DNA from: Candidatus Coatesiibacteriota bacterium
Lineage (GTDB): Bacteria; RBG-13-66-14; B26-G2; WVWN01; G020348885
DNA length: 48,495 nucleotides
NCBI GenBank assembly: GCA_020348885.1
Contig: CP070755.1
Coordinates: forward strand, 2,453,616-2,502,110
Reading direction: 5' to 3'
A model generated the notes under the pieces. That model had not been told where the DNA came from, did no database searches, and worked only from the letters and a program-made list of their open reading frames with translations. A program made the position numbers and the translations under genes. Each line of letters begins with the position of its first letter. The stretch's first letter is position 1. Shown here one piece after another: positions 1 through 48,495 of this stretch.

Positions 1-1
1 G

Positions 2-823
2 TTGACCGAAGCCGGGTACGTCGGCGAAGACGTCGAAAATATCCTGCTGAAACTCCTCGTAGCCGCCGGCGGCGACGCCCGCCGCGCGCAAGTCGGTATC
101 ATATACATAGACGAGATCGATAAAATCGGGCGCCGTGCCGAGAACCCGTCGGTAACGCGGGATGTTTCCGGCGAGGGCGTCCAGCAAGCGCTGTTGAAGA
201 TAATCGAAGGTTCGGTCGCGAACATCCCGCCGCAGGGCGGCCGGAAACACCCGCACCAGGCGTTCATACCGTTGGATACCACCGATATCCTGTTCATCTG
301 CGGCGGGCACTTCGAGGGGTTGGACGATATTATCGCGCGCCGGTCCGGCGAAACGGCCATAGGCTTCGGCGCCGAACTGAAGATCAATAAGTTCAAGAAG
401 TCACCGCTTTCGGACGAAATCGAACCGGGCGACCTGCTCGAGTTCGGGTTGATACCCGAACTTATCGGGCGCCTCCCCGTTGTCGCGACGCTGGATGAGT
501 TAACCGAAGACGAGCTTGTAACGGTGTTAACGAAACCCAGAAACGCCGTCGTCAAGCAGTACGAGAAGATGCTGGCGCTGGAGGGGGTGGAACTCACGGT
601 TACCGACGGCGCCCTGCGGGCGATGGCCCGGGCGGCGGGCGAACGTGGCTCCGGCGCCCGCGGGCTCCGGGCCATAATGGAACGCTTTATGACGGACGTG
701 ATGTTCGACATCCCCGGCCGGGAAGACGTCGCGAGGGTTGTAATCGACAAAGCGACCGTCGAGAAGGACCGGCCGCCCAGGATAATCACAGTCGGCGGGT
801 CGGAGATGGGGCTGGCGAGTTGA
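2..823 (+). CDS. clpX: ATP-dependent Clp protease ATP-binding subunit ClpX (5' truncated by window edge)
   Basis: AAA+ unfoldase that recognises tagged proteins and feeds them to ClpP. The reading frame is open from the first bases, so the true start lies outside; the zinc-binding domain and Walker A (roughly the first 145-150 residues of a ~420-residue family) are missing. Visible parts are the pore loop GYVGED (residues 5-10 here), Walker [10 protein letters not shown] (33-41), the [10 protein letters not shown] pore-2 region, GGRKHPHQ, the [11 protein letters not shown] box and the sensor-II segment GARGLR. These match ClpX closely and exclude ClpA, ClpC and HslU. It ends before a good intrinsic terminator, so it is probably the last gene of its unit. 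Confidence 0.97.
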
Positions 824-851
824 GGGAGTACCGAGAAACGATAGTGAAATC

Positions 852-876
852 GGCGGGCTGTTGGCCCGCCTTTATT
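852..876 (+). terminator. Intrinsic terminator after clpX
   Basis: A 7-bp GC stem (GGCGGGC at 852-858 with GCCCGCC at 864-870) around a 5-nt loop is followed by TTTATT, 29 nt after the clpX stop. Confidence 0.85.
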
Positions 877-934
877 AATCTTCGAATCATCAATAGTATT
901 CCGAGAAAAGTAATCCCGGGAAAATAGCGAGTAT

Positions 935-2095
935 TTAGAATCGGGCGTTCATATTAACGTAGAAGTAATGTCGGGTAGGAACGAATACGGAGTGATACCC
1001 GTTTCCGTCTGGGTCGTAACCGATATTAACTTCTTTTTCAGGTATCCTAGTCTGGTAGTTAGGAACTATTTTAAAATGGCCCCCGGCGAACGTAAACGCG
1101 GCGCCGACGATGCAGTACAGATACTTATCGTACGTTTCATCGTAGTTTTCCGTTTTCCACCAGTCGCGGCTGCCGGTGTCAGGTTCTACGAAGTCGAAAC
1201 GCCCTAATACGTCGAACCAGGGAAAAACGTGGGCCGTCGCGTGACCCGTAAATAGATAACTGACTACGTCTCTTTGGTACGGGCGCTTACCGGACCAATC
1301 GTCGAAAACGTCGCCTTCAACCCGTTCGAAATAACCGGTTCCAAGGGTCAAGTAACGATGGTCGAAACCTATAAGCGCGCCGTACGTATTGGCTTTGAAA
1401 GGTCCAAAAGTTATGTCTTCGTCACCGCGAGACCAGTATTCAGTTTCGGTATCGCCGAATAAGTTACCGCAGTGTAGTAAACCGTTTATACTGAACCCCC
1501 CCAGAAACCCGAAGGACGCCAGAGGGAAGACACTCAAGCGGTATTCCGCGGCTTTTCCGCGGCCATATATGTCGCCGTCGGTGAAGGAAAAATGATGCGT
1601 TAAATAATCCGGAAATACATCGCCGGCGATTCCGGCTCCGAACTTCTCTTCGTCGATAAAATTGTGGTCTTCCACGCCTACGCTTTTGACGAAACGCCAA
1701 CCCCAGAGTTCGTCTTCGTAATAGACCCAGGGCGTTTTAACCAAACCTATATATAGTTCGTGCCGCGGGATCAGGTTAGCGAATCCTGCATACGCGTAAC
1801 GTATATAATTCGACCCATAGTCGCTGAGAACTAGTTCTGCATATAAGTCGTCGGTAACGTCCAACTTAAAACCCAAATACGCGGCACCCAACCCGAACGA
1901 GTTTCTGTACTTCCTTTCCGTCTCCGTCGTCGGTCTACCTTTTACTTCTTTCTGCTCTTCCGTCAGGTTTAAGTAGTAGTAAGGCGATACTTCGCCTATT
2001 ATTTCGAGCGGGAGGTTCGGGAGTTCAACGGCCCGCGCGTTAGGTATAACCCACTGTACAAAAAGCGCGATAACGAAGGCGAACCGGTATCTCAT
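935..2095 (-). CDS. Porin-like outer membrane beta-barrel protein (paralog 1)
   Basis: Predicted outer membrane barrel of 386 residues. It has an N-terminal signal sequence (hydrophobic stretch after MRYR, Ala-rich exit near NARA), alternating aromatic/polar strands throughout, and a C-terminal Phe typical of barrels inserted by the Bam machinery. The segment with LYIGLVKTPW resembles the short conserved strand of phosphate-selective-porin-like proteins, but I cannot assign a named family. I chose ATG 2095 over GTG 2113 because GAGGAG sits 5 nt before 2095 and overlaps the codons just after the GTG. It lies 48 nt downstream of a paralog of similar length, with which it shares most of its conserved blocks, so the pair is probably co-transcribed. 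Transport of a solute or sugar is an inference only. Confidence 0.75.
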   Translation of the reverse strand: MRYRFAFVIALFVQWVIPNARAVELPNLPLEIIGEVSPYYYLNLTEEQKEVKGRPTTETERKYRNSFGLGAAYLGFKLDVTDDLYAELVLSDYGSNYIRYAYAGFANLIPRHELYIGLVKTPWVYYEDELWGWRFVKSVGVEDHNFIDEEKFGAGIAGDVFPDYLTHHFSFTDGDIYGRGKAAEYRLSVFPLASFGFLGGFSINGLLHCGNLFGDTETEYWSRGDEDITFGPFKANTYGALIGFDHRYLTLGTGYFERVEGDVFDDWSGKRPYQRDVVSYLFTGHATAHVFPWFDVLGRFDFVEPDTGSRDWWKTENYDETYDKYLYCIVGAAFTFAGGHFKIVPNYQTRIPEKEVNIGYDPDGNGYHSVFVPTRHYFYVNMNARF

Positions 2096-2143
2096 AATAA
2101 CTCCTCTTCGCACAGCCTTCGGTAACTCGTAGTTTCGTTGGAT

Positions 2144-3391
2144 CTAAAAGATAAGGTCCATATTGACATAGAACCTGTGTTCCGTCGTTACGAAATACGC
2201 GGGGTGATAATCTTCGTATTGATTCTCGGCTATATTGTATCTCATTTCGGGAAATCGGGTTTGGTAGTTGGGTACGAACTTAAAATGCCCTTCGTAGAAA
2301 GTGAACCCGGCGCCGGCGGTAACGTCCAGATACGCGTCGAAACTCTCGTCCCAGTACGGCGTGTACTTTTCATCCCTGCGGCCCGTGTCCGGGTCTACCA
2401 GGTCGAACCGGCCGAGTAAGCCGAACCACCCGGATAAGTGCGCGGTACCGTACCCCGTAATAAGCCGGCTTTTCACGTCTTTATAGTAAGGTTCGTGGTA
2501 AGGCGGGTCTTCGTGATATTCGTGAAGAATACGCCCGCGGATATGTTCGAAATACCCTGCGCCGAGCGTAAAAAAACCGTGTTCGAAACTTACAAGCCCG
2601 CCGTAACATAGTTCCGTAAACGGCCCGAAGGTAAGGTCGACATCACCAGCGTGCCAGTAAAACGTGTATTCGTCCGCGAAAAGGTTGCCGTAGTGGACGA
2701 GCCCGTTTATACTTAAACCGGCGAAAAAGCCGGAAGTAGGCGGAAGGAAGAACGTTACCCTGTATTCGACGTCTTTTCCACGTTCATTACCGTAGTAGTC
2801 GCCGCCGGGTTCAAAACCACGGCCGTTCGTAAACGTAACGTGATGTTGGACGTAACCTTTGACGACGGTTCCTTCGACGCCTATACCGTAGTCACTTTCG
2901 TCGACAAAATCGAATTCATCTACTCCGACGTGTTTGACGTTACGCCAACCCCATATCCCGTCTTCGTAATCGACCCAGGGCATTTTAACGAGGCCAAGGT
3001 ACAGTTTATGGCGCGGTATCAGATTGTCCAAACCGACGTAAGCATATCGTATAAAATCGTCCGTATCTTCGGAATAGTAAAGAGTCAGTTCCGCGTCTAT
3101 ATTTTCGGTAACGTCGAAATCGAATCCAAGATAAGCCGTTTTGACATTGAAGCCGTTGTAGTATTTACGTTCCGTATCGGTAACTCGTCTTCCCTTTACT
3201 TCCTTTTGAGTTTCGGTCAAGTTCAACCAATAGTAAGGCGAAATTTCGCCCGTTATTTCGACCGGCAAACCCGGGAGGTCGATAGCTCCGGCCGAAATTG
3301 TAGCAATGGTAAGGAGGACTATAATAAAAACGCCCGGTACGTTTTCTATGGGCTTCCGATTGTATAAGACGTTTATTCGCTTTCGTTCCAT
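2144..3391 (-). CDS. Porin-like outer membrane beta-barrel protein (paralog 2)
   Basis: Second member of a tandem pair, 415 residues, ending in aromatic Phe. It shares with its neighbour the blocks PGLPVEITGEISPYYWLNLT, QKEVKGR, TERKY, NLIPRHKLYLGLVKMPW, GWRNVKHVGV, SINGLVHYGNLF, LTFGPF and NYQTR. The N-terminus carries a basic region and then a hydrophobic signal core (residues ~19-35), an unusually long n-region. ATG 3391 is supported by a promoter ending 8 nt upstream and by AAGGA close to the start. The conserved tail [RH].FYVNM....F is probably the last barrel strand. The family is unknown to me; a porin or TonB-independent channel is likely. Confidence 0.75.
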   Translation of the reverse strand: MERKRINVLYNRKPIENVPGVFIIVLLTIATISAGAIDLPGLPVEITGEISPYYWLNLTETQKEVKGRRVTDTERKYYNGFNVKTAYLGFDFDVTENIDAELTLYYSEDTDDFIRYAYVGLDNLIPRHKLYLGLVKMPWVDYEDGIWGWRNVKHVGVDEFDFVDESDYGIGVEGTVVKGYVQHHVTFTNGRGFEPGGDYYGNERGKDVEYRVTFFLPPTSGFFAGLSINGLVHYGNLFADEYTFYWHAGDVDLTFGPFTELCYGGLVSFEHGFFTLGAGYFEHIRGRILHEYHEDPPYHEPYYKDVKSRLITGYGTAHLSGWFGLLGRFDLVDPDTGRRDEKYTPYWDESFDAYLDVTAGAGFTFYEGHFKFVPNYQTRFPEMRYNIAENQYEDYHPAYFVTTEHRFYVNMDLIF

Positions 3392-3399
3392 TCATCCTT

Positions 3400-3428
3400 A
3401 ATATAAGGAAAAGTTGTCCGTCTTTCAA
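3400..3428 (-). promoter_or_regulatory. Sigma-70-type promoter of the tandem barrel genes
   Basis: On the minus strand TTGAAA (3428-3423), a 17-nt spacer and TATATT (3405-3400). The expected start of transcription falls 0-2 nt before the ATG at 3391, so the mRNA may be leaderless or nearly so. Confidence 0.65.
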
Positions 3429-3513
3429 GTGTTTCTATCGCAGGATATTCCACTTTTATCGCGCCGCAGTAAACGGGCGAACGCGGTTCAGGCGGCCGCC
3501 TTTTCGTTTTGCC

Positions 3514-3542
3514 TTGACTTTCCCCGCCCGTCAGAATAAATT
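3514..3542 (+). promoter_or_regulatory. Possible promoter of the GT2 gene
   Basis: TTGACT (3514-3519), 17-nt spacer, TAAATT (3537-3542), about 24 nt before the ATG at 3567. The -10 is weak (4 of 6). Confidence 0.4.
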
Positions 3543-3566
3543 GGAACGTGGAAGTATCGTGATGCC

Positions 3567-4631
3567 ATGACGGAGACGCGAGACAACGTGGCCAAGGTTC
3601 CGTTCGTTTCGGTGATAATCCCCTGCCGCAACGAGCGGGACTACATCGAACGGTGCCTTGAGACGGTATTCGCCCAGACCTGGCCGGCGGACCGACTCGA
3701 GGTCATCGTCGTCGACGGTATGAGCGACGACGGTACCCGCGAGATACTAGCCCGTCTGGTTAACCGGTACCCTAATTTAGAAATGGTCGATAATAACGAA
3801 CTGACCGCGCCTACGGCGATGAATATAGGCCTGGGCGCGGCGCGGGGCGATTTTATCGTAAGGGTGGACGCGCACGCGGCGATACCGCCCGAATACATCG
3901 AGATAGGGGTCGGATACCTCGAAAAACACCCGGACGTATGGTGCGTCGGCGGTCCCCGCAACAGGGTGGGAGAAACCCCGGAAAGCGAGTTGGTGGGCAC
4001 GCTCTCGAGCAGCGTGTTTACGACCGGCAATACCTACAAACGGGTCGGCGGGTACGAAGGGCCGACGGACCAGGTGGCGTACCCTATCTGGCGCCGCGTA
4101 GTTTTCGATAAAATCGGCCGTTTCGACGAGGATATGGTCCGAAACCAGGACGACGATATAGACGTACGCGTGCTGAGCGCCGGCGGGATAATTTACCAAC
4201 TCCAAAGGCTACGGGCGACGTATTACGTTCGTAGTACGGTCAGAAAAACTTTGCGGCAGTTCTTCCAGTACGCGTACTGGAAGCTCTTCGTGTTGAAGAA
4301 GAACGGCCGATTACCCGACTGGAAAGCGGCGGTTCCGACGGCGTTCTTTCTATCATTAATCGTTTTGGGGGTTATCGGTGGGTTCTGGATGCCGGCGGCT
4401 TACGCGGCGTTGGGAATCCTGGCGGGTTACGTTCTCGCCGCCGTCGCCTTCGCGTTCCTTACGGCTTTTAAATCCCGTTTATGGTTCTTACCGATTGTCC
4501 CGTTTCTCTTTGCCGCGCTGCACGCCGTTTACGCGTGGGGCTTTCTGAGAGGTTTCATTGACGCGTATATATTCGGCCTGACGGCCGCCGACGCCGCGGC
4601 CAAGGTATCTGCTACGAGGATTACGAGGTAG
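3567..4631 (+). CDS. Membrane-associated family 2 glycosyltransferase
   Basis: Inverting GT-A sugar transferase of 354 residues. The N-terminal domain starts with VSVIIPCRNE, then VVDGMSDDGT, and has the DxD-like metal/nucleotide-sugar motif in FIVRVDAHA; the acceptor-side region contains NQDDDIDVR, where the ED-type catalytic acidic residues are expected. The C-terminal third has three to four hydrophobic helices (about residues 255-345), placing the enzyme at the cytoplasmic membrane. The layout is like ExoA-type succinoglycan transferases, so a role in exopolysaccharide or cell-surface glycan assembly is likely; the substrate cannot be read. GGAAG about 12 nt upstream is a weak ribosome site. 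It stands alone between a divergent gene pair and a bidirectional terminator. Confidence 0.88.
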   Translation: MTETRDNVAKVPFVSVIIPCRNERDYIERCLETVFAQTWPADRLEVIVVDGMSDDGTREILARLVNRYPNLEMVDNNELTAPTAMNIGLGAARGDFIVRVDAHAAIPPEYIEIGVGYLEKHPDVWCVGGPRNRVGETPESELVGTLSSSVFTTGNTYKRVGGYEGPTDQVAYPIWRRVVFDKIGRFDEDMVRNQDDDIDVRVLSAGGIIYQLQRLRATYYVRSTVRKTLRQFFQYAYWKLFVLKKNGRLPDWKAAVPTAFFLSLIVLGVIGGFWMPAAYAALGILAGYVLAAVAFAFLTAFKSRLWFLPIVPFLFAALHAVYAWGFLRGFIDAYIFGLTAADAAAKVSATRITR

Positions 4632-4650
4632 CGATGGCTATATAACAAAA

Positions 4651-4674
4651 AAACCCGGGCTCTCAGCCGGGTTT
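4651..4674. terminator. Bidirectional intrinsic terminator between convergent genes
   Basis: 8-bp stem AAACCCGG (4651-4658) with CCGGGTTT (4667-4674). The upstream A-run 4647-4653 gives a U-tract for the minus-strand transcript; the plus-strand U-tract is shorter. It serves the genes ending at 4631 and 4694. Confidence 0.8.
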
Positions 4675-4693
4675 CGTAATTAAATGCGTTTAC

Positions 4694-5389
4694 TTAACGC
4701 CCCGTCTTCTTAAACAGGCGAGCGGAGTCTTCGAGGCGCCCGGTGAGCATGCTGGCGGAGACGGTCGCCGCGCTCACTATATAAACCTTTACGTTCGCGT
4801 CCGTTAATCGCCTCGCCGCCGAAAATGTCGTAACCGCGGCGGCGAATTCTGCATCGACCGGTTCCGGGGGTCCGGGCCGACGGTCGCCGCCCAATCCAAG
4901 TTCGTCGGCGAACTCCGCCGATAAGCCGTAGAGTATACAATCGTAGTAGACTTCGCGGCCCGAGAGTATGTGTTTTACCGCGTCCAGGGCCGCCTTACCC
5001 ATCTCCCCCAAATAACCTACCGATACGAACGGGCGTTCCGAGTCCGCGACGGGGAGTACCGACTCGCCGTCCCATACTTGGGGCTCCAGCCGCGTTAAAT
5101 CGTACTCCACGACAGCGGTTACGCCAGGCTCGGTATCGGCACTTAGCTCGTTCCCGTCGGCTCCCATCGCCGCCGCGACTTCCGCGAATAACTTCTCCTC
5201 CAGTTCGCAAACTCCACCAAGGGCCGCCCCCGAGAAACGAACGAGACCTCCAGAAAGCGTACCGCGTCCCACCTGGCCTAATAAATAAAGCGCTACGTCC
5301 GCCGGGAGGATACCAGGTCCAAGTTCGCCGCCGCAGATTAAATCGTAAACGGGGTCGCCGTCACTTCCATTTGCCTTCTTCGTAAACAT
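4694..5389 (-). CDS. Shortened aconitase-family protein lacking the Fe-S cysteines
   Basis: 231-residue protein. No family is obvious at first sight, but it aligns collinearly with the C-terminal ~60% of the aconitase-family large subunit encoded at 37775-39025. ILPADVALYLLGQVG (27-41) matches its DVILYLIGEMG segment (177-187). EYDLTRLEPQ (95-104) matches EFDVEGLEPM (262-271). ILSGREV (141-147) matches ILGGERV (314-320). YIVSAATVSASMLTGRLEDS (203-222) matches YLASPATVAVSALRGEITDP (395-414). The cluster ligand motif SCTNG is replaced by YLGEM (126-130), and the region with the other two cluster cysteines is deleted. The catalytic N-terminal ~160 residues, including GTDSH, are also absent. It cannot be an aconitase-type dehydratase as known; a non-enzymatic, binding or regulatory role, or decay, remain open. 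The start lies 29 nt inside the DUF389 gene, implying coupled translation. Confidence 0.7.
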   Translation of the reverse strand: MFTKKANGSDGDPVYDLICGGELGPGILPADVALYLLGQVGRGTLSGGLVRFSGAALGGVCELEEKLFAEVAAAMGADGNELSADTEPGVTAVVEYDLTRLEPQVWDGESVLPVADSERPFVSVGYLGEMGKAALDAVKHILSGREVYYDCILYGLSAEFADELGLGGDRRPGPPEPVDAEFAAAVTTFSAARRLTDANVKVYIVSAATVSASMLTGRLEDSARLFKKTGR

Positions 5390-6359
5390 AGTAGGGCACG
5401 AAACGGATTTCCAACCCGGCCTTCGACCCGAACGAACTCATTAATTCGCCGGTCGCTTCGTCGATAGTGTCGTTCGTCGGAGGTCCGGGGCCGGTGAGAG
5501 TAACTACCAGCGTTTCGCCGTCTTCGCCGTCAACCCAGTCGGCGGCCGCGATTGAGTATCCTTTCTTCGCCGGGAAGTGTTCGTTTAGCAGGGCGTTGAC
5601 CTTGTTCCCCCGGTTCTGAAAGCTTATGTCCGTCGCCAGAAAGTAAGCCATCGGCGCGGCTACGAGGAGCGCTAAAGCGACGGCTACCTTAATCGCCGCG
5701 GCGCGGCCTTCGCGGCCTTTCTTTCCCCGCACCGGCGAATACCCGAGCGCTATAAACACTAGCGTAGTTGCCAGTCCGATAGCGATTATATTCGCTAAGA
5801 AAAGCAGCCCCGCACCCAGAATAATCGCCGGTTCCAGGTTCCCGATACCGATTCCGACGGCGCCTAATGGTGGTACGAGCGCCGCCGCGATCGCCACACC
5901 CGGCAGAGACGCCGAAAGGTGCTTGTAAGCGAACGTATACGCTCCTGCCAACCCGGCGGCGAAAGCGACGCCCAGGTCGAGCAGCGTCGGTTCCGTCAAG
6001 GCCGTAACGTACCGGCCTTCGACGAAACCGGGCGCGAGTATCGCGACGGCGGTGGAGAACAAAACCGCCGCCAGGGCGCCACCGGCGATCGAACTTAAAA
6101 CCTGGCGTATTAGTTTTAAGTCGCCGCGAGAGAACGATAAACCGACGGCAATCACCGGCGACATCAGGGGCGCCACGAGCATTGCGCCTATAATTACAGG
6201 GATGCTGTCGAGAAGGAGCCCGAGCGTAGCGATGACCGCCGCGACGGCGGTCAACACGTAATACGTTTGGTCCGGTTTGGCCGCGCTCGCCAGGATGTCG
6301 TACGCTTCCCTTTGAGGCGTGAGTTTCGGCCTCGACCGGAAGATTCTTCTGATCGGCAT
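5361..6359 (-). CDS. DUF389 family membrane protein
   Basis: 332 residues with about six membrane helices (between residues ~35 and 245) and a soluble C-terminal tail. The segment DSIPVIIGAMLVAPLMSPV, followed by a second family block LPGVAIAAALVPPLGAVGIG, is the signature of DUF389 (TIGR00341-type) proteins, whose function is not settled. The C-terminal ~80 residues are predicted to lie outside the membrane. It follows the YtxH-like gene by 9 nt and overlaps the next gene by 29 nt, so it is part of a translationally coupled unit. Confidence 0.85.
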   Translation of the reverse strand: MPIRRIFRSRPKLTPQREAYDILASAAKPDQTYYVLTAVAAVIATLGLLLDSIPVIIGAMLVAPLMSPVIAVGLSFSRGDLKLIRQVLSSIAGGALAAVLFSTAVAILAPGFVEGRYVTALTEPTLLDLGVAFAAGLAGAYTFAYKHLSASLPGVAIAAALVPPLGAVGIGIGNLEPAIILGAGLLFLANIIAIGLATTLVFIALGYSPVRGKKGREGRAAAIKVAVALALLVAAPMAYFLATDISFQNRGNKVNALLNEHFPAKKGYSIAAADWVDGEDGETLVVTLTGPGPPTNDTIDEATGELMSSFGSKAGLEIRFVPYYVYEEGKWK

Positions 6360-6368
6360 TTTCGCTGC

Positions 6369-6620
6369 CTACTTGGCGCCGGCGGCTTTCTTGGATAGGG
6401 CTTTCTGCGCTTCGTCGACCACCTTCTCTATCTTCTCGACGGCCGCTTTCGTTACTTTCTCCGTCTCGTCTTTAACGTCGGCGGCGAATTTGGCGATATC
6501 CTCCCGGGTTTCGGCGCCGGCTTTAGGCGCGAAGAGAATCCCGAGTACGCTTCCTACAATACCGCCTACGATGAACGATAGGAACATCAATCCCGTGGTC
6601 TGTCCAGTACTATCGGCCAT
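6369..6620 (-). CDS. YtxH-like small membrane protein
   Basis: 83 residues: a Gly-rich membrane segment (about 10-32, with FIVGGIVGSVLGILFAPKAG), then a charged amphipathic helix rich in Lys, Glu and Ala. Helix plus APKxGxETR is the YtxH-like (gas-vesicle/general-stress-like) pattern. AAAGGAG lies 5 nt before the ATG. It sits between a DUF948 gene and a DUF389 gene; the YtxH-DUF948 pairing is common and suggests a membrane-linked stress or envelope role, though the molecular function is unknown. Confidence 0.85.
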   Translation of the reverse strand: MADSTGQTTGLMFLSFIVGGIVGSVLGILFAPKAGAETREDIAKFAADVKDETEKVTKAAVEKIEKVVDEAQKALSKKAAGAK

Positions 6621-6649
6621 GCTTACTCCTTTAACGATATGGTTACTGG

Positions 6650-7084
6650 TTATTCTTTATCTTCGGTGGCGCCGCCGGAAGTTACCGGTTCAGTACGTTC
6701 GGCGGCGAACCTGTCGCCGAAAATCTTCGTAACGAAGTCGGTTACCAAACCGACGACGTTAACTATAACCGCTATTTTGCTTATCAGGTTATCGTTGATG
6801 AAAGTAATCGTACCGGCGACCTTTCCGACGACCTCCCGGACTCGGGACGCCGAGTCCGCGAGTTCGCCCGATACCCTAGCAGCGTTGTCGGCCGTCGTTC
6901 TGGCCAGTTCTATCGTCTCGCGTACGTTTTTCATCGTCTCGGGCAGTTCTTTTTCGACGTCGCCGACGACTTTATTAAGCCCGCCCAGAGCATTCCCGAG
7001 ACGTATCAGGGCGTAAGCCAGCGTCGCCCCGACGACTACGAGGGCGAAAGCCCCCGCATAATATAAAAAGGCACTTGGTTGCAT
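6650..7084 (-). CDS. DUF948 family membrane-anchored coiled-coil protein
   Basis: 144 residues with one N-terminal membrane helix (about 6-28), then a long helical stretch with heptad-like spacing (residues 35-95). A second hydrophobic part follows near 100-120, and the tail is acidic and Ser/Thr-rich. This is the DUF948 layout, and the gene is followed, as often seen, by a YtxH-like gene. Its start is 20 nt after the end of the cysteine desulfurase gene. Function unknown; probably anchored in the cytoplasmic membrane with the coiled coil inside the cell. Confidence 0.8.
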   Translation of the reverse strand: MQPSAFLYYAGAFALVVVGATLAYALIRLGNALGGLNKVVGDVEKELPETMKNVRETIELARTTADNAARVSGELADSASRVREVVGKVAGTITFINDNLISKIAVIVNVVGLVTDFVTKIFGDRFAAERTEPVTSGGATEDKE

Positions 7085-7104
7085 AAATACTCCGAGTCAG
7101 TAAG

Positions 7105-8268
7105 TTATTTACCCGCTAACGGCGAAACCTCCAGCAGACGCCGCACAATCGCCGGTAGTATTCGTACTAAACGTTCGATCTCCTCTTCAGTGTTATACCG
7201 CCCCATGCTTATCCGGATGGAACCGCGGGCCACCTCCGGTTTGATACCCATAGCAAGGTGTACGTGCGACGGTTCCGGCGACCCGGAACTGCACGCCGAG
7301 CCTGTACTTACAGCGAAGCCCTCCGCGTCGAGAGCCAGAAGGATTGCTTCGCCATCTAGGCCGGGGAAACATACGTTCACCGTCCCGGGTAATACGTTCT
7401 CCGGGTGACCGACGATTATTGCTTCGGGCATATCTTCGTTAACCGCTTTTACCAGCCGTTTGCGGAGTTTGCCGAGGTGGTCCGCTTCTCGCTCCTGCCC
7501 ATTGACGGCCATCTCGAGGGCCTTGGCCAACCCGACAATTCCGGCGGCGTCGGTTGTACCGGCCCGACGCCCGCCCTCCTGATGCCCCCCGTGGATGATC
7601 GGCTCGAGTTCGACGCCGGAACGTACGTACAGGGCCCCTACGCCCTTAGGGCCGTAGAACTTGTGGGCCGCGATAGCCAGCATATCGGCATTAAGTTGCC
7701 CGACGTTCACCGGCAACTTACCGATCGATTGTACCGCGTCCGTGTGGAATAGAACGCCCCGTTCGCGGCAAATCCTGCCCAGTTCCGTAATCGGCTCGAC
7801 GGTCCCGACTTCGTTATTCGCGTGCATTACGCTAACGAGGACGGTATCGTCGCGAATAGCCGCTTCCAAATCGCCGGCGTTCACCGTCGCGGTCTCATCC
7901 ACCGGCAAGTAAGTTACGTCCCACCCTTCCTCCGCGAGCCAATCGCAGGGTTCCAGTACCGCCGGATGTTCCACCGGCGTCGTGATGACGTGGCGGCCCC
8001 TGTCGCGATAATTGTACGCGGCTCCTATAACGGCGAGGTTGTCCGCTTCGCTGCCGCCCGCCGTGAAGACGATTTCGTCGGGAGACGACGCGCCGAGGAG
8101 CCCCGCCACCTGCTCGCGTCGTTTCGCGACTTCGCGGCCGACCGCTTGTCCGAGTCGGTGGATACTCGACGGGTTGTAACCCTTTTCGGTGAAGAAAGGC
8201 GACATTTCCTCGACGACGGCCGGGTCGCAGACGGTTGTCGCGTTGTTGTCAAGATATACTTCGTTCAT
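7105..8268 (-). CDS. nifS: Cysteine desulfurase (NifS/IscS class)
   Basis: PLP enzyme that takes sulfur from cysteine as a persulfide for Fe-S clusters and thio-cofactors. It is 387 residues, normal for the family. Visible features: N-terminal YLDNNATT, His101 in VEHPAV, Asp177 in HTDAVQ, the PLP lysine Lys203 in AHKFYGPKG, RRAGT (234-238), and the mobile-loop cysteine Cys326 in STGSACSSG, the pattern of group I (NifS/IscS) enzymes. No iscU- or nifU-like scaffold gene adjoins it. Instead it heads a run with DUF948, YtxH, DUF389 and a cysteine-less aconitase-like gene. Start ATG 8268 lies about 18 nt after a predicted transcription start. The window has a second desulfurase of the SufS type at 36557-37735. 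Confidence 0.95.
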   Translation of the reverse strand: MNEVYLDNNATTVCDPAVVEEMSPFFTEKGYNPSSIHRLGQAVGREVAKRREQVAGLLGASSPDEIVFTAGGSEADNLAVIGAAYNYRDRGRHVITTPVEHPAVLEPCDWLAEEGWDVTYLPVDETATVNAGDLEAAIRDDTVLVSVMHANNEVGTVEPITELGRICRERGVLFHTDAVQSIGKLPVNVGQLNADMLAIAAHKFYGPKGVGALYVRSGVELEPIIHGGHQEGGRRAGTTDAAGIVGLAKALEMAVNGQEREADHLGKLRKRLVKAVNEDMPEAIIVGHPENVLPGTVNVCFPGLDGEAILLALDAEGFAVSTGSACSSGSPEPSHVHLAMGIKPEVARGSIRISMGRYNTEEEIERLVRILPAIVRRLLEVSPLAGK

Positions 8269-8292
8269 ACGTCGGCCCTTATACGGGATGGG

Positions 8293-8321
8293 ATATTATC
8301 AAATATAACAGGTTCAGTCAA
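8293..8321 (-). promoter_or_regulatory. Predicted promoter of the nifS-DUF389 operon
   Basis: Minus strand TTGACT (8321-8316), 17-nt spacer, TAATAT (8298-8293). This fits the promoter pattern used elsewhere in the window. Confidence 0.5.
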
Positions 8322-8380
8322 TATAATCCCGGCGGGTTATAACCGACCTTGCGCATTCCGTTTTTAACTACCGACGGGAC

Positions 8381-8409
8381 TTGACGTTGTTCAACCCCTA
8401 TCGTAAGAT
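8381..8409 (+). promoter_or_regulatory. Predicted promoter giving a leaderless GT-C mRNA
   Basis: TTGACG (8381-8386), 17-nt spacer, TAAGAT (8404-8409). Only 6 nt separate the -10 from the ATG at 8416, so transcription should begin at or next to the start codon. No Shine-Dalgarno sequence is seen. Confidence 0.5.
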
Positions 8410-8415
8410 GACGCG

Positions 8416-9840
8416 ATGAGTCGTTGGGAAAAGCGGGTCGCCGCTGTCGTATTCGTACTCCTCGTCGCCGTGCTGGTCGGGCAAATATGGTGCCGGCCGG
8501 TTGACCGGGACGAAGGCTTCTGGCTATACGTCCCCTGGCGTATAACCGAGGGCGAGATGCCGTACCGGGACTTCGCGTTCCCCCATTTACCGCTGGGCGC
8601 GTTATACTATGCGGGTATGGCCGTTATCTGGGGGCCGTCGCTTTACCTCTCGCGCAACTTCAACGTCGTTCTCATACTATTATCTACCGCGATCATAACT
8701 TGGGCGTTCCTGCGCCGCGGGATGAAGGGCGCGGCGGTCGCGTTCCCGTTTCTATATATCGGGTCGTCGCTGGTCCTCACGTGGCTGGTACCGGTCAAAG
8801 CGTACGCGCCGGCGTGCTTCGCGCTCTCGGTCGGCGTCGCGGCGGCTGTATCGCCACGACCGGAAAGCCGTACCGGTTTATTACGGGCTTTCGTGCTCGG
8901 GCTGGCGTTGGGAGTCGCGGCGGCGGCCCGACTCCAATTACTGGCGCTTCTGCCCTTCGGCGCTCTCGTGCTCTGGCTTGACGGGCGCCGGGAAACTTAC
9001 GGTCGCTTAAAAGCGGTACTGCTATACGTGCTGGGCTATCTCGTTATAGCGCCGTTTATAGTATATTACAGAGTAACCGCCGGCGACGCGTTCGTTTTCA
9101 ACGTCCTTACCGTACACACCCTCTTCGTCAGCCAAAACGGTTTTTTCGGCGGGCGGTTGGACGCTTTAGTCGACCTCATAAAAGCAGCGGACGTCGTATT
9201 ACTCGCTGCGTTCGCTCTGGCGTCCCTCCGTACCGAGAAGGCCCGCGCCGCAGTGGGGCCGTTCGTCTTCGCGGCCGTTCTCGTACTCGTCAACTTCCTT
9301 CCCGGCAGCGTACAGGCGCAGTACTTCTCGGCCGCAATCCCGGCGGCGGCCGCCGCCGGCGCCGTCGGTCTTGCGGCACTTTACCGGAATAAACGCACCG
9401 TCGCGTTACTCCTAATCGCCGTTTACGTAGCCTTCGGTACGGCGCGGCCGGCCGCAAAAATCATTTTCGGGCGCGCCCACAAGGAGTTGGTCGGCCCGGC
9501 CGAAGTTTACGCGGCCGCCGACATTCTTCGGGAGAACACGTACCCCGACGACGTCGTATATACCGGCTGGCCCGGGTACGCGGCTCTGGCCGAACGCCGG
9601 GTGATGCCCGGTTGGGAGTTGGGTTACTTCACCGATAGAATCGCCGAACGCTGCGACGAGGCGACCCGACGCCGATATCACCTGGTTACATACGAGGAGA
9701 CGGCCGAGCGCCTGGCCGCCGGCGAGGTCGAGTTCGCGTTGCTGGGAATAGATACGGCGGGGGAGGTTGGGGAGACGGTTACGGAGCATTTCGAAGCCAT
9801 TGGCGAATACGATGGCGCGACTCTATACACATCGAAGTAA
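8416..9840 (+). CDS. GT-C type membrane glycosyltransferase
   Basis: 474-residue polytopic protein with about 9-11 membrane helices, then a soluble C-terminal domain (from about residue 355). The acidic pair in PVDRDEGFW (Asp32-Glu33), just after the first helix, is the hallmark first-loop motif of GT-C lipid-linked sugar transferases such as the ArnT/PMT (GT39) group. It probably moves a sugar from a polyprenyl phosphate carrier to an acceptor on the outer face of the cytoplasmic membrane. It is followed by a GT9 gene and a membrane sulfatase-fold gene, consistent with a cell-surface glycan locus. Substrate unknown. Confidence 0.8.
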   Translation: MSRWEKRVAAVVFVLLVAVLVGQIWCRPVDRDEGFWLYVPWRITEGEMPYRDFAFPHLPLGALYYAGMAVIWGPSLYLSRNFNVVLILLSTAIITWAFLRRGMKGAAVAFPFLYIGSSLVLTWLVPVKAYAPACFALSVGVAAAVSPRPESRTGLLRAFVLGLALGVAAAARLQLLALLPFGALVLWLDGRRETYGRLKAVLLYVLGYLVIAPFIVYYRVTAGDAFVFNVLTVHTLFVSQNGFFGGRLDALVDLIKAADVVLLAAFALASLRTEKARAAVGPFVFAAVLVLVNFLPGSVQAQYFSAAIPAAAAAGAVGLAALYRNKRTVALLLIAVYVAFGTARPAAKIIFGRAHKELVGPAEVYAAADILRENTYPDDVVYTGWPGYAALAERRVMPGWELGYFTDRIAERCDEATRRRYHLVTYEETAERLAAGEVEFALLGIDTAGEVGETVTEHFEAIGEYDGATLYTSK

Positions 9841-9992
9841 GCTAAAGGTAATACCACGTTTTTTACCGGACGGCACTTACCGTACGGCAGACCGAAAGGC
9901 GTATTAACGAAACGATACCGGCGGTTCTAAACGCCGGAGTTTCACCAGCATAGCGCCGAGCGCCGACTTCGGTAGGCGAACTATAAGTAAAT
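9841..9992 (+). other. Intergenic spacer with a hairpin and a -10-like box
   Basis: 152 nt without a credible gene. It holds an inverted repeat CCGGCG (9918-9923) / CGCCGG (9932-9937) with only a short T-run after it, so termination is doubtful. TATAAG (9982-9987) lies 5 nt before the ATG at 9993. No convincing -35 box is seen. Confidence 0.35.
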
Positions 9993-11150
9993 ATGGTTCA
10001 TATGCCCCACCCCCGCTCCACAATCCAAAACCTTGCCCGAACCGCCACCGTCTCGGTCGGCCGCGTACTCTTCTTCGGGACAGAACGTCCGCTCCCGCTA
10101 ACCGACGATATACACCGCATACTGGTCGTCAAGGTCTGGGCCGTCGGCGAAGTGATTATGGCGACGCCGGCGTTCTGCGCTTTGCGGGAATTGGCGCCCG
10201 ACGCCCGCATCACGATGCTGACCGGCCGGGCCGCGTACCCCGTGGTCGAATTATCGCCCCGCTTCGACGAGGTACTGGCGGCCGACGAAGCAGTTTTCCT
10301 GAAACCGAAACCTGCCGAGTTGTTATCTCTCGCAAAAGAACTTCGCCGCGAACGCTACGACCTGATCGTATCGCTCCATCACGCGTGGCAGTTCGGGATT
10401 TTCGCGGCGTTGACAGGCGCGCGCTACAGAGTCGGCTTCGACCGCGCTGGCGAAGGTTTCGCGTACACGGCCCGGGTCGTCCAGAAACCGGGGCGACACC
10501 AGGTAGAAGAGTACTTCGGCCTCGCAAAAGCCCTCGGGGCCGGCGGCGAACCCGGCCCGCTGGAAGTATTTACCGACGAGAGGGACGAACGCTACGCTGA
10601 TGAGACGACGGAACGATTGAAAGAAACCGAGAAACCCGTCGCCCTCGTCGCCCCCGGCGGCGGCGTTAACCCGAAGACTAAGATGCCCGAGAAGCGGTGG
10701 CCGACCGAACGGTACGCGTCGCTGGCCGAGATGCTCGCGCCCGACTTCACCGTCGCCCTGGTCGGCGGGCCCGGCGACGAGGAGGCCGGAGCCGCGGTCG
10801 CGGGTAAACTAAAAGCGGGGGTATCCAATCTAATAAGTCGTACGACGTTCCGGGAATTGTATGCGTTGTTGTCCCGTGCGAACCTGTTCGTCGGCAATGA
10901 CTCGGCGCCCATGCACTTGGCTGCCGCCGCGGGGACGCCGACGGTCGCGGTCTTCGGTCCGACGGACCCGACGCTGAACGGCCCGTGGTCCGACCGCGCA
11001 AAAGCCGTAACCCGTGATACCGACTGCGCGCCCTGCTACCGTGACGGGTATTTCCCCGAGTGCGACGACCGCCGGTGCCTAGAAAACGTATCAGCCGCGG
11101 AGGTTTACGCGGCCGTGACGGAATTCCTTGACAGTCTTGAGGATAAGTGA
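9993..11150 (+). CDS. Glycosyltransferase family 9 (ADP-heptose:LPS heptosyltransferase-like)
   Basis: 385 residues with the GT-B fold of lipopolysaccharide heptosyltransferases. The N-terminal domain opens with RILVVKVWAVGEVIMATPA (43-61); the nucleotide-sugar side has VALVAPGGGVNPKTK and the signature GNDSAPMHLAAAAGTPTVAV (301-320), then FGPTDP. Four cysteines near the C-terminus (345, 348, 357, 362) match the Cys-rich tail seen in many family members. The enzyme adds a heptose or similar sugar to a lipid-anchored core at the inner face of the cytoplasmic membrane, supporting an LPS-like outer leaflet. An alternative start is ATG 10002. TATAAG 5 nt before 9993 hints at leaderless expression. 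Confidence 0.88.
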   Translation: MVHMPHPRSTIQNLARTATVSVGRVLFFGTERPLPLTDDIHRILVVKVWAVGEVIMATPAFCALRELAPDARITMLTGRAAYPVVELSPRFDEVLAADEAVFLKPKPAELLSLAKELRRERYDLIVSLHHAWQFGIFAALTGARYRVGFDRAGEGFAYTARVVQKPGRHQVEEYFGLAKALGAGGEPGPLEVFTDERDERYADETTERLKETEKPVALVAPGGGVNPKTKMPEKRWPTERYASLAEMLAPDFTVALVGGPGDEEAGAAVAGKLKAGVSNLISRTTFRELYALLSRANLFVGNDSAPMHLAAAAGTPTVAVFGPTDPTLNGPWSDRAKAVTRDTDCAPCYRDGYFPECDDRRCLENVSAAEVYAAVTEFLDSLEDK

Positions 11151-11190
11151 TAAATACTTCGGACATCGAAACCGATTCACGGAGGAAATC

Positions 11191-11922
11191 ATGAAGAGAT
11201 ATCTCCCAGTTATCGTACTCGTTATCGCCGTCGGGTTGTTTATCGGTTGCGGCGGCGAAGAGGAAGACGGCGACAACGGCGAACTAACCGGCCCGGGCAA
11301 GTTCGAGAGTTTCGAAAAAGCCATCGCCGATACGAAAGCCCTCGCCGACTGCGCCGTACTCAAGAAAGACAAAGGACTCGCGACGTCGGCCGCCGAAACC
11401 GCCGAAACGTCCTGGGAAGACGTAAAAACGAACTTCCCGGCGGAGCCGCCCGCCAAATTCGAGGGCGATACCGAATGGGCCGACCGCGTCGATACATTGA
11501 TACGGCTTACCGGCGACGTTGGCGAACAGGCCGCTGCCGAGGATTTCGAAGCCGCGGAGGCGAGTATCCGGGAAATCCAGAAGCAGCTTCTGGATCTCGA
11601 CGATATGAACAAGATTAGTACCGCCGGCGACGAAGTGATACGTCTGCTTATCCTGACCGACCAGCTTATAGTTGCGTTCGAGGAGGACCGGGACGAGGAC
11701 GCCAAACACGTAATGACCCAGATATTCGAAGCCCAGCAGAACTTCTTCGGCGCGCCGATTCCCGACGAAGCCCGGGACCGTCAGGACGAGTTCTACGATA
11801 TGAAAGACAAGGTTTACGACAGCATCGAGGAAATGCAGGAAGCGCCCAACCGCGAAGAGCGGATTATGAAGATGAACGAAATGAAAACCGTAATGACCGA
11901 GTTCTGGGTCGAGTTCGGGTAA
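11191..11922 (+). CDS. Predicted helical lipoprotein of unknown function
   Basis: 243 residues. The N-terminus has a lysine/arginine start, a hydrophobic core and a lipobox FIGC, so Cys20 should be lipidated and the mature protein held at a membrane. The rest is acidic and almost wholly helical, without cysteine-rich or catalytic motifs I can name; the pattern resembles periplasmic helical-bundle proteins. The start is ATG 11191, set by GGAGG 5 nt upstream; the upstream in-frame ATG at 11128 overlaps the previous gene and lacks a site. It is followed after 2 nt by the sulfatase-fold gene, so the two are co-expressed. Confidence 0.75.
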   Translation: MKRYLPVIVLVIAVGLFIGCGGEEEDGDNGELTGPGKFESFEKAIADTKALADCAVLKKDKGLATSAAETAETSWEDVKTNFPAEPPAKFEGDTEWADRVDTLIRLTGDVGEQAAAEDFEAAEASIREIQKQLLDLDDMNKISTAGDEVIRLLILTDQLIVAFEEDRDEDAKHVMTQIFEAQQNFFGAPIPDEARDRQDEFYDMKDKVYDSIEEMQEAPNREERIMKMNEMKTVMTEFWVEFG

Positions 11923-11924
11923 AA

Positions 11925-13784
11925 GTGAACAAACCGCTTAAAGACCGTGTCGAAACGGGGAGAATCCCGTATCTCGGCGTCGGTACGGCGGCCGTCGGCG
12001 CTATCATAGGTTTGATAGAAGCTGCGCTCGTCCTGTGGCTCGACGTCGAGGTAACCGTTGACCTCGCGGGCGCGGTCGTTTTGGGCCTTGTAAACGCCGC
12101 CGCCATCGCGGCGGCTTCTTTGCTGTTTGGGCTCGTGTTGGAGTTTATACTGAGGGCCGTCCCGCGCCGAAGACTGACCGGCGCCGAAACGCGTTCTCCG
12201 CGGGCGTTAATCAGTCGTTTCCTCGGGCTGTCGACGCGAGCGCTGCCGGAACGACGGAAACGGAACCGGCGGACCCGCGCCGCCGCGACGGCCGTCGCGT
12301 TCGCGGTTCTCTTCTACGGTCTGTACCACGCCAACACGTACCTGCCCGGAAAACTACACCCTTTAAGTTTACTGGCGGACGTTGCCATAATAGCGACCGC
12401 ATACGGGATACTACGGCTTGCGTCGATATTAGCGTTAAAGACCGTTTACGTCCGGGGCGCGTACGCGGTGACGTTCGCGGCCGGCGCCGGCCTGATTATA
12501 GCCTACGGCCTGGGGCTCGGCGCCGCGCCCAAAATCGTATTATACGAAACCAAACCGCTGGCCGCCGATGGGCCTCACTACAATGTCCTGTTAATAACCC
12601 TCGACACGACGCGCGTTGACCGGTTCGGATGCTATGGAAGTGAACGAAACCTCACCCCGAACCTTGACGCGTTGGCCAAAGACGGGCTGCTGTACGACAA
12701 AGCGTACTGCGCGATGCCGCTGACGGGGCCCAGCCACACAGCGATACTTTCCGGTCTACGTCCGAGGGAAACGGGCGTCGTACAGAACGGATTGGTCGTC
12801 CCGGAGGAAATCAATACGCTGCCCGAGATATTCGCCGCGTCGGGATATAGAACCGGCGCGGTCGTCGGCGCGTTCCCGGTCTCGTCCAAACTCGAGTTCG
12901 ACCAGGGGTTCGAGTTCTACGACGATTACTTCTCGCCTTTTAACGCGCTCACGAGGTTGACCTTCGCCCGTTTCGCCGGCGACCTCGGCCTCGTTCAAAC
13001 CAAAGCACGCCTTCAACGGCGCGCGTCCGAAGTAACGGACCGGGCGCTCGCGTGGTTGGACAGCGGCGACGGGCGGCCGTTCTTCCTCTGGGTACACTAC
13101 TTCGACCCGCATACGCCCTATGACCCGCCAGTCGAGTTTTCCCCGCCCGGCGGCTACGGTCCGCCGGAGGTCCGGGCGTACGACGGTGAAGTCGCGTATA
13201 TGGACTTCGAAGTCGGGCGGTTGCTGGACTACATTACCGAGAACGGCCTTATGAGTGATACCGTATTAATAGTGACCGCCGACCACGGAGAGTCCCTGGG
13301 CGAACACGATTATTACTGGGACCACGGGCGTTACGTTTACGAACCGTCCATGCGCGTCCCGTTGATAGTCGCCGGGCCGGGGGTCGAAACGAATGGAGCT
13401 TACGGTAAATTAATATCCAATTCGTGTATCTTCGACTTCGCTTTGGCCCTGGCCGTAGGCGAACCCCCGCCCGAAGTGGACGAACCACCCGTCTTCGGCG
13501 ATACGCTCGAGGAAGGCGTTTATCGTACGATGTGGATTTCGCTAGCCGGCGATTCCATCTACAAGTTCATATCGAACCACGGCGCCGGGACCGACGAGCT
13601 TTACGATTTTATTAACGACCCTGGTGAACTGTATAACATCATCGAAAACGAAACGGAAGCGGTGGCCGAACTCGCCGAAGCCCTCCAAGAATTAGAAAGT
13701 AAACTCCCGCCGCTGCCGGAAAAATACTCGATGAGCGAAGAGACCGTCTCGCGGTTGAAAGACCTGGGTTACATCAGCGAATAA
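11925..13784 (+). CDS. Membrane-anchored sulfatase-family (alkaline phosphatase superfamily) hydrolase
   Basis: 619 residues. The first ~200 hold about five membrane helices, followed by an extracytoplasmic sulfatase-fold domain. Motifs: VLLITLDTTRVDRFGCYG (221-238) with a metal Asp, PLTGPSHTAILSGL (265-278), FFLWVHYFDPHTPYD (386-400), TADHGESLGEH (451-461) and DHG (466-468). In the nucleophile motif the Cys/Ser of classical sulfatases is Thr267, so formylglycine maturation is not possible; this TxPSH form is common in bacterial sulfatase-like proteins and may mean phospho- or phosphoethanolamine transfer, or plain hydrolysis. It starts with GTG 2 nt after the lipoprotein gene. Position after GT-C and GT9 genes suggests a role in surface glycan decoration. 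Confidence 0.85.
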   Translation: MNKPLKDRVETGRIPYLGVGTAAVGAIIGLIEAALVLWLDVEVTVDLAGAVVLGLVNAAAIAAASLLFGLVLEFILRAVPRRRLTGAETRSPRALISRFLGLSTRALPERRKRNRRTRAAATAVAFAVLFYGLYHANTYLPGKLHPLSLLADVAIIATAYGILRLASILALKTVYVRGAYAVTFAAGAGLIIAYGLGLGAAPKIVLYETKPLAADGPHYNVLLITLDTTRVDRFGCYGSERNLTPNLDALAKDGLLYDKAYCAMPLTGPSHTAILSGLRPRETGVVQNGLVVPEEINTLPEIFAASGYRTGAVVGAFPVSSKLEFDQGFEFYDDYFSPFNALTRLTFARFAGDLGLVQTKARLQRRASEVTDRALAWLDSGDGRPFFLWVHYFDPHTPYDPPVEFSPPGGYGPPEVRAYDGEVAYMDFEVGRLLDYITENGLMSDTVLIVTADHGESLGEHDYYWDHGRYVYEPSMRVPLIVAGPGVETNGAYGKLISNSCIFDFALALAVGEPPPEVDEPPVFGDTLEEGVYRTMWISLAGDSIYKFISNHGAGTDELYDFINDPGELYNIIENETEAVAELAEALQELESKLPPLPEKYSMSEETVSRLKDLGYISE

Positions 13785-13808
13785 AACCGGCGGTAGACGG
13801 GGGATAGT

Positions 13809-14768
13809 ATGGACGACACGCTTAAAAAAGCCGCCCACGTTACGTTAGTCGATTGCCTGGGCCTGAAAAAGGGCGACGCGGCCGTGGTCGTTACCGACCC
13901 GCCCACTTCCGAGGTGGGCGAAGCCCTTTTCTATGCCGCCGGCAACGCGGGTGCGGAACCACTCCTAGCGATGATGCCGACGCGGAAGATCAGCGGCGAA
14001 GAACCGCCGGAAGCCGTCACCGAGCTGATGAAATCGTGTAACGTTCTCGTCCTCGCGACAAAACGTAGTCTGTCGCACACCGACTCCCGGCGGGCCGCGA
14101 CGAGAGGGGGAGTACGCGCGGCTTCGATGCCCGGCATTACCGCCGAGATAATGGCGAGGACCATGTCCGCCGATTACCGCGAAATAGCCGCCAGGACGGA
14201 CCGGCTAATACGACGCCTGGAGGGCGCCGAACAGCTGTATGTGACGACGCCCGCCGGAACCGACATAACTCTGAACGTATGTGGTAAGGAGTTCGACGGC
14301 GATACCGGCATATTAACCGAACCCGGTTCCTTCGGAAACCTGCCTGCCGGCGAGGCCTGCACCGGTCTGACGTTGGAAGGGACGACCGGCACGGCCGTCT
14401 TCGACGGTTCTTTTGCGGACATCGGCGTGCTAAAAAACGCGGTTGAAGTGAAGTTCGAGAACGGGTTCGCCGTAAAAATCGAAGGCGGGGCCGAAGCGGC
14501 GATGCTCGAATCAGCATTGGACGGAACCGGCCCGGCGGCGCGTCAGATCGCCGAAATAGGCATCGGGACCAACGATAAAGCCCGCGTAACGGGCGTCGTC
14601 CTCGAGGACGAGAAAGCGATGGGTACTATCCACCTCGCGCTCGGTAACGACGTGGGTTTCGGCGGCAGCAACGACGTTCCGCTCCACCTCGACGGCGTGA
14701 TTCGAACCCCCACGGTGAAGACCGATACCGACGTTACAATCTTAGATAACGGCGAACTAGTAATATAA
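13809..14768 (+). CDS. M29-type (leucyl) aminopeptidase-like protein
   Basis: 319 residues resembling the compact M29/aminopeptidase-T-like metallopeptidases. Candidate metal ligands lie in NLPAGEACTG (Glu182), AEIGIGTN (Glu249), MGTIHLALG (His275), and PLHLDGV (His293, Asp295), in the usual order. It would remove N-terminal residues from peptides in the cytoplasm with two divalent metals. It is shorter than classical M29 enzymes (~410), matching the shorter homologs found in archaea and some bacteria. GGGGGAT lies about 6 nt before the ATG. It sits 24 nt after the sulfatase gene and 30 nt before hutI, together suggesting amino-acid salvage. Confidence 0.8.
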   Translation: MDDTLKKAAHVTLVDCLGLKKGDAAVVVTDPPTSEVGEALFYAAGNAGAEPLLAMMPTRKISGEEPPEAVTELMKSCNVLVLATKRSLSHTDSRRAATRGGVRAASMPGITAEIMARTMSADYREIAARTDRLIRRLEGAEQLYVTTPAGTDITLNVCGKEFDGDTGILTEPGSFGNLPAGEACTGLTLEGTTGTAVFDGSFADIGVLKNAVEVKFENGFAVKIEGGAEAAMLESALDGTGPAARQIAEIGIGTNDKARVTGVVLEDEKAMGTIHLALGNDVGFGGSNDVPLHLDGVIRTPTVKTDTDVTILDNGELVI

Positions 14769-14798
14769 CCCGCCGCTTCGATTAAATAAACACACCTC

Positions 14799-16055
14799 AT
14801 GAGCGATTTAATAATAAAAAACGTCGGCCAGTTTTTCGGAAAGGGGTCCGCGCCGTATCGGGGTGAAACCGCCGACAAAGTCGATATCGTCGAAGCCGAC
14901 GCCGTTCTATTAGAAGACGGCGCAGTATCGGCGTTCGGGGATTTCGACGATCTAGCTGAAGGGAAACGCGATACGGAAGTCATAGACGCCAGCGGGCGCC
15001 TAGTTACGCCCGGGTTCGTCGATTGCCACACGCACGCCGTCTTCGGCGGGAGCCGTGCCGACGAGTTCGTGATGAGGACCCGGGGCGCGTCCTACCTCGA
15101 AATCTTCGAGGCCGGCGGCGGCATCCTTTCCAGCGTACGAGCCACCCGCGAAGCTTCCGAGGAGGAGCTATACGAATCGGGGCGCCGGCGTCTGGTGATA
15201 ATGATAACTCACGGCACAACGACGATCGAGGTGAAAAGCGGCTACGGCCTGGATACCGAAACCGAACTGAAGCAATTACGCGTCGCCAGGAGATTAGCCG
15301 ACGACCTTCCGCTCGACATCGTCCCTACGTTTATCGGCGCCCACGCCGTCCCTCCCGATTACAAAGACGAACGGGACATGTATGTGTCCCTCGTCTGCGA
15401 AGAGATGATACCGGCGATCACCGAAGAAGACCTGGCCGAGTACTGCGACGTCTTCTGTGACCGGGGCGCGTTTACCATCGAGGAAACCGAGCGTATATTG
15501 AAAGCCGCCGTCGACGCAGGGTTGAAGATACGCGTCCACGCCGACGAGTTCGAGAGCCTGGGCGCGGTCCCCCTTGCTGTCGAGTACGGCGCCGCATCGG
15601 TTGACCACCTGGCCGTTATCATCGATGACGATATCGAAACGCTCGCGGAAAGCGACGCGGTAGCCACCCTCCTGCCCGGGACTACCATCTATCTGGGGTC
15701 CGGGCACTTCGCGCCGGCTAGGAAGATGCTGGACGCCGGGTGTATCGTAGCCGTAGCCAGCGACCTTAACCCCGGCTCGTGTACAGCGGCAAGCGTCCGG
15801 ACCGTGCTCAGCCCGGCGGCCGTCAACCTCGGTATGACGCCAGCGGAACTTATCCACGGTTGCACGGCTAACGCGGCCTTCTCCCTCGACCAGGCCGACG
15901 CAATAGGAACTCTCGAAATCGGGAAAAAGGCCGACCTCTGCATCTGGAACGCAACCGACGTAAACGACCTCGTCTATCGCTGGGCCGACCCTCGCGTTTA
16001 CGCGGTTATCAAAGAAGGGTACGTAATCTATCGAGACGAAATCAGTATTGAGTAA
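14799..16055 (+). CDS. hutI: Imidazolonepropionase
   Basis: Metal-dependent amidohydrolase that opens 4-imidazolone-5-propanoate to N-formimino-glutamate, the third step of histidine breakdown. The 418-residue length is typical. Motifs: TPGFVDCHTHAVFGG with metal histidines 77 and 79, TTTIEVKSGYGLD, PTFIGAHAVP, RVHADEFES, and the Asp in VASDLNPGS. These are specific to HutI rather than other amidohydrolases. None of hutH, hutU or hutG lies in the window, so histidine use cannot be concluded from this locus alone. Its stop overlaps the next start (16048) by 8 nt, coupling it to an MFS transporter that may export or import a related compound. Confidence 0.93.
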   Translation: MSDLIIKNVGQFFGKGSAPYRGETADKVDIVEADAVLLEDGAVSAFGDFDDLAEGKRDTEVIDASGRLVTPGFVDCHTHAVFGGSRADEFVMRTRGASYLEIFEAGGGILSSVRATREASEEELYESGRRRLVIMITHGTTTIEVKSGYGLDTETELKQLRVARRLADDLPLDIVPTFIGAHAVPPDYKDERDMYVSLVCEEMIPAITEEDLAEYCDVFCDRGAFTIEETERILKAAVDAGLKIRVHADEFESLGAVPLAVEYGAASVDHLAVIIDDDIETLAESDAVATLLPGTTIYLGSGHFAPARKMLDAGCIVAVASDLNPGSCTAASVRTVLSPAAVNLGMTPAELIHGCTANAAFSLDQADAIGTLEIGKKADLCIWNATDVNDLVYRWADPRVYAVIKEGYVIYRDEISIE

Positions 16056-17352
16056 AACCGCGATTGATCAATACACGGAAACGCCCTCGGCCCGGCCTTC
16101 CTTCCCGGCTTCTTTTTCTTGGGCGCTGTACGATTTCGCCAATACGATTTACTCGATGAACATCGTTACTATGTACTTCGCCCAGTGGGTCGTGGACGAC
16201 CTGGGGCTGGAGGATATCTTCTACAGCATATCGTTCTCGGCGTCCATGGTACTCGTCGCTATTACGTCGCCGATACTGGGAGCCGTCGCCGACGCGCGGG
16301 GTAGGCGGCTCGCGTTCCTGTTCGCGTTTACAGTTCTCACGTGCGTATTCACCGCGTCTATCGCGGGGGCCGCCGCGGCGCCGTCGATCGCGGTCGCCGG
16401 CGTTCTCGGCCTGGCGCTGTTTTGCCTAGCCAACTACTTTTACGGCGGCTCGCTGGTCTTCTATAACGCCCTCCTGCCGGCCGTTTCGACGGAACGAACG
16501 ATCGGCCGCGTATCGGGCTTGGGCGTCGGGTTGGGGTACGCCGGCGCCATAGCCGGTCTGTTGATGGTAATGCCGTTCGTCGCCGGGTCGCTACCCTGGT
16601 TCGGTTCCGGGCGGCCGGCGGCGTTCATACCGACGGCGGTGTTCTTCGTCTTTTTCGCCATCCCCGCGTTTATCTGGATAAAAGAACCGGCGGTTGCGGC
16701 CAAAACGGCAACACGCCCTGTCGACGGCTTGAAAAAGGTATTTCGGACGCTACGGGAAGCGCGTAAGCGCCCAAACGTCTTCCGGTTCCTTATCGCAAAG
16801 CTCTTCTACGAAGATCCGATAATGACGGCGATAATGTTTATGGCGGTCTACGCAAATGAAGTTATGGGAATGCCCGACGAAGCGAAGATCCCGTTGTTCA
16901 TCGTATCGACTACTTTCGCCGTTGCCGGGTCGTTAGGCGCCGGTTTTCTCGCGGATTTTATCGGCGCGAAAAGGACGCTCGTCGCCGCGTTAATCGGGTG
17001 GCTTGCGACCTTCGTCGTAATCGCCGCGGCCATGCGAACGGAAATGCTATGGATCGGGGGCGCTATGGTAGGCACGTTCTTGGGCGCCACGTGGACCGCG
17101 GCGCGGCCGTTCTACACCTCCCTCGTACCGTCCGGCGAGCTAGGCGAATACTTCGGTCTTTACGCGCTGTCGGGCAAAGCCGCGGCGATTGTCGGGCCGT
17201 TACTCTGGGGTGCGGTAGTCCTCGCCGCTAGCGGACTCGGCCCGGGTAAATATCGAATGGCCGTTGCGTCGCTCGGGTTGTTTACGGTAATAGGGTTAAT
17301 ACTCCTGCTGGGCGTAAAAACGCCTGTAAGGGCCGCGCGGACGGTAGGATAA
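16048..17352 (+). CDS. MFS transporter, UMF1/Atg22-like
   Basis: 434 residues with about 12 membrane helices. The opening FSWALYDFANTIYSMNIVTMYFAQW is the signature of the UMF1 (Atg22-like) branch of the major facilitator superfamily, and the loop between helices 2 and 3 has GAVADARGRR. Yeast Atg22 exports amino acids from the vacuole, and bacterial members are thought to be amino-acid or peptide permeases. Coupling to hutI and an aminopeptidase gene fits amino-acid movement, but this is inference. Start TTG 16048 overlaps the hutI end by 8 nt; no stronger start is in frame nearby. Confidence 0.87.
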   Translation: MSKTAIDQYTETPSARPSFPASFSWALYDFANTIYSMNIVTMYFAQWVVDDLGLEDIFYSISFSASMVLVAITSPILGAVADARGRRLAFLFAFTVLTCVFTASIAGAAAAPSIAVAGVLGLALFCLANYFYGGSLVFYNALLPAVSTERTIGRVSGLGVGLGYAGAIAGLLMVMPFVAGSLPWFGSGRPAAFIPTAVFFVFFAIPAFIWIKEPAVAAKTATRPVDGLKKVFRTLREARKRPNVFRFLIAKLFYEDPIMTAIMFMAVYANEVMGMPDEAKIPLFIVSTTFAVAGSLGAGFLADFIGAKRTLVAALIGWLATFVVIAAAMRTEMLWIGGAMVGTFLGATWTAARPFYTSLVPSGELGEYFGLYALSGKAAAIVGPLLWGAVVLAASGLGPGKYRMAVASLGLFTVIGLILLLGVKTPVRAARTVG

Positions 17353-17358
17353 GCGATT

Positions 17359-19701
17359 TTGAAAAGCGTAAGCGACATACCGCGAACTGACGAACGGGAT
17401 GTTTACCGCCTCGCGGCCGAGCTTACGGTACACCCGGCGCTTGCGCGCGTCCTAATCGCCAGGGGGATAACCAACGTCGCCGCTGCCCAGGCGTTCCTGA
17501 ACCCTACGGCCGACGACCTAGGCGACCCCGGCAAATTCCCCTGCGTGCCGGAAGCGGCCGACCGGATACTCTCGACTATAGACTCCGGCGACCGTATATT
17601 CGTCGCCGGCGACTACGACGTCGACGGGCTTACCGGAACTGCTCTTCTCGTACGGACTATACGGGCGCTAGGCGGCGAAGTCGATTACTTCATACCGAAC
17701 CGCCTCGAGGAGGGTTACGATCTTTCAGAAAGTACCGTCAGGCTGGCGGCCGAAAAGGGTACGCAACTGCTCGTTACCGTGGATTGCGGTACGCGAGCTA
17801 TAGAACCCGTCGCGCTGGCAAAGGAACTCGGCCTTGACGTAGTCGTAACCGACCACCACCGGCCGGCGGAGACGCAACCTGACGCACCCGTCGTCAACCC
17901 CCATTACCTACCCGACGGGCATCCCGCTGAGAACCTATCCGGCGCCGGGATATCGTATAAAGTTGCATCGCGCCTGCTCGCGATGAGGCCGGCGACCGGT
18001 TTGCTGGACGAAGACCTGCTGCCTCTGGTCGCCCTCGGAACCGTTTGCGACGTAGTACCGCTCACCGGCGAGAACAGGACCCTCGCGCGACTGGGTATCG
18101 AGAGCTTCCAACGGACGGACCTGCCGGGTCTCAAGGCGTTGCTCGATACCGTCCGTATAACCGACGAGAAGATCAACTCGTGGCACCTCGCTTTTATTAT
18201 AGGCCCCCGGCTCAATGCGGCGGGGCGCCTAGGCAAAGCCGAAGCGGCCGCCGAACTGCTCACGACCGACGACCCCGGCACGGCTTTTCGCACCGCGCTT
18301 TTATTGGAAGATTTCAATTATAAACGCCGCGAATTGGAGAAACGGATATTCGATGAGGTTACGGCGTCTATCGGCGCTGAACCGCCTAACCGGATGGCCG
18401 TCATCGCGGCCGCGGACGATTGGCACCCCGGCGTAATCGGTATAGTCGCGTCGAGGACGGTCGAGCTGTATGGTCGCCCAGCGGTTTTAATCTCGTTCTC
18501 GGGCGACGTCGGCCGAGGTTCGTGCCGCAGCATCCCGGCTTTTGACATCCACAACGCTCTTGAAGAAACGGCGGAACTGTTCGTACGCTTCGGCGGCCAC
18601 CGTCAGGCGGCAGGGTTCGAGATACATAGAGATAACTACGCCGAATTCGAAACGAGGTTCCTGGAGTACGCCGACGAAAACCTGGCGCCCGCCGACCTCG
18701 TACCCGAAATGCACCTCGATGCGTGGATGTCGTTGGCCGAAGCGGACGCGTCCTTATGCAAGGACTTCGCAATGCTGGAGCCGACGGGCGTGGGCAATCC
18801 GCCGCCGGCGATGGTGTCGCTGGCCGAAGTCAAACCCGAAAGCCTGAGGGTATATAAGAACGAACACCTAGGGTTTACTGCCGAACTCGGGCCATCGCAA
18901 GTACGCGCGATCGGTTTCAGGATGGCCCGGGAACGGAACCTCGGAGAAGAAACCGATTACTATACGCTAATATACACGCCCAACCTCGACACCTGGCATG
19001 GTACGGAGAAGATGGAGCTGCGTATCTCCGCCGTTGAGCCTGCGGAACTCCCGGAACTCGATATAACGATCGCCGACATGCGCGGCGAGCCGCCCGACGA
19101 GACCGTAGCGGCGAACAGCGGGCCCGACACGGCCGTCTTCACTTACAGCACATCGACGTCGGTCTTCCCGGATTCAGTAATGCTGGTGGACGAAACCAGC
19201 GCCCCGACGATAAATAAATCGTTCGGCAGGTTAATACTATACGCACCGCCGTTCTGCGCCTCGTTGATGGGTATTTTGTCGTCGCTCGTTCGTACGGGCG
19301 GAACGCATATTTTCGCGTTCGGCGAAAAGCAAGTCGAGGAAGCTCGGGACGCTATTGCGGCTCTGTATCCCGATAAAAAACTCCTAGGCGAAATCTACCG
19401 GGCCGTTAAACGAACCGGTAATCTAACCGACGCGAACGAGTTGTTTCATCTCGCAGGCGTCGCGCGGGCCGAGGACGTATTCCGGGAGCTGAATCTGGCC
19501 GAAACTGACGGCGACCGTTTCGTGCTGAAGGAACGAGACGACATCGGACGACTGAAAACGTCGCCGACGTTCAATAGGTGCGCCGGGCTACGCGAAATCG
19601 GCCATAACTTCATCAAAAACCTCGCCGCCTGGCCCGGCGAAAAACTCGGCGAACTCGTATTTTCGGCGATTAACCTTGACAATCGCCGGGCCGTGTCCTA
19701 A
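17359..19701 (+). CDS. recJ: Single-stranded-DNA-specific exonuclease RecJ
   Basis: DHH-family 5'-3' ssDNA exonuclease acting in recombination and mismatch/base-excision repair. Motif I DYDVDG (85-90), motif II VTVDCGTR (139-146), motif III DHH (165-167) and the DHHA1-type part with GFEIH and FGGHRQAAG are present, so it should be active with Mn2+. At 780 residues it is longer than the ~570-residue E. coli type. It has a C-terminal extension of about 200 residues, similar in length to that of Bacillus RecJ; that extension has a degenerate nucleotide-fold look but no motif I can name. Start TTG 17359, 6 nt after the MFS gene. Confidence 0.95.
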   Translation: MKSVSDIPRTDERDVYRLAAELTVHPALARVLIARGITNVAAAQAFLNPTADDLGDPGKFPCVPEAADRILSTIDSGDRIFVAGDYDVDGLTGTALLVRTIRALGGEVDYFIPNRLEEGYDLSESTVRLAAEKGTQLLVTVDCGTRAIEPVALAKELGLDVVVTDHHRPAETQPDAPVVNPHYLPDGHPAENLSGAGISYKVASRLLAMRPATGLLDEDLLPLVALGTVCDVVPLTGENRTLARLGIESFQRTDLPGLKALLDTVRITDEKINSWHLAFIIGPRLNAAGRLGKAEAAAELLTTDDPGTAFRTALLLEDFNYKRRELEKRIFDEVTASIGAEPPNRMAVIAAADDWHPGVIGIVASRTVELYGRPAVLISFSGDVGRGSCRSIPAFDIHNALEETAELFVRFGGHRQAAGFEIHRDNYAEFETRFLEYADENLAPADLVPEMHLDAWMSLAEADASLCKDFAMLEPTGVGNPPPAMVSLAEVKPESLRVYKNEHLGFTAELGPSQVRAIGFRMARERNLGEETDYYTLIYTPNLDTWHGTEKMELRISAVEPAELPELDITIADMRGEPPDETVAANSGPDTAVFTYSTSTSVFPDSVMLVDETSAPTINKSFGRLILYAPPFCASLMGILSSLVRTGGTHIFAFGEKQVEEARDAIAALYPDKKLLGEIYRAVKRTGNLTDANELFHLAGVARAEDVFRELNLAETDGDRFVLKERDDIGRLKTSPTFNRCAGLREIGHNFIKNLAAWPGEKLGELVFSAINLDNRRAVS

Positions 19702-19704
19702 CAT
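19676..19704 (+). promoter_or_regulatory. Internal promoter at the end of recJ
   Basis: TTGACA (19676-19681), 17-nt spacer, TAACAT (19699-19704), overlapping the recJ stop and 24 nt before the ATG at 19729. It probably gives the lamin-tail-domain gene its own transcript. Confidence 0.5.
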
Positions 19705-19728
19705 CTTTCGCGACGGCGGAACCGACCT

Positions 19729-20175
19729 ATGCTGAGGATTAACGACATTCACCCCGATTCCCTGGGGGAACTACGTAAGCGTCCTGGCGAGAAGAAGCTA
19801 AACAGCGAGTGGGTCGAGTTGATTAATGTCGGTACCCGGTCGTTGGATATTAACAAATACTTTCTCGTAAATTCGACAGGCGAAGGCTTCAGTTTAATCC
19901 TACCGAATCGGGACTCTATCGTAGTAGCGCCGTTCCAATCGGTATTGATATTCTCCGGTAAACCCGACTCGCCCGACGACGGCCCCGCGTGTTTTCTAAC
20001 GAACAGTGCCCTACGGCTCTTCCTCAGCCGCGACCGATATCTTTGGAACCCCGAGAAGGACGCCGCATACCTGTACGTTAACAAGCGGGCCTACCTACAA
20101 GACCCGCAATCGTACATAGATACGTACGTATACAAACGCCGGGCGGCCAAAGTGGTCATTACCGGCGAAGATTAA
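19729..20175 (+). CDS. Small single-domain lamin-tail (LTD)-like protein without a signal peptide
   Basis: 148 residues. The pattern SEWVELINVGTRSLDINKY, then a loop, then PFQSVLIFSGKPD, with an N-terminal IxxIHPxS strand, is that of the lamin-tail domain, an Ig-like beta fold. In bacteria LTDs usually hang on large secreted nucleases or surface proteins. This one stands alone, has no signal sequence or membrane segment, and ends in a basic YVYKRRAAKV stretch, so it looks cytoplasmic and might bind nucleic acid or protein. It follows recJ, but a promoter inside the recJ end suggests separate expression. Function unknown. Confidence 0.65.
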   Translation: MLRINDIHPDSLGELRKRPGEKKLNSEWVELINVGTRSLDINKYFLVNSTGEGFSLILPNRDSIVVAPFQSVLIFSGKPDSPDDGPACFLTNSALRLFLSRDRYLWNPEKDAAYLYVNKRAYLQDPQSYIDTYVYKRRAAKVVITGED

Positions 20176-20219
20176 TCGATAAGGGATACTCGGCCCGACC
20201 TCCGCGGAAGGGGAGCACA

Positions 20220-21344
20220 GTGAAAACCGAAACGTACGATAGCGACGCCAGGCGTCGTCATTTTATTGAGAAACGGGACCAGTTGACCGAACTGGTGGAC
20301 CGGCCGGTCGTACTCTTCTGGGGGAAGTGGCCCGGGTACGACGTCGTGGCGTTGACCCTGGCGGACGACTTCACGCGCCCGACTTTCGTGATAGTCCATC
20401 CGGACGGGCGGACCGTCGCTTTCGCCCAGAAAATCGAGGCGAGCGCCTTCTACGACCTCGACGGGCTCGTGAAAACCCGGACGTACGAGGACAAGGGAGA
20501 CCTTAAATCAGCGGTGTTGAACGAGTTACAGCCCGGAACACCGATACTGGCCGAGATTTCGAATGACTACTGGGGTTTCGATACGCTGCCGCCAGCTTAC
20601 CTCGTTTGGCTTAACGAGAACTACGAAGTCGCAAGTGGCGGCGAGGTTTTTCTCCAATGGCGGGCGTGCAAAAAGCCCGGCGAACTAGCTCTGATGAAAC
20701 GAGCCGCGCTGGCCACGCTAGAAGTGTTCGACGAGGTAACTGATATGGTGAAACCGGGAATACCGGAACTCGACATACTCGAGCACTTGCAGCACGCGGC
20801 TATCGACAGGGGCGACGACGTCGCTTTCCACCCCATCGTAGCGGCCGGGCCCCGGTCCACCGACCCGCACCCGGAACGACGGACCGACAACCGCCTGAAA
20901 ACCGGCGACCGTCTAATCGTGGATTACGGCATCAGGATAAACGGCTATAATTCGGATATAACCCGCACGTTTATCGTCGGGGGGAACCCCGAGGACGACC
21001 CGTACTACGAGGTTACCCTTGCGGTAATCGACTTCGTCCGGTCAGCGGACCTTTCCGAGTACACGCTCCGGGGTTTCGGCGAAGCGATAACCGAGGTCAT
21101 CGCTGGCTACGGTTTCGTCGGGTCGTTAAAACACGGCCACGGCCACGGCCTAGGCGTCGAGACCCACGACCCACACCCGTATGTCACGGACAAGGAGTTC
21201 CCTCATTGCGACGACCCCTTCGCCGAGGGGATGGTCTTCACGATGGAACCGGGGTTCTACGACGAGAACGGCGGTTTTCGTATAGAGGACGATTACGCGG
21301 TGCAGGGCAACCGGGCTGTACCGGTCCAGGAGTTGGAACTGTAA
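20220..21344 (+). CDS. Xaa-Pro aminopeptidase / M24 metallopeptidase
   Basis: 374 residues. An N-terminal creatinase-like domain (1-155) is followed by the pita-bread catalytic domain. The five metal ligands are in place: Asp235 (LIVDYGIR), Asp246 (NSDITRTF), His309 (HGHGHGLGVETH), Glu343 (TMEPGFY) and Glu356 (FRIEDDY). It should remove residues preceding proline, with Mn or Co, in the cytoplasm. GTG 20220 is preceded by AAGGGGAG. It ends the long plus-strand run, followed by a bidirectional terminator. Prolidase (dipeptide) specificity cannot be excluded. Confidence 0.92.
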   Translation: MKTETYDSDARRRHFIEKRDQLTELVDRPVVLFWGKWPGYDVVALTLADDFTRPTFVIVHPDGRTVAFAQKIEASAFYDLDGLVKTRTYEDKGDLKSAVLNELQPGTPILAEISNDYWGFDTLPPAYLVWLNENYEVASGGEVFLQWRACKKPGELALMKRAALATLEVFDEVTDMVKPGIPELDILEHLQHAAIDRGDDVAFHPIVAAGPRSTDPHPERRTDNRLKTGDRLIVDYGIRINGYNSDITRTFIVGGNPEDDPYYEVTLAVIDFVRSADLSEYTLRGFGEAITEVIAGYGFVGSLKHGHGHGLGVETHDPHPYVTDKEFPHCDDPFAEGMVFTMEPGFYDENGGFRIEDDYAVQGNRAVPVQELEL

Positions 21345-21368
21345 CGACGGATAAAGAATAAAAAAAGT

Positions 21369-21391
21369 GGCGCGGTTTATCCGCGCCTATT
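21369..21391. terminator. Bidirectional terminator between the M24 gene and the NHL lipoprotein gene
   Basis: 7-bp stem GGCGCGG (21369-21375) / CCGCGCC (21381-21387) around TTTAT. An A-run (21358-21366, with one T) upstream gives the U-tract for the minus strand; TATTT follows on the plus strand. Confidence 0.75.
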
Positions 21392-21418
21392 TCCTATAAA
21401 TAAGTATTGAAATAACCT

Positions 21419-22330
21419 CTACCCTTCTACTTCCCTCCTCGCATACACCTTAACCGAATGGGCCGGGCCGTCGGCGATGAAGATACCGCCGTGGGAATCA
21501 ACGGCCAAGGCGCCCGGCGACGGCAAGTCCACGTCCACTCGCTCCAGCAGTTTACCGTCCTCATCGTATACCAGGACGCAACTTACCAAAGCCCGTTCCT
21601 CTTCGTTAGCGCGCCCGCGAGCTAGAACGAAAAGCCGGCCCTCCGGTTCCCAGGCGGCTTCTACGGGCATCGGCGCCGGGTCGCCCAACGGGACAACCTC
21701 GTGTAACACGTTGCCGTCCCCGTCCGTTACGATAACGCGCCCGCCGGCGCTATCCACCACCGCCAGTCGCCCGTCCCGGTACGCCACGTCCTCCGGCCCG
21801 ACCAAACCCAAGCGTTCGCCCCAACGGTCTTTGATTTCGCCGCCGGTACCGAAAACCAACAATTCCGGCGGGTCGGCGTTAACTACGTAAACCGTATCAC
21901 CGGCACCGGCGGCGACACCGAAGGGTGTTTCCAACACATCTTCGCCGAAAACGCGTAAGAAAACGCCGTCCGGCTCGAATACCGATACCCGTTTCGTGCC
22001 GAACTCGGCGACATACAGGTTGCCGTCCGGGCCGAACGCCGCGTCAACAGGAACGAAGAGTTCGCCCGGTTCTTTACCCATACGGCCGATGGTCGCGTAA
22101 AGGACGCCCGAACCGTCGAAAAGGTGAACCACGCTCATCTCCGATATATCGGCTACAGCGACCGTATCTTCGTCGTTTATCGCGACGCCGGACGGCTGCC
22201 AGTAATCGCCCGGGTACGAAAGTTCGGCTACTTCTACGTAGCGTCCGCGGCGTTCAGCGCCGCAACCTATCAGGGTAACCAAGATAAACGCGGCAGTGAG
22301 AATACGTTTAAAGTTACGTGAGAGATACAA
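21419..22330 (-). CDS. NHL/six-bladed beta-propeller lipoprotein
   Basis: 303 residues with an N-terminal signal and lipobox LIGC (lipidated Cys23). The rest is made of repeated propeller blades; visible NHL-like repeats include PSGVAINDEDTVAVADI, PVDAAFGPDGNLYVAEFG, PFGVAAGAGDTVYVVN and PGALAVDSHGGIFIADG. Likely a membrane-tethered periplasmic or surface binding scaffold; the ligand is unknown. TTG 22330 is chosen because GGAGG (22341-22337 on the minus strand) lies 6 nt upstream. The gap to the holB stop upstream is 30 nt, so it may be read through from that unit. Confidence 0.82.
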   Translation of the reverse strand: MYLSRNFKRILTAAFILVTLIGCGAERRGRYVEVAELSYPGDYWQPSGVAINDEDTVAVADISEMSVVHLFDGSGVLYATIGRMGKEPGELFVPVDAAFGPDGNLYVAEFGTKRVSVFEPDGVFLRVFGEDVLETPFGVAAGAGDTVYVVNADPPELLVFGTGGEIKDRWGERLGLVGPEDVAYRDGRLAVVDSAGGRVIVTDGDGNVLHEVVPLGDPAPMPVEAAWEPEGRLFVLARGRANEEERALVSCVLVYDEDGKLLERVDVDLPSPGALAVDSHGGIFIADGPAHSVKVYARREVEG

Positions 22331-22360
22331 CGTATGCCTCCGGAAAACGAAGGAAACGCG

Positions 22361-23458
22361 TTAACCTATTCCCGCGAGGCGCAGAAACAGGTTTTCCAAC
22401 GTTAGCTTCGTTATGCAGTTACGATCGATGGCGTCGGACGCGGCGTCGATTTCGTTGAGACCGTCGCGGGGCGACAACGGTAGGGAACGCGCAGTTTCGA
22501 CGGCGTCCGCGAAACGACCACAATCCACCGCTATCTCGGGCGCGCCGGAACCGGCTACAAGTAAATCGCGGTAAACGTCGGTAAGCGCCCGTAAAAACCC
22601 TCTAGCCTCATCCCGTCCGGCGCCGAACGCGTCGGCGGCCGCCAGGCAATAAGCGGCATTCACGCCGTCGGTTAGTTTCCCGGTAAACTTGACGGCCGCC
22701 GCCGTCAAATCAAGATACGCCGGTCCGAGCACGCCAAGGGCCTTGATAAACGTACCCGAAGAACTCTTCGCGGCCCGGGCCGCTTCGTCCTTATCGAAAC
22801 CGTACCGTTCGACCAAAACCGACGCCACTTCGTCGGTCGTTAACTCGGGGAACCTTACGTACATACACCTGCTTATTATAGTATCGAGTATATTTCTCGT
22901 ATCGTGAGCCAGCAGAAAGAGCACCGCCCTGGGCGGCGGTTCTTCCAGCGTTTTCAACAGCGCGTTAGCGGCTTCGTCGGTCATACGCTCGGGCTCGAGT
23001 AGGGTGAACACCTTCCGGGGCGCTTCGCTGGGCGGGCGCCCGACCTCCTCCTGGAATTCCCGAACGCTTTCTATAAGGAACTTGTCGGTCTTACGTAGTT
23101 CGCCCTTGACGGCTTTATCGCCCCGGTGTTCGGCGCATCTTTTCTCGTAGAAATCCCATATCGCCGCTTCGTCGGGCCACCGCTCGGCGTAGTGGGGCGC
23201 CAGTCGCCCTACGAGCCAATAAACCAGAAAGTCCGGATGGGTGAACGTGGCCACCCTCCGGCAGCCGGCGCATTCGCCGCAGCCGACGTCGGGTTTCTCG
23301 CGGCATATAAAAGCCGCTGCGGCCGCGGCGGCGACGTCCAGCTTACCGACGCCGGCCAGCCCGTCCAACAGGTAAACCTGCGCCGCGCGCCCCGACGTAA
23401 TAGTACGTCCGAGCCTTTCGCCGACCCTACGCTGTATCGATAGTTCCGCTAACGTCAA
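22361..23458 (-). CDS. holB: DNA polymerase III delta' subunit
   Basis: Clamp-loader subunit. Under the chosen start it has 365 residues. Visible: a P-loop-like GLAGVGKLDVA (33-43), the zinc-binding cysteines 52, 60, 63 and 66 (CGECAGC), and the SRC/sensor region with EPERMTDEAANALLKTLEEPPP followed by TIISRC, which is diagnostic for delta'/tau/gamma-type clamp loaders. The frame stays open upstream to 23527, but that part overlaps the terminator of the preceding protease gene. TTG 23458 (MTLAELSIQRRV...) is therefore the better start. The zinc motif and single-copy context favour delta' over DnaX. Confidence 0.87.
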   Translation of the reverse strand: MTLAELSIQRRVGERLGRTITSGRAAQVYLLDGLAGVGKLDVAAAAAAAFICREKPDVGCGECAGCRRVATFTHPDFLVYWLVGRLAPHYAERWPDEAAIWDFYEKRCAEHRGDKAVKGELRKTDKFLIESVREFQEEVGRPPSEAPRKVFTLLEPERMTDEAANALLKTLEEPPPRAVLFLLAHDTRNILDTIISRCMYVRFPELTTDEVASVLVERYGFDKDEAARAAKSSSGTFIKALGVLGPAYLDLTAAAVKFTGKLTDGVNAAYCLAAADAFGAGRDEARGFLRALTDVYRDLLVAGSGAPEIAVDCGRFADAVETARSLPLSPRDGLNEIDAASDAIDRNCITKLTLENLFLRLAGIG

Positions 23459-23470
23459 TCCCGTTACCCG

Positions 23471-23500
23471 AAAAAAACGCGCCGCCGTTCCGACGGCGCC
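23471..23500 (-). terminator. Intrinsic terminator of the CtpA-type protease gene
   Basis: Minus-strand hairpin, 9 bp with one mismatch (23499-23491 with 23487-23479), followed by seven T (23477-23471). It falls inside the upstream extension of the holB frame. Confidence 0.8.
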
Positions 23501-23546
23501 AATTAAAATAAAGAAGCGGTTAACCAAATAGAAAAAAAACGCGCCG

Positions 23547-25058
23547 TTAGGAAAGCTCCTCGATAGCCTTATTTATCCAATCGTCGCCCTGGCGCCAGAA
23601 CTCGTATGCTTTCCCGTCGCCTTCGGCCTCCCGTATTACCTCGCGCTTGAGAAGCCTTACGACCAGATCTTTCTCGCCGTCCACAGCGGACGCGTAAAAT
23701 CCGTATCCGCCGTCGGGGAGGGTCTCGGCGTACGCTTCGGGATAGAACTGGAAATTTTTTTCGCGGGTCATCGCCTTGAAGTCCTCCAATACGCCGGGGT
23801 CGGAATCGAAATTAGCAACCCCGGTTTCACCGTATTTATCGTAATAGTTCTCGGCGTATATACGGAACATACCCTCGCTGAAAAGTTTCGTTACTACCAG
23901 CGGCATTTCGGGCTCCTCTAGAACCACGTCCGGTTCGATACCGACGCCATCAATAAGGTTCCCGTCGGGCGTGTAGTAGTGAGCGATAGTAATCTTCATT
24001 CCGGGGAAGCTACCTTCCTCGTCGGTACCCACGGTAAGCGGGACGATACTTTGCACGGACGCTTTCCCGAAGGTCTTCTCGCCCATTATAATCGCTCGGT
24101 CGTTATCCTTCAACGCGCCCGCCACTATCTCCGACGCGGAAGCGCTACCCCCATCGACGAGCACGACCATTTTGCCTTTGGGGAAAACGGGCCTTTCTTC
24201 CGCATAATACTCCCGTTGTTCCCACTTCATCGAACGGCCTTTCGTATAAACTACGAGAGAGCCTTTTTCTAAGAACAGGTTGGATACGCCGACGGCTTCT
24301 TCGAGAAGGCCGCCGGGGTTCCCTCTCAAATCGAGTATCAGTTTATCCATTCCCTGGGCCCGGAGTTCCGCGATCGCGCCTTTCAATTCGTTGGCGCTGT
24401 CGGTCTCCTCGTTGCGCGAAAAATTCGTAAGCCGGACGTACCCGACATCGTCCGATACCATGAAATAATATGGAACCGACTCAACGCTTATGTTCCCCCG
24501 AGTTATCGTAAACTCGATAGGCTCCGGAGCGCCGTTGCGGAAGATCGTGATGGTTACGTCAGTACCCACGTCGCCGCGGAGTTTGGTAAGCGCCTCCCGG
24601 GTCGTTATGTCCTCGGTGGACTCGCCTTCTATCTCTATAATCTTATCGCGGCTCTCCAGGCCAACCCTCTCGGCCGGAGTACCTTCCAAAACCGACATCA
24701 CCGTCAACGTATTGTCCTCGGGCGTTATCGAAATGGTAATCCCCAGCCCGCCGAACGAACCTTCCGTATCGTCTAACAGCAACCTGAAGTCTTCGGAATC
24801 GAAGAACATCGTGTGGTCGTCCAGCTCGTTCAACATACCTCGGACGGCGCCGTGTATCAGCGTCGTCGGGTCAACGTCGGTTACGTAGTTTATACGGATA
24901 CGCTGGACTATCGTCTCGAACAGCTTTATCTCGCGGTAAAAGTCGCTGGCCTTCTCGTCCACGTCCGCGCTGCTAAACAGCACCGGAGAGAAGACAAGCA
25001 CAGCGGCGAATATCGCTATATGAATCGTACTCAACGCTCGCTTAATGTACCTCTCCAT
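23547..25058 (-). CDS. C-terminal processing protease (S41, CtpA/Prc-like)
   Basis: 503 residues. It has an N-terminal membrane anchor or signal (residues 8-30), a PDZ domain (about 95-190, with GSFGGLGITI and the carboxylate loop) and an S41 catalytic domain with LILDLRGNPGG (240-250), the Ser of GSASASE (304-310) and Lys332 of GKASVQ, forming the Ser-Lys dyad. It acts in the periplasm on C-termini of envelope proteins. It has a C-terminal extension of ~120 residues beyond the catalytic core. ATG 25058 is chosen because GGGAG lies close upstream; the longer frame to 25136 lacks a site and starts with Cys/Lys-rich nonsense. It is followed by its own terminator. Confidence 0.93.
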   Translation of the reverse strand: MERYIKRALSTIHIAIFAAVLVFSPVLFSSADVDEKASDFYREIKLFETIVQRIRINYVTDVDPTTLIHGAVRGMLNELDDHTMFFDSEDFRLLLDDTEGSFGGLGITISITPEDNTLTVMSVLEGTPAERVGLESRDKIIEIEGESTEDITTREALTKLRGDVGTDVTITIFRNGAPEPIEFTITRGNISVESVPYYFMVSDDVGYVRLTNFSRNEETDSANELKGAIAELRAQGMDKLILDLRGNPGGLLEEAVGVSNLFLEKGSLVVYTKGRSMKWEQREYYAEERPVFPKGKMVVLVDGGSASASEIVAGALKDNDRAIIMGEKTFGKASVQSIVPLTVGTDEEGSFPGMKITIAHYYTPDGNLIDGVGIEPDVVLEEPEMPLVVTKLFSEGMFRIYAENYYDKYGETGVANFDSDPGVLEDFKAMTREKNFQFYPEAYAETLPDGGYGFYASAVDGEKDLVVRLLKREVIREAEGDGKAYEFWRQGDDWINKAIEELS

Positions 25059-25182
25059 ATCGGTCTCCCTGTTATCCAACATCAAGAACGGTTCGGCTTT
25101 CTTATCGCATTTACCGCTCTTTAGACATAGCTTCACGGCTTAAAGTTTATTCGTATATAATCCGCCCGATTCGCTACGGTCT

Positions 25183-25830
25183 TTAGTCCTGGTTACGGGA
25201 TTTCTCGACTATATCGTCCAGATTAATATCGCCACGGGCGACGCCGGCGATGACCTCCGGGTATATTTCATGCTCGACTTTCAATACCCGGGCGGCCAAC
25301 GTCTCGGGAGTATCGTCGGGCAATACGGGTACCTCCCGCTGCGCGACTATCGGCCCGTGGTCGTACAACTCGTCCACCAAATGAACGGAAACGCCCGAAA
25401 CCTTATCCCCCGCCGCCAGTACGGCTTCGTGAACCCTGACGCCGTACATCCCCTTGCCGCCGTAGCGCGGCAACAGCGCCGGGTGGATATTCAGGATACG
25501 GTTTGGAAAAGCCTTTATTAAGCGCGGCCCCCTCTTTTTCATATAACCCGCCAAGCATACTAGCTCTACTCCCCCGTTCCGTAGCACTTCTACTATCGCC
25601 TGGTCGAGTTCCTCGTCGTCGGGATAATGGTAGTTCGACAGGTGAACCGCGTCGATCCCGTGGCGTCCGGCCCTTTCCAGAGCTTTCGCGCTGGAGTTGT
25701 TGCTGATGACCACGACGACGCGCCCCGGTATCTCGCCGGTCTCGCAAGCGTCGATAATCGACTGAAGGTTGCTCCCGCCGCCGGACGCAAGAACGCCAAT
25801 GTTTAAGGTTTTGGGGTCGTCCGAGCTCAT
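25183..25830 (-). CDS. purN: Phosphoribosylglycinamide formyltransferase
   Basis: Formyl-THF-dependent GAR transformylase of de novo purine synthesis. 215 residues under ATG 25830, the usual size. LNIGVLASGGGSNLQSI (9-25) binds the phosphate. Asn114 and His116 of ILNIHPALLP, and Asp157 of DELYDHGP, are the catalytic set. The longer open frame to 26055 runs antisense-like through the EnvC-like coding region and is not real. Start and the preceding stop overlap as ATGA (25830-25827), so translation is coupled to the EnvC-like gene. No other pur gene is present. Confidence 0.94.
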   Translation of the reverse strand: MSSDDPKTLNIGVLASGGGSNLQSIIDACETGEIPGRVVVVISNNSSAKALERAGRHGIDAVHLSNYHYPDDEELDQAIVEVLRNGGVELVCLAGYMKKRGPRLIKAFPNRILNIHPALLPRYGGKGMYGVRVHEAVLAAGDKVSGVSVHLVDELYDHGPIVAQREVPVLPDDTPETLAARVLKVEHEIYPEVIAGVARGDINLDDIVEKSRNQD

Positions 25831-27005
25831 TCGAAAGCCACCCAATTCCCCGGGTTTATCGCCTGCCCGTCGCGGCGTATCTCGAAATGAAGCATCGCTT
25901 CGTCGCAGTATCCCGTATCGCCCACCGTACCGATAACCTGCATCTCCGATACGCGTTCGCCGACGGCCACGATTATATCCTGGCAATGGGCGTACACCGA
26001 CGTATATCCGTATCCGTGGTCTACGATAATCGTTTTCCCGTAACCTCGGAACCAATCCGCGAAAATAATTTCGCCGTCCATAATACTCTTCACGTCGCGG
26101 CCCAGCGGCGCCCGGATGTCTATACCGTCGTTTATGGTTACCGTACCGTAGCGGCTATCGTGGACCCGGCCGAACTCGCGGATTACGGTCCCTTTGGTCG
26201 GGCCGTTTACCTTGCCGTGTTCCTTCAACGGGTCACGGGTATGGCGAACCGGTCCCGCCCCTACGCCGGTCAGTTTTTTTATCTTCGCCTCGAGAGCCGC
26301 TTTCTCCTGTAACATCTCTTTCAAGCGGGCTTCCAGAGCACTTTTCTTCTTCTTTATGCCCGAAATTACGCCGCGTTTCTGGACGCGTCGACGCTCGAGT
26401 ACATCCTTTTCCGACAAGGTCATCTCTTTTAATTCTTCCAGGCTTTCGAGCTCGGCCGAAAGTTCATCCTTGGATTTTTGGATCTCGGCTTTTTTTCGTT
26501 CAATCGCACGGCCAAGCCGCCGGTCTTCCTCGGCGATACGCGCGAGGTATATCAACCGGCGGTTCAGGTCCGCCGCGTCTTCGGCCGACACCAAGATTTG
26601 CACCATCGGATAGCGGCCGTATTTGTATATCAAGCGTAAATGCCGCGCCAGGTCCGCCTGGCGGGCCGCCAGCTCTGTCTCGGCACGGTCGAGGTCCCGT
26701 TCGATAACCGCCATCCGCGCTTTGGCTTCCACTATCTCGGTCAGGATTTCGGCGAGCGTTTTTTCTATCTCGTCGATGTGCTTATCTATCTCGTCCACCT
26801 GAGCGAACGCGAGGCGCATCTCTCCCGCCGCTTCGTCTATCCCTTTCCTATGTTCGGCGATACGCTGTTTAAGCTTCTCCAACTCCGCTTTTTCCGCGCC
26901 GCCCTGGCCGTAAACCGTGTCGAACGAACCGAAAAACAACAAAACGGCGGTAATTACGACGGCTAAAAGCCATGTTTTACTCGTATATCTATGTAGCCTT
27001 CTCAT
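25827..27005 (-). CDS. EnvC-like murein hydrolase activator (coiled coil + degenerate LytM/M23 domain)
   Basis: 392 residues: signal/membrane segment (11-28), long coiled coil (36-250), and a C-terminal M23/LytM domain (265-392). In active M23 enzymes the zinc is held by H-x3-D and H-x-H; here the first His is Asn292 (TINDGID, Asp296 kept) and the H-x-H motif reads MLH (371-373). Loss of two ligands with the fold kept is the EnvC/NlpD pattern, so this is probably a non-catalytic activator of amidases at division, exported to the periplasm. It overlaps purN by 4 nt and follows a radical SAM gene by 19 nt. An activity with altered metal binding cannot be excluded. Confidence 0.88.
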   Translation of the reverse strand: MRRLHRYTSKTWLLAVVITAVLLFFGSFDTVYGQGGAEKAELEKLKQRIAEHRKGIDEAAGEMRLAFAQVDEIDKHIDEIEKTLAEILTEIVEAKARMAVIERDLDRAETELAARQADLARHLRLIYKYGRYPMVQILVSAEDAADLNRRLIYLARIAEEDRRLGRAIERKKAEIQKSKDELSAELESLEELKEMTLSEKDVLERRRVQKRGVISGIKKKKSALEARLKEMLQEKAALEAKIKKLTGVGAGPVRHTRDPLKEHGKVNGPTKGTVIREFGRVHDSRYGTVTINDGIDIRAPLGRDVKSIMDGEIIFADWFRGYGKTIIVDHGYGYTSVYAHCQDIIVAVGERVSEMQVIGTVGDTGYCDEAMLHFEIRRDGQAINPGNWVAFE

Positions 27006-27024
27006 AATGATTCGTTAAAGACCA

Positions 27025-28026
27025 CTACCACCAAATCGAGAAATACCGGCATTCGCCGCAAAGCGGTACGTCGTCGAAACCTTTCGTCAGGTGTTTTTCA
27101 CGGTACGACCGTAAAGGTTCGCCCCGCCAGACTTCGGCTACGGACGAATCACCCGCGTTGCCCAATTGTACTTTAGCGTCGTAGTCCTTACAACATATCG
27201 GAACGGTCCCGTCCCAATAAACGTTAATCTGGCCCCACAGGTGGATACAGGGTTCCCGGTTCCCGGTCGTCCGTTCAACGTGAGGCGTCTCCACATCCGG
27301 CGGGAGTTCGATCTGCTCCGCCCACGACTCGGGCCGGCGGAAAACGATTCTGTCCGTCAAGGGGCCGAAAGTTTTCCTAACAAGCTCTTTCTCGTTCTCC
27401 GTCTCCGGTAATATCAGCGTATCCAACCTGATAAACGGGCGCCCGTTCCGACGTAGCGAAGCCAGGTACTTAACGTTCTCGTAAACTTCTCCGAAATCGA
27501 GACCGCGGCGTACTCGGTTAAAACTACCGGCGGTCGCGCCGTCTATAGAAAGGTCCACGCCGTCGAGACCGGCCCCGACGAGAGCGCGCGCCCTGTCGGG
27601 AACGAGCAGCGACGCGTTCGTGAAGAAAGAGACGCGCCGAACCCCGGCCCGCTTCGCGTATTCGACCTTCTCCTCAAGACCTTTATCGATTAGAGGCTCG
27701 CCAAACCCGGAAAGAAACATATCGGCCCGGCCGGCCGTTTCGTCGGCGAGCTTCCGAAAAAGCTCCATAGGCATAACGCCCAATTCGCGTTCCATCCGCC
27801 CCCTCGTACAGTAAAGGCAATCGGCGTTGCACAACCCGGACGTTTCCACCGAAACGAGCGGCGGAAACTCCTCGGACCTACTTACCCGATACCGTATTCT
27901 GCGCTTGTAAAGTGCATCGTACAACGGATTACGAACCACCCACTGCCGGGACAACAACCAGTAAGCGAACTCACGCGGTTTTTCGGAACCCCTTATCGTC
28001 CAATGTAATTTCTCGTAAAGGCCCAT
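27025..28026 (-). CDS. Radical SAM/SPASM domain protein
   Basis: 333 residues. The [4Fe-4S]-SAM motif is CNADCLYC (Cys66, 70, 73), followed by a TIM-barrel pattern with FLSGFGEPL and DLSIDGATAGSFNRVRRG. The C-terminal SPASM-like part has Cys in EPCIHLWGQ, CC in VPICCKDYD and CGEC near the end, enough for an auxiliary cluster. Related proteins act on peptides or in sugar/lipid modification; no precursor peptide gene is visible nearby, so the substrate is unknown. It directly abuts (28027/28026) the cyclic-diphosphoglycerate-synthetase-like gene upstream, so both are translated from one mRNA. Confidence 0.88.
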   Translation of the reverse strand: MGLYEKLHWTIRGSEKPREFAYWLLSRQWVVRNPLYDALYKRRIRYRVSRSEEFPPLVSVETSGLCNADCLYCTRGRMERELGVMPMELFRKLADETAGRADMFLSGFGEPLIDKGLEEKVEYAKRAGVRRVSFFTNASLLVPDRARALVGAGLDGVDLSIDGATAGSFNRVRRGLDFGEVYENVKYLASLRRNGRPFIRLDTLILPETENEKELVRKTFGPLTDRIVFRRPESWAEQIELPPDVETPHVERTTGNREPCIHLWGQINVYWDGTVPICCKDYDAKVQLGNAGDSSVAEVWRGEPLRSYREKHLTKGFDDVPLCGECRYFSIWW

Positions 28027-29313
28027 CTATCTACGGGTTTTTCGGGCCGCCAAAGCTCGCTCGAAAAGCGCGATCGCGACAGCTCCAAAGTCCTTCTTCT
28101 CGGCCGGGACGAAACGCTCGGCGACGAAAACGACATCGGCACCGGCATTGGCACATTCCTTCAGCCAGTCTCCGAAATTCGAAATCCCTAACTCCAGTAA
28201 TACTTTATCGGTCCCTAACAACGCCTTTTTACGGCCTAACGTTTCGCTCCCGAAAGACTTGACCACGTACGCCCCCGATTGGCGTTCGATTAACACGGTC
28301 CGTTTACCCGCTTCCTCGGCCGTACCGTCCGTAACGAAGCAAACTTCGGAACCTTTGACATTTCCCAGTACTTTCGGGACGATACGTCCGGTTGCAATCG
28401 GAACATCCGGGTTTATTGAACGTATCGCGGACGTCAGTTTCTTCGAACTCGTTCTTTTCCAGTTATCGCGCTTCGGCGCCGTTACGACGACCATATCGGC
28501 CGATGAAACCGAATATGCGTCAGCGTATTCGCGGAGTTCATCCGTGGTCGCCGTCTGGTTGACGACGGCGACCCAACCATCCGGTTCCACCGGCGAAATC
28601 GAGCTACCGGACCCTTCGACGAATACCAACTCAGCGCCCGCTTCTTCCAAAAGTAGTACACCGTCGGCGACTACGGACGAAACCGGAACGCCGGACAACC
28701 CGGTTCCCGCGAAACTGCAACCACAAGCCGGAACGCCGGCGGCGGCAGCCACCGCATAATGGTCCCCGGCTACGGCCCGACCGGCGAAGTAAGCGGACAG
28801 AATACTTTCCGTCGTTAGGGGAACGTCGGAAACCACTTCCGGGTGGGGCGGCAAATCCAACTGCATACTCGCGTGACCGGGCTTACAAATTCCCGACGCC
28901 GCTTCTATCAAAGACAACGCGACCGCCGTCTTCCCGACTTCACCGGTTCCCACGACGTTTATCGTAGCCGTTCCGGAAGGTCGTCGGACCGGCGGCGGAG
29001 ATATTACGTAATCGGCGCCCCTCATTTCGATACCCAGACGCGCGGCGATTATCGCCCTTTCAAGCTTGCGTGCCAGGTCGGCCTCGGTAACGTCGACGAA
29101 TACCCGCGGCCGGTATTTCGCCGCGACGTCGTCCAGTATACTCCTGATGTCCGACCCGAACACGATGGGTACGCCGAGGGAGAAATCGTCCGGTACGGCT
29201 CCGACCACGGCGGCCGCGGCGATGTTGTAACCTTTATTGACGATAAGGAAATCTATGGCCCGCTGGACCGCCGCGGCGCCGAAGTTCCCATCGGCCAATA
29301 CTACAGCCCTCAT
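28027..29313 (-). CDS. P-loop protein similar to cyclic 2,3-diphosphoglycerate synthetase
   Basis: 428 residues. The P-loop is GTGEVGKT (122-129). The block FVEGSGSSISPVEPDGW (231-247) followed by SADMVVVT recalls the EGSGAAIPPV-type signature of archaeal cyclic 2,3-diphosphoglycerate synthetase and the related predicted GTPase family COG2403. The archaeal enzyme makes the thermoprotectant cyclic 2,3-diphosphoglycerate from 2,3-bisphosphoglycerate and ATP. The lysine-rich C-terminal region and length (family ~460) fit. Whether this bacterial protein makes that compound is not shown; a related ligase or GTPase is possible. It lies between an amidohydrolase and a radical SAM gene with 2-nt and zero spacing. 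Confidence 0.65.
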   Translation of the reverse strand: MRAVVLADGNFGAAAVQRAIDFLIVNKGYNIAAAAVVGAVPDDFSLGVPIVFGSDIRSILDDVAAKYRPRVFVDVTEADLARKLERAIIAARLGIEMRGADYVISPPPVRRPSGTATINVVGTGEVGKTAVALSLIEAASGICKPGHASMQLDLPPHPEVVSDVPLTTESILSAYFAGRAVAGDHYAVAAAAGVPACGCSFAGTGLSGVPVSSVVADGVLLLEEAGAELVFVEGSGSSISPVEPDGWVAVVNQTATTDELREYADAYSVSSADMVVVTAPKRDNWKRTSSKKLTSAIRSINPDVPIATGRIVPKVLGNVKGSEVCFVTDGTAEEAGKRTVLIERQSGAYVVKSFGSETLGRKKALLGTDKVLLELGISNFGDWLKECANAGADVVFVAERFVPAEKKDFGAVAIALFERALAARKTRR

Positions 29314-29315
29314 AG

Positions 29316-30488
29316 CTACACCCGTTTTAACTTACGCTCGTAAACGGTTTCACCGTCTATGATAGTCATGTAAACCTGGGAAACGGACGCCAGTGGGTGA
29401 CCTGTCCACAGTACGATATCGGCGTCGTAACCCGGCGCCAACCGGCCGACCCGTTCGCTCAAGCCCAGAATACTTGCGGCCGTAGAAGTCATACCGGCGA
29501 TAGCGCCGGTTTCGCTCATACCGTCGCGGCGCGCGAGAGCCGCCACCACCCGCAGAGTATCTATCGGCATAAACGGGTGGTCCGTCGCCAGCGCAACCGT
29601 ACAACCCGTCTTCTCCAGTATCCCGGGAAGCTCGTAGTTCTTATCCTTTAATTCCTGTTTAAAACGTCCAACTACGTTCGGGCCGACTACGCAGGGGACG
29701 TTATTTTCAGCCAGGTAATCGGCGATTAAATACCCGGACGTACAATGGTCCGAGACAATTGCGACGCCGAATTCCTTCGCGAGCCGCACGGACGTCGCGA
29801 TATCATCAGCCCGATGGGCGTGGGCTCTCAACGGGTACTCGCCGCGGACGCACCCGAGTATCGACTCCATCCTTATGTCCCGGTCAGGGCGTTTCTCCGG
29901 TTCGCGCTTCATCTTCTCATCGTAGTCGAGGGCTTTTGAAAAAGCTTCCCGGAAGACCGATGCGACGCCCATCCTCGTCTTCGGCGACCGCTTCTCGCCG
30001 TGGGTAACTTTCGGGTTCTCGCCGAATGCCACTTTTAAACCGCACGGTTCCGCTACTACCATATCGTCCACTACGGTCCCGGCGGTTTTAACAACGGCGC
30101 CTAGACCGCCGATAACGTTGGCGCTACCCGGCAATACGCAGACGGTCGTAACGCCGCCGGCCCGGGCGTCCTCGAAGCCCTTGTCGAACGGGTCTACGCC
30201 GTCGATAGCCCGGGCGTGGGGCGTTACGGCCTCGGTGGCTTCGTTGGCGTCGAAGCCTATAATACCGGTCCCCTCGCCGAAGTTACCGACGTGGCTGTGA
30301 GCGTCGATTAGGCCCGGCGTCGCGTACTTACCGCGGCCGTTGACTATCTCGGCCCCTTCCGGCGGTTCGATTCCCACACCGGCGTCTTTAATCTTCCCGC
30401 CGGCGAATATTACCGTCCCGTTTTTCGCGAATTCGCCCTCGTCTGTCCACAACCGGACGTTCGTAATCGCGATAATATCTTCCGCCAA
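29316..30488 (-). CDS. Amidohydrolase family protein (imidazolonepropionase/dihydroorotase-like)
   Basis: 390 residues of the amidohydrolase superfamily. PGLIDAHSHVG supplies metal histidines 64 and 66; further ligands are His223 or 225 (RAHAHRADD), His248 (VSDHCTSG) and Asp303 (ATDHPFMP). The C-terminal closing strand is LAPGYDADIVLWTGHPL. No carboxylated lysine is obvious, so a mononuclear or alternative binuclear centre is likely. This subgroup often lacks a known substrate. TTG 30488 is preceded by GAGGGGA (30501-30495 on the minus strand). It is the first gene of the minus-strand set running to purN. Confidence 0.83.
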   Translation of the reverse strand: MAEDIIAITNVRLWTDEGEFAKNGTVIFAGGKIKDAGVGIEPPEGAEIVNGRGKYATPGLIDAHSHVGNFGEGTGIIGFDANEATEAVTPHARAIDGVDPFDKGFEDARAGGVTTVCVLPGSANVIGGLGAVVKTAGTVVDDMVVAEPCGLKVAFGENPKVTHGEKRSPKTRMGVASVFREAFSKALDYDEKMKREPEKRPDRDIRMESILGCVRGEYPLRAHAHRADDIATSVRLAKEFGVAIVSDHCTSGYLIADYLAENNVPCVVGPNVVGRFKQELKDKNYELPGILEKTGCTVALATDHPFMPIDTLRVVAALARRDGMSETGAIAGMTSTAASILGLSERVGRLAPGYDADIVLWTGHPLASVSQVYMTIIDGETVYERKLKRV

Positions 30489-30661
30489 AGCTGTTCCCCT
30501 CTAAACCGTTGTAACCACGAAAGTTATATCTCTTAACGGCCGGAGTTTACCAAATCCGCCGTTTCCGCGCAACAGGTAAACGGGTTTTTCTTCGTTTCGA
30601 GGGCTTTAGCAGTTGCGCGCGTCGGGATTATATGGTTAAATAATGACCTAAGGAGCGCTAA

Positions 30662-31006
30662 ATGGCGAACTGCATATTCTGTAAGATAGCTTCGGGAGAA
30701 ACGCCGGCTAACGTCCTCTACGAGGACGACGCGATACTGGCGTTCGCGGATATCAACCCGCAATCGCCGGAGCATATTCTCGTAATACCGCGTAAGCACG
30801 TAGAAAACGCCGCCGCTCTGAGCGCAGAGGACGTGAACCTCGTCGGTAGTATGGTCGCGGCGGCGAATAAGCTGGCCGAGGACCGGGGTATCGCGGCCGA
30901 CGGTTACCGTTTGGTATTCAACGTCGGACGCCACGGCGGTCAGGCCGTCGACCATTTACACCTTCACTTGCTCGGCGGGCGCCAACTCGGGTGGCCGCCT
31001 GGTTAA
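30662..31006 (+). CDS. HIT family protein (HINT-type nucleotide hydrolase)
   Basis: 114 residues, the usual size. CIFCKIASGETPANVLYEDD is the HINT N-terminus with the Cys-X2-Cys zinc pair, and VDHLHLHLLGG is the histidine triad (His98, 100, 102) with catalytic His100. It hydrolyses adenosine phosphoramidates or related nucleotides in the cytoplasm. AGGAG is 6 nt before the ATG. The 173-nt gap upstream separates it from the divergent amidohydrolase gene and must hold both promoters; only weak boxes are visible (TTGCGC/TTAAAT at 30613-30641). Confidence 0.95.
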   Translation: MANCIFCKIASGETPANVLYEDDAILAFADINPQSPEHILVIPRKHVENAAALSAEDVNLVGSMVAAANKLAEDRGIAADGYRLVFNVGRHGGQAVDHLHLHLLGGRQLGWPPG

Positions 31007-31057
31007 ACCCCGCGCGGTCGTTGGCTACCGCGGGCCATTACACGACACGACCGTAAT

Positions 31058-31882
31058 ATGAGACTCGCGTTCGCATTTATAGCGATAATATGCAACCCGG
31101 CCCCGTCGCTCGGCGCGCCCGGAGACGTATTAAACTCGTTTACGCTGTCAGGCATCACCGAGTACGGTCCCCGGGGGCTCGCGTACGACGCCGCCTCGGA
31201 CGTTTATTATGTCGTGACCCCCATACGCGAAAACAACGTCCGCGTTATCAAGTTCACGTACGATGGTTCTACGACCGTTGTAGAATCTACTTTTACCTGC
31301 GCGAGCGGGCTATATTGGCCTATGGACGCGGCGTGGGAAGTTAACCTAGCCGTCGCCGAGGACATAACCGATGAATCGAAAGCCCGAGTCGTATTCATAA
31401 AGGACGACACCGGCGATATCGTAACTTCGTTCGACGGCCCCTACCCCGCCGGGACGACCCTCAACGGCCTAACCTGGACCGGGTCGAGCTTTTTCGCAGC
31501 GAGTTTCGACACGACGACCGTGTACGAACTCACGAGTACCGGTTCGGTCGTAAATTCGTTCAACTTGCCGATCGACGGCGTAAAGGGTATGGCCTGGGGC
31601 GCCGGTTATCTCTGGGCGGTCGTCGCAGACCCATACGGCGGTTACTACGACGATTACGTGGTCTATAAACTTAATACGGACGGGACCGTCGCCGACAGTT
31701 ACCAGTATGAACTCAACGATACGGTTACGTATGTCGGCGGCGCGTGCTGGGGCCGCGACGACCAGGAAAGCTTACTCATATCCACCTACAACGGCGACAA
31801 GTACATCTACGAAGTCGGTTTCGCTGAAGACGTCGTCGTCGCGCCAACCTCGCTCGGCGTAATTAAAGCGGTATATAAATAA
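31058..31882 (+). CDS. Secreted beta-propeller protein with C-terminal SLGxIKA tag
   Basis: 274 residues. It starts with a short signal sequence (about 1-19, cleavage near SLGA). The body repeats blade-like units such as GPRGLAYDAASDVYYVVTP, LNGLTWTGSSFFAASFD and VKGMAWGAGYLWAVV, a WD/NHL-like or Kelch-like propeller. The last residues are PTSLGVIKAVYK, which match the ends of two other secreted propellers in this window (44527 and 45559). No enzyme motif is seen. Function unknown; exported binding protein. It lies 51 nt after the HIT gene, beyond a GC-rich hairpin without a U-tract, so read-through from the HIT promoter is possible. Confidence 0.72.
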   Translation: MRLAFAFIAIICNPAPSLGAPGDVLNSFTLSGITEYGPRGLAYDAASDVYYVVTPIRENNVRVIKFTYDGSTTVVESTFTCASGLYWPMDAAWEVNLAVAEDITDESKARVVFIKDDTGDIVTSFDGPYPAGTTLNGLTWTGSSFFAASFDTTTVYELTSTGSVVNSFNLPIDGVKGMAWGAGYLWAVVADPYGGYYDDYVVYKLNTDGTVADSYQYELNDTVTYVGGACWGRDDQESLLISTYNGDKYIYEVGFAEDVVVAPTSLGVIKAVYK

Positions 31883-31934
31883 ATGTAGTTACCTACAAAA
31901 TGGGCGGTCGTTGTATCGAGTAATGACCGTTCAC

Positions 31935-31963
31935 TTGCTTCCCCACGGCCTATCTGCTATAAT
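31935..31963 (+). promoter_or_regulatory. Promoter of a leaderless gene
   Basis: TTGCTT (31935-31940), 17-nt spacer, perfect TATAAT (31958-31963). Six nucleotides separate the -10 from the GTG at 31970, so the predicted transcript starts on the start codon. Confidence 0.65.
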
Positions 31964-31969
31964 TATACC

Positions 31970-32761
31970 GTGAAACTTTTATTAATAGTTACGTTGGTGG
32001 CCTGCACAGCGTTCGCGCAAACCGACCCAAACGGAGACGAAAAGGTCGGACTGCGGCCGATGCCGACGCGACAACTACCATTCTTCAACGTCGGCGGCGG
32101 AATCGGCATAATCGGCGCTTTCGGCGGAAACATGGCCGGGAAGTTCCGGTCCGAACAAACGGAAAACGCTTTTAAGGACCGCATCCGAAGCTTCTACGGC
32201 GGCGTCGTTATCCCTGCGTACTTGAAAATATGGGATTTCCGCCTCGAAAGCGAATACGACATCGTTTACTTCAACGACGACTTCACCGGCTTCGCGGCGA
32301 GAGGCGAACGGGTCATGATTTCCGAATGCGGCCTGAGGTCCGAGTCCCTCAGATTATACTGGGCGTACAGGCGCCCGACGCTGGCCAAGATGGCCGTCTG
32401 GCCATGTTTCTCGGCGCGTTACCTCGACTATAAAGCCGCGCTCGGCGCCGAAAAAACAGACACCGGGCTCCCGGTACCTTACTTTTATGTGGACGAACAA
32501 TACTGGGCTTTCGGCGGCGGCGCCGATTGGGCGTATGTCTTTTCGACCGACGATTGGAACCCTCAACTCGATTATATGTATTTAGGCGCGGACGTCGTTA
32601 CCGCCAGCGATCACGGATTAATCACAACCTACCACGCCGGAATCGCCGCGTTCCCGCGTAAGTATATCGGCGGACAGTTATTCTGTCGCGCTACCCGCAG
32701 TTCCGCCGTCTCGTACTACATTTTCGGTTTTTTAATACACGCCAGTTTATTGCCGTATTAA
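31970..32761 (+). CDS. Secreted, probably outer-membrane, protein of unknown family
   Basis: 263 residues with a clear signal peptide (MKLLLIVTLVACTAFA, cleavage before Gln). The mature part has alternating aromatic/polar strands (for example LKIWDFRLESEYDIVYF, YWAFGGGADWAYVF and YIFGFLIHASLLPY) and ends in Tyr, which suggests a small beta barrel. The Gly-rich start NVGGGIGIIGAFGG is like the first strand of such barrels. I do not recognise the family. Start GTG 31970 is supported by the adjoining promoter and the signal sequence; there is no Shine-Dalgarno site. It is monocistronic by position. Confidence 0.65.
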   Translation: MKLLLIVTLVACTAFAQTDPNGDEKVGLRPMPTRQLPFFNVGGGIGIIGAFGGNMAGKFRSEQTENAFKDRIRSFYGGVVIPAYLKIWDFRLESEYDIVYFNDDFTGFAARGERVMISECGLRSESLRLYWAYRRPTLAKMAVWPCFSARYLDYKAALGAEKTDTGLPVPYFYVDEQYWAFGGGADWAYVFSTDDWNPQLDYMYLGADVVTASDHGLITTYHAGIAAFPRKYIGGQLFCRATRSSAVSYYIFGFLIHASLLPY

Positions 32762-32924
32762 CCGCGCGAATCGCCCCGTTAAAAACAGTGAACCAGACAC
32801 GCTAATCTACGCGAACCTGCGGTATCTATTTCGTTCCGTAGAAACCAGAGTATTCTTACGAACTGCGGAAAACACAGTAAACGCCGTCAATAAAGCCGTA
32901 TAACGCAATTCACTTGTTTTTTTC

Positions 32925-32953
32925 TTGACATCATCCCTGATTCATTATATATA
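32925..32953 (+). promoter_or_regulatory. Strong sigma-70 promoter of the HTH-REC regulator gene
   Basis: Consensus TTGACA (32925-32930), 17-nt spacer, TATATA (32948-32953; TATAAG two bases later is an alternative). A T-run precedes it (32917-32923), like an UP element. The leader is about 60 nt. It closes a 263-nt spacer (32762-33024) in which I see nothing else. Confidence 0.75.
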
Positions 32954-33024
32954 AGATATACGTTGTTTAGCTAATTTAAGTGCGAATATATCAAAAGTAC
33001 GTAGTTTGATGGGAGAGAATCGCC

Positions 33025-33612
33025 ATGAAAGAAGCTTACGGGCCGTACGAAATAGCGGAAATGCTGGGCGTAGCACCTTCTTCGGTAGGTACGTGGATAG
33101 ATAAAGGATTTCTTGAAGCTTTCAAAACCCCGGGTGGACACCGCAGGATATACAGAGAAGACCTAGTTCGCTTTTTAAACCAACAAAACATACCCGTACC
33201 GAACGAAGTAAAAGGAGACCTCGTTAGAATACTCATTATTGAAGATGAAATCGAAGTATCGGAAATGATAGAGAGGGCTTTATCGAATTACGAAGGTATA
33301 GAAATCTATTCGGTTAACGACGGTATTGCCGCGCTGTTGGAAATCGGCAGAAGACCGCCGGACATGGTTATATTGGACATAGTTATCCCGGGGATAGACG
33401 GCTTCGAGGTTTGTAAACGAATTACCCGCGATAAAATACTTAAAACGAAAATTCTCACGATGTCCGGCAAAATCGAACCCGACGATGTATCCAAGTTATT
33501 GGAATCCGGCGCTAACCGATTCCTCAGGAAACCGTTTAGCGTTGAAGATTTGACGCGGACGGTGGACGACCTGCTAGTAGAGATTAAAGAAAGCTTCGTC
33601 GATTTGGCTTAG
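33025..33612 (+). CDS. Excisionase/MerR-type HTH fused to a response-regulator receiver domain
   Basis: 195 residues. Residues 5-52 form a MerR/excisionase-like winged helix (YGPYEIAEMLGVAPSSVGTWIDKG, then the wing GGHRRIYREDLVRFL). After a short linker comes a complete receiver domain (67-190): acidic pair Glu73-Asp74, phospho-acceptor Asp118 in ILDIVIPG, TMSG switch region and Lys169 in RKPF. The DNA-binding part precedes the receiver, the reverse of OmpR/NarL regulators. It is probably a phosphorylation-controlled transcription factor; no histidine kinase gene is nearby. GGGAGA is 8 nt before the ATG. AT-rich codon use compared with neighbours. Confidence 0.88.
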   Translation: MKEAYGPYEIAEMLGVAPSSVGTWIDKGFLEAFKTPGGHRRIYREDLVRFLNQQNIPVPNEVKGDLVRILIIEDEIEVSEMIERALSNYEGIEIYSVNDGIAALLEIGRRPPDMVILDIVIPGIDGFEVCKRITRDKILKTKILTMSGKIEPDDVSKLLESGANRFLRKPFSVEDLTRTVDDLLVEIKESFVDLA

Positions 33613-33661
33613 TAGAAACATCAAGAAATAATAACGTTGATATAAAAACCCGGTCCGGCCA

Positions 33662-34198
33662 CTACTGTAGGCCCCGCCGACCGTACAAAAACAAATCCCC
33701 CGCCCGATAGATATCCATTTGCACGTCCGACCACGGCTCGCCCGTGAGGGTTAGCCCCCGCGCCAGGTTCTCGACGACGCCTGTCTCTAGGTTCGCCTTG
33801 ATGTTTTCGCCCGTCGCGACGTCGCCCGCGGAGACGCCCAACACCGTCAATATCGGCATACCCGAGTTTATCGCGTTGCGTCTGTATATCGCGCCGAAGC
33901 TCGCCGCGATAATAAGCCGTATCCCCAGCGCCTGGAAACAATCCACTGCGTGTTGACGGCTCGAACCCGCGCCGAAGTTCGCCCCCGTTACGATAACATC
34001 GCCCGGCGCCGCTTTCGACGGGAAATCCTCCCAACCGGGCAAGTTCCCGAACGCGTACTTCCCCATCTCGGCCACGTCGGTAACGGCTAGCCACTGATTG
34101 TGGTATATCTGGTCGGTGTCCACGCTGTCGTAGAGGTTTCCGTCTGCGTCCGTTATCGCCCAGACGTTCCCTTCAATGATAATAGGTTTACCGGTCAT
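33662..34198 (-). CDS. Aconitase-family dehydratase small subunit (LeuD/homoaconitase-type)
   Basis: 178-residue swivelling subunit of a two-subunit isopropylmalate/homoaconitate/dimethylmalate-type hydro-lyase. Seen: DTDQI (27-31), the hallmark GANFGAGSSRQHA (72-84) and FGAIYRRNAINSGMPIL (101-117). Together with the large subunit at 37775-39025 it would isomerise or dehydrate a 2-hydroxy-acid such as isopropylmalate, homoaconitate or methylmalate; residues around YRR may set specificity but I cannot read it. Unusually, its partner is not adjacent: four sulfur/redox genes lie between, all on the same strand with gaps of 4-39 nt. It begins 25 nt after the DsrK-like gene. Confidence 0.9.
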   Translation of the reverse strand: MTGKPIIIEGNVWAITDADGNLYDSVDTDQIYHNQWLAVTDVAEMGKYAFGNLPGWEDFPSKAAPGDVIVTGANFGAGSSRQHAVDCFQALGIRLIIAASFGAIYRRNAINSGMPILTVLGVSAGDVATGENIKANLETGVVENLARGLTLTGEPWSDVQMDIYRAGDLFLYGRRGLQ

Positions 34199-34223
34199 TC
34201 CAACTCCCCGGAAAAGATATCGT

Positions 34224-35555
34224 CTAACGGATAACCAGCGCGTTAAAGACCAACTCGCAGACGGCCTGGATTTCCACGCCCAGCGAGTACTTTTTGTTGA
34301 GTTCCAGAAGCTGGTCAGCGCAATTGTGGCAGGGCGTCGCGATGATTTTCGCGCCCGTAGCCCTTATCTGATCCGCCTTAACCGCGCCGGACTGCACGCG
34401 CCGGTCGCCGTATTCGCTCATAGAAAGCATTCCCCCGCCGCCGCCGCAACAAAAGTTCTGCTCCCGATTGGGCGTCATCTCGACAAAGTCGCTTGCGACA
34501 GCCGCCAGAATCTTCCTCTGCGGTTCGCTCACGCCGCCCCATCGGACGAGGTTGCATGGGTCGTGTAAAGTTACCCGTTCAACGTTCTTGCCCGGGTCGA
34601 TTTCGATTCTTCCCTCTTCGATATACTCGAGCATCACTTCGAGTATACTACGTACCCTAATCGGATACTCTTCACCGAGCCAGTTCGGGCCTTCCCATCT
34701 GAACGACCTGAAACCGTGACCACACTCCGATAAGACAACTTCCTCAGCTTCGAGCCGGGCCGCTTCGTCCATAACCTGTTTCGTTATCCGCGCCGCGGCG
34801 GGGTCGTCGCCCGAGTAAAGACCGTAGTTGGTTACGTCGTAAAATTTACTCGACATCGTCCAGTTTTCACCTGCCGCGCGAAAAACCCCGGCGGCCGCCG
34901 AAAGCGACAGCGGGAAGAACTTCACCTCGCGTGGGTTAACGAGGTAGAAGACCCTCTTGCCCGGTTCGTCCACATGGATACGGACATCCTCGTCGCCCGT
35001 CTCGAGTTGAAGGTCTTCGGAAAGCCAGGCCGCGGTCGCTTTCAACTCCTCGACCGTTATCGCCATCTGGTTACCGGTATTTATTTGGTTGTCCACGACC
35101 GCTTGCAGATTCGGAGGGACTTCCGCCGCGGCCGCGACTACGTTCCGTCCCGTCCGGATTATCGCTCCCACATCGGCGCCGACGGAGCAATTAAGCCCGC
35201 ACCGCCCACAACCGGTACACCGGCCGTAAACCGCTTCCACGATTTCATCGAACGCGGACTGCGTCAGCTCCTTGGCTCCCACCAACCAGGGCGCTAAGCG
35301 GCCGACGGCGCTGTGGTAACGCCGGAAGTGGCGGACGACCTTCGCGGCCTTCGCGGCCGGCAAGTTCTCGGGAACCGGATCGGTCAGATAGACGTGACAG
35401 GTCTCACCGCATAGTCCGCATTTGACGCAAGCGTCCATGTGGTACGCGGCAAGGTCCCTCAGTGGTTCACGAAGGGCGGCGCGCGCCGCCGCCGTCGCTT
35501 CCTGGGGGTCGTCTTCAGGCCTTAGCAAATCGATCGTTTCTTTTTTTATAACCAT
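34224..35555 (-). CDS. dsrK: DsrK/HdrD-like iron-sulfur reductase subunit
   Basis: 443 residues. Two [4Fe-4S] ferredoxin-type motifs (Cys43, 46, 49, 53 and Cys113, 116, 119, 123) are followed by a CCG domain with Cys334, Cys369-Cys370 and Cys409, 412 (HDPCNL, CCGGGGG, CHNC), plus Cys278. CCG domains hold the noncubane cluster that splits disulfides in heterodisulfide reductase HdrD and act on the DsrC trisulfide in DsrK. The cytoplasmic protein would take electrons from the membrane partner encoded 4 nt upstream. A DsrC gene in the same operon makes DsrK the better name than GlpC or HdrD. Symbol by similarity. Confidence 0.85.
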   Translation of the reverse strand: MVIKKETIDLLRPEDDPQEATAAARAALREPLRDLAAYHMDACVKCGLCGETCHVYLTDPVPENLPAAKAAKVVRHFRRYHSAVGRLAPWLVGAKELTQSAFDEIVEAVYGRCTGCGRCGLNCSVGADVGAIIRTGRNVVAAAAEVPPNLQAVVDNQINTGNQMAITVEELKATAAWLSEDLQLETGDEDVRIHVDEPGKRVFYLVNPREVKFFPLSLSAAAGVFRAAGENWTMSSKFYDVTNYGLYSGDDPAAARITKQVMDEAARLEAEEVVLSECGHGFRSFRWEGPNWLGEEYPIRVRSILEVMLEYIEEGRIEIDPGKNVERVTLHDPCNLVRWGGVSEPQRKILAAVASDFVEMTPNREQNFCCGGGGGMLSMSEYGDRRVQSGAVKADQIRATGAKIIATPCHNCADQLLELNKKYSLGVEIQAVCELVFNALVIR

Positions 35556-35559
35556 TTAT

Positions 35560-36183
35560 TTATTCGGCGCGCCCGGCGGGGAACGTCCCGCGGTAACCCA
35601 ACCGACGCCCCAGGTCGAAACGGGCGACCGGGCAGAAGAGGACGTGGCGCAGCTTGCCCAACGGTATATAGAAAGCCACCACAGCGCCGACGAGCAGGAA
35701 CGTACCGGCGTTTATGACGTTTAGTTCGTGAAGCGAACCTATCCCCAGATAAACCGCGACGGCGAACGCCGCGAAGTAATCGTCGAAGTCGCTTATCGGC
35801 CGGAGGTTCTTCGAGAAAAAGCGCCTGACGAACAAAAACGACGTCGCAGCCGCCGCGAACGCCAGAAAACCGCCGAGAGGTATCGGCGCTATCGGCGGCG
35901 CCGTCGGTTTAATTAATAGAACTACTACTTTCAAAACCGCAACCACGACGCCGAGATGCATAACCATACCGACCGCGAACTTGAAAGGATGGCGGCGGGC
36001 GGCCTCTTTTCGCGCGGGGGACATCGCGGCCGTGAAGTTATAAAGAACGCCCCGGGCGGAGCTGCCGGCCCGGGCGCTGTAGTCCTTCCTCCCGCCGCCC
36101 CACGCCGCTAATAGTTGCCACGTCAGCAACGCGGCGGCCCAGACGAGGCTCGATGCGACTATAATCCTTTCTGCTGTTAACAT
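35560..36183 (-). CDS. dsrM: DsrM/NarI-like membrane cytochrome b subunit (short form)
   Basis: 207 residues with about five membrane helices. Histidines at 76, 152 and 180 sit in or next to helices (MVMHLG, SLHELN, KLRHVLF) and could bind b-type hemes; the end FDLGRRLGYRGTFP is typical of the DsrM/HdrE/NarI group. It should oxidise menaquinol and pass electrons to the DsrK-like subunit. It is clearly shorter than classical DsrM (about 330), so it may be a minimal or HmeC-like form. It lies 33 nt after dsrC and 4 nt before the dsrK-like gene. Confidence 0.78.
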   Translation of the reverse strand: MLTAERIIVASSLVWAAALLTWQLLAAWGGGRKDYSARAGSSARGVLYNFTAAMSPARKEAARRHPFKFAVGMVMHLGVVVAVLKVVVLLIKPTAPPIAPIPLGGFLAFAAAATSFLFVRRFFSKNLRPISDFDDYFAAFAVAVYLGIGSLHELNVINAGTFLLVGAVVAFYIPLGKLRHVLFCPVARFDLGRRLGYRGTFPAGRAE

Positions 36184-36216
36184 TTAATACGTATCCCGAT
36201 CAAACCCGAAGCGGTC

Positions 36217-36525
36217 TTATACGCACCCGTCCGGTTTGGGCAGACCGGCGACGCGGCAAGCCCCTCGGGCGGGGCCGGCGGTAAAAAGCTTGTATATATG
36301 GCGTACGCCGACGCCGAGTTCCTGGCAAATAAGACGTACCGGCGGCGCCAGGTCGTGCTCTTTCCAGTAATCGCGGATAAAATTAACTATCTTCCAATGG
36401 TCTTCGGACATTTCGTCGATGCCCTCTTCCTCGGCTATCGCGCGGGCGACTTCGTCGTCCCAGAGCTCCGGCGCTACCATAAAACCGTCGTTATCGAAGT
36501 CGATGTTCTTATCGCCTACTTGCAT
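36217..36525 (-). CDS. dsrC: DsrC sulfur carrier protein
   Basis: 102 residues. It follows the DsrC/TusE pattern: DFDNDGFMVAPELWDDEVA, then MSEDHWKIVNFIRDYW, VRLICQELG and the flexible C-terminal arm GACRVAGLPKPDGCV. Both arm cysteines are present, Cys90 and the penultimate Cys101, spaced by ten residues. TusE proteins have only the penultimate one, so this is a true DsrC able to form an internal disulfide or trisulfide. It shuttles sulfur or acts as redox substrate of the DsrMK complex. GAGGAG lies 7 nt before the ATG. No dsrAB, tusBCD or dsrEFH is in the window. It follows a SufS-like desulfurase by 31 nt. Confidence 0.95.
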   Translation of the reverse strand: MQVGDKNIDFDNDGFMVAPELWDDEVARAIAEEEGIDEMSEDHWKIVNFIRDYWKEHDLAPPVRLICQELGVGVRHIYKLFTAGPARGACRVAGLPKPDGCV

Positions 36526-36556
36526 TCGTTTTCTCCTCGCAATCTCCGCGGCTTTT

Positions 36557-37735
36557 TTATTGACGGTCGGCCGCTATTTCTGCGACCGCGTTAACGGCTT
36601 TTTCTATATGCTCGTCCGTATTGAAAGGGCCTACTGAGAATCGAACCGTCCCCCGCGGCGCCGAACCGTGGAACTCGTGTATGAGCGGCGCGCAGTGTAA
36701 ACCGGTCCTCGTCTGAATCCCATATTCGACGTCTAGGATAGTCCCGACGTCGGACGCGTCGTAATGCTCCACCGATACCGACAAGGTCGCGACCCGTTCT
36801 TTGAGGTTCTTGGTACCCCACAGGCTTACGCCTTTGATTTCACGAAGCCCGGTTTGGAGTTTCCCGAAAAGCCCCATTTCATGCTCGTATATACTCGCGG
36901 TCCCGCGTTTCTGTACCCAATCCAGACCCGCGGAAAGACCCGCGATACCTGCCAGGTTCAGCGTACCGGCTTCCAGACGGTAAGGATACTCCTCAAGGTG
37001 ATACGGCACGGCGCTCCGTACACCGGTCCCCCCGTAAATAGTCCCTTTAACCTCAGCGTCGTCGGCGACGCAGATTCCGCCGGTACCGGTAGGGCCGAAT
37101 AATCCTTTATGCCCGGTAAACACCAGAAAGCTAACGTTGCACTCGGCCATATCGATCGGAAGAACGCCGGCCGACTGGGCCGTATCCACAGCGAACGGGA
37201 CGCCCTCCTCTTCGCACACGGCGCCGATAGCTTTGATATCCTGCACGACACCCGTTACGTTGGAAGCGTGATTGACGACCACAAGTTTCGTATTCGGTTT
37301 GATAGCTTTTCGTATATCTTCCGGGTCAATGTAACCGTCGGCGTCCGGTTTCACGTAAGTAGCCTCGGCGCCTTCGCGGACTTTATGGTTCACGGGTCGA
37401 ATAACCGAGTTGTGTTCGAGTACGGTAGTAACGACGTGGTCGCCCGGGCCTACCACACCGTTAATAATAAGATTTAGGCTCATCGTCGCGTTCATCGTGA
37501 AGACGAGCCTGTTTGGGTCCTTTTCGACGCCGGCGTCGATCAGGCTCTTATTAAAGAACGCGGAAAACTTCTTCCGCGTTCCGTGTATCATCTGCTCGGC
37601 GTTAATCGCAAGGTCGCACCCCGTACGTCCAGGGTTCACGCCGTTGTCCCGGTAAAAGTCGCGGACCGTATCGTGTACCACGTCCGGTTTCGGGAAGCTG
37701 GTCGCCGCGTTATCCAGGTAAATTATCTCGTCCAC
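36557..37735 (-). CDS. Cysteine desulfurase-like class V aminotransferase (SufS/Csd type)
   Basis: 392 residues, PLP-dependent. YLDNAATSFPKP start, His108 (LEHNS), Asp184 (AVDTAQS), PLP Lys210 (TGHKGLFGPTGTGG) and Cys348 in TRTGLHCAP, which is the group II (SufS/Csd) loop. It probably makes persulfide from cysteine. Its position directly before dsrC suggests that DsrC, or something it serves, is the acceptor. It matches the Csd-like subfamily of class V transferases whose substrates are not all proven, so selenocysteine lyase activity is an alternative. It follows the large dehydratase subunit gene by 39 nt. Confidence 0.9.
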   Translation of the reverse strand: MDEIIYLDNAATSFPKPDVVHDTVRDFYRDNGVNPGRTGCDLAINAEQMIHGTRKKFSAFFNKSLIDAGVEKDPNRLVFTMNATMSLNLIINGVVGPGDHVVTTVLEHNSVIRPVNHKVREGAEATYVKPDADGYIDPEDIRKAIKPNTKLVVVNHASNVTGVVQDIKAIGAVCEEEGVPFAVDTAQSAGVLPIDMAECNVSFLVFTGHKGLFGPTGTGGICVADDAEVKGTIYGGTGVRSAVPYHLEEYPYRLEAGTLNLAGIAGLSAGLDWVQKRGTASIYEHEMGLFGKLQTGLREIKGVSLWGTKNLKERVATLSVSVEHYDASDVGTILDVEYGIQTRTGLHCAPLIHEFHGSAPRGTVRFSVGPFNTDEHIEKAVNAVAEIAADRQ

Positions 37736-37774
37736 TTCGTACTCCCGTCTCTACCCGTGTGGCGGGCGGAATAT

Positions 37775-39025
37775 CTAGCCCCGCGGGTCCGTTATCTCGC
37801 CGCGCAACGCGCTGACGGCCACGGTCGCGGGACTCGCGAGGTATGTGTCGCCGGCGCCCTGTTTTCCGGCGAAGTTCCGATTCGACGTAGAGAGCTGTAC
37901 TTCGCCTGCGCCGGTCATACCGATTTGCCCGGCGGCGCACCCGCCGCAACCCGCGTTGGATACTATCGCGCCGGCGTCGAAGATGTCCCTCAAAACGTCG
38001 CCGGCCATCATCTCGTCCCATACCTCGCGGGTGGCCGGGACGACTTTAAGCATAACGTCAGAGTGAACCCGCTCGCCGCCCAGGATATTCGCCGTAATCG
38101 ACATATCGTTAAGGCGCCCGTTGGTACAGGAACCGATGAAGCCGGACCCTATCGTCGTTCCCTCGACGGCCCGGACCGGCTTCACGTTCTCCGGGCTGGG
38201 CGGACACGCTATCATCGGCTCCAGCCCCTCGACGTCGAACTCCAGCGTTTTCATATAATCGGCGCCCGCGTCGGCGTAAACGGGTTCGACTTCTTCGCCC
38301 GCCCGTTTCGAAACCCACTCGAGGGTCGCGTCGTTCGGCGGTATCAATAACGCGATCGCGCCCATCTCGGTACCCATGGACGCGAGGGTTATTCGCTCGT
38401 CCACTTCCATCGCGTCGATGAACTTGCCGTATAGTTCTACTGCGCAACCGAGAGCGCCCGCCGAACCCATCTCGCCAATCAGATATAATATAACGTCCTT
38501 GGCGGATACGCCGGCGTAAGGGGCGCCCTTCAAGTCGATTCGAATAGTAGGCGGGACCTCGAACCACGTCCGGCCGGTTTTGAACGCGAAGGCTATGTCG
38601 GTATCGCCCATGCCCTGACCGAAACAGCCGACGGCCCCAAGGATGTTCATGTGGCTGTCGGTCCCGACGACGGTCCCGCCGGGCCGGGCCAATCCCTGCT
38701 CCATCAATACGTGCGAACCTATACCGGCGTCTACGTCGAAGACGCGAATCCCTTGCTCGGCGGCGAAGTCCCGGCATATCTGCTGGTTGTTGGCGTACGC
38801 GATGGTGTTGGCCGGCGCGTTGCAGTCGAACGTGAAGAACGTCTTGTCGGCGTCGGCCACGTTCTCGCCCTCGTAGTGGGCACGGAAGTTCTTGACGACG
38901 TTGGCACCGCCGAAGTCCCGGGCCGAGCGAACGTCCAAATCGAGCCACACGACGGCTCCGGGCCGGATGTCGGCGCCGGGGTCCGCGTGTGCCGCTATAA
39001 TATGTTCGATTATCGTGCGGGGCAT
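37775..39025 (-). CDS. Aconitase-family dehydratase large subunit (LeuC/homoaconitase-type)
   Basis: 416 residues, the length of archaeal-type isopropylmalate/homoaconitate dehydratase large subunits. Substrate/catalytic motifs: GTDSHMN (121-127), GQGMGDTD (137-143), DVILYLIGEMG (177-187). The [4Fe-4S] ligands are Cys300 in GSCTNGR and Cys360 and Cys363 in NAGCGGC; all are present, so the enzyme should be active with the small subunit at 33662. Substrate may be isopropylmalate, homoaconitate or a related acid; no leuA, leuB or homocitrate synthase gene is in the window. First gene of a six-gene operon with a near-consensus promoter. It has a shortened, cluster-less homolog at 4694-5389. Confidence 0.92.
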   Translation of the reverse strand: MPRTIIEHIIAAHADPGADIRPGAVVWLDLDVRSARDFGGANVVKNFRAHYEGENVADADKTFFTFDCNAPANTIAYANNQQICRDFAAEQGIRVFDVDAGIGSHVLMEQGLARPGGTVVGTDSHMNILGAVGCFGQGMGDTDIAFAFKTGRTWFEVPPTIRIDLKGAPYAGVSAKDVILYLIGEMGSAGALGCAVELYGKFIDAMEVDERITLASMGTEMGAIALLIPPNDATLEWVSKRAGEEVEPVYADAGADYMKTLEFDVEGLEPMIACPPSPENVKPVRAVEGTTIGSGFIGSCTNGRLNDMSITANILGGERVHSDVMLKVVPATREVWDEMMAGDVLRDIFDAGAIVSNAGCGGCAAGQIGMTGAGEVQLSTSNRNFAGKQGAGDTYLASPATVAVSALRGEITDPRG

Positions 39026-39053
39026 AGCTTATCTATAAAACAGGACAGCGGGG

Positions 39054-39082
39054 AATATATACATATCGCACCGTAATGTCAA
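39054..39082 (-). promoter_or_regulatory. Promoter of the dehydratase-desulfurase-DsrCMK operon
   Basis: Minus strand TTGACA (39082-39077), 17-nt spacer, TATATT (39059-39054), predicted leader about 22 nt. One of the best promoter matches in the window, which implies the operon is well expressed. Confidence 0.75.
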
Positions 39083-39098
39083 CCCCGCCGTTATAACA

Positions 39099-39725
39099 TT
39101 ACCCATCAGGCGTATCGGGGTTAGAAGAAACCTCTTCCGCCGGGGGCCCCTCGGGTTCCACGTCCGGCCGTATCTCCGGTCCCGGGGTTTCGGCCGGCGG
39201 CGCTAACGTACGCCGCTTCCTCTCCGCCGGAACCGGGCCCATCTCGCCGGGGGGTTCGGGACGCCGCGGCGTTTCGTACCGGCCGTACAACTCGTCGGTA
39301 TATCCGGCGGACACCGGCGCCAGCGAAACGCGAACCGCGACTATAGTTTCGCGCAGCCACTCCAGGTCGGTCTCGGTCGGCGGCGGATTGATATCGTTCA
39401 CTCCTTCCAGAAACGTTTCGGCCGGCTCCAGGTCCCGATGTGCGTCGATAAGTATCCGCCTTAACTCCGGATCCACGGTCCGCCGCGCGGCGGACAACAG
39501 GTCCGCACGGGCTTCGCGGACGAGTTCGAGGGCTCGCTGGTCCTCTCGGCCGACCGATACGAGGGCCTGGTCGAGGACCGCCTCCACTGAGGCGGCCCGG
39601 GCCGCCAGCTCTTGCCGTTTGAACCACTCCTCCGGCGGCGGTTCCTCCGTCGGCGGCGGCGTTTCCCCGGCACACCCCAATAGGATAATAAACCCGAACG
39701 CGGTTATATGAAGGGCTTTACGCAT
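39099..39725 (-). CDS. Proline-rich lipoprotein of unknown function
   Basis: 208 residues with a signal sequence and lipobox LLGC (lipidated Cys18). A Pro/Glu-rich linker follows, then a helical middle (about 35-145, Ala/Arg/Glu rich) and a long Pro/Glu-rich tail (150-208) expected to be disordered. It resembles helical-bundle lipoproteins that span or line the periplasm, but has no nameable domain. Its start overlaps the end of the methyltransferase gene by 8 nt, so the two are co-translated. High GC content and low-complexity sequence inflate open frames on the other strand here. Confidence 0.75.
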   Translation of the reverse strand: MRKALHITAFGFIILLGCAGETPPPTEEPPPEEWFKRQELAARAASVEAVLDQALVSVGREDQRALELVREARADLLSAARRTVDPELRRILIDAHRDLEPAETFLEGVNDINPPPTETDLEWLRETIVAVRVSLAPVSAGYTDELYGRYETPRRPEPPGEMGPVPAERKRRTLAPPAETPGPEIRPDVEPEGPPAEEVSSNPDTPDG

Positions 39726-40404
39726 CGGCTGGCTTATCCACCGTCAGAACCGTTACAGTCGCGAATATCATACTTTTTACCACAACCGCGGAGAACCCGG
39801 CATTTCGGAACCGCGCCGCCAGCTCGTCGGCCGTAACGCTCTCGCGGATAGACCGGGTAAAGTATAAGTACGCCGACAGGTCGTCCGCAAGTATAAACGC
39901 GCATAAAGGGATATATACGGCGAGTGCCAACCGGTAAAAAACGCCGAATACGCCCGGCGGGACCCGTAAAACGTCGTATATTACGGCCCGCCCGCCCGGT
40001 TTCAGAACCCGGTAACCCTCCTCGATTGCCGCGCCGTCGCCGTCAATAGGCCGGAAGACGAAACCGGCCGCGATCCCGTCGAAAACGCGGTCGCGAAACG
40101 GCAGCACGCGGACGTCGGCCCGGACGTATAGACCGGCCCCTTTCGCCGAAGCGAACCCCAGCATCTCGGGCGAGCGGTCTATCCCGATTATTGTCGAGCC
40201 GGGGTGGGCGCGCCGAAGTTCCCGGGACGAGACACCGGTCCCCGTCCCCATGTCGAGTATCAACCCCGGCTTCACTAGCGCCGACGCGGTCCGGCGTACC
40301 CGGCGGTCCAATCCGAAGGTCATCACCCGATTGAGCAGGTCATAGCGCCGTGCGGTGCGCCCGTACACCTCGTCCAACTCGGATTGGGCTTTCGGGTTTG
40401 CCAT
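39718..40404 (-). CDS. Demethylmenaquinone/ubiquinone methyltransferase-like protein (MenG/UbiE)
   Basis: 228 residues. N-terminal VYGRTARRYDLLNRVMTFGLDRR is the UbiE/MenG signature, followed by SAM motif I LDMGTGTGVSS, motif II DVRVLPF and RVLKPGGRAVIYD. It would methylate demethylmenaquinone in the last step of menaquinone synthesis. The usual final motif GG..G.HxA is not evident, and the end is more diverged than in classical UbiE, so another class I C-methyltransferase is possible. A menaquinone source would suit the DsrM-like subunit of the neighbouring operon. Confidence 0.78.
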   Translation of the reverse strand: MANPKAQSELDEVYGRTARRYDLLNRVMTFGLDRRVRRTASALVKPGLILDMGTGTGVSSRELRRAHPGSTIIGIDRSPEMLGFASAKGAGLYVRADVRVLPFRDRVFDGIAAGFVFRPIDGDGAAIEEGYRVLKPGGRAVIYDVLRVPPGVFGVFYRLALAVYIPLCAFILADDLSAYLYFTRSIRESVTADELAARFRNAGFSAVVVKSMIFATVTVLTVDKPADA

Positions 40405-40410
40405 AATCGG

Positions 40411-40439
40411 TTGACACGGCGGACGGCCGCTGGTATCCT
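40411..40439 (+). promoter_or_regulatory. Promoter before the BamB-like gene
   Basis: TTGACA (40411-40416), 17-nt spacer, TATCCT (40434-40439), 8 nt before the GTG at 40448, so the leader is 0-2 nt. No Shine-Dalgarno site. Confidence 0.5.
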
Positions 40440-40447
40440 GCCGCCCG

Positions 40448-41539
40448 GTGAAGGCGTCCTTCCGTTTAACCTGCGTTCTCGTACTCGCCCTGGCGGCGGC
40501 CGGCTGCGTACCGAAGGGCGAATGGCCGTCCTACCGCGGCGGACCGGCGCGCGCAGGTTCACTGGCGCCTCGGGCCGTCGGTATTACAGGCACCGAAGTA
40601 TGGCGGACCGAGTTGCCGGCCGAAAGCTTCTCGGCCCCCACCGTCGTCGGCGACTACGTCGTCGTCGGGACCAACGACAACTTCCTTAACGTAGTAAACG
40701 CCGTGACCGGAGAACTCCTCTGGCGGTACAGGACAGCGGGCGACGTAACCTCCGACGCCGCCGTCGCCGACGGAACGGCGTACTTCGCTTCGATGGACAA
40801 CCACGTTTATGCCCTAGACGTCAGGGGCAAACGGCTCAGATGGAAGCTCGAGTGCGCCGGGCGCCCGGCTTCGGCGCCGGTCTTCGCGTCCGGGCGTTTA
40901 TACGTCTCGACCCTCGCCGGGACGGTTCACGCGGCCCGGGCCGACGACGGCCGCCAGCACTTCTATCTCCGGGGTTACGGTCCGATTTGGGCCCCACCCA
41001 CCATATCGGAAGACGACGTTTACTTCGCCGACCGTTACGGCTTCGTTTACCGCGTAACCGGCAAAAACGGGACTACCGTCTGGGAAACCGACATCGGCGT
41101 CGAGGTCGTCGCGCCCGTATTGTTACTCGACCGGTTTTGCGTCACCGCCTCGGTCGACGGCGAAGTTATAGCGTTAGATGCAACCATCGGCGAAATCGCC
41201 TGGCGGCGCGACGTAGGCGCCGGTATTAGCGCCGCCCCTTCGTCCGACGGCGAGCGTATCTTCGTAGCTGACTGGGACGGACGGATTACGGCGTTCTCAC
41301 CCGCCGGTAATCCCCTCTGGAAAACACCCCTGGACGGTTCTTGCGAAGGCGCCAACGTTTACGCCGACGGGATGCTCTTCGCCGGTACGTCCGCCGGAAC
41401 GTTCTACTGCCTATCGGCGGAAACGGGCGATACAATCTGGCAAAAGAACTTGGAATCGCCCATACGTTCGCCGGTCGCGGTCGGCGACGGCTCGTTATTC
41501 GCCGTTACCGAGTCAGGAACCCTCGTCCGGTTCGACTGA
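40448..41539 (+). CDS. PQQ-like beta-propeller lipoprotein (BamB-like)
   Basis: 363 residues. Signal and lipobox AAAGC (Cys20). WPSYRGGPARAG is the usual opening of PQQ-repeat propellers, and the blades repeat the pattern A-x-D-x-x-[ST]-G-x-x-x-W (for example NAVTGELLWRY, TGKNGTTVWETD, DATIGEIAWRRD, SAETGDTIWQK). It lacks dehydrogenase domains, so it is not a quinoprotein enzyme. It resembles BamB, an outer membrane assembly lipoprotein, and the many related surface propellers. GTG start fits the signal sequence and promoter. Convergent with mtaB, with only 12 nt between the two stops. Confidence 0.85.
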   Translation: MKASFRLTCVLVLALAAAGCVPKGEWPSYRGGPARAGSLAPRAVGITGTEVWRTELPAESFSAPTVVGDYVVVGTNDNFLNVVNAVTGELLWRYRTAGDVTSDAAVADGTAYFASMDNHVYALDVRGKRLRWKLECAGRPASAPVFASGRLYVSTLAGTVHAARADDGRQHFYLRGYGPIWAPPTISEDDVYFADRYGFVYRVTGKNGTTVWETDIGVEVVAPVLLLDRFCVTASVDGEVIALDATIGEIAWRRDVGAGISAAPSSDGERIFVADWDGRITAFSPAGNPLWKTPLDGSCEGANVYADGMLFAGTSAGTFYCLSAETGDTIWQKNLESPIRSPVAVGDGSLFAVTESGTLVRFD

Positions 41540-41551
41540 ACGAACGCTTCT

Positions 41552-42802
41552 TTACCCCTCCGGTTCCGTCCCGTACAATCGACCTTCTCCTTCCGCGACG
41601 ACTAAATCGGCGAACGTGTTCTCGCGTCCCGCCGCGTCCCTCACCAACAGGTGAAGGTAGTTATCCGTTATACCTACGTGGTGGCCGGTCTCCTTATCCA
41701 CGGCTTCCTCAATTAACGTCTCGCGCGTAGTCCCCACGTTCCTGGCGGTGAAGGCTTCCTTTTTTCGCGCCGCCGCAGCCCGAAGAACGGCGGCACGTTC
41801 GGTACGCACCTCGGGCATTACCTGGTTTGGCATCGCGGCCGCATCTGTTCCGGGCCGGGGCGAGTAAGGGAAAACATGCAAGTACGCGAACGGTATCTCC
41901 TCCACCAGCGCCAGCGTGTTCTCGAAGGCCGCATCGTCCTCGCCGGGGAGTCCGGCCATCACGTCGCCGCCCACCGCGGCCGAACCGTTCAACTCGAGTA
42001 ACCTCTCACAAACGGTTTTATATTCGGCGACGTTGTATCGGCGGCGCATCGCCGCGAGGACGCCGTCGTCACCGCTCTGTAACGGCAGGTGAACGTGGGG
42101 GCAAACACGTGAGTGTCCGGCGACAAGCTCTATTAATATATCGTCCAAGTCCGACGGATCGACCGACGAAAGGCGAACCCGGAAATCGCCGGGCAGCTTC
42201 ACTATCTCTTCGACCAGGGCGCCCAGCCCCGGGCCGCCCAGGTCAACGCCGTAGCCGCCGACGTTCACGCCGGTCAACACGATTTCCTTCACACCCGAAT
42301 CCACGGCACGCGCCACCTCGCCGACTACCTCGGCGGCTTCCCGGCTCCGGGCGGCGCCCCGAGCGAGAACCACGCGGCAGTAAGCGCAGTCGTGGTCGCA
42401 ACCCTCCTGCACCTTCAGGAAAAACCGTGTCTTGTCCCGGAAGTACGATACATCCCCCGCTGGCCCCCCCTCGCCGAGGAGTTCGAGCACTCTCGGTTTG
42501 TCCTCGTTATCCACGACGGTTATCCGGTCGCCTTCGGCCGCGAACCGTTCCGGGTCGAGGTGCGCGGCGCAACCGGTTACGACCAGGCGCGCGTCGGGGT
42601 TACGTTTCAACGCCGAACGTACCAACTGCCGGGACTTGTAATCGCTCCGCGCCGTTACGGTACAGGTGTTTATCACGTATAGGTCGGCGTCGTCGGCGAA
42701 ATCGACGACGGCATAACCGGCCGCTTCGAGGGCTTCCCGGAGAGCCTCGGTTTCGTACTGATTGAGCTTGCAGCCCAGCGTTTTCAGCGCGGCTGTTTTC
42801 AT
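41552..42802 (-). CDS. mtaB: tRNA (t6A37) methylthiotransferase MtaB
   Basis: Radical SAM enzyme that converts t6A37 to ms2t6A in tRNAs reading ANN codons. 416 residues. N-terminal MTTase domain with Cys11, Cys47 and Cys78 (TLGCKLNQYE, NTCTVT, TGCAA), radical SAM motif CDHDCAYC (135-142), LSSVDPSDL and a C-terminal TRAM-like part. The TLGCKLNQYE start is specific to MtaB rather than MiaB or RimO. Start ATG 42802 is chosen; the open frame continues to 42958 across the divergent promoter region, which is not coding. A normal housekeeping gene with no partner next to it. Confidence 0.93.
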   Translation of the reverse strand: MKTAALKTLGCKLNQYETEALREALEAAGYAVVDFADDADLYVINTCTVTARSDYKSRQLVRSALKRNPDARLVVTGCAAHLDPERFAAEGDRITVVDNEDKPRVLELLGEGGPAGDVSYFRDKTRFFLKVQEGCDHDCAYCRVVLARGAARSREAAEVVGEVARAVDSGVKEIVLTGVNVGGYGVDLGGPGLGALVEEIVKLPGDFRVRLSSVDPSDLDDILIELVAGHSRVCPHVHLPLQSGDDGVLAAMRRRYNVAEYKTVCERLLELNGSAAVGGDVMAGLPGEDDAAFENTLALVEEIPFAYLHVFPYSPRPGTDAAAMPNQVMPEVRTERAAVLRAAAARKKEAFTARNVGTTRETLIEEAVDKETGHHVGITDNYLHLLVRDAAGRENTFADLVVAEGEGRLYGTEPEG

Positions 42803-42914
42803 ACTACGGACGTCCGAACCCCGTCCCTTAACCGTTATCGTCGTAAAAAACACACGAAAACGCGTACCGCGGATTATATTCGCCCCGCGGGCGCCGGTCA
42901 AGTCGCTAATTCCC

Positions 42915-42943
42915 TTGACATCGACGCCCAGCATATATATAGT
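42915..42943 (+). promoter_or_regulatory. Promoter of the USP-like gene
   Basis: TTGACA (42915-42920), 17-nt spacer, TATAGT (42938-42943). The predicted start is near 42950, giving a leader of about 34 nt with AGGAGG in it. Confidence 0.8.
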
Positions 42944-42983
42944 AAACGCTCGGCGCAAGGATACCGGTAAACAGGAGGTACGA

Positions 42984-43346
42984 TTGAAGATAATGGTTAC
43001 GACGGCCGGGACGGTCCCGGCCCAGCGGAAAGCGGACTACCTGATTAATATCGCCGAGAAGGTGGGCGCCGAACTACTCGTGCTCCACGTGGTCAGCAGC
43101 CAGGACGAGTACGACGACGGCCAGAACGCGCTCAAGATATACCACCGGAAGGGCGGCATTTCGAAGATACGCCCGATACTCCGGGTGGGGCGCCTGACCG
43201 ACACGATAGCTAAAACCGCTCAGGAAGAGAACGTTAACCTGATACTGCTAGGACTGGACGAGCGGGGCGACATGAACAGCGCCATCTCCCGGGACGTAAT
43301 CGCGAAGACCGAAATACCGGTACTACTGGTACCGAACATTAAATAA
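42984..43346 (+). CDS. Universal stress protein-like (UspA fold) protein
   Basis: 120 residues. Beta-alpha units KIMVTTAGTVPAQRKADYLINIAEKVGAELLVLHVV and NLILLGLDERG...AISRDVIAKTEIPVLLVP fit a single Usp domain. The ATP-binding G-x2-G-x9-G[ST] motif is not present, so it belongs to the non-ATP-binding type, or is diverged. TTG 42984 is the start: AGGAGG lies 5 nt upstream, whereas ATG 42993 would be 14 nt away. Good promoter and terminator make it a single-gene unit with strong expected expression. Confidence 0.78.
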   Translation: MKIMVTTAGTVPAQRKADYLINIAEKVGAELLVLHVVSSQDEYDDGQNALKIYHRKGGISKIRPILRVGRLTDTIAKTAQEENVNLILLGLDERGDMNSAISRDVIAKTEIPVLLVPNIK

Positions 43347-43370
43347 CGCTTATTGGAATACGCCAAACGG

Positions 43371-43398
43371 AACCGGCCGTGGCAGTGGCCGGTTTTTT
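43371..43398 (+). terminator. Intrinsic terminator of the USP-like gene
   Basis: 8-bp stem AACCGGCC (43371-43378) / GGCCGGTT (43387-43394) followed by T-run TTTT. It lies inside a possible upstream extension of the next gene and so rules that extension out. Confidence 0.9.
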
Positions 43399-43415
43399 AT
43401 CGACTGTAGTTTTCG

Positions 43416-43444
43416 TTGTCATATCGTTAAATAAGTGCTATAGT
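43416..43444 (+). promoter_or_regulatory. Promoter of the tandem propeller genes
   Basis: TTGTCA (43416-43421), 17-nt spacer, TATAGT (43439-43444), leader about 36 nt. Confidence 0.7.
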
Positions 43445-43486
43445 GTTTTACACGAAAAGGATGAACGGCGGACTTTCGACAAGGAC

Positions 43487-44527
43487 ATGAAACTTGGGGC
43501 AATAGGGGTAATATTCACGTTAATTACGGTTTGCCGGGCTTTACCGTACGGCGAGTCCCATATCGCTCGAATAAACGAGCAGGGAAGGATAATCGAAGGG
43601 CCGTATGAATCCGGATATCTAGGATTCTACGGCTTTTATAGTAGCGAATCCAGAGTATGCGAAGACGGATATATATATTTTTGCGGCCGAGGGTACGATC
43701 GGGACACTCTATATTGCTATTCCCCTACATTAACGTTCATTTCGAGTCGAGACGGCGGCAATAGCTACCATACAATTCCCTTAGATAACGTGAGAAGCTC
43801 GGTATTTGTTACTTCGGAACAAGGAGAGTCGTATTATATCGACGTACTTAGTTTAACTCTAGATCCTAAATACTCTTTCGAAGTACCCGTATCGCCGGTA
43901 TCTATAACGGTCGATGAAAACGACGGTTCTATTTGGGTAACCGAAACGTACGGCGGCGGCGAAGGTCTATATAAATACGACGAAACCGGCGACCTAATGT
44001 ACTATTTCCCCGAATACGAAGATATTTCCGGGTTATCAAACGTAATAGCGGACGGGTCGTTCTGGGCGACTTATTCGTTCGTCGGGTATCCGGATTACAT
44101 TACGAAAATTAGGAAACACGCACAAGACGGTTCGTTCACCGCTGAAACTTATAACGCGTCCGGTTATTCTCAGGGTCTAGATATGGCGGAAATCGACGGT
44201 TCTATATGGTTAATCACGTACGAATCCGAATTGATGAAAATAGACCGTTTCGGCAACATAATTTTCCGATACACGGGGATCGAAGATATACGGTCCTTGA
44301 GTATTAACCAAAACGACGGCTCGGTTTGGGTAAGCAGCGAAAACTACGACATAGCCCACTTCGACGCGAACGGCGAGTTATTACTCCATTACCCCTGGTT
44401 CGAAAAATACGTGATGGACTTGGCGTTTGACCCTTCTGACAACTCGGTTATAGTTTTTTCTACGTCGTATTTGATTTCAGATATCCAACCGTCCTCCCTC
44501 GGCGAGATAAAGGCGATGTTTAGGTAA
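43487..44527 (+). CDS. Secreted beta-propeller protein, tandem paralog A, with C-terminal SLGEIKAMFR
   Basis: 346 residues. Signal peptide (MKLGAIGVIFTLITVCRA). The mature part carries repeats of the form DENDGSIWVTE, EIDGSIWLITY and QNDGSVWVSSE, blades of a secreted propeller related to NHL or PQQ-like folds. It shares with the next gene the opening H[IV]ARINE.G.I..GP, the block KYSFEVP, and the C-terminal QPSSLGEIKAMF. Start ATG 43487 is chosen because the upstream frame would run through the USP terminator and the promoter. Codon use is more AT-rich than the flanking housekeeping genes. Unknown ligand; probably surface-exposed or periplasmic. Confidence 0.72.
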   Translation: MKLGAIGVIFTLITVCRALPYGESHIARINEQGRIIEGPYESGYLGFYGFYSSESRVCEDGYIYFCGRGYDRDTLYCYSPTLTFISSRDGGNSYHTIPLDNVRSSVFVTSEQGESYYIDVLSLTLDPKYSFEVPVSPVSITVDENDGSIWVTETYGGGEGLYKYDETGDLMYYFPEYEDISGLSNVIADGSFWATYSFVGYPDYITKIRKHAQDGSFTAETYNASGYSQGLDMAEIDGSIWLITYESELMKIDRFGNIIFRYTGIEDIRSLSINQNDGSVWVSSENYDIAHFDANGELLLHYPWFEKYVMDLAFDPSDNSVIVFSTSYLISDIQPSSLGEIKAMFR

Positions 44528-44545
44528 CCGCTTATAAGGGGAATT

Positions 44546-45559
44546 ATGCCAGTAAGCACGATATTCATAATATTATTAACCGTAGTAACGTGTCACGCGG
44601 ACCATGTTGCCCGAATAAACGAAAACGGCGCTATAACCGCTGGACCGGTAACTGACCATATTATAGCCGACTGGATCTCGCCTGAATCGAACGTTACGAA
44701 TGAACGCAATATATTCGTAGGGCAACATACGCAAATATTTAGTTATTCACCTGATTTAACATACGTCGCGTCTGTCTCAGGTATCGTGGGGGGCGTTACT
44801 ATTGACGACGTTAGGAACTCGATATATATAAGTAACTACGAAAGCGGGCGGTACGGCGACCACACATATCTTGTGCGCGTTTTGGATTACGATTTCAACG
44901 AGAAATATTCTTTCGAAGTACCTGCTGTTCCCATATCTCTATCCGTTGACGAATCGAATGCCGGCGTTTGGGTCTCTACTTTCTGTGGTGAAAATGACGG
45001 TCTCCATAAATACAACGAAAACGGTGAAGAAACCCTATTCGTTCCCGAAAGCTACGGGGTCCGCCGTCTAGGACGAACGGATGTAACTGGTTCTGTTTGG
45101 GCTAGCTATGTCCTTGGAACGGAGCTTATTTTAAAACGTCACGACTCTAACGGAAACGTAATCGTAGAAATAGAAAAACTTTTCGACAACTTCGAATTCG
45201 GTGAAGTCTGGGGAAACGACGGGTCTATTTGGTTAATAGTAGGCCACGGGGCTAATACAGAGGTTTACAAACTCAATAGCGTAGGTTCTATAACGGCTCG
45301 TTACTCCGGGATGGATAATATCTGCTCGCTTACAGTAAACCAAGCCAACGGGTCGGTGTGGTTGACGAATAACCGAGGCGAAATCGTACGGTTAAATTCG
45401 GATGGACAAGAAGAACTTAGATTACGATGGTTTGAAGACCAAGTCCTCGGAGCTATCGGGGATCCGTCCGATAATTCCGCGATCGTCTTTTCCCAGTTCA
45501 ACTGGGGCGAATCAATCCAACCGTCCTCCCTCGGCGAGATAAAGGCGATGTTTAAGTAA
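44546..45559 (+). CDS. Secreted beta-propeller protein, tandem paralog B, with C-terminal SLGEIKAMFK
   Basis: 337 residues, signal peptide in the first 18 (MPVSTIFIILLTVVTCHA). It shows the same blade pattern as paralog A (GNDGSIWLIVG, QANGSVWLTNN) and a similar opening HVARINENGAITAGP. Overall similarity to A is moderate. The last 40 nt before the final residue (45515-45554) are identical to 44483-44522 in A, far above the rest of the gene. AAGGGGA at 44536-44542 overlaps the position of a ribosome site close to the ATG. The two genes are 18 nt apart and probably form one mRNA. Confidence 0.72.
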   Translation: MPVSTIFIILLTVVTCHADHVARINENGAITAGPVTDHIIADWISPESNVTNERNIFVGQHTQIFSYSPDLTYVASVSGIVGGVTIDDVRNSIYISNYESGRYGDHTYLVRVLDYDFNEKYSFEVPAVPISLSVDESNAGVWVSTFCGENDGLHKYNENGEETLFVPESYGVRRLGRTDVTGSVWASYVLGTELILKRHDSNGNVIVEIEKLFDNFEFGEVWGNDGSIWLIVGHGANTEVYKLNSVGSITARYSGMDNICSLTVNQANGSVWLTNNRGEIVRLNSDGQEELRLRWFEDQVLGAIGDPSDNSAIVFSQFNWGESIQPSSLGEIKAMFK

Positions 45560-45593
45560 TAGCCATAGTCGATACCGACTGTTCGTACTTCGT

Positions 45594-45614
45594 CCCCGCT
45601 CCGCCGGGGTTTTT
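45594..45614 (+). terminator. Intrinsic terminator after the propeller pair
   Basis: 5-bp GC stem CCCCG (45594-45598) / CGGGG (45605-45609) with T-run 45610-45614. Confidence 0.7.
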
Positions 45615-45617
45615 CGT

Positions 45618-45646
45618 TTGATAAAAGAATCCGGCTTTGATATAAT
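45618..45646 (+). promoter_or_regulatory. Promoter of pyrG
   Basis: TTGATA (45618-45623), 17-nt spacer, perfect TATAAT (45641-45646). GGAGG lies at 45656-45660, further than usual (18 nt) from the ATG at 45679. Confidence 0.75.
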
Positions 45647-45678
45647 CCGGCGAACGGAGGATAGGGACGGCTAATCGT

Positions 45679-47340
45679 ATGGCTAAAAAGGAAAAACGGC
45701 CCACCAAGTACATATTTGTGACCGGCGGCGTCGTGTCGTCGCTGGGGAAGGGCATCGCGTCGGCTTCCATCGGGCGCCTGATGATTTCGCACGACCTCGA
45801 CGTCGCGATGCTCAAGCTGGACCCCTACATCAACGTGGACCCCGGGACGATGAACCCGTACCAGCACGGCGAGGTTTACGTCACCGACGACGGCGCCGAA
45901 GCGGACCTGGACCTGGGCCACTACGAGCGGTTCACCGGCCGGACCACCTCCCAACTCTCCAACGCCACTACCGGGATGGTTTACAGCACCGTAATCGAGC
46001 GGGAGCGCAAGGGCGACTTCCTCGGCGGGACGGTACAAGTCATCCCCCACATTACCGGCGAAATCAAGTCCCGCGTTCGGCGACTGGCGGACGAAACCGG
46101 CGCCGACATAATCATCGTCGAAATCGGCGGTACCATAGGCGACATCGAATCGCTGCCGTTCCTCGAGGCGATACGTCAGTTCGCCCTCGACGCGGGCAAG
46201 GAGCATTGCTGCTACATACATCTGACGTTGGTACCGTTCATTAAAGCGGCCCGGGAACTCAAGACGAAGCCGACTCAGCACAGCGTACGGGAACTCCGGG
46301 CCATCGGTATCCAGCCCGACTTCCTGCTCTGCCGGACCGAAACACGGCTGGATAAGGCCACGAAGGAAAAAATCGCGTTGTACACCAACGTCGTCGAAGG
46401 CGCGGTTATTGAGGCGCGGGATACGGACGTCGTTTACGATATACCCCTCGTCTTCCAGGACCAGGGTCTCGACACGCTAATATTGGAAAGACTCGGATAC
46501 GACGCGGGGACGGCGGACCTGGACGATTGGCTCACGATGGTTGACCGCTGTAAGAACCCCGGCGCGGGCGAAGTAACCATCGCCGTGGTCGGTAAGTACA
46601 CGGCGGTTCGGGACTCGTATAAGAGTATTATCGAGGCGCTTCACCACGGCGGAATCGCGAACGACGTCCGGGTAAACATCAGCTGGGTCGAAGCCACCAA
46701 CATCGAGGGCGAAGGCGCGCCCGGCGAAGAACTTGGCGGAGCCGACGGTATACTCTTCCCCGGCGGCTTCGGCGAGCGAGGCATAGGTGGGAAGATGGCC
46801 GCCGCCCGCTACGCCCGGGAGAACAACGTCCCGTATCTCGGGATATGCTTAGGGTTACAGGGTGCGGTGGTCGAGTTCGCCGAAAACGTCTGCGGCGTGA
46901 AAGGCGCCAACAGCATGGAGTTCGACGCGGATTGCGACGAACCCGTTATATGCTTGCTGGACGAACAGAAGAAGGTTACGCGGATGGGCGGTACGATGCG
47001 CCTGGGCGCTTATCCGTGCGTTCTGAAGAAAGGCTCGCGGTCACACGAAGCGTACGGGACGACTGAGATAAGCGAGCGACACCGGCACCGGTACGAATTG
47101 AACAACGACTACCGGCCGCTCTTGGAAAAGTACGGTATGGCCGTAACCGGTGCGTCGCCCGACGGGACGCTGGTGGAAATCGTCGAGATACCGACGCACC
47201 CGTGGTTCGTCGCCGTTCAGTTCCACCCGGAACTCAAGTCGCGGCCGCTGGACCCGCACCCGTTGTTCGTGAACTTCATCAGGGCATCGGTCGAGAACCG
47301 GGCGCGTAAGGGAGCGGAAGTCGAAACTGAAAAATTATAA
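45679..47340 (+). CDS. pyrG: CTP synthase
   Basis: Glutamine-dependent synthesis of CTP from UTP and ATP. 553 residues, complete. Amidoligase domain begins [22 protein letters not shown] with the P-loop-like glycine stretch, then [28 protein letters not shown]. The glutaminase domain has the nucleophile Cys390 in LGICLGLQ, and His/Glu of [10 protein letters not shown]. All are canonical. The site GGAGG is 18 nt upstream of the ATG, but no start lies closer in frame, so initiation may be weak or use another context. Flanked by terminators, so it is a single-gene unit. Confidence 0.97.
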
Positions 47341-47362
47341 CTAAAACGAAAACTAAAGAGAA

Positions 47363-47391
47363 AAAACCGGCGTCTTAACGACGCCGGTTTT
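47363..47391. terminator. Bidirectional terminator between pyrG and the T9SS-type protein gene
   Basis: Stem of 12 bp (47363-47374 with 47380-47391) around a 5-nt loop; the A and T runs are part of its flanks and act as U-tracts on either strand. Confidence 0.9.
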
Positions 47392-47415
47392 CGTTGTCGC
47401 TAACTATTTTAACGT

Positions 47416-48495
47416 TTACCGCGTTACGACCAGCTTCTTCACGGCCGTGAACTCGCCACCCGCCGACATCCTTAGGAGGTAAATACCGGAACCGAGTCCG
47501 TCGGAGCTAATCGGTACGTCATACGTACCCGGCTCGAAGTCCCGGTTCACCACTTCGACGACCTTACGGCCCGCCAAGTCATAAATAACCATTTCCACCC
47601 GCGCCGGTTTCGGTACGGCGAAACTGACCGTCGAGGACGTCGAGAACGGGTTGGGTCGGTTCTGGCTCAGGGCGAAAGCCGTCGGCAACCCGACTTCGCC
47701 CGTAGTATTACCGACCGCCCGGTCTATTTGTGCGTAAACGGCTTTCAAGAGATACTCGTACGTTTCGCCGGGTTCCAGGTTGCCGTCGAAGTAACGGTAA
47801 GCCCCGGTTCCCGTAATCAGTTCGCTGTTCACTTTAACGAAACCCGCTTCCGCGTCGATAACCCGGCGGTTACCGGATGCCCCGGAGACCAAAGCGAACG
47901 TATCTGAATCGTCACTCTCCGGCCGGCGATACAGGTCGTAACCTTCTACGCCCTCTTCGTCGTCGGCTTCCCAGGAGAGAAGCAATCCGTCGTCCTTGGG
48001 ATTGGCGACGAAATCGTACACGACGAGACCGCCGGCATCTGTCGTATCGCCCTCAGCGACCGAAATATCGTCGATGTACCAACCTTCATTCGTAACCGAC
48101 CCATTGGTATCGAATCTGAAACGTACGTACACTTTCTGACCGGCGTAGTCGCTCAGATAGTAAGTCCTTTTTGTCCATTCGTCCACTGTTCCGTAGAAGG
48201 TGCCGACCGAGTTCCAATCGTCGCCGTCGGTACTGACCTCGACGAAGCAATTGTCGTTACCGCCGCCCTGGACCCAATAGCAAGTCCTGAACGACAACTC
48301 GGGCGCTTCGTTTGGAACGTAAACAGCCGGACTTGTGAGTTTAGCGTTCATATTGTTACCGTAGTCGCCGTCGTCTTCTCCGCCGCACTTCCAGCTATGG
48401 GACGGCGTATGACTCCGGTAATCTTCGACGTGCCACATATCGTTGTCGCCCGAGTGAGTCCATATCGACTCGGTATCACCTTCCACGTCGTCAAC
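47416..48495 (-). CDS. Secreted multidomain protein with Por/T9SS-type C-terminal sorting domain (5' truncated by window edge)
   Basis: The frame is open to the window edge, so the N-terminus (signal, possible catalytic domain) is missing. The visible part has about 359 residues. First is a jelly-roll, MAM/choice-of-anchor-like domain ending in VRFRFDTNGSVTNEGWYIDDISV; next a fibronectin-type region (about 150-270, SWEADDEEGVEGYDLYRRP); last, FALSQNRPNPFSTSSTVSF to GSGIYLLRM and AVKKLVVTR. The last block is the PNPF-type C-terminal sorting domain used by the type IX secretion system in Bacteroidota, and FlgD-like domains in other FCB phyla. No T9SS machinery gene is in the window. Such proteins are often secreted peptidases or glycan hydrolases. 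GTG 48486 is only an internal codon. Confidence 0.8.
   Translation of the reverse strand, partial: VDDVEGDTESIWTHSGDNDMWHVEDYRSHTPSHSWKCGGEDDGDYGNNMNAKLTSPAVYVPNEAPELSFRTCYWVQGGGNDNCFVEVSTDGDDWNSVGTFYGTVDEWTKRTYYLSDYAGQKVYVRFRFDTNGSVTNEGWYIDDISVAEGDTTDAGGLVVYDFVANPKDDGLLLSWEADDEEGVEGYDLYRRPESDDSDTFALVSGASGNRRVIDAEAGFVKVNSELITGTGAYRYFDGNLEPGETYEYLLKAVYAQIDRAVGNTTGEVGLPTAFALSQNRPNPFSTSSTVSFAVPKPARVEMVIYDLAGRKVVEVVNRDFEPGTYDVPISSDGLGSGIYLLRMSAGGEFTAVKKLVVTR

Follow-up and report, generated by a model that had tools for sequence, protein, structure and literature searches.

Several kinds of protein carry a sorting or docking signal at the C-terminus. In PEP-CTERM, LPXTG, GlyGly-CTERM, MYXO-CTERM and similar proteins, the signal joins a motif to a transmembrane helix and a basic tail. 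Encapsulation peptides and short docking helices are short amphipathic helices that end a disordered linker and act in the cytoplasm. A third kind of C-terminal signal belongs to the type IX secretion system (T9SS), which is best known in Bacteroidota. According to PMC12618676, PMC10202324 and PMC11285876, the known signals (CTDs) form folded domains with lengths from about 100 to 235 residues. Type A signals have about 100 residues and form an Ig-like sandwich, and type B signals have 150-235 residues, according to PMC12618676; for HBP35, PMC10202324 gives the last 22 residues as enough for secretion of GFP. Here we describe a far shorter C-terminal motif in Coatesbacteria and related phyla, and compare its distribution and carriers with these systems.

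Three tagged proteins in the window

The window, that is, the whole stretch of 48,495 nucleotides analysed here (G000:C1:2453616-2502110), lies in a genome of 2.6 Mb assembled as a single contig. The original prediction held that three secreted propeller proteins in this window share a C-terminal motif that looks like a sorting or anchoring signal. All three ORFs do end as claimed (Table 1), and each has a hydrophobic N-terminus, in agreement with the predicted signal peptides; the real start of the second ORF is likely near 43487, where an internal start fits a signal peptide. Against Pfam, the first protein gave a weak propeller match (E = 0.0077) and the second a weak NHL match (E = 0.026). 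The second and third proteins are paralogs with 37% identity, and the first is 20% identical to the third in an alignment that also held the second. An AlphaFold model of the third protein was of low confidence (mean pLDDT 53.5) and placed a short helix at residues 329-336, the tag region, again within a low-confidence part. The short tag is absent from the contrast protein at the window edge, which cuts its 5' end, and the view that the tag is distinct from the Por_Secre_tail domain of that protein is well supported by sequence. Immediately 3' of the first tagged gene, positions 31970-32758 encode an exported protein of 263 aa that appears barrel-like by eye and had no match in Pfam or NCBIfam.

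Table 1. Tagged proteins, their C-terminal tags and the contrast protein, in window coordinates
Feature	Position	Strand	Basis
Exported protein, 274 aa, probably a beta-propeller, tag-ended	31058..31882	+	ORF; hydrophobic N-terminus
C-terminal tag PTSLGVIKAVYK	31844..31879	+	ORF and genome pattern match G000:C1:2485471-2485497
Exported propeller-like protein, tag-ended	43379..44527	+	ORF; hydrophobic N-terminus
C-terminal tag PSSLGEIKAMFR	44489..44524	+	ORF and genome pattern match
Exported propeller-like protein, tag-ended	44546..45559	+	ORF; hydrophobic N-terminus; paralog alignment
C-terminal tag PSSLGEIKAMFK	45521..45556	+	ORF and genome pattern match
Contrast protein: choice-of-anchor J and T9SS type A sorting domain (TIGR04183 / PF18962)	47416..48495	-	

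A terminal motif throughout the genome

A DNA pattern for the ending (G-x-[IV..]-K-x-x-[FY]-[R,K,H,Q,S,N]-stop) matched the 2.6-Mb genome 70 times, as compared with a single match for the reversed control. Seventy-three ORFs around the matches end in the loose motif, of which 71 were kept and two were dropped for non-matching endings. We then counted a stricter motif in 284 non-overlapping ORFs, each 150 aa or longer, taken from the sequence stretches retrieved (102,822 aa in total, 62 of the ORFs being tagged). It occurred 57 times at the C-terminus and never internally, and hence not inside other folds, where the original prediction had said that its presence would count against a signal. 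The reversed-pattern and internal-occurrence controls rule out a chance origin of the motif.

The 57 endings yielded the consensus [TS]-[SN]-[IV]-x-P-[AST]-S-[LF]-G-x-[IV]-K-A-x-[FY]-[RK] for the window's genome. S, G and K are invariant across the alignment, G and K, and likewise S or T, being demanded by the regex that picked these endings. The 57 tags correspond to 57 distinct DNA sequences with many synonymous codons, indicating conservation at the protein level. Duplication of one DNA segment was considered as a source of the copies and is ruled out by the same 57 distinct sequences.

A basic residue had been predicted always to stand last; in fact, 48 of the 57 endings close with R or K and the other nine with H, Q or N, and further copies of the tag finish in -AE or at the aromatic residue itself. 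Two other endings depart from the rule in their own ways. One 824-aa exported protein (L065, 6811-9282), kin of the tagged ones, runs on for 14 residues beyond the tag sequence, as if by a frameshift or a lost stop, and a probable lipoprotein (L051, 2142-2720) has an end near the tag, PTSLGNILASFY, with L where the invariant K is expected.

The strictly C-terminal position would also suit a processing or turnover signal read by a periplasmic PDZ or tail-specific protease. Such proteases do read C-termini, and an S41 CtpA-like gene (named by eye) at window positions 23547-25136 is a candidate for this role. However, nothing connects that gene with the tag, and the charged last residue is unlike the known protease-read tails, which are nonpolar, making turnover a highly improbable function.

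Carriers of the tag

Export-like N-termini, scored by a hydropathy rule rather than a dedicated predictor, were found in 54 of the 62 tagged ORFs and in 82 of the 222 untagged ORFs of the window's genome, which speaks against cytoplasmic carriers, the second counter-indication that had been named. Several of the eight tagged ORFs that failed the rule have masked or doubtful 5' ends. Among the 54, a lipobox-like site occurs in three and a later transmembrane segment (hydrophobic, beyond residue 45) in none.

The carriers are diverse, with the 62 tagged ORFs forming 15 BLAST sequence groups. Pfam and NCBIfam families matched by the 71 tagged proteins include PD40/TolB-like and NHL propellers, DNRLRE/CBM96, Big_5, GDSL lipase, Omp28 (one match) and choice-of-anchor V and J; other tag-bearing kinds are CBM9-like, small beta-sandwich, cytochrome-like and Ig-like proteins. 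With regard to an outer-membrane beta-signal, which is the last strand of a beta-barrel, carriers with a family match belong mostly to propeller or sandwich families. The original tie to propellers was too narrow, as the tag also ends DNRLRE, choice-of-anchor, lipase-like and other proteins.

Could the motif simply be the structural end of the preceding domain, a last strand or a capping helix, and no signal at all? It is short and ordered in sequence, and the window proteins are propeller-like, as this explanation would have it. Yet the same tag follows propellers, DNRLRE, choice-of-anchor, CBM9-like, beta-sandwich, cytochrome-like and lipase-like proteins, and we saw no Pfam or NCBIfam model that covers the tag. 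When six proteins were scanned one by one, each had a nearly complete known domain that stops short of it (choice_anch_J at 29-179 of 202 residues, choice_anch_V at 11-166 of 190, and DNRLRE in four). Furthermore, a propeller paralog of the window proteins (L084, 1697-2644) lacks the tag, and in the one usable model, which is of a small, single-copy beta-sandwich protein, the domain itself is ordered (means of 84-94 over 10-residue blocks), the linker at 115-122 falls below 50 as if disordered, and the tag forms a detached short helix of low confidence. We therefore regard a purely structural role as barely credible and reject its special form, also raised at the outset, of the last strand of one propeller family.

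Tagged proteins also differ from those with a type A-like ending. A regex for the latter picked out 20 of the 222 untagged ORFs but none of the 54 tagged ones, and the median length is 298 aa for tagged proteins as against 654 aa for these 20. TIGR04183 was absent among 25 of the 28 families matched by the 71 tagged proteins, the other three ranking last with a single member each. The choice_anch_J domain, of the kind that NCBIfam names 'choice-of-anchor', occurs in the window's genome both with the tag (in L054) and with a T9SS type A domain (in the window's contrast protein).

Distribution across genomes and phyla

The search of relatives suggested by the original prediction extended the 70 matches of the window's genome to all 14 genomes of its phylum, Coatesbacteria (reversed control 0 in each), and to other phyla. 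Within Coatesbacteria, the five genomes belonging to the window's order gave 66-138 matches each, two other genomes of its class gave 14 and 18, and the seven genomes of another family gave 1-5.

A strict-pattern scan of 84,980 species returned 100 stretches, 80 of which were taken as loci, with 83 matches. Eight matches lie in ORFs of 8-46 aa from unrelated taxa (archaea, proteobacteria and others), which is about the chance expectation, estimated at roughly 11. The other 75 come from records titled Coatesbacteria, Eisenbacteria, Latescibacterota, Zixibacteria, Delongbacteria, Fermentibacteria and kin, the rest being titled KSB1, Calditrichaeota, Ignavibacteriae or just 'bacterium'; we take these phyla to belong to, or lie near, the FCB group. 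Sixty-four of the 75 are complete ORFs, and 57 of these 64 have an export-like N-terminus as compared with 158 of 736 untagged ORFs, although the two figures are not strictly comparable, the tagged ORFs having been scored over all starts and the untagged ones over the first three. Two loci titled Zixibacteriota (L104 and L107) are placed in genomes of the window's phylum by identical SprA coordinates, and the genome of one titled Gemmatimonadaceae (L128) groups with genomes of Latescibacterota records.

Outside the window's phylum, the usual form of the tag is T-W-G-x-I-K-A-[LM]-F-[RK], and the L position is filled across the 75 matches by W (47), F (11), V (10), L (5) or M (2). The scan pattern fixed or narrowed the T/S-like position, G, I, K, A, F, the last residue and the stop, and left W, the residue after G and the L/M position free or nearly so; invariance at the fixed positions in alignments A4 and A6 is therefore partly built in.

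Eisenbacteria, Latescibacterota and Coatesbacteria mostly carry several to many copies per genome, whereas the pattern matches number one to three per genome, background included, in Zixibacteria, Delongbacteria, KSB1 and Calditrichota. Small exported domains of three or more kinds make up the few-copy proteins, one of which is the modelled beta-sandwich protein; they show 21-81% whole-protein identity to the first alignment row (identities for A2, A4 and A6 count the tag) and a tag that is near-constant, subject to the selection in A4 and A6. The tagged gene lies close to genes that by eye are ruvB-like and queA-like at Delongbacteria-type loci (L087, L152 and L154), and at Zixibacteria-type loci (L100 and L149) it adjoins a Rex-like regulator and is near STAS/anti-sigma-like genes, again named by eye.

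Relation to the T9SS

SprA, the T9SS translocon, was found in all 14 genomes of the window's phylum, in 12 of them above the cut-off, together with 23-67 type A domains per genome. The SprA-like translocon gene of the window's own genome lies at L208 5369-10177 (G000:C1 about 1410369-1415177). Fifty genomes were obtained via the species scan (61 loci chosen, 11 left out), and 43 of them encode SprA, 41 above the cut-off. These are all 43 tag-bearing genomes outside the chance matches, as against none of the seven genomes with chance matches; in one of the 43 (G031, with 35 tag matches), the SprA match is only weak (E = 8e-6). The 14-genome and 50-genome counts overlap, since seven of the 50 share their SprA coordinates with members of the window's phylum. 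Across the 64 genomes of Latescibacterota, the tag pattern was found in 36 and a SprA match in 63 (61 above the cut-off), and wherever both were examined, tag-bearing genomes also have type A domains. SprA in Coatesbacteria, the scan-reached genomes and Latescibacterota fits the statement of PMC11285876 that T9SSs may occur in several FCB phyla beyond Bacteroidota.

The T9SS is the natural candidate for the route, since it reads C-terminal signals in any case and no tag-bearing genome examined is without a SprA match. Given a sorting tag, we consider transport by the T9SS, or by an outer-membrane shuttle beside it, the likeliest route, at somewhat less than even odds. T9SS presence as proof of this route was rejected, because a tagless clade of Latescibacterota also has SprA. 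All 24 genomes of this block (G077-G100) keep it, and have neither the tag nor the CBM9/DOMON-like family that their relatives carry in tagged form and that is present in 39 of the 64 genomes. Thus, SprA does not require the tag, and co-occurrence may reflect shared ancestry; the absence of the tag is that of one clade and so one event. Among 20 fetched homologs of the CBM9/DOMON-like family, 15 end in tag forms such as TWGQIKSSF, SWGHIKAGFDR and SWGRIKSQF, the other five being uninformative because the longest frame taken was antisense. Many such endings escape the search pattern, making the pattern counts lower bounds.

Since the 24 genomes retain SprA and type A domains, tag and T9SS core are separable. 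This separability would suit a non-T9SS pathway in which the proteins are held by a dedicated receptor, outer-membrane or periplasmic, that binds the amphipathic peptide at their C-terminus, as would the species-wide scan, which listed one record titled Ignavibacteriae and none titled other Bacteroidota. Against such a pathway, no tag-bearer among the genomes examined was without any SprA match, and type A domains are also fewer in the tagless clade (median 14, compared with at least 56.5 in G101-G124, where several counts are at least 75), as if T9SS use had shrunk alongside the tag. On balance, we find a separate pathway unlikely. Quite unlikely, too, is the broader proposal of a dedicated sorting pathway for ten-residue C-terminal helices, found in many FCB candidate phyla and separate from the T9SS. 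Zixibacteria, Delongbacteria, KSB1 and Calditrichota would then keep the pathway for one or a few small secreted proteins, and one few-copy protein may itself belong to the receptor complex, by analogy with PorU and PorZ, which retain CTDs of their own.

Discussion

Taken together, the tag is strictly terminal, conserved at the protein level and spread over related phyla, and its varied carriers, nearly all with export-like N-termini, bear it outside the fold after exchangeable domains. This is how a sorting signal behaves. Our preferred reading, with a probability of about 0.68, is that [IV]-x-P-[AST]-S-[LWFV]-G-x-[IV]-K-[AST]-x-[FY]-[RK] constitutes a sorting tag, short and linear, at the C-terminus of Sec-exported proteins. 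The sorting or anchoring role originally predicted is thus well supported by sequence (57 terminal and 0 internal occurrences; 54 of 62 carriers with an export-like N-terminus), once the tie to propellers and the always-basic end are given up. Carriers would cross the inner membrane by Sec and then fold, while the final 10-14 residues would stay free and form a short amphipathic segment that is probably a Ser/Thr-capped helix. A putative envelope receptor would read this free segment and deliver or hold the protein, presumably at the outer membrane or cell surface. Counting against this reading are the tag's lack of the Ig-like domain of type A signals, its co-existence with type A domains, and its restriction in some phyla to one or a few proteins per genome, which is odd for a bulk secretion signal.

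We found no description of the tag in the open-licence literature, where the motif strings matched no paper, and it looks like an undescribed address label on dozens of unrelated exported proteins. If this is true, a sorting signal of some ten residues, far shorter than known T9SS signals, marks dozens to more than 100 proteins per genome in the poorly studied Coatesbacteria, Eisenbacteria and Latescibacterota, and one or a few elsewhere. Sequence alone would then be enough to predict a large part of the surface proteome in these uncultured bacteria, and the few-protein lineages offer a tractable way to find the receptor.

Among known systems, the T9SS type A (TIGR04183 / PF18962) and type B (TIGR04131) signals share with the tag the combination of a Sec signal peptide and a C-terminal signal on varied cargo, the SprA-encoding genomes and a conserved Lys near the C-terminus. 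The tag differs from them in having 10-14 residues, in being apparently helical and in lacking an Ig-like domain, with no resemblance seen beyond the Lys. PEP-CTERM, LPXTG, GlyGly-CTERM and MYXO-CTERM signals are similarly short, C-terminal and attached to unrelated exported proteins, including choice-of-anchor proteins, but the tagged proteins have no transmembrane helix (0 of 54). Encapsulation peptides come close in form, as a terminal short helix after a disordered linker, and differ from the tag in that its carriers are exported.

Follow-up and report, generated by a model that had tools for sequence, protein, structure and literature searches.

The locus and the question it raises

DsrC and DsrMK-like genes serve as markers of sulfite/sulfate respiration. 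In a Candidatus Coatesiibacteriota bacterium (contig CP070755.1, of which a window of 48,495 nucleotides was analysed) they lie, together with a cysteine desulfurase, between the two subunit genes of an aconitase-family dehydratase, which raises the question of what DsrC does here and whether the dehydratase has any part in it. The coordinates bear out the initial annotation of six genes in this order on a single strand with gaps of 4-39 nt: the open reading frames run from 39025 down to 33662 on the minus strand, separated by 39, 31, 33, 4 and 25 nt, and the near-consensus promoter reported for them is also read directly in the sequence (Table 1). NF001614/TIGR02086, TIGR01977, TIGR03342 and TIGR02087 are all matched above cut-off in the curated family search, and the motif said to be intact in the large subunit is confirmed residue by residue (C300/C360/C363).

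Table 1. Features of the six-gene locus, numbered by position in the window
Feature	Position	Strand	Remark
Sigma-70-like promoter, TTGACA-17-TATATT	39054..39082	-	Score 11/12; ~28 nt 5' of first gene
LeuC1, LeuC/aconitase-family large subunit	37775..39025	-	Citrate-metabolism hydro-lyase judged from context elsewhere; outside relay
PLP cysteine desulfurase, TIGR01977 (K210, C348)	36557..37735	-	Proposed sulfur donor to DsrC
DsrC (arm C90 and penultimate C101)	36217..36525	-	Proposed sulfur/redox carrier
Membrane subunit, HmcE/TmcC/DsrM type, NarI-like predicted fold, invariant H65, H76, H180	35560..36183	-	
HdrD/DsrK/HmcF/TmcB-type reductase, two 4Fe-4S ferredoxin motifs and CCG motif C334, C369-C370, C409-C412	34224..35555	-	
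LeuD1, LeuD-type small subunit	33662..34198	-	Four-gene core lies between LeuD1 and LeuC1

The dehydratase is incidental to the proposed sulfur relay

The initial annotation suggested that the operon may build or recycle a thiol compound, with the dehydratase supplying its carbon skeleton. Tight spacing and a common promoter speak for this in the present genome only, and relay and dehydratase are apart in every other genome examined. The six-gene order, whose conservation in close relatives had been set beforehand as decisive, recurs in none of the other genomes, and the dehydratase pair is split around DsrC in 0 of 80 DsrC loci. In 11 other genomes LeuC1 and LeuD1 are simply neighbours, two of these genomes (L155 and L156) carrying them in one operon with citrate lyase, and in relatives of the same order genes for citryl-CoA lyase and for a dehydrogenase of isocitrate type lie close to the dehydratase. 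The two genes adjoin each other at a distance from DsrC in G001-G003, while G003 and G004, of the same order, keep the dehydratase and lack DsrC, DsrK and the desulfurase altogether. No homoaconitase or isopropylmalate isomerase equivalog match is reached (HacA 334/550 bits, LEU2 330/611 bits), and the LeuD1 specificity loop is without the HacB-type arginine of homoaconitase. A search of the genome for homocitrate synthase found neither this enzyme nor an isopropylmalate synthase at equivalog level, its single HMGL-like protein scoring below all synthase cut-offs.

The arrangement in relatives contradicts the dehydratase as the source of a thiol carbon skeleton; the citrate-lyase context, the lack of a synthase at equivalog level and the missing arginine speak against it too, and the proposal is very improbable. 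Judged from its linkage to citrate lyase, citryl-CoA lyase and isocitrate-type dehydrogenase in other genomes, LeuC1-LeuD1 is taken to be a hydro-lyase of citrate metabolism. It is incidental to the sulfur relay and its genes are split here by chance, the four-gene block having been placed between leuC1 and leuD1, under their promoter, by a rearrangement in this genome. An insertion element was rejected as the cause of the split because the flanking repeats are short chance matches only.

A recurrent four-gene core

The real unit is the four-gene core of desulfurase, two-cysteine DsrC, NarI/HmcE-like membrane subunit and HdrD/DsrK-like reductase, which recurs in MAGs of about 12 phyla. MAGs supply nearly all the evidence, and the 80 DsrC loci were picked by similarity to the DsrC of this genome. 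Of 37 loci with full flanks, 28 carry the desulfurase no more than 6 kb from DsrC; by our own estimate one gene, in a genome of 2-5 Mb, would lie so close by chance ~0.4% of the time. The desulfurase has been relinked in three different relative positions. When linkage was left unused, desulfurases of the module type scoring 400 bits or more and DsrK scoring 450 bits or more were present in the same four of 117 relatives, three of them of one order. Rumen Bacteroidales whose DsrK is unlinked retain the module-type desulfurase, and the four proteins diverge in step, with correlations of 0.67-0.80 between their pairwise identities. Against a common function counts the presence of DsrC and desulfurase without DsrK at this threshold in G135, G157, G162, G163 and G169, some of these genomes perhaps being incomplete. 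Set against the 28 linked loci, the three relinked arrangements, the identical presence across the 117 relatives and the correlated divergence, a chance neighbourhood of four genes without common function is scarcely credible.

In two Aegiribacteria MAGs (L079 and L099) the desulfurase-DsrC pair lies beside FlxABCD-HdrABC, which replaces the membrane pair. TusA-like and DsrE-like genes are added to the cluster in three Bacteroidales loci, DsrE2-like, TusA-like and HdrA-like proteins are the additions in some Bacteroidales, and in some rumen Bacteroidales DsrM overlaps the tRNA-modification gene queA. The conserved neighbours of the 80 loci include no MnmA, IscU or SufU, no DsrEFH, DsrL or Sox gene and no multiheme cytochrome c family.

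Proposed sulfur donor and carrier

The desulfurase scores 425.4 bits against the TIGR01977 cut-off of 377, and the PLP lysine K210 and catalytic cysteine C348 are kept in 51 of 51 desulfurases; the cysteine named in the initial annotation is present, but the family is TIGR01977 and not SufS. A housekeeping role in Fe-S assembly was rejected because a separate NifS-type desulfurase exists within the window (7105-8268) and the conserved neighbours include no gene for a scaffold protein.

DsrC lies above the TIGR03342 cut-off, and both of its arm cysteines, C90 and C101, are present as first noted and kept in 81 of 81 DsrC proteins. The second cysteine has been reported almost wholly confined to DsrAB-bearing organisms (PMC3397948). 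The lack of dsrAB, seen first in the local gene content, extends for DsrA to the whole genome (one contig, ~90% complete), and the DsrA model finds no protein over its cut-off in any of 49 genomes, this one included. Linkage, co-occurrence and DsrA absence thus support the DsrAB-less relay of desulfurase, DsrC and DsrMK-like pair envisaged at the outset.

The membrane pair

The names DsrM-like and DsrK-like hold in part: the genes encode a predicted NarI-like anchor and a CCG reductase, but both proteins fall below every curated cut-off and are nearer HmcE/TmcC and HmcF/TmcB. On the DsrK model the reductase reaches 222.6 of 400 bits, the DsrM model gives a weak match in one of 40 members, and the HmcF/TmcB and HmcE/TmcC equivalog scores (282/750, 268/735, 30/275 and 32/240 bits) are likewise all below cut-off. 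The reductase has a Pfam CCG match above cut-off, and DsrK-like proteins retain the CCG catalytic cysteines and both 4Fe-4S motifs. Its predicted fold resembles HdrB (5odc_B; Z 19.8, 2.9 Å over 236) and EtfD (Z 27.4, 3.3 Å over 388), and this Hdr-like catalytic fold, with two 4Fe-4S motifs and the CCG cysteines, places it among the HdrD/DsrK-type CCG proteins. The predicted fold of the membrane subunit resembles NarI (Z 12.0, 5.5 Å over 162), though helical bundles readily reach a Z of this middling size, and also EtfD; the three invariant histidines make one heme b plausible, and a second less so. A sequence search of solved structures returned only a weak EtfD match for the DsrK-like protein and no credible match for the DsrM-like subunit. 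Because the two proteins fall below the DsrK and DsrM models, the acceptor of the membrane pair may not be DsrC.

Against a quinol step stands the absence of MqnA/MqnD from this genome, whose MenA-like and UbiE-like proteins also fail to reach the cut-offs of their models. No men cluster lies in the neighbourhood of the MenA-like gene, and the UbiA search for menaquinone synthesis was unspecific.

Comparison with known systems

The module shares with DsrC-DsrMK(JOP) a two-cysteine DsrC, a CCG reductase with two 4Fe-4S motifs, a putative NarI-like cytochrome b anchor and the placing of DsrM beside DsrK, but its genomes have no DsrA (49 of 49) and no DsrJOP neighbours, its apparent sulfur source is a desulfurase, and its DsrM and DsrK score below the models of those names. 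The best HMM matches of its membrane (HmcE/TmcC) and CCG (HmcF/TmcB) subunits are found in TmcABCD/HmcABCDEF of Desulfovibrio, complexes both postulated to interact with DsrC (PMC6470260), yet it lies far below the equivalog cut-offs and has neither a conserved multiheme cytochrome neighbour nor DsrA. FlxABCD-HdrABC with DsrC, in fermentative growth of D. vulgaris, couples DsrC disulfide chemistry to an Hdr reductase outside a sulfite context, as the module would, but unlike the membrane pair it is soluble and NADH-linked; no description of a desulfurase link to it was found in the open-access literature searched. In the Tus relay (IscS-TusA-TusBCD-TusE-MnmA) sulfur passes, as it would in the module, from a cysteine desulfurase to a carrier of DsrC/TusE fold, whereas the module lacks conserved TusA/TusBCD neighbours, has a dedicated linked reductase, and has a second cysteine in every DsrC where TusE has the penultimate one alone. 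HdrDE of methanogens combines a CCG reductase with cytochrome b and reduces a disulfide from a membrane carrier, as is proposed for the module, which in place of CoM-S-S-CoB presumably acts on the disulfide of a protein. EtfD (Mycobacterium, PDB 9ojn) has the solved fold nearest to that predicted for the reductase, and one of the nearest to that predicted for the anchor, but fuses into one protein what are two in the module, whose partner is presumably DsrC and not electron-transfer flavoprotein.

A proposed DsrC cycle

The observations cover which genes are present, linked and found together, which residues they conserve, the predicted folds and the missing DsrA. On these we propose, as on balance probable, a cysteine-fed, DsrAB-independent DsrC cycle reset by a heterodisulfide-reductase-like complex. 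Sulfur transfer, direction, donor and product are inferred, the cycle being probably reductive and quinol-linked. The desulfurase would convert cysteine to alanine and pass the sulfur as a persulfide to C101 of DsrC; A. vinosum DsrC is persulfurated in vitro at its penultimate cysteine by IscS and cysteine (PMC3397948). Attack by C90 on the C101 persulfide would release H2S, or hold the sulfur as a trisulfide, leaving DsrC oxidised, and the CCG protein (DsrK/HdrD/HmcF type) on its NarI-like heme-b anchor would re-reduce it with electrons most likely drawn from membrane quinol. Overall, the reaction cysteine + 2[H] -> alanine + H2S would proceed with neither sulfite nor DsrAB. The reducing step in Aegiribacteria appears to fall to the soluble FlxABCD-HdrABC, and an interaction of this complex with DsrC in D. 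vulgaris is cited in PMC10504309.

Two other functions of the relay have to be weighed. DsrC, loaded by the desulfurase, might pass its sulfur in a TusE-like manner to MnmA, for tRNA 2-thiouridine, to Fe-S assembly or to some similar acceptor, the membrane pair merely recycling oxidised DsrC. Such a biosynthetic relay would accord with DsrC and TusE being one family, with the TusA-like and DsrE-like genes of the three Bacteroidales loci and with the overlap of queA by DsrM, but the second arm cysteine is kept here where most DsrAB-less TusE types have Ala, Ser or Thr (PMC3397948), MnmA, IscU and SufU are not conserved neighbours, and a dedicated membrane or bifurcating reductase fits stoichiometric flux better than trace thiolation; we consider it unlikely, if a serious contender. 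Less likely still is the oxidative direction, in which the membrane pair oxidises the DsrC dithiol and passes the electrons to quinone, or else polysulfide or another form of sulfane sulfur is what the relay handles, the desulfurase being mainly a persulfide carrier. Dsr proteins do work oxidatively in sulfur oxidisers (PMC10504309), and DsrE2-like, TusA-like and HdrA-like proteins in some Bacteroidales would suit this direction; against it, there is no DsrAB to carry sulfur onward, DsrEFH, DsrL and Sox are not conserved neighbours, and cysteine desulfuration yields sulfane sulfur and does not use it up.

Implications

Full-text search of the open-access literature found no description of the module. 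Many anaerobic bacteria without sulfite reductase carry this gene set, by which DsrC appears to be loaded with cysteine sulfur and then reset. We suggest tentatively, and with rather less confidence than the reductive cycle itself, that cysteine may serve widely among anaerobes as terminal electron acceptor in a pathway for energy or for redox disposal, DsrC-bound sulfur giving H2S and alanine via a quinol-linked or electron-bifurcating heterodisulfide reductase. A DsrA-less, desulfurase-fed module that keeps DsrC chemistry and a heterodisulfide-type reductase would alter the reading of genomes with DsrC/DsrMK-like markers, would constitute a new sulfide source for rumen and sediment bacteria, and may offer a picture of the role of DsrC-DsrMK apart from sulfite reduction.

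Results and discussion

The six genes lie on the minus strand in the order of the initial annotation, separated by gaps of 39, 31, 33, 4 and 25 nt and preceded by a promoter-like TTGACA-17-TATATT (score 11/12), so that the reported operon and near-consensus promoter are confirmed. Genes 1, 2, 3 and the last exceed curated NCBIfam cut-offs for the aconitase/3-isopropylmalate dehydratase large-subunit family, TIGR01977 (cysteine desulfurase family protein), TIGR03342 (TusE/DsrC/DsvC) and TIGR02087, respectively; gene 4 best matches HmcE/TmcC and gene 5 HmcF/TmcB/DsrK, every score being below cut-off. The cysteines originally assigned were correct on checking. The desulfurase has its PLP lysine K210 and catalytic cysteine C348, and the DsrK-like protein has conserved cysteines C43/46/49/53, C113/116/119/123 and C334/C369/C370/C409/C412. 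The DsrK-like model (pLDDT 90) matches the folds of EtfD (Z 27.4) and HdrB (Z ~20), and the DsrM-like model (pLDDT 93.5), with invariant histidines H65, H76 and H180, matches NarI (Z 12.0) and the EtfD membrane domain (Z 9.4), middling values for a helical bundle.

Scanning GTDB genomes with the DsrC protein gave 80 loci, all on MAG contigs and selected by similarity to this one DsrC. The desulfurase, DsrC, DsrM-like and DsrK-like set is found again in MAGs carrying the labels Planctomycetota, Zixiibacteriota, Gemmatimonadota, Eisenbacteria, CSSED10-310, Oligoflexia, Acidobacteria, Aminicenantes, Bacteroidales (rumen included), Ignavibacteria, KSB1 and others, the next commonest neighbour family occurring at only nine loci. 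The desulfurase lies within 6 kb of DsrC in 28 of the 37 loci with full flanks. Where DsrM and DsrK are present it is downstream on the same strand (19 loci), downstream on the opposite strand (17) or upstream (8), and this repeated relinking in different positions argues for function, not inertia. Leaving linkage aside, the relatives with the module-type desulfurase and those with DsrK coincide exactly: the same four genomes out of 117, three of them from one order. In rumen Bacteroidales DsrC and DsrM are linked, with DsrK and the desulfurase at other genome sites. The DsrK and desulfurase trees (the latter a quick version) share their two principal clades, and pairwise identities of the module proteins correlate (0.67-0.80). 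The four middle genes are, on these sequence comparisons, the real unit.

The dehydratase subunits LeuC1 and LeuD1 are an ordinary neighbouring pair in 11 genomes (the small subunit partly masked in locus L154), flank DsrC in none of the 80 loci from other genomes, and are kept in relatives G003 and G004, which lack DsrC, DsrK and the module-type desulfurase; the dehydratase is therefore a bystander and its split around the module a local rearrangement. LeuC1 orthologues are 61-64% identical in four same-order relatives and 46-59% in more distant genomes (large-subunit search, 117 genomes). In G001-G003 the pair lies near a second LeuCD pair and genes for citryl-CoA lyase-like and isocitrate/homoisocitrate-type dehydrogenase proteins, with a succinyl-CoA ligase subunit also in G002, and at loci L155 and L156 the order LeuC1-LeuD1-LeuC2-LeuD2 is accompanied by genes for CitF, which scores above cut-off, and for CitE-like proteins. 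This context points to a citrate-type enzyme. In this genome (one contig, 2.6 Mb, ~90% complete) the single HMGL-like protein falls below every isopropylmalate and homocitrate synthase cut-off; by resemblance it may be a Re-citrate synthase. LeuD1 reads NQWLAVTD at the position of homoaconitase GPYLRTTD, the arginine of which marks homoaconitase.

Features by location (window, the 48,495-nt stretch; L, loci extracted from genomes)
Location	Strand	Feature
Window 39082-39054	-	Promoter-like element
Window 39718-40404	-	Methyltransferase of UbiE/MenG-like type, scoring under the cut-off, two genes upstream of operon; possible link to quinone
Window 33025-33612	+	MerR-like DNA-binding helix-turn-helix with response-regulator receiver domain, convergent with operon end
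Window 7105-8268	-	NifS-type cysteine desulfurase, slightly below NifS cut-off; probably the housekeeping enzyme
L115:4186-5592		468-aa synthase-like enzyme, the genome's only HMGL-like protein
L155:3264-9922, L156:3441-11588		Two tandem LeuCD-type hydro-lyases within a single citrate operon
L071:9332-11193 and six other loci		Rumen Bacteroidales; queA after DsrC-DsrM (4-nt overlap in L071)
L084:9937-15684, L090:12582-18306, L104:12635-18306		Bacteroidales; module with DsrE2-like, TusA-like, MvhD-like and HdrA-like genes; second class-V aminotransferase (488-506 aa) immediately upstream of DsrC
L103:7198-10525, L110:7201-10514		DsrC beside convergent module-type desulfurase, DsrMK not nearby; large protein, possible sensor, upstream of DsrC
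L079:9389-17412, L099:9381-17360		Aegiribacteria; FlxABCD-HdrABC genes converging on desulfurase-DsrC, DsrMK not nearby

E. coli IscS with cysteine forms a persulfide on the penultimate cysteine of A. vinosum DsrC (PMC3397948), and DsrMK(JOP) reduces the DsrC trisulfide (PMC10504309). The desulfurase would transfer sulfur to DsrC, attack by C90 would release H2S or form a trisulfide, and the DsrM-DsrK-like membrane pair would re-reduce DsrC, with electrons probably from quinol. In two Aegiribacteria loci the desulfurase-DsrC pair lacks DsrMK and faces HdrB-HdrC-FlxA-FlxB-(FlxC)-FlxD-HdrA (FlxC, without a family match, is named from position); here the carrier and sulfur source seem to have stayed and the disulfide reductase to have been exchanged. 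This exchange around a constant pair is the best single clue that electrons go to a DsrC disulfide or trisulfide with either reductase. Tmc, Hmc and FlxABCD-HdrABC have been postulated as DsrC partners in Desulfovibrio (PMC6470260), and PMC10504309 cites experimental demonstration of the Flx-Hdr interaction with DsrC. By the tests made the module belongs neither to the Dsr sulfite-reduction pathway nor to the Tmc/Hmc complexes, and it would function as DsrC-heterodisulfide reductase systems do; its role may instead lie in tRNA thiolation or biosynthesis. We found no earlier description of the module among the open-access papers covered, though a subscription review might mention one.

The initial interpretation was thus half right, its DsrAB-free relay standing and its dehydratase link falling. 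A DsrA model found no match over cut-off in any of the 49 genomes with this DsrC type, the present genome included, and both DsrC arm cysteines are conserved in 81 of 81 sequences. The upstream cysteine has been stated to occur only alongside DsrAB, DsrAB-less family members almost always having Ala, Ser or Thr there, apart from a few exceptions (PMC3397948). The two-cysteine DsrC of these DsrA-less genomes is a large further exception to that rule.
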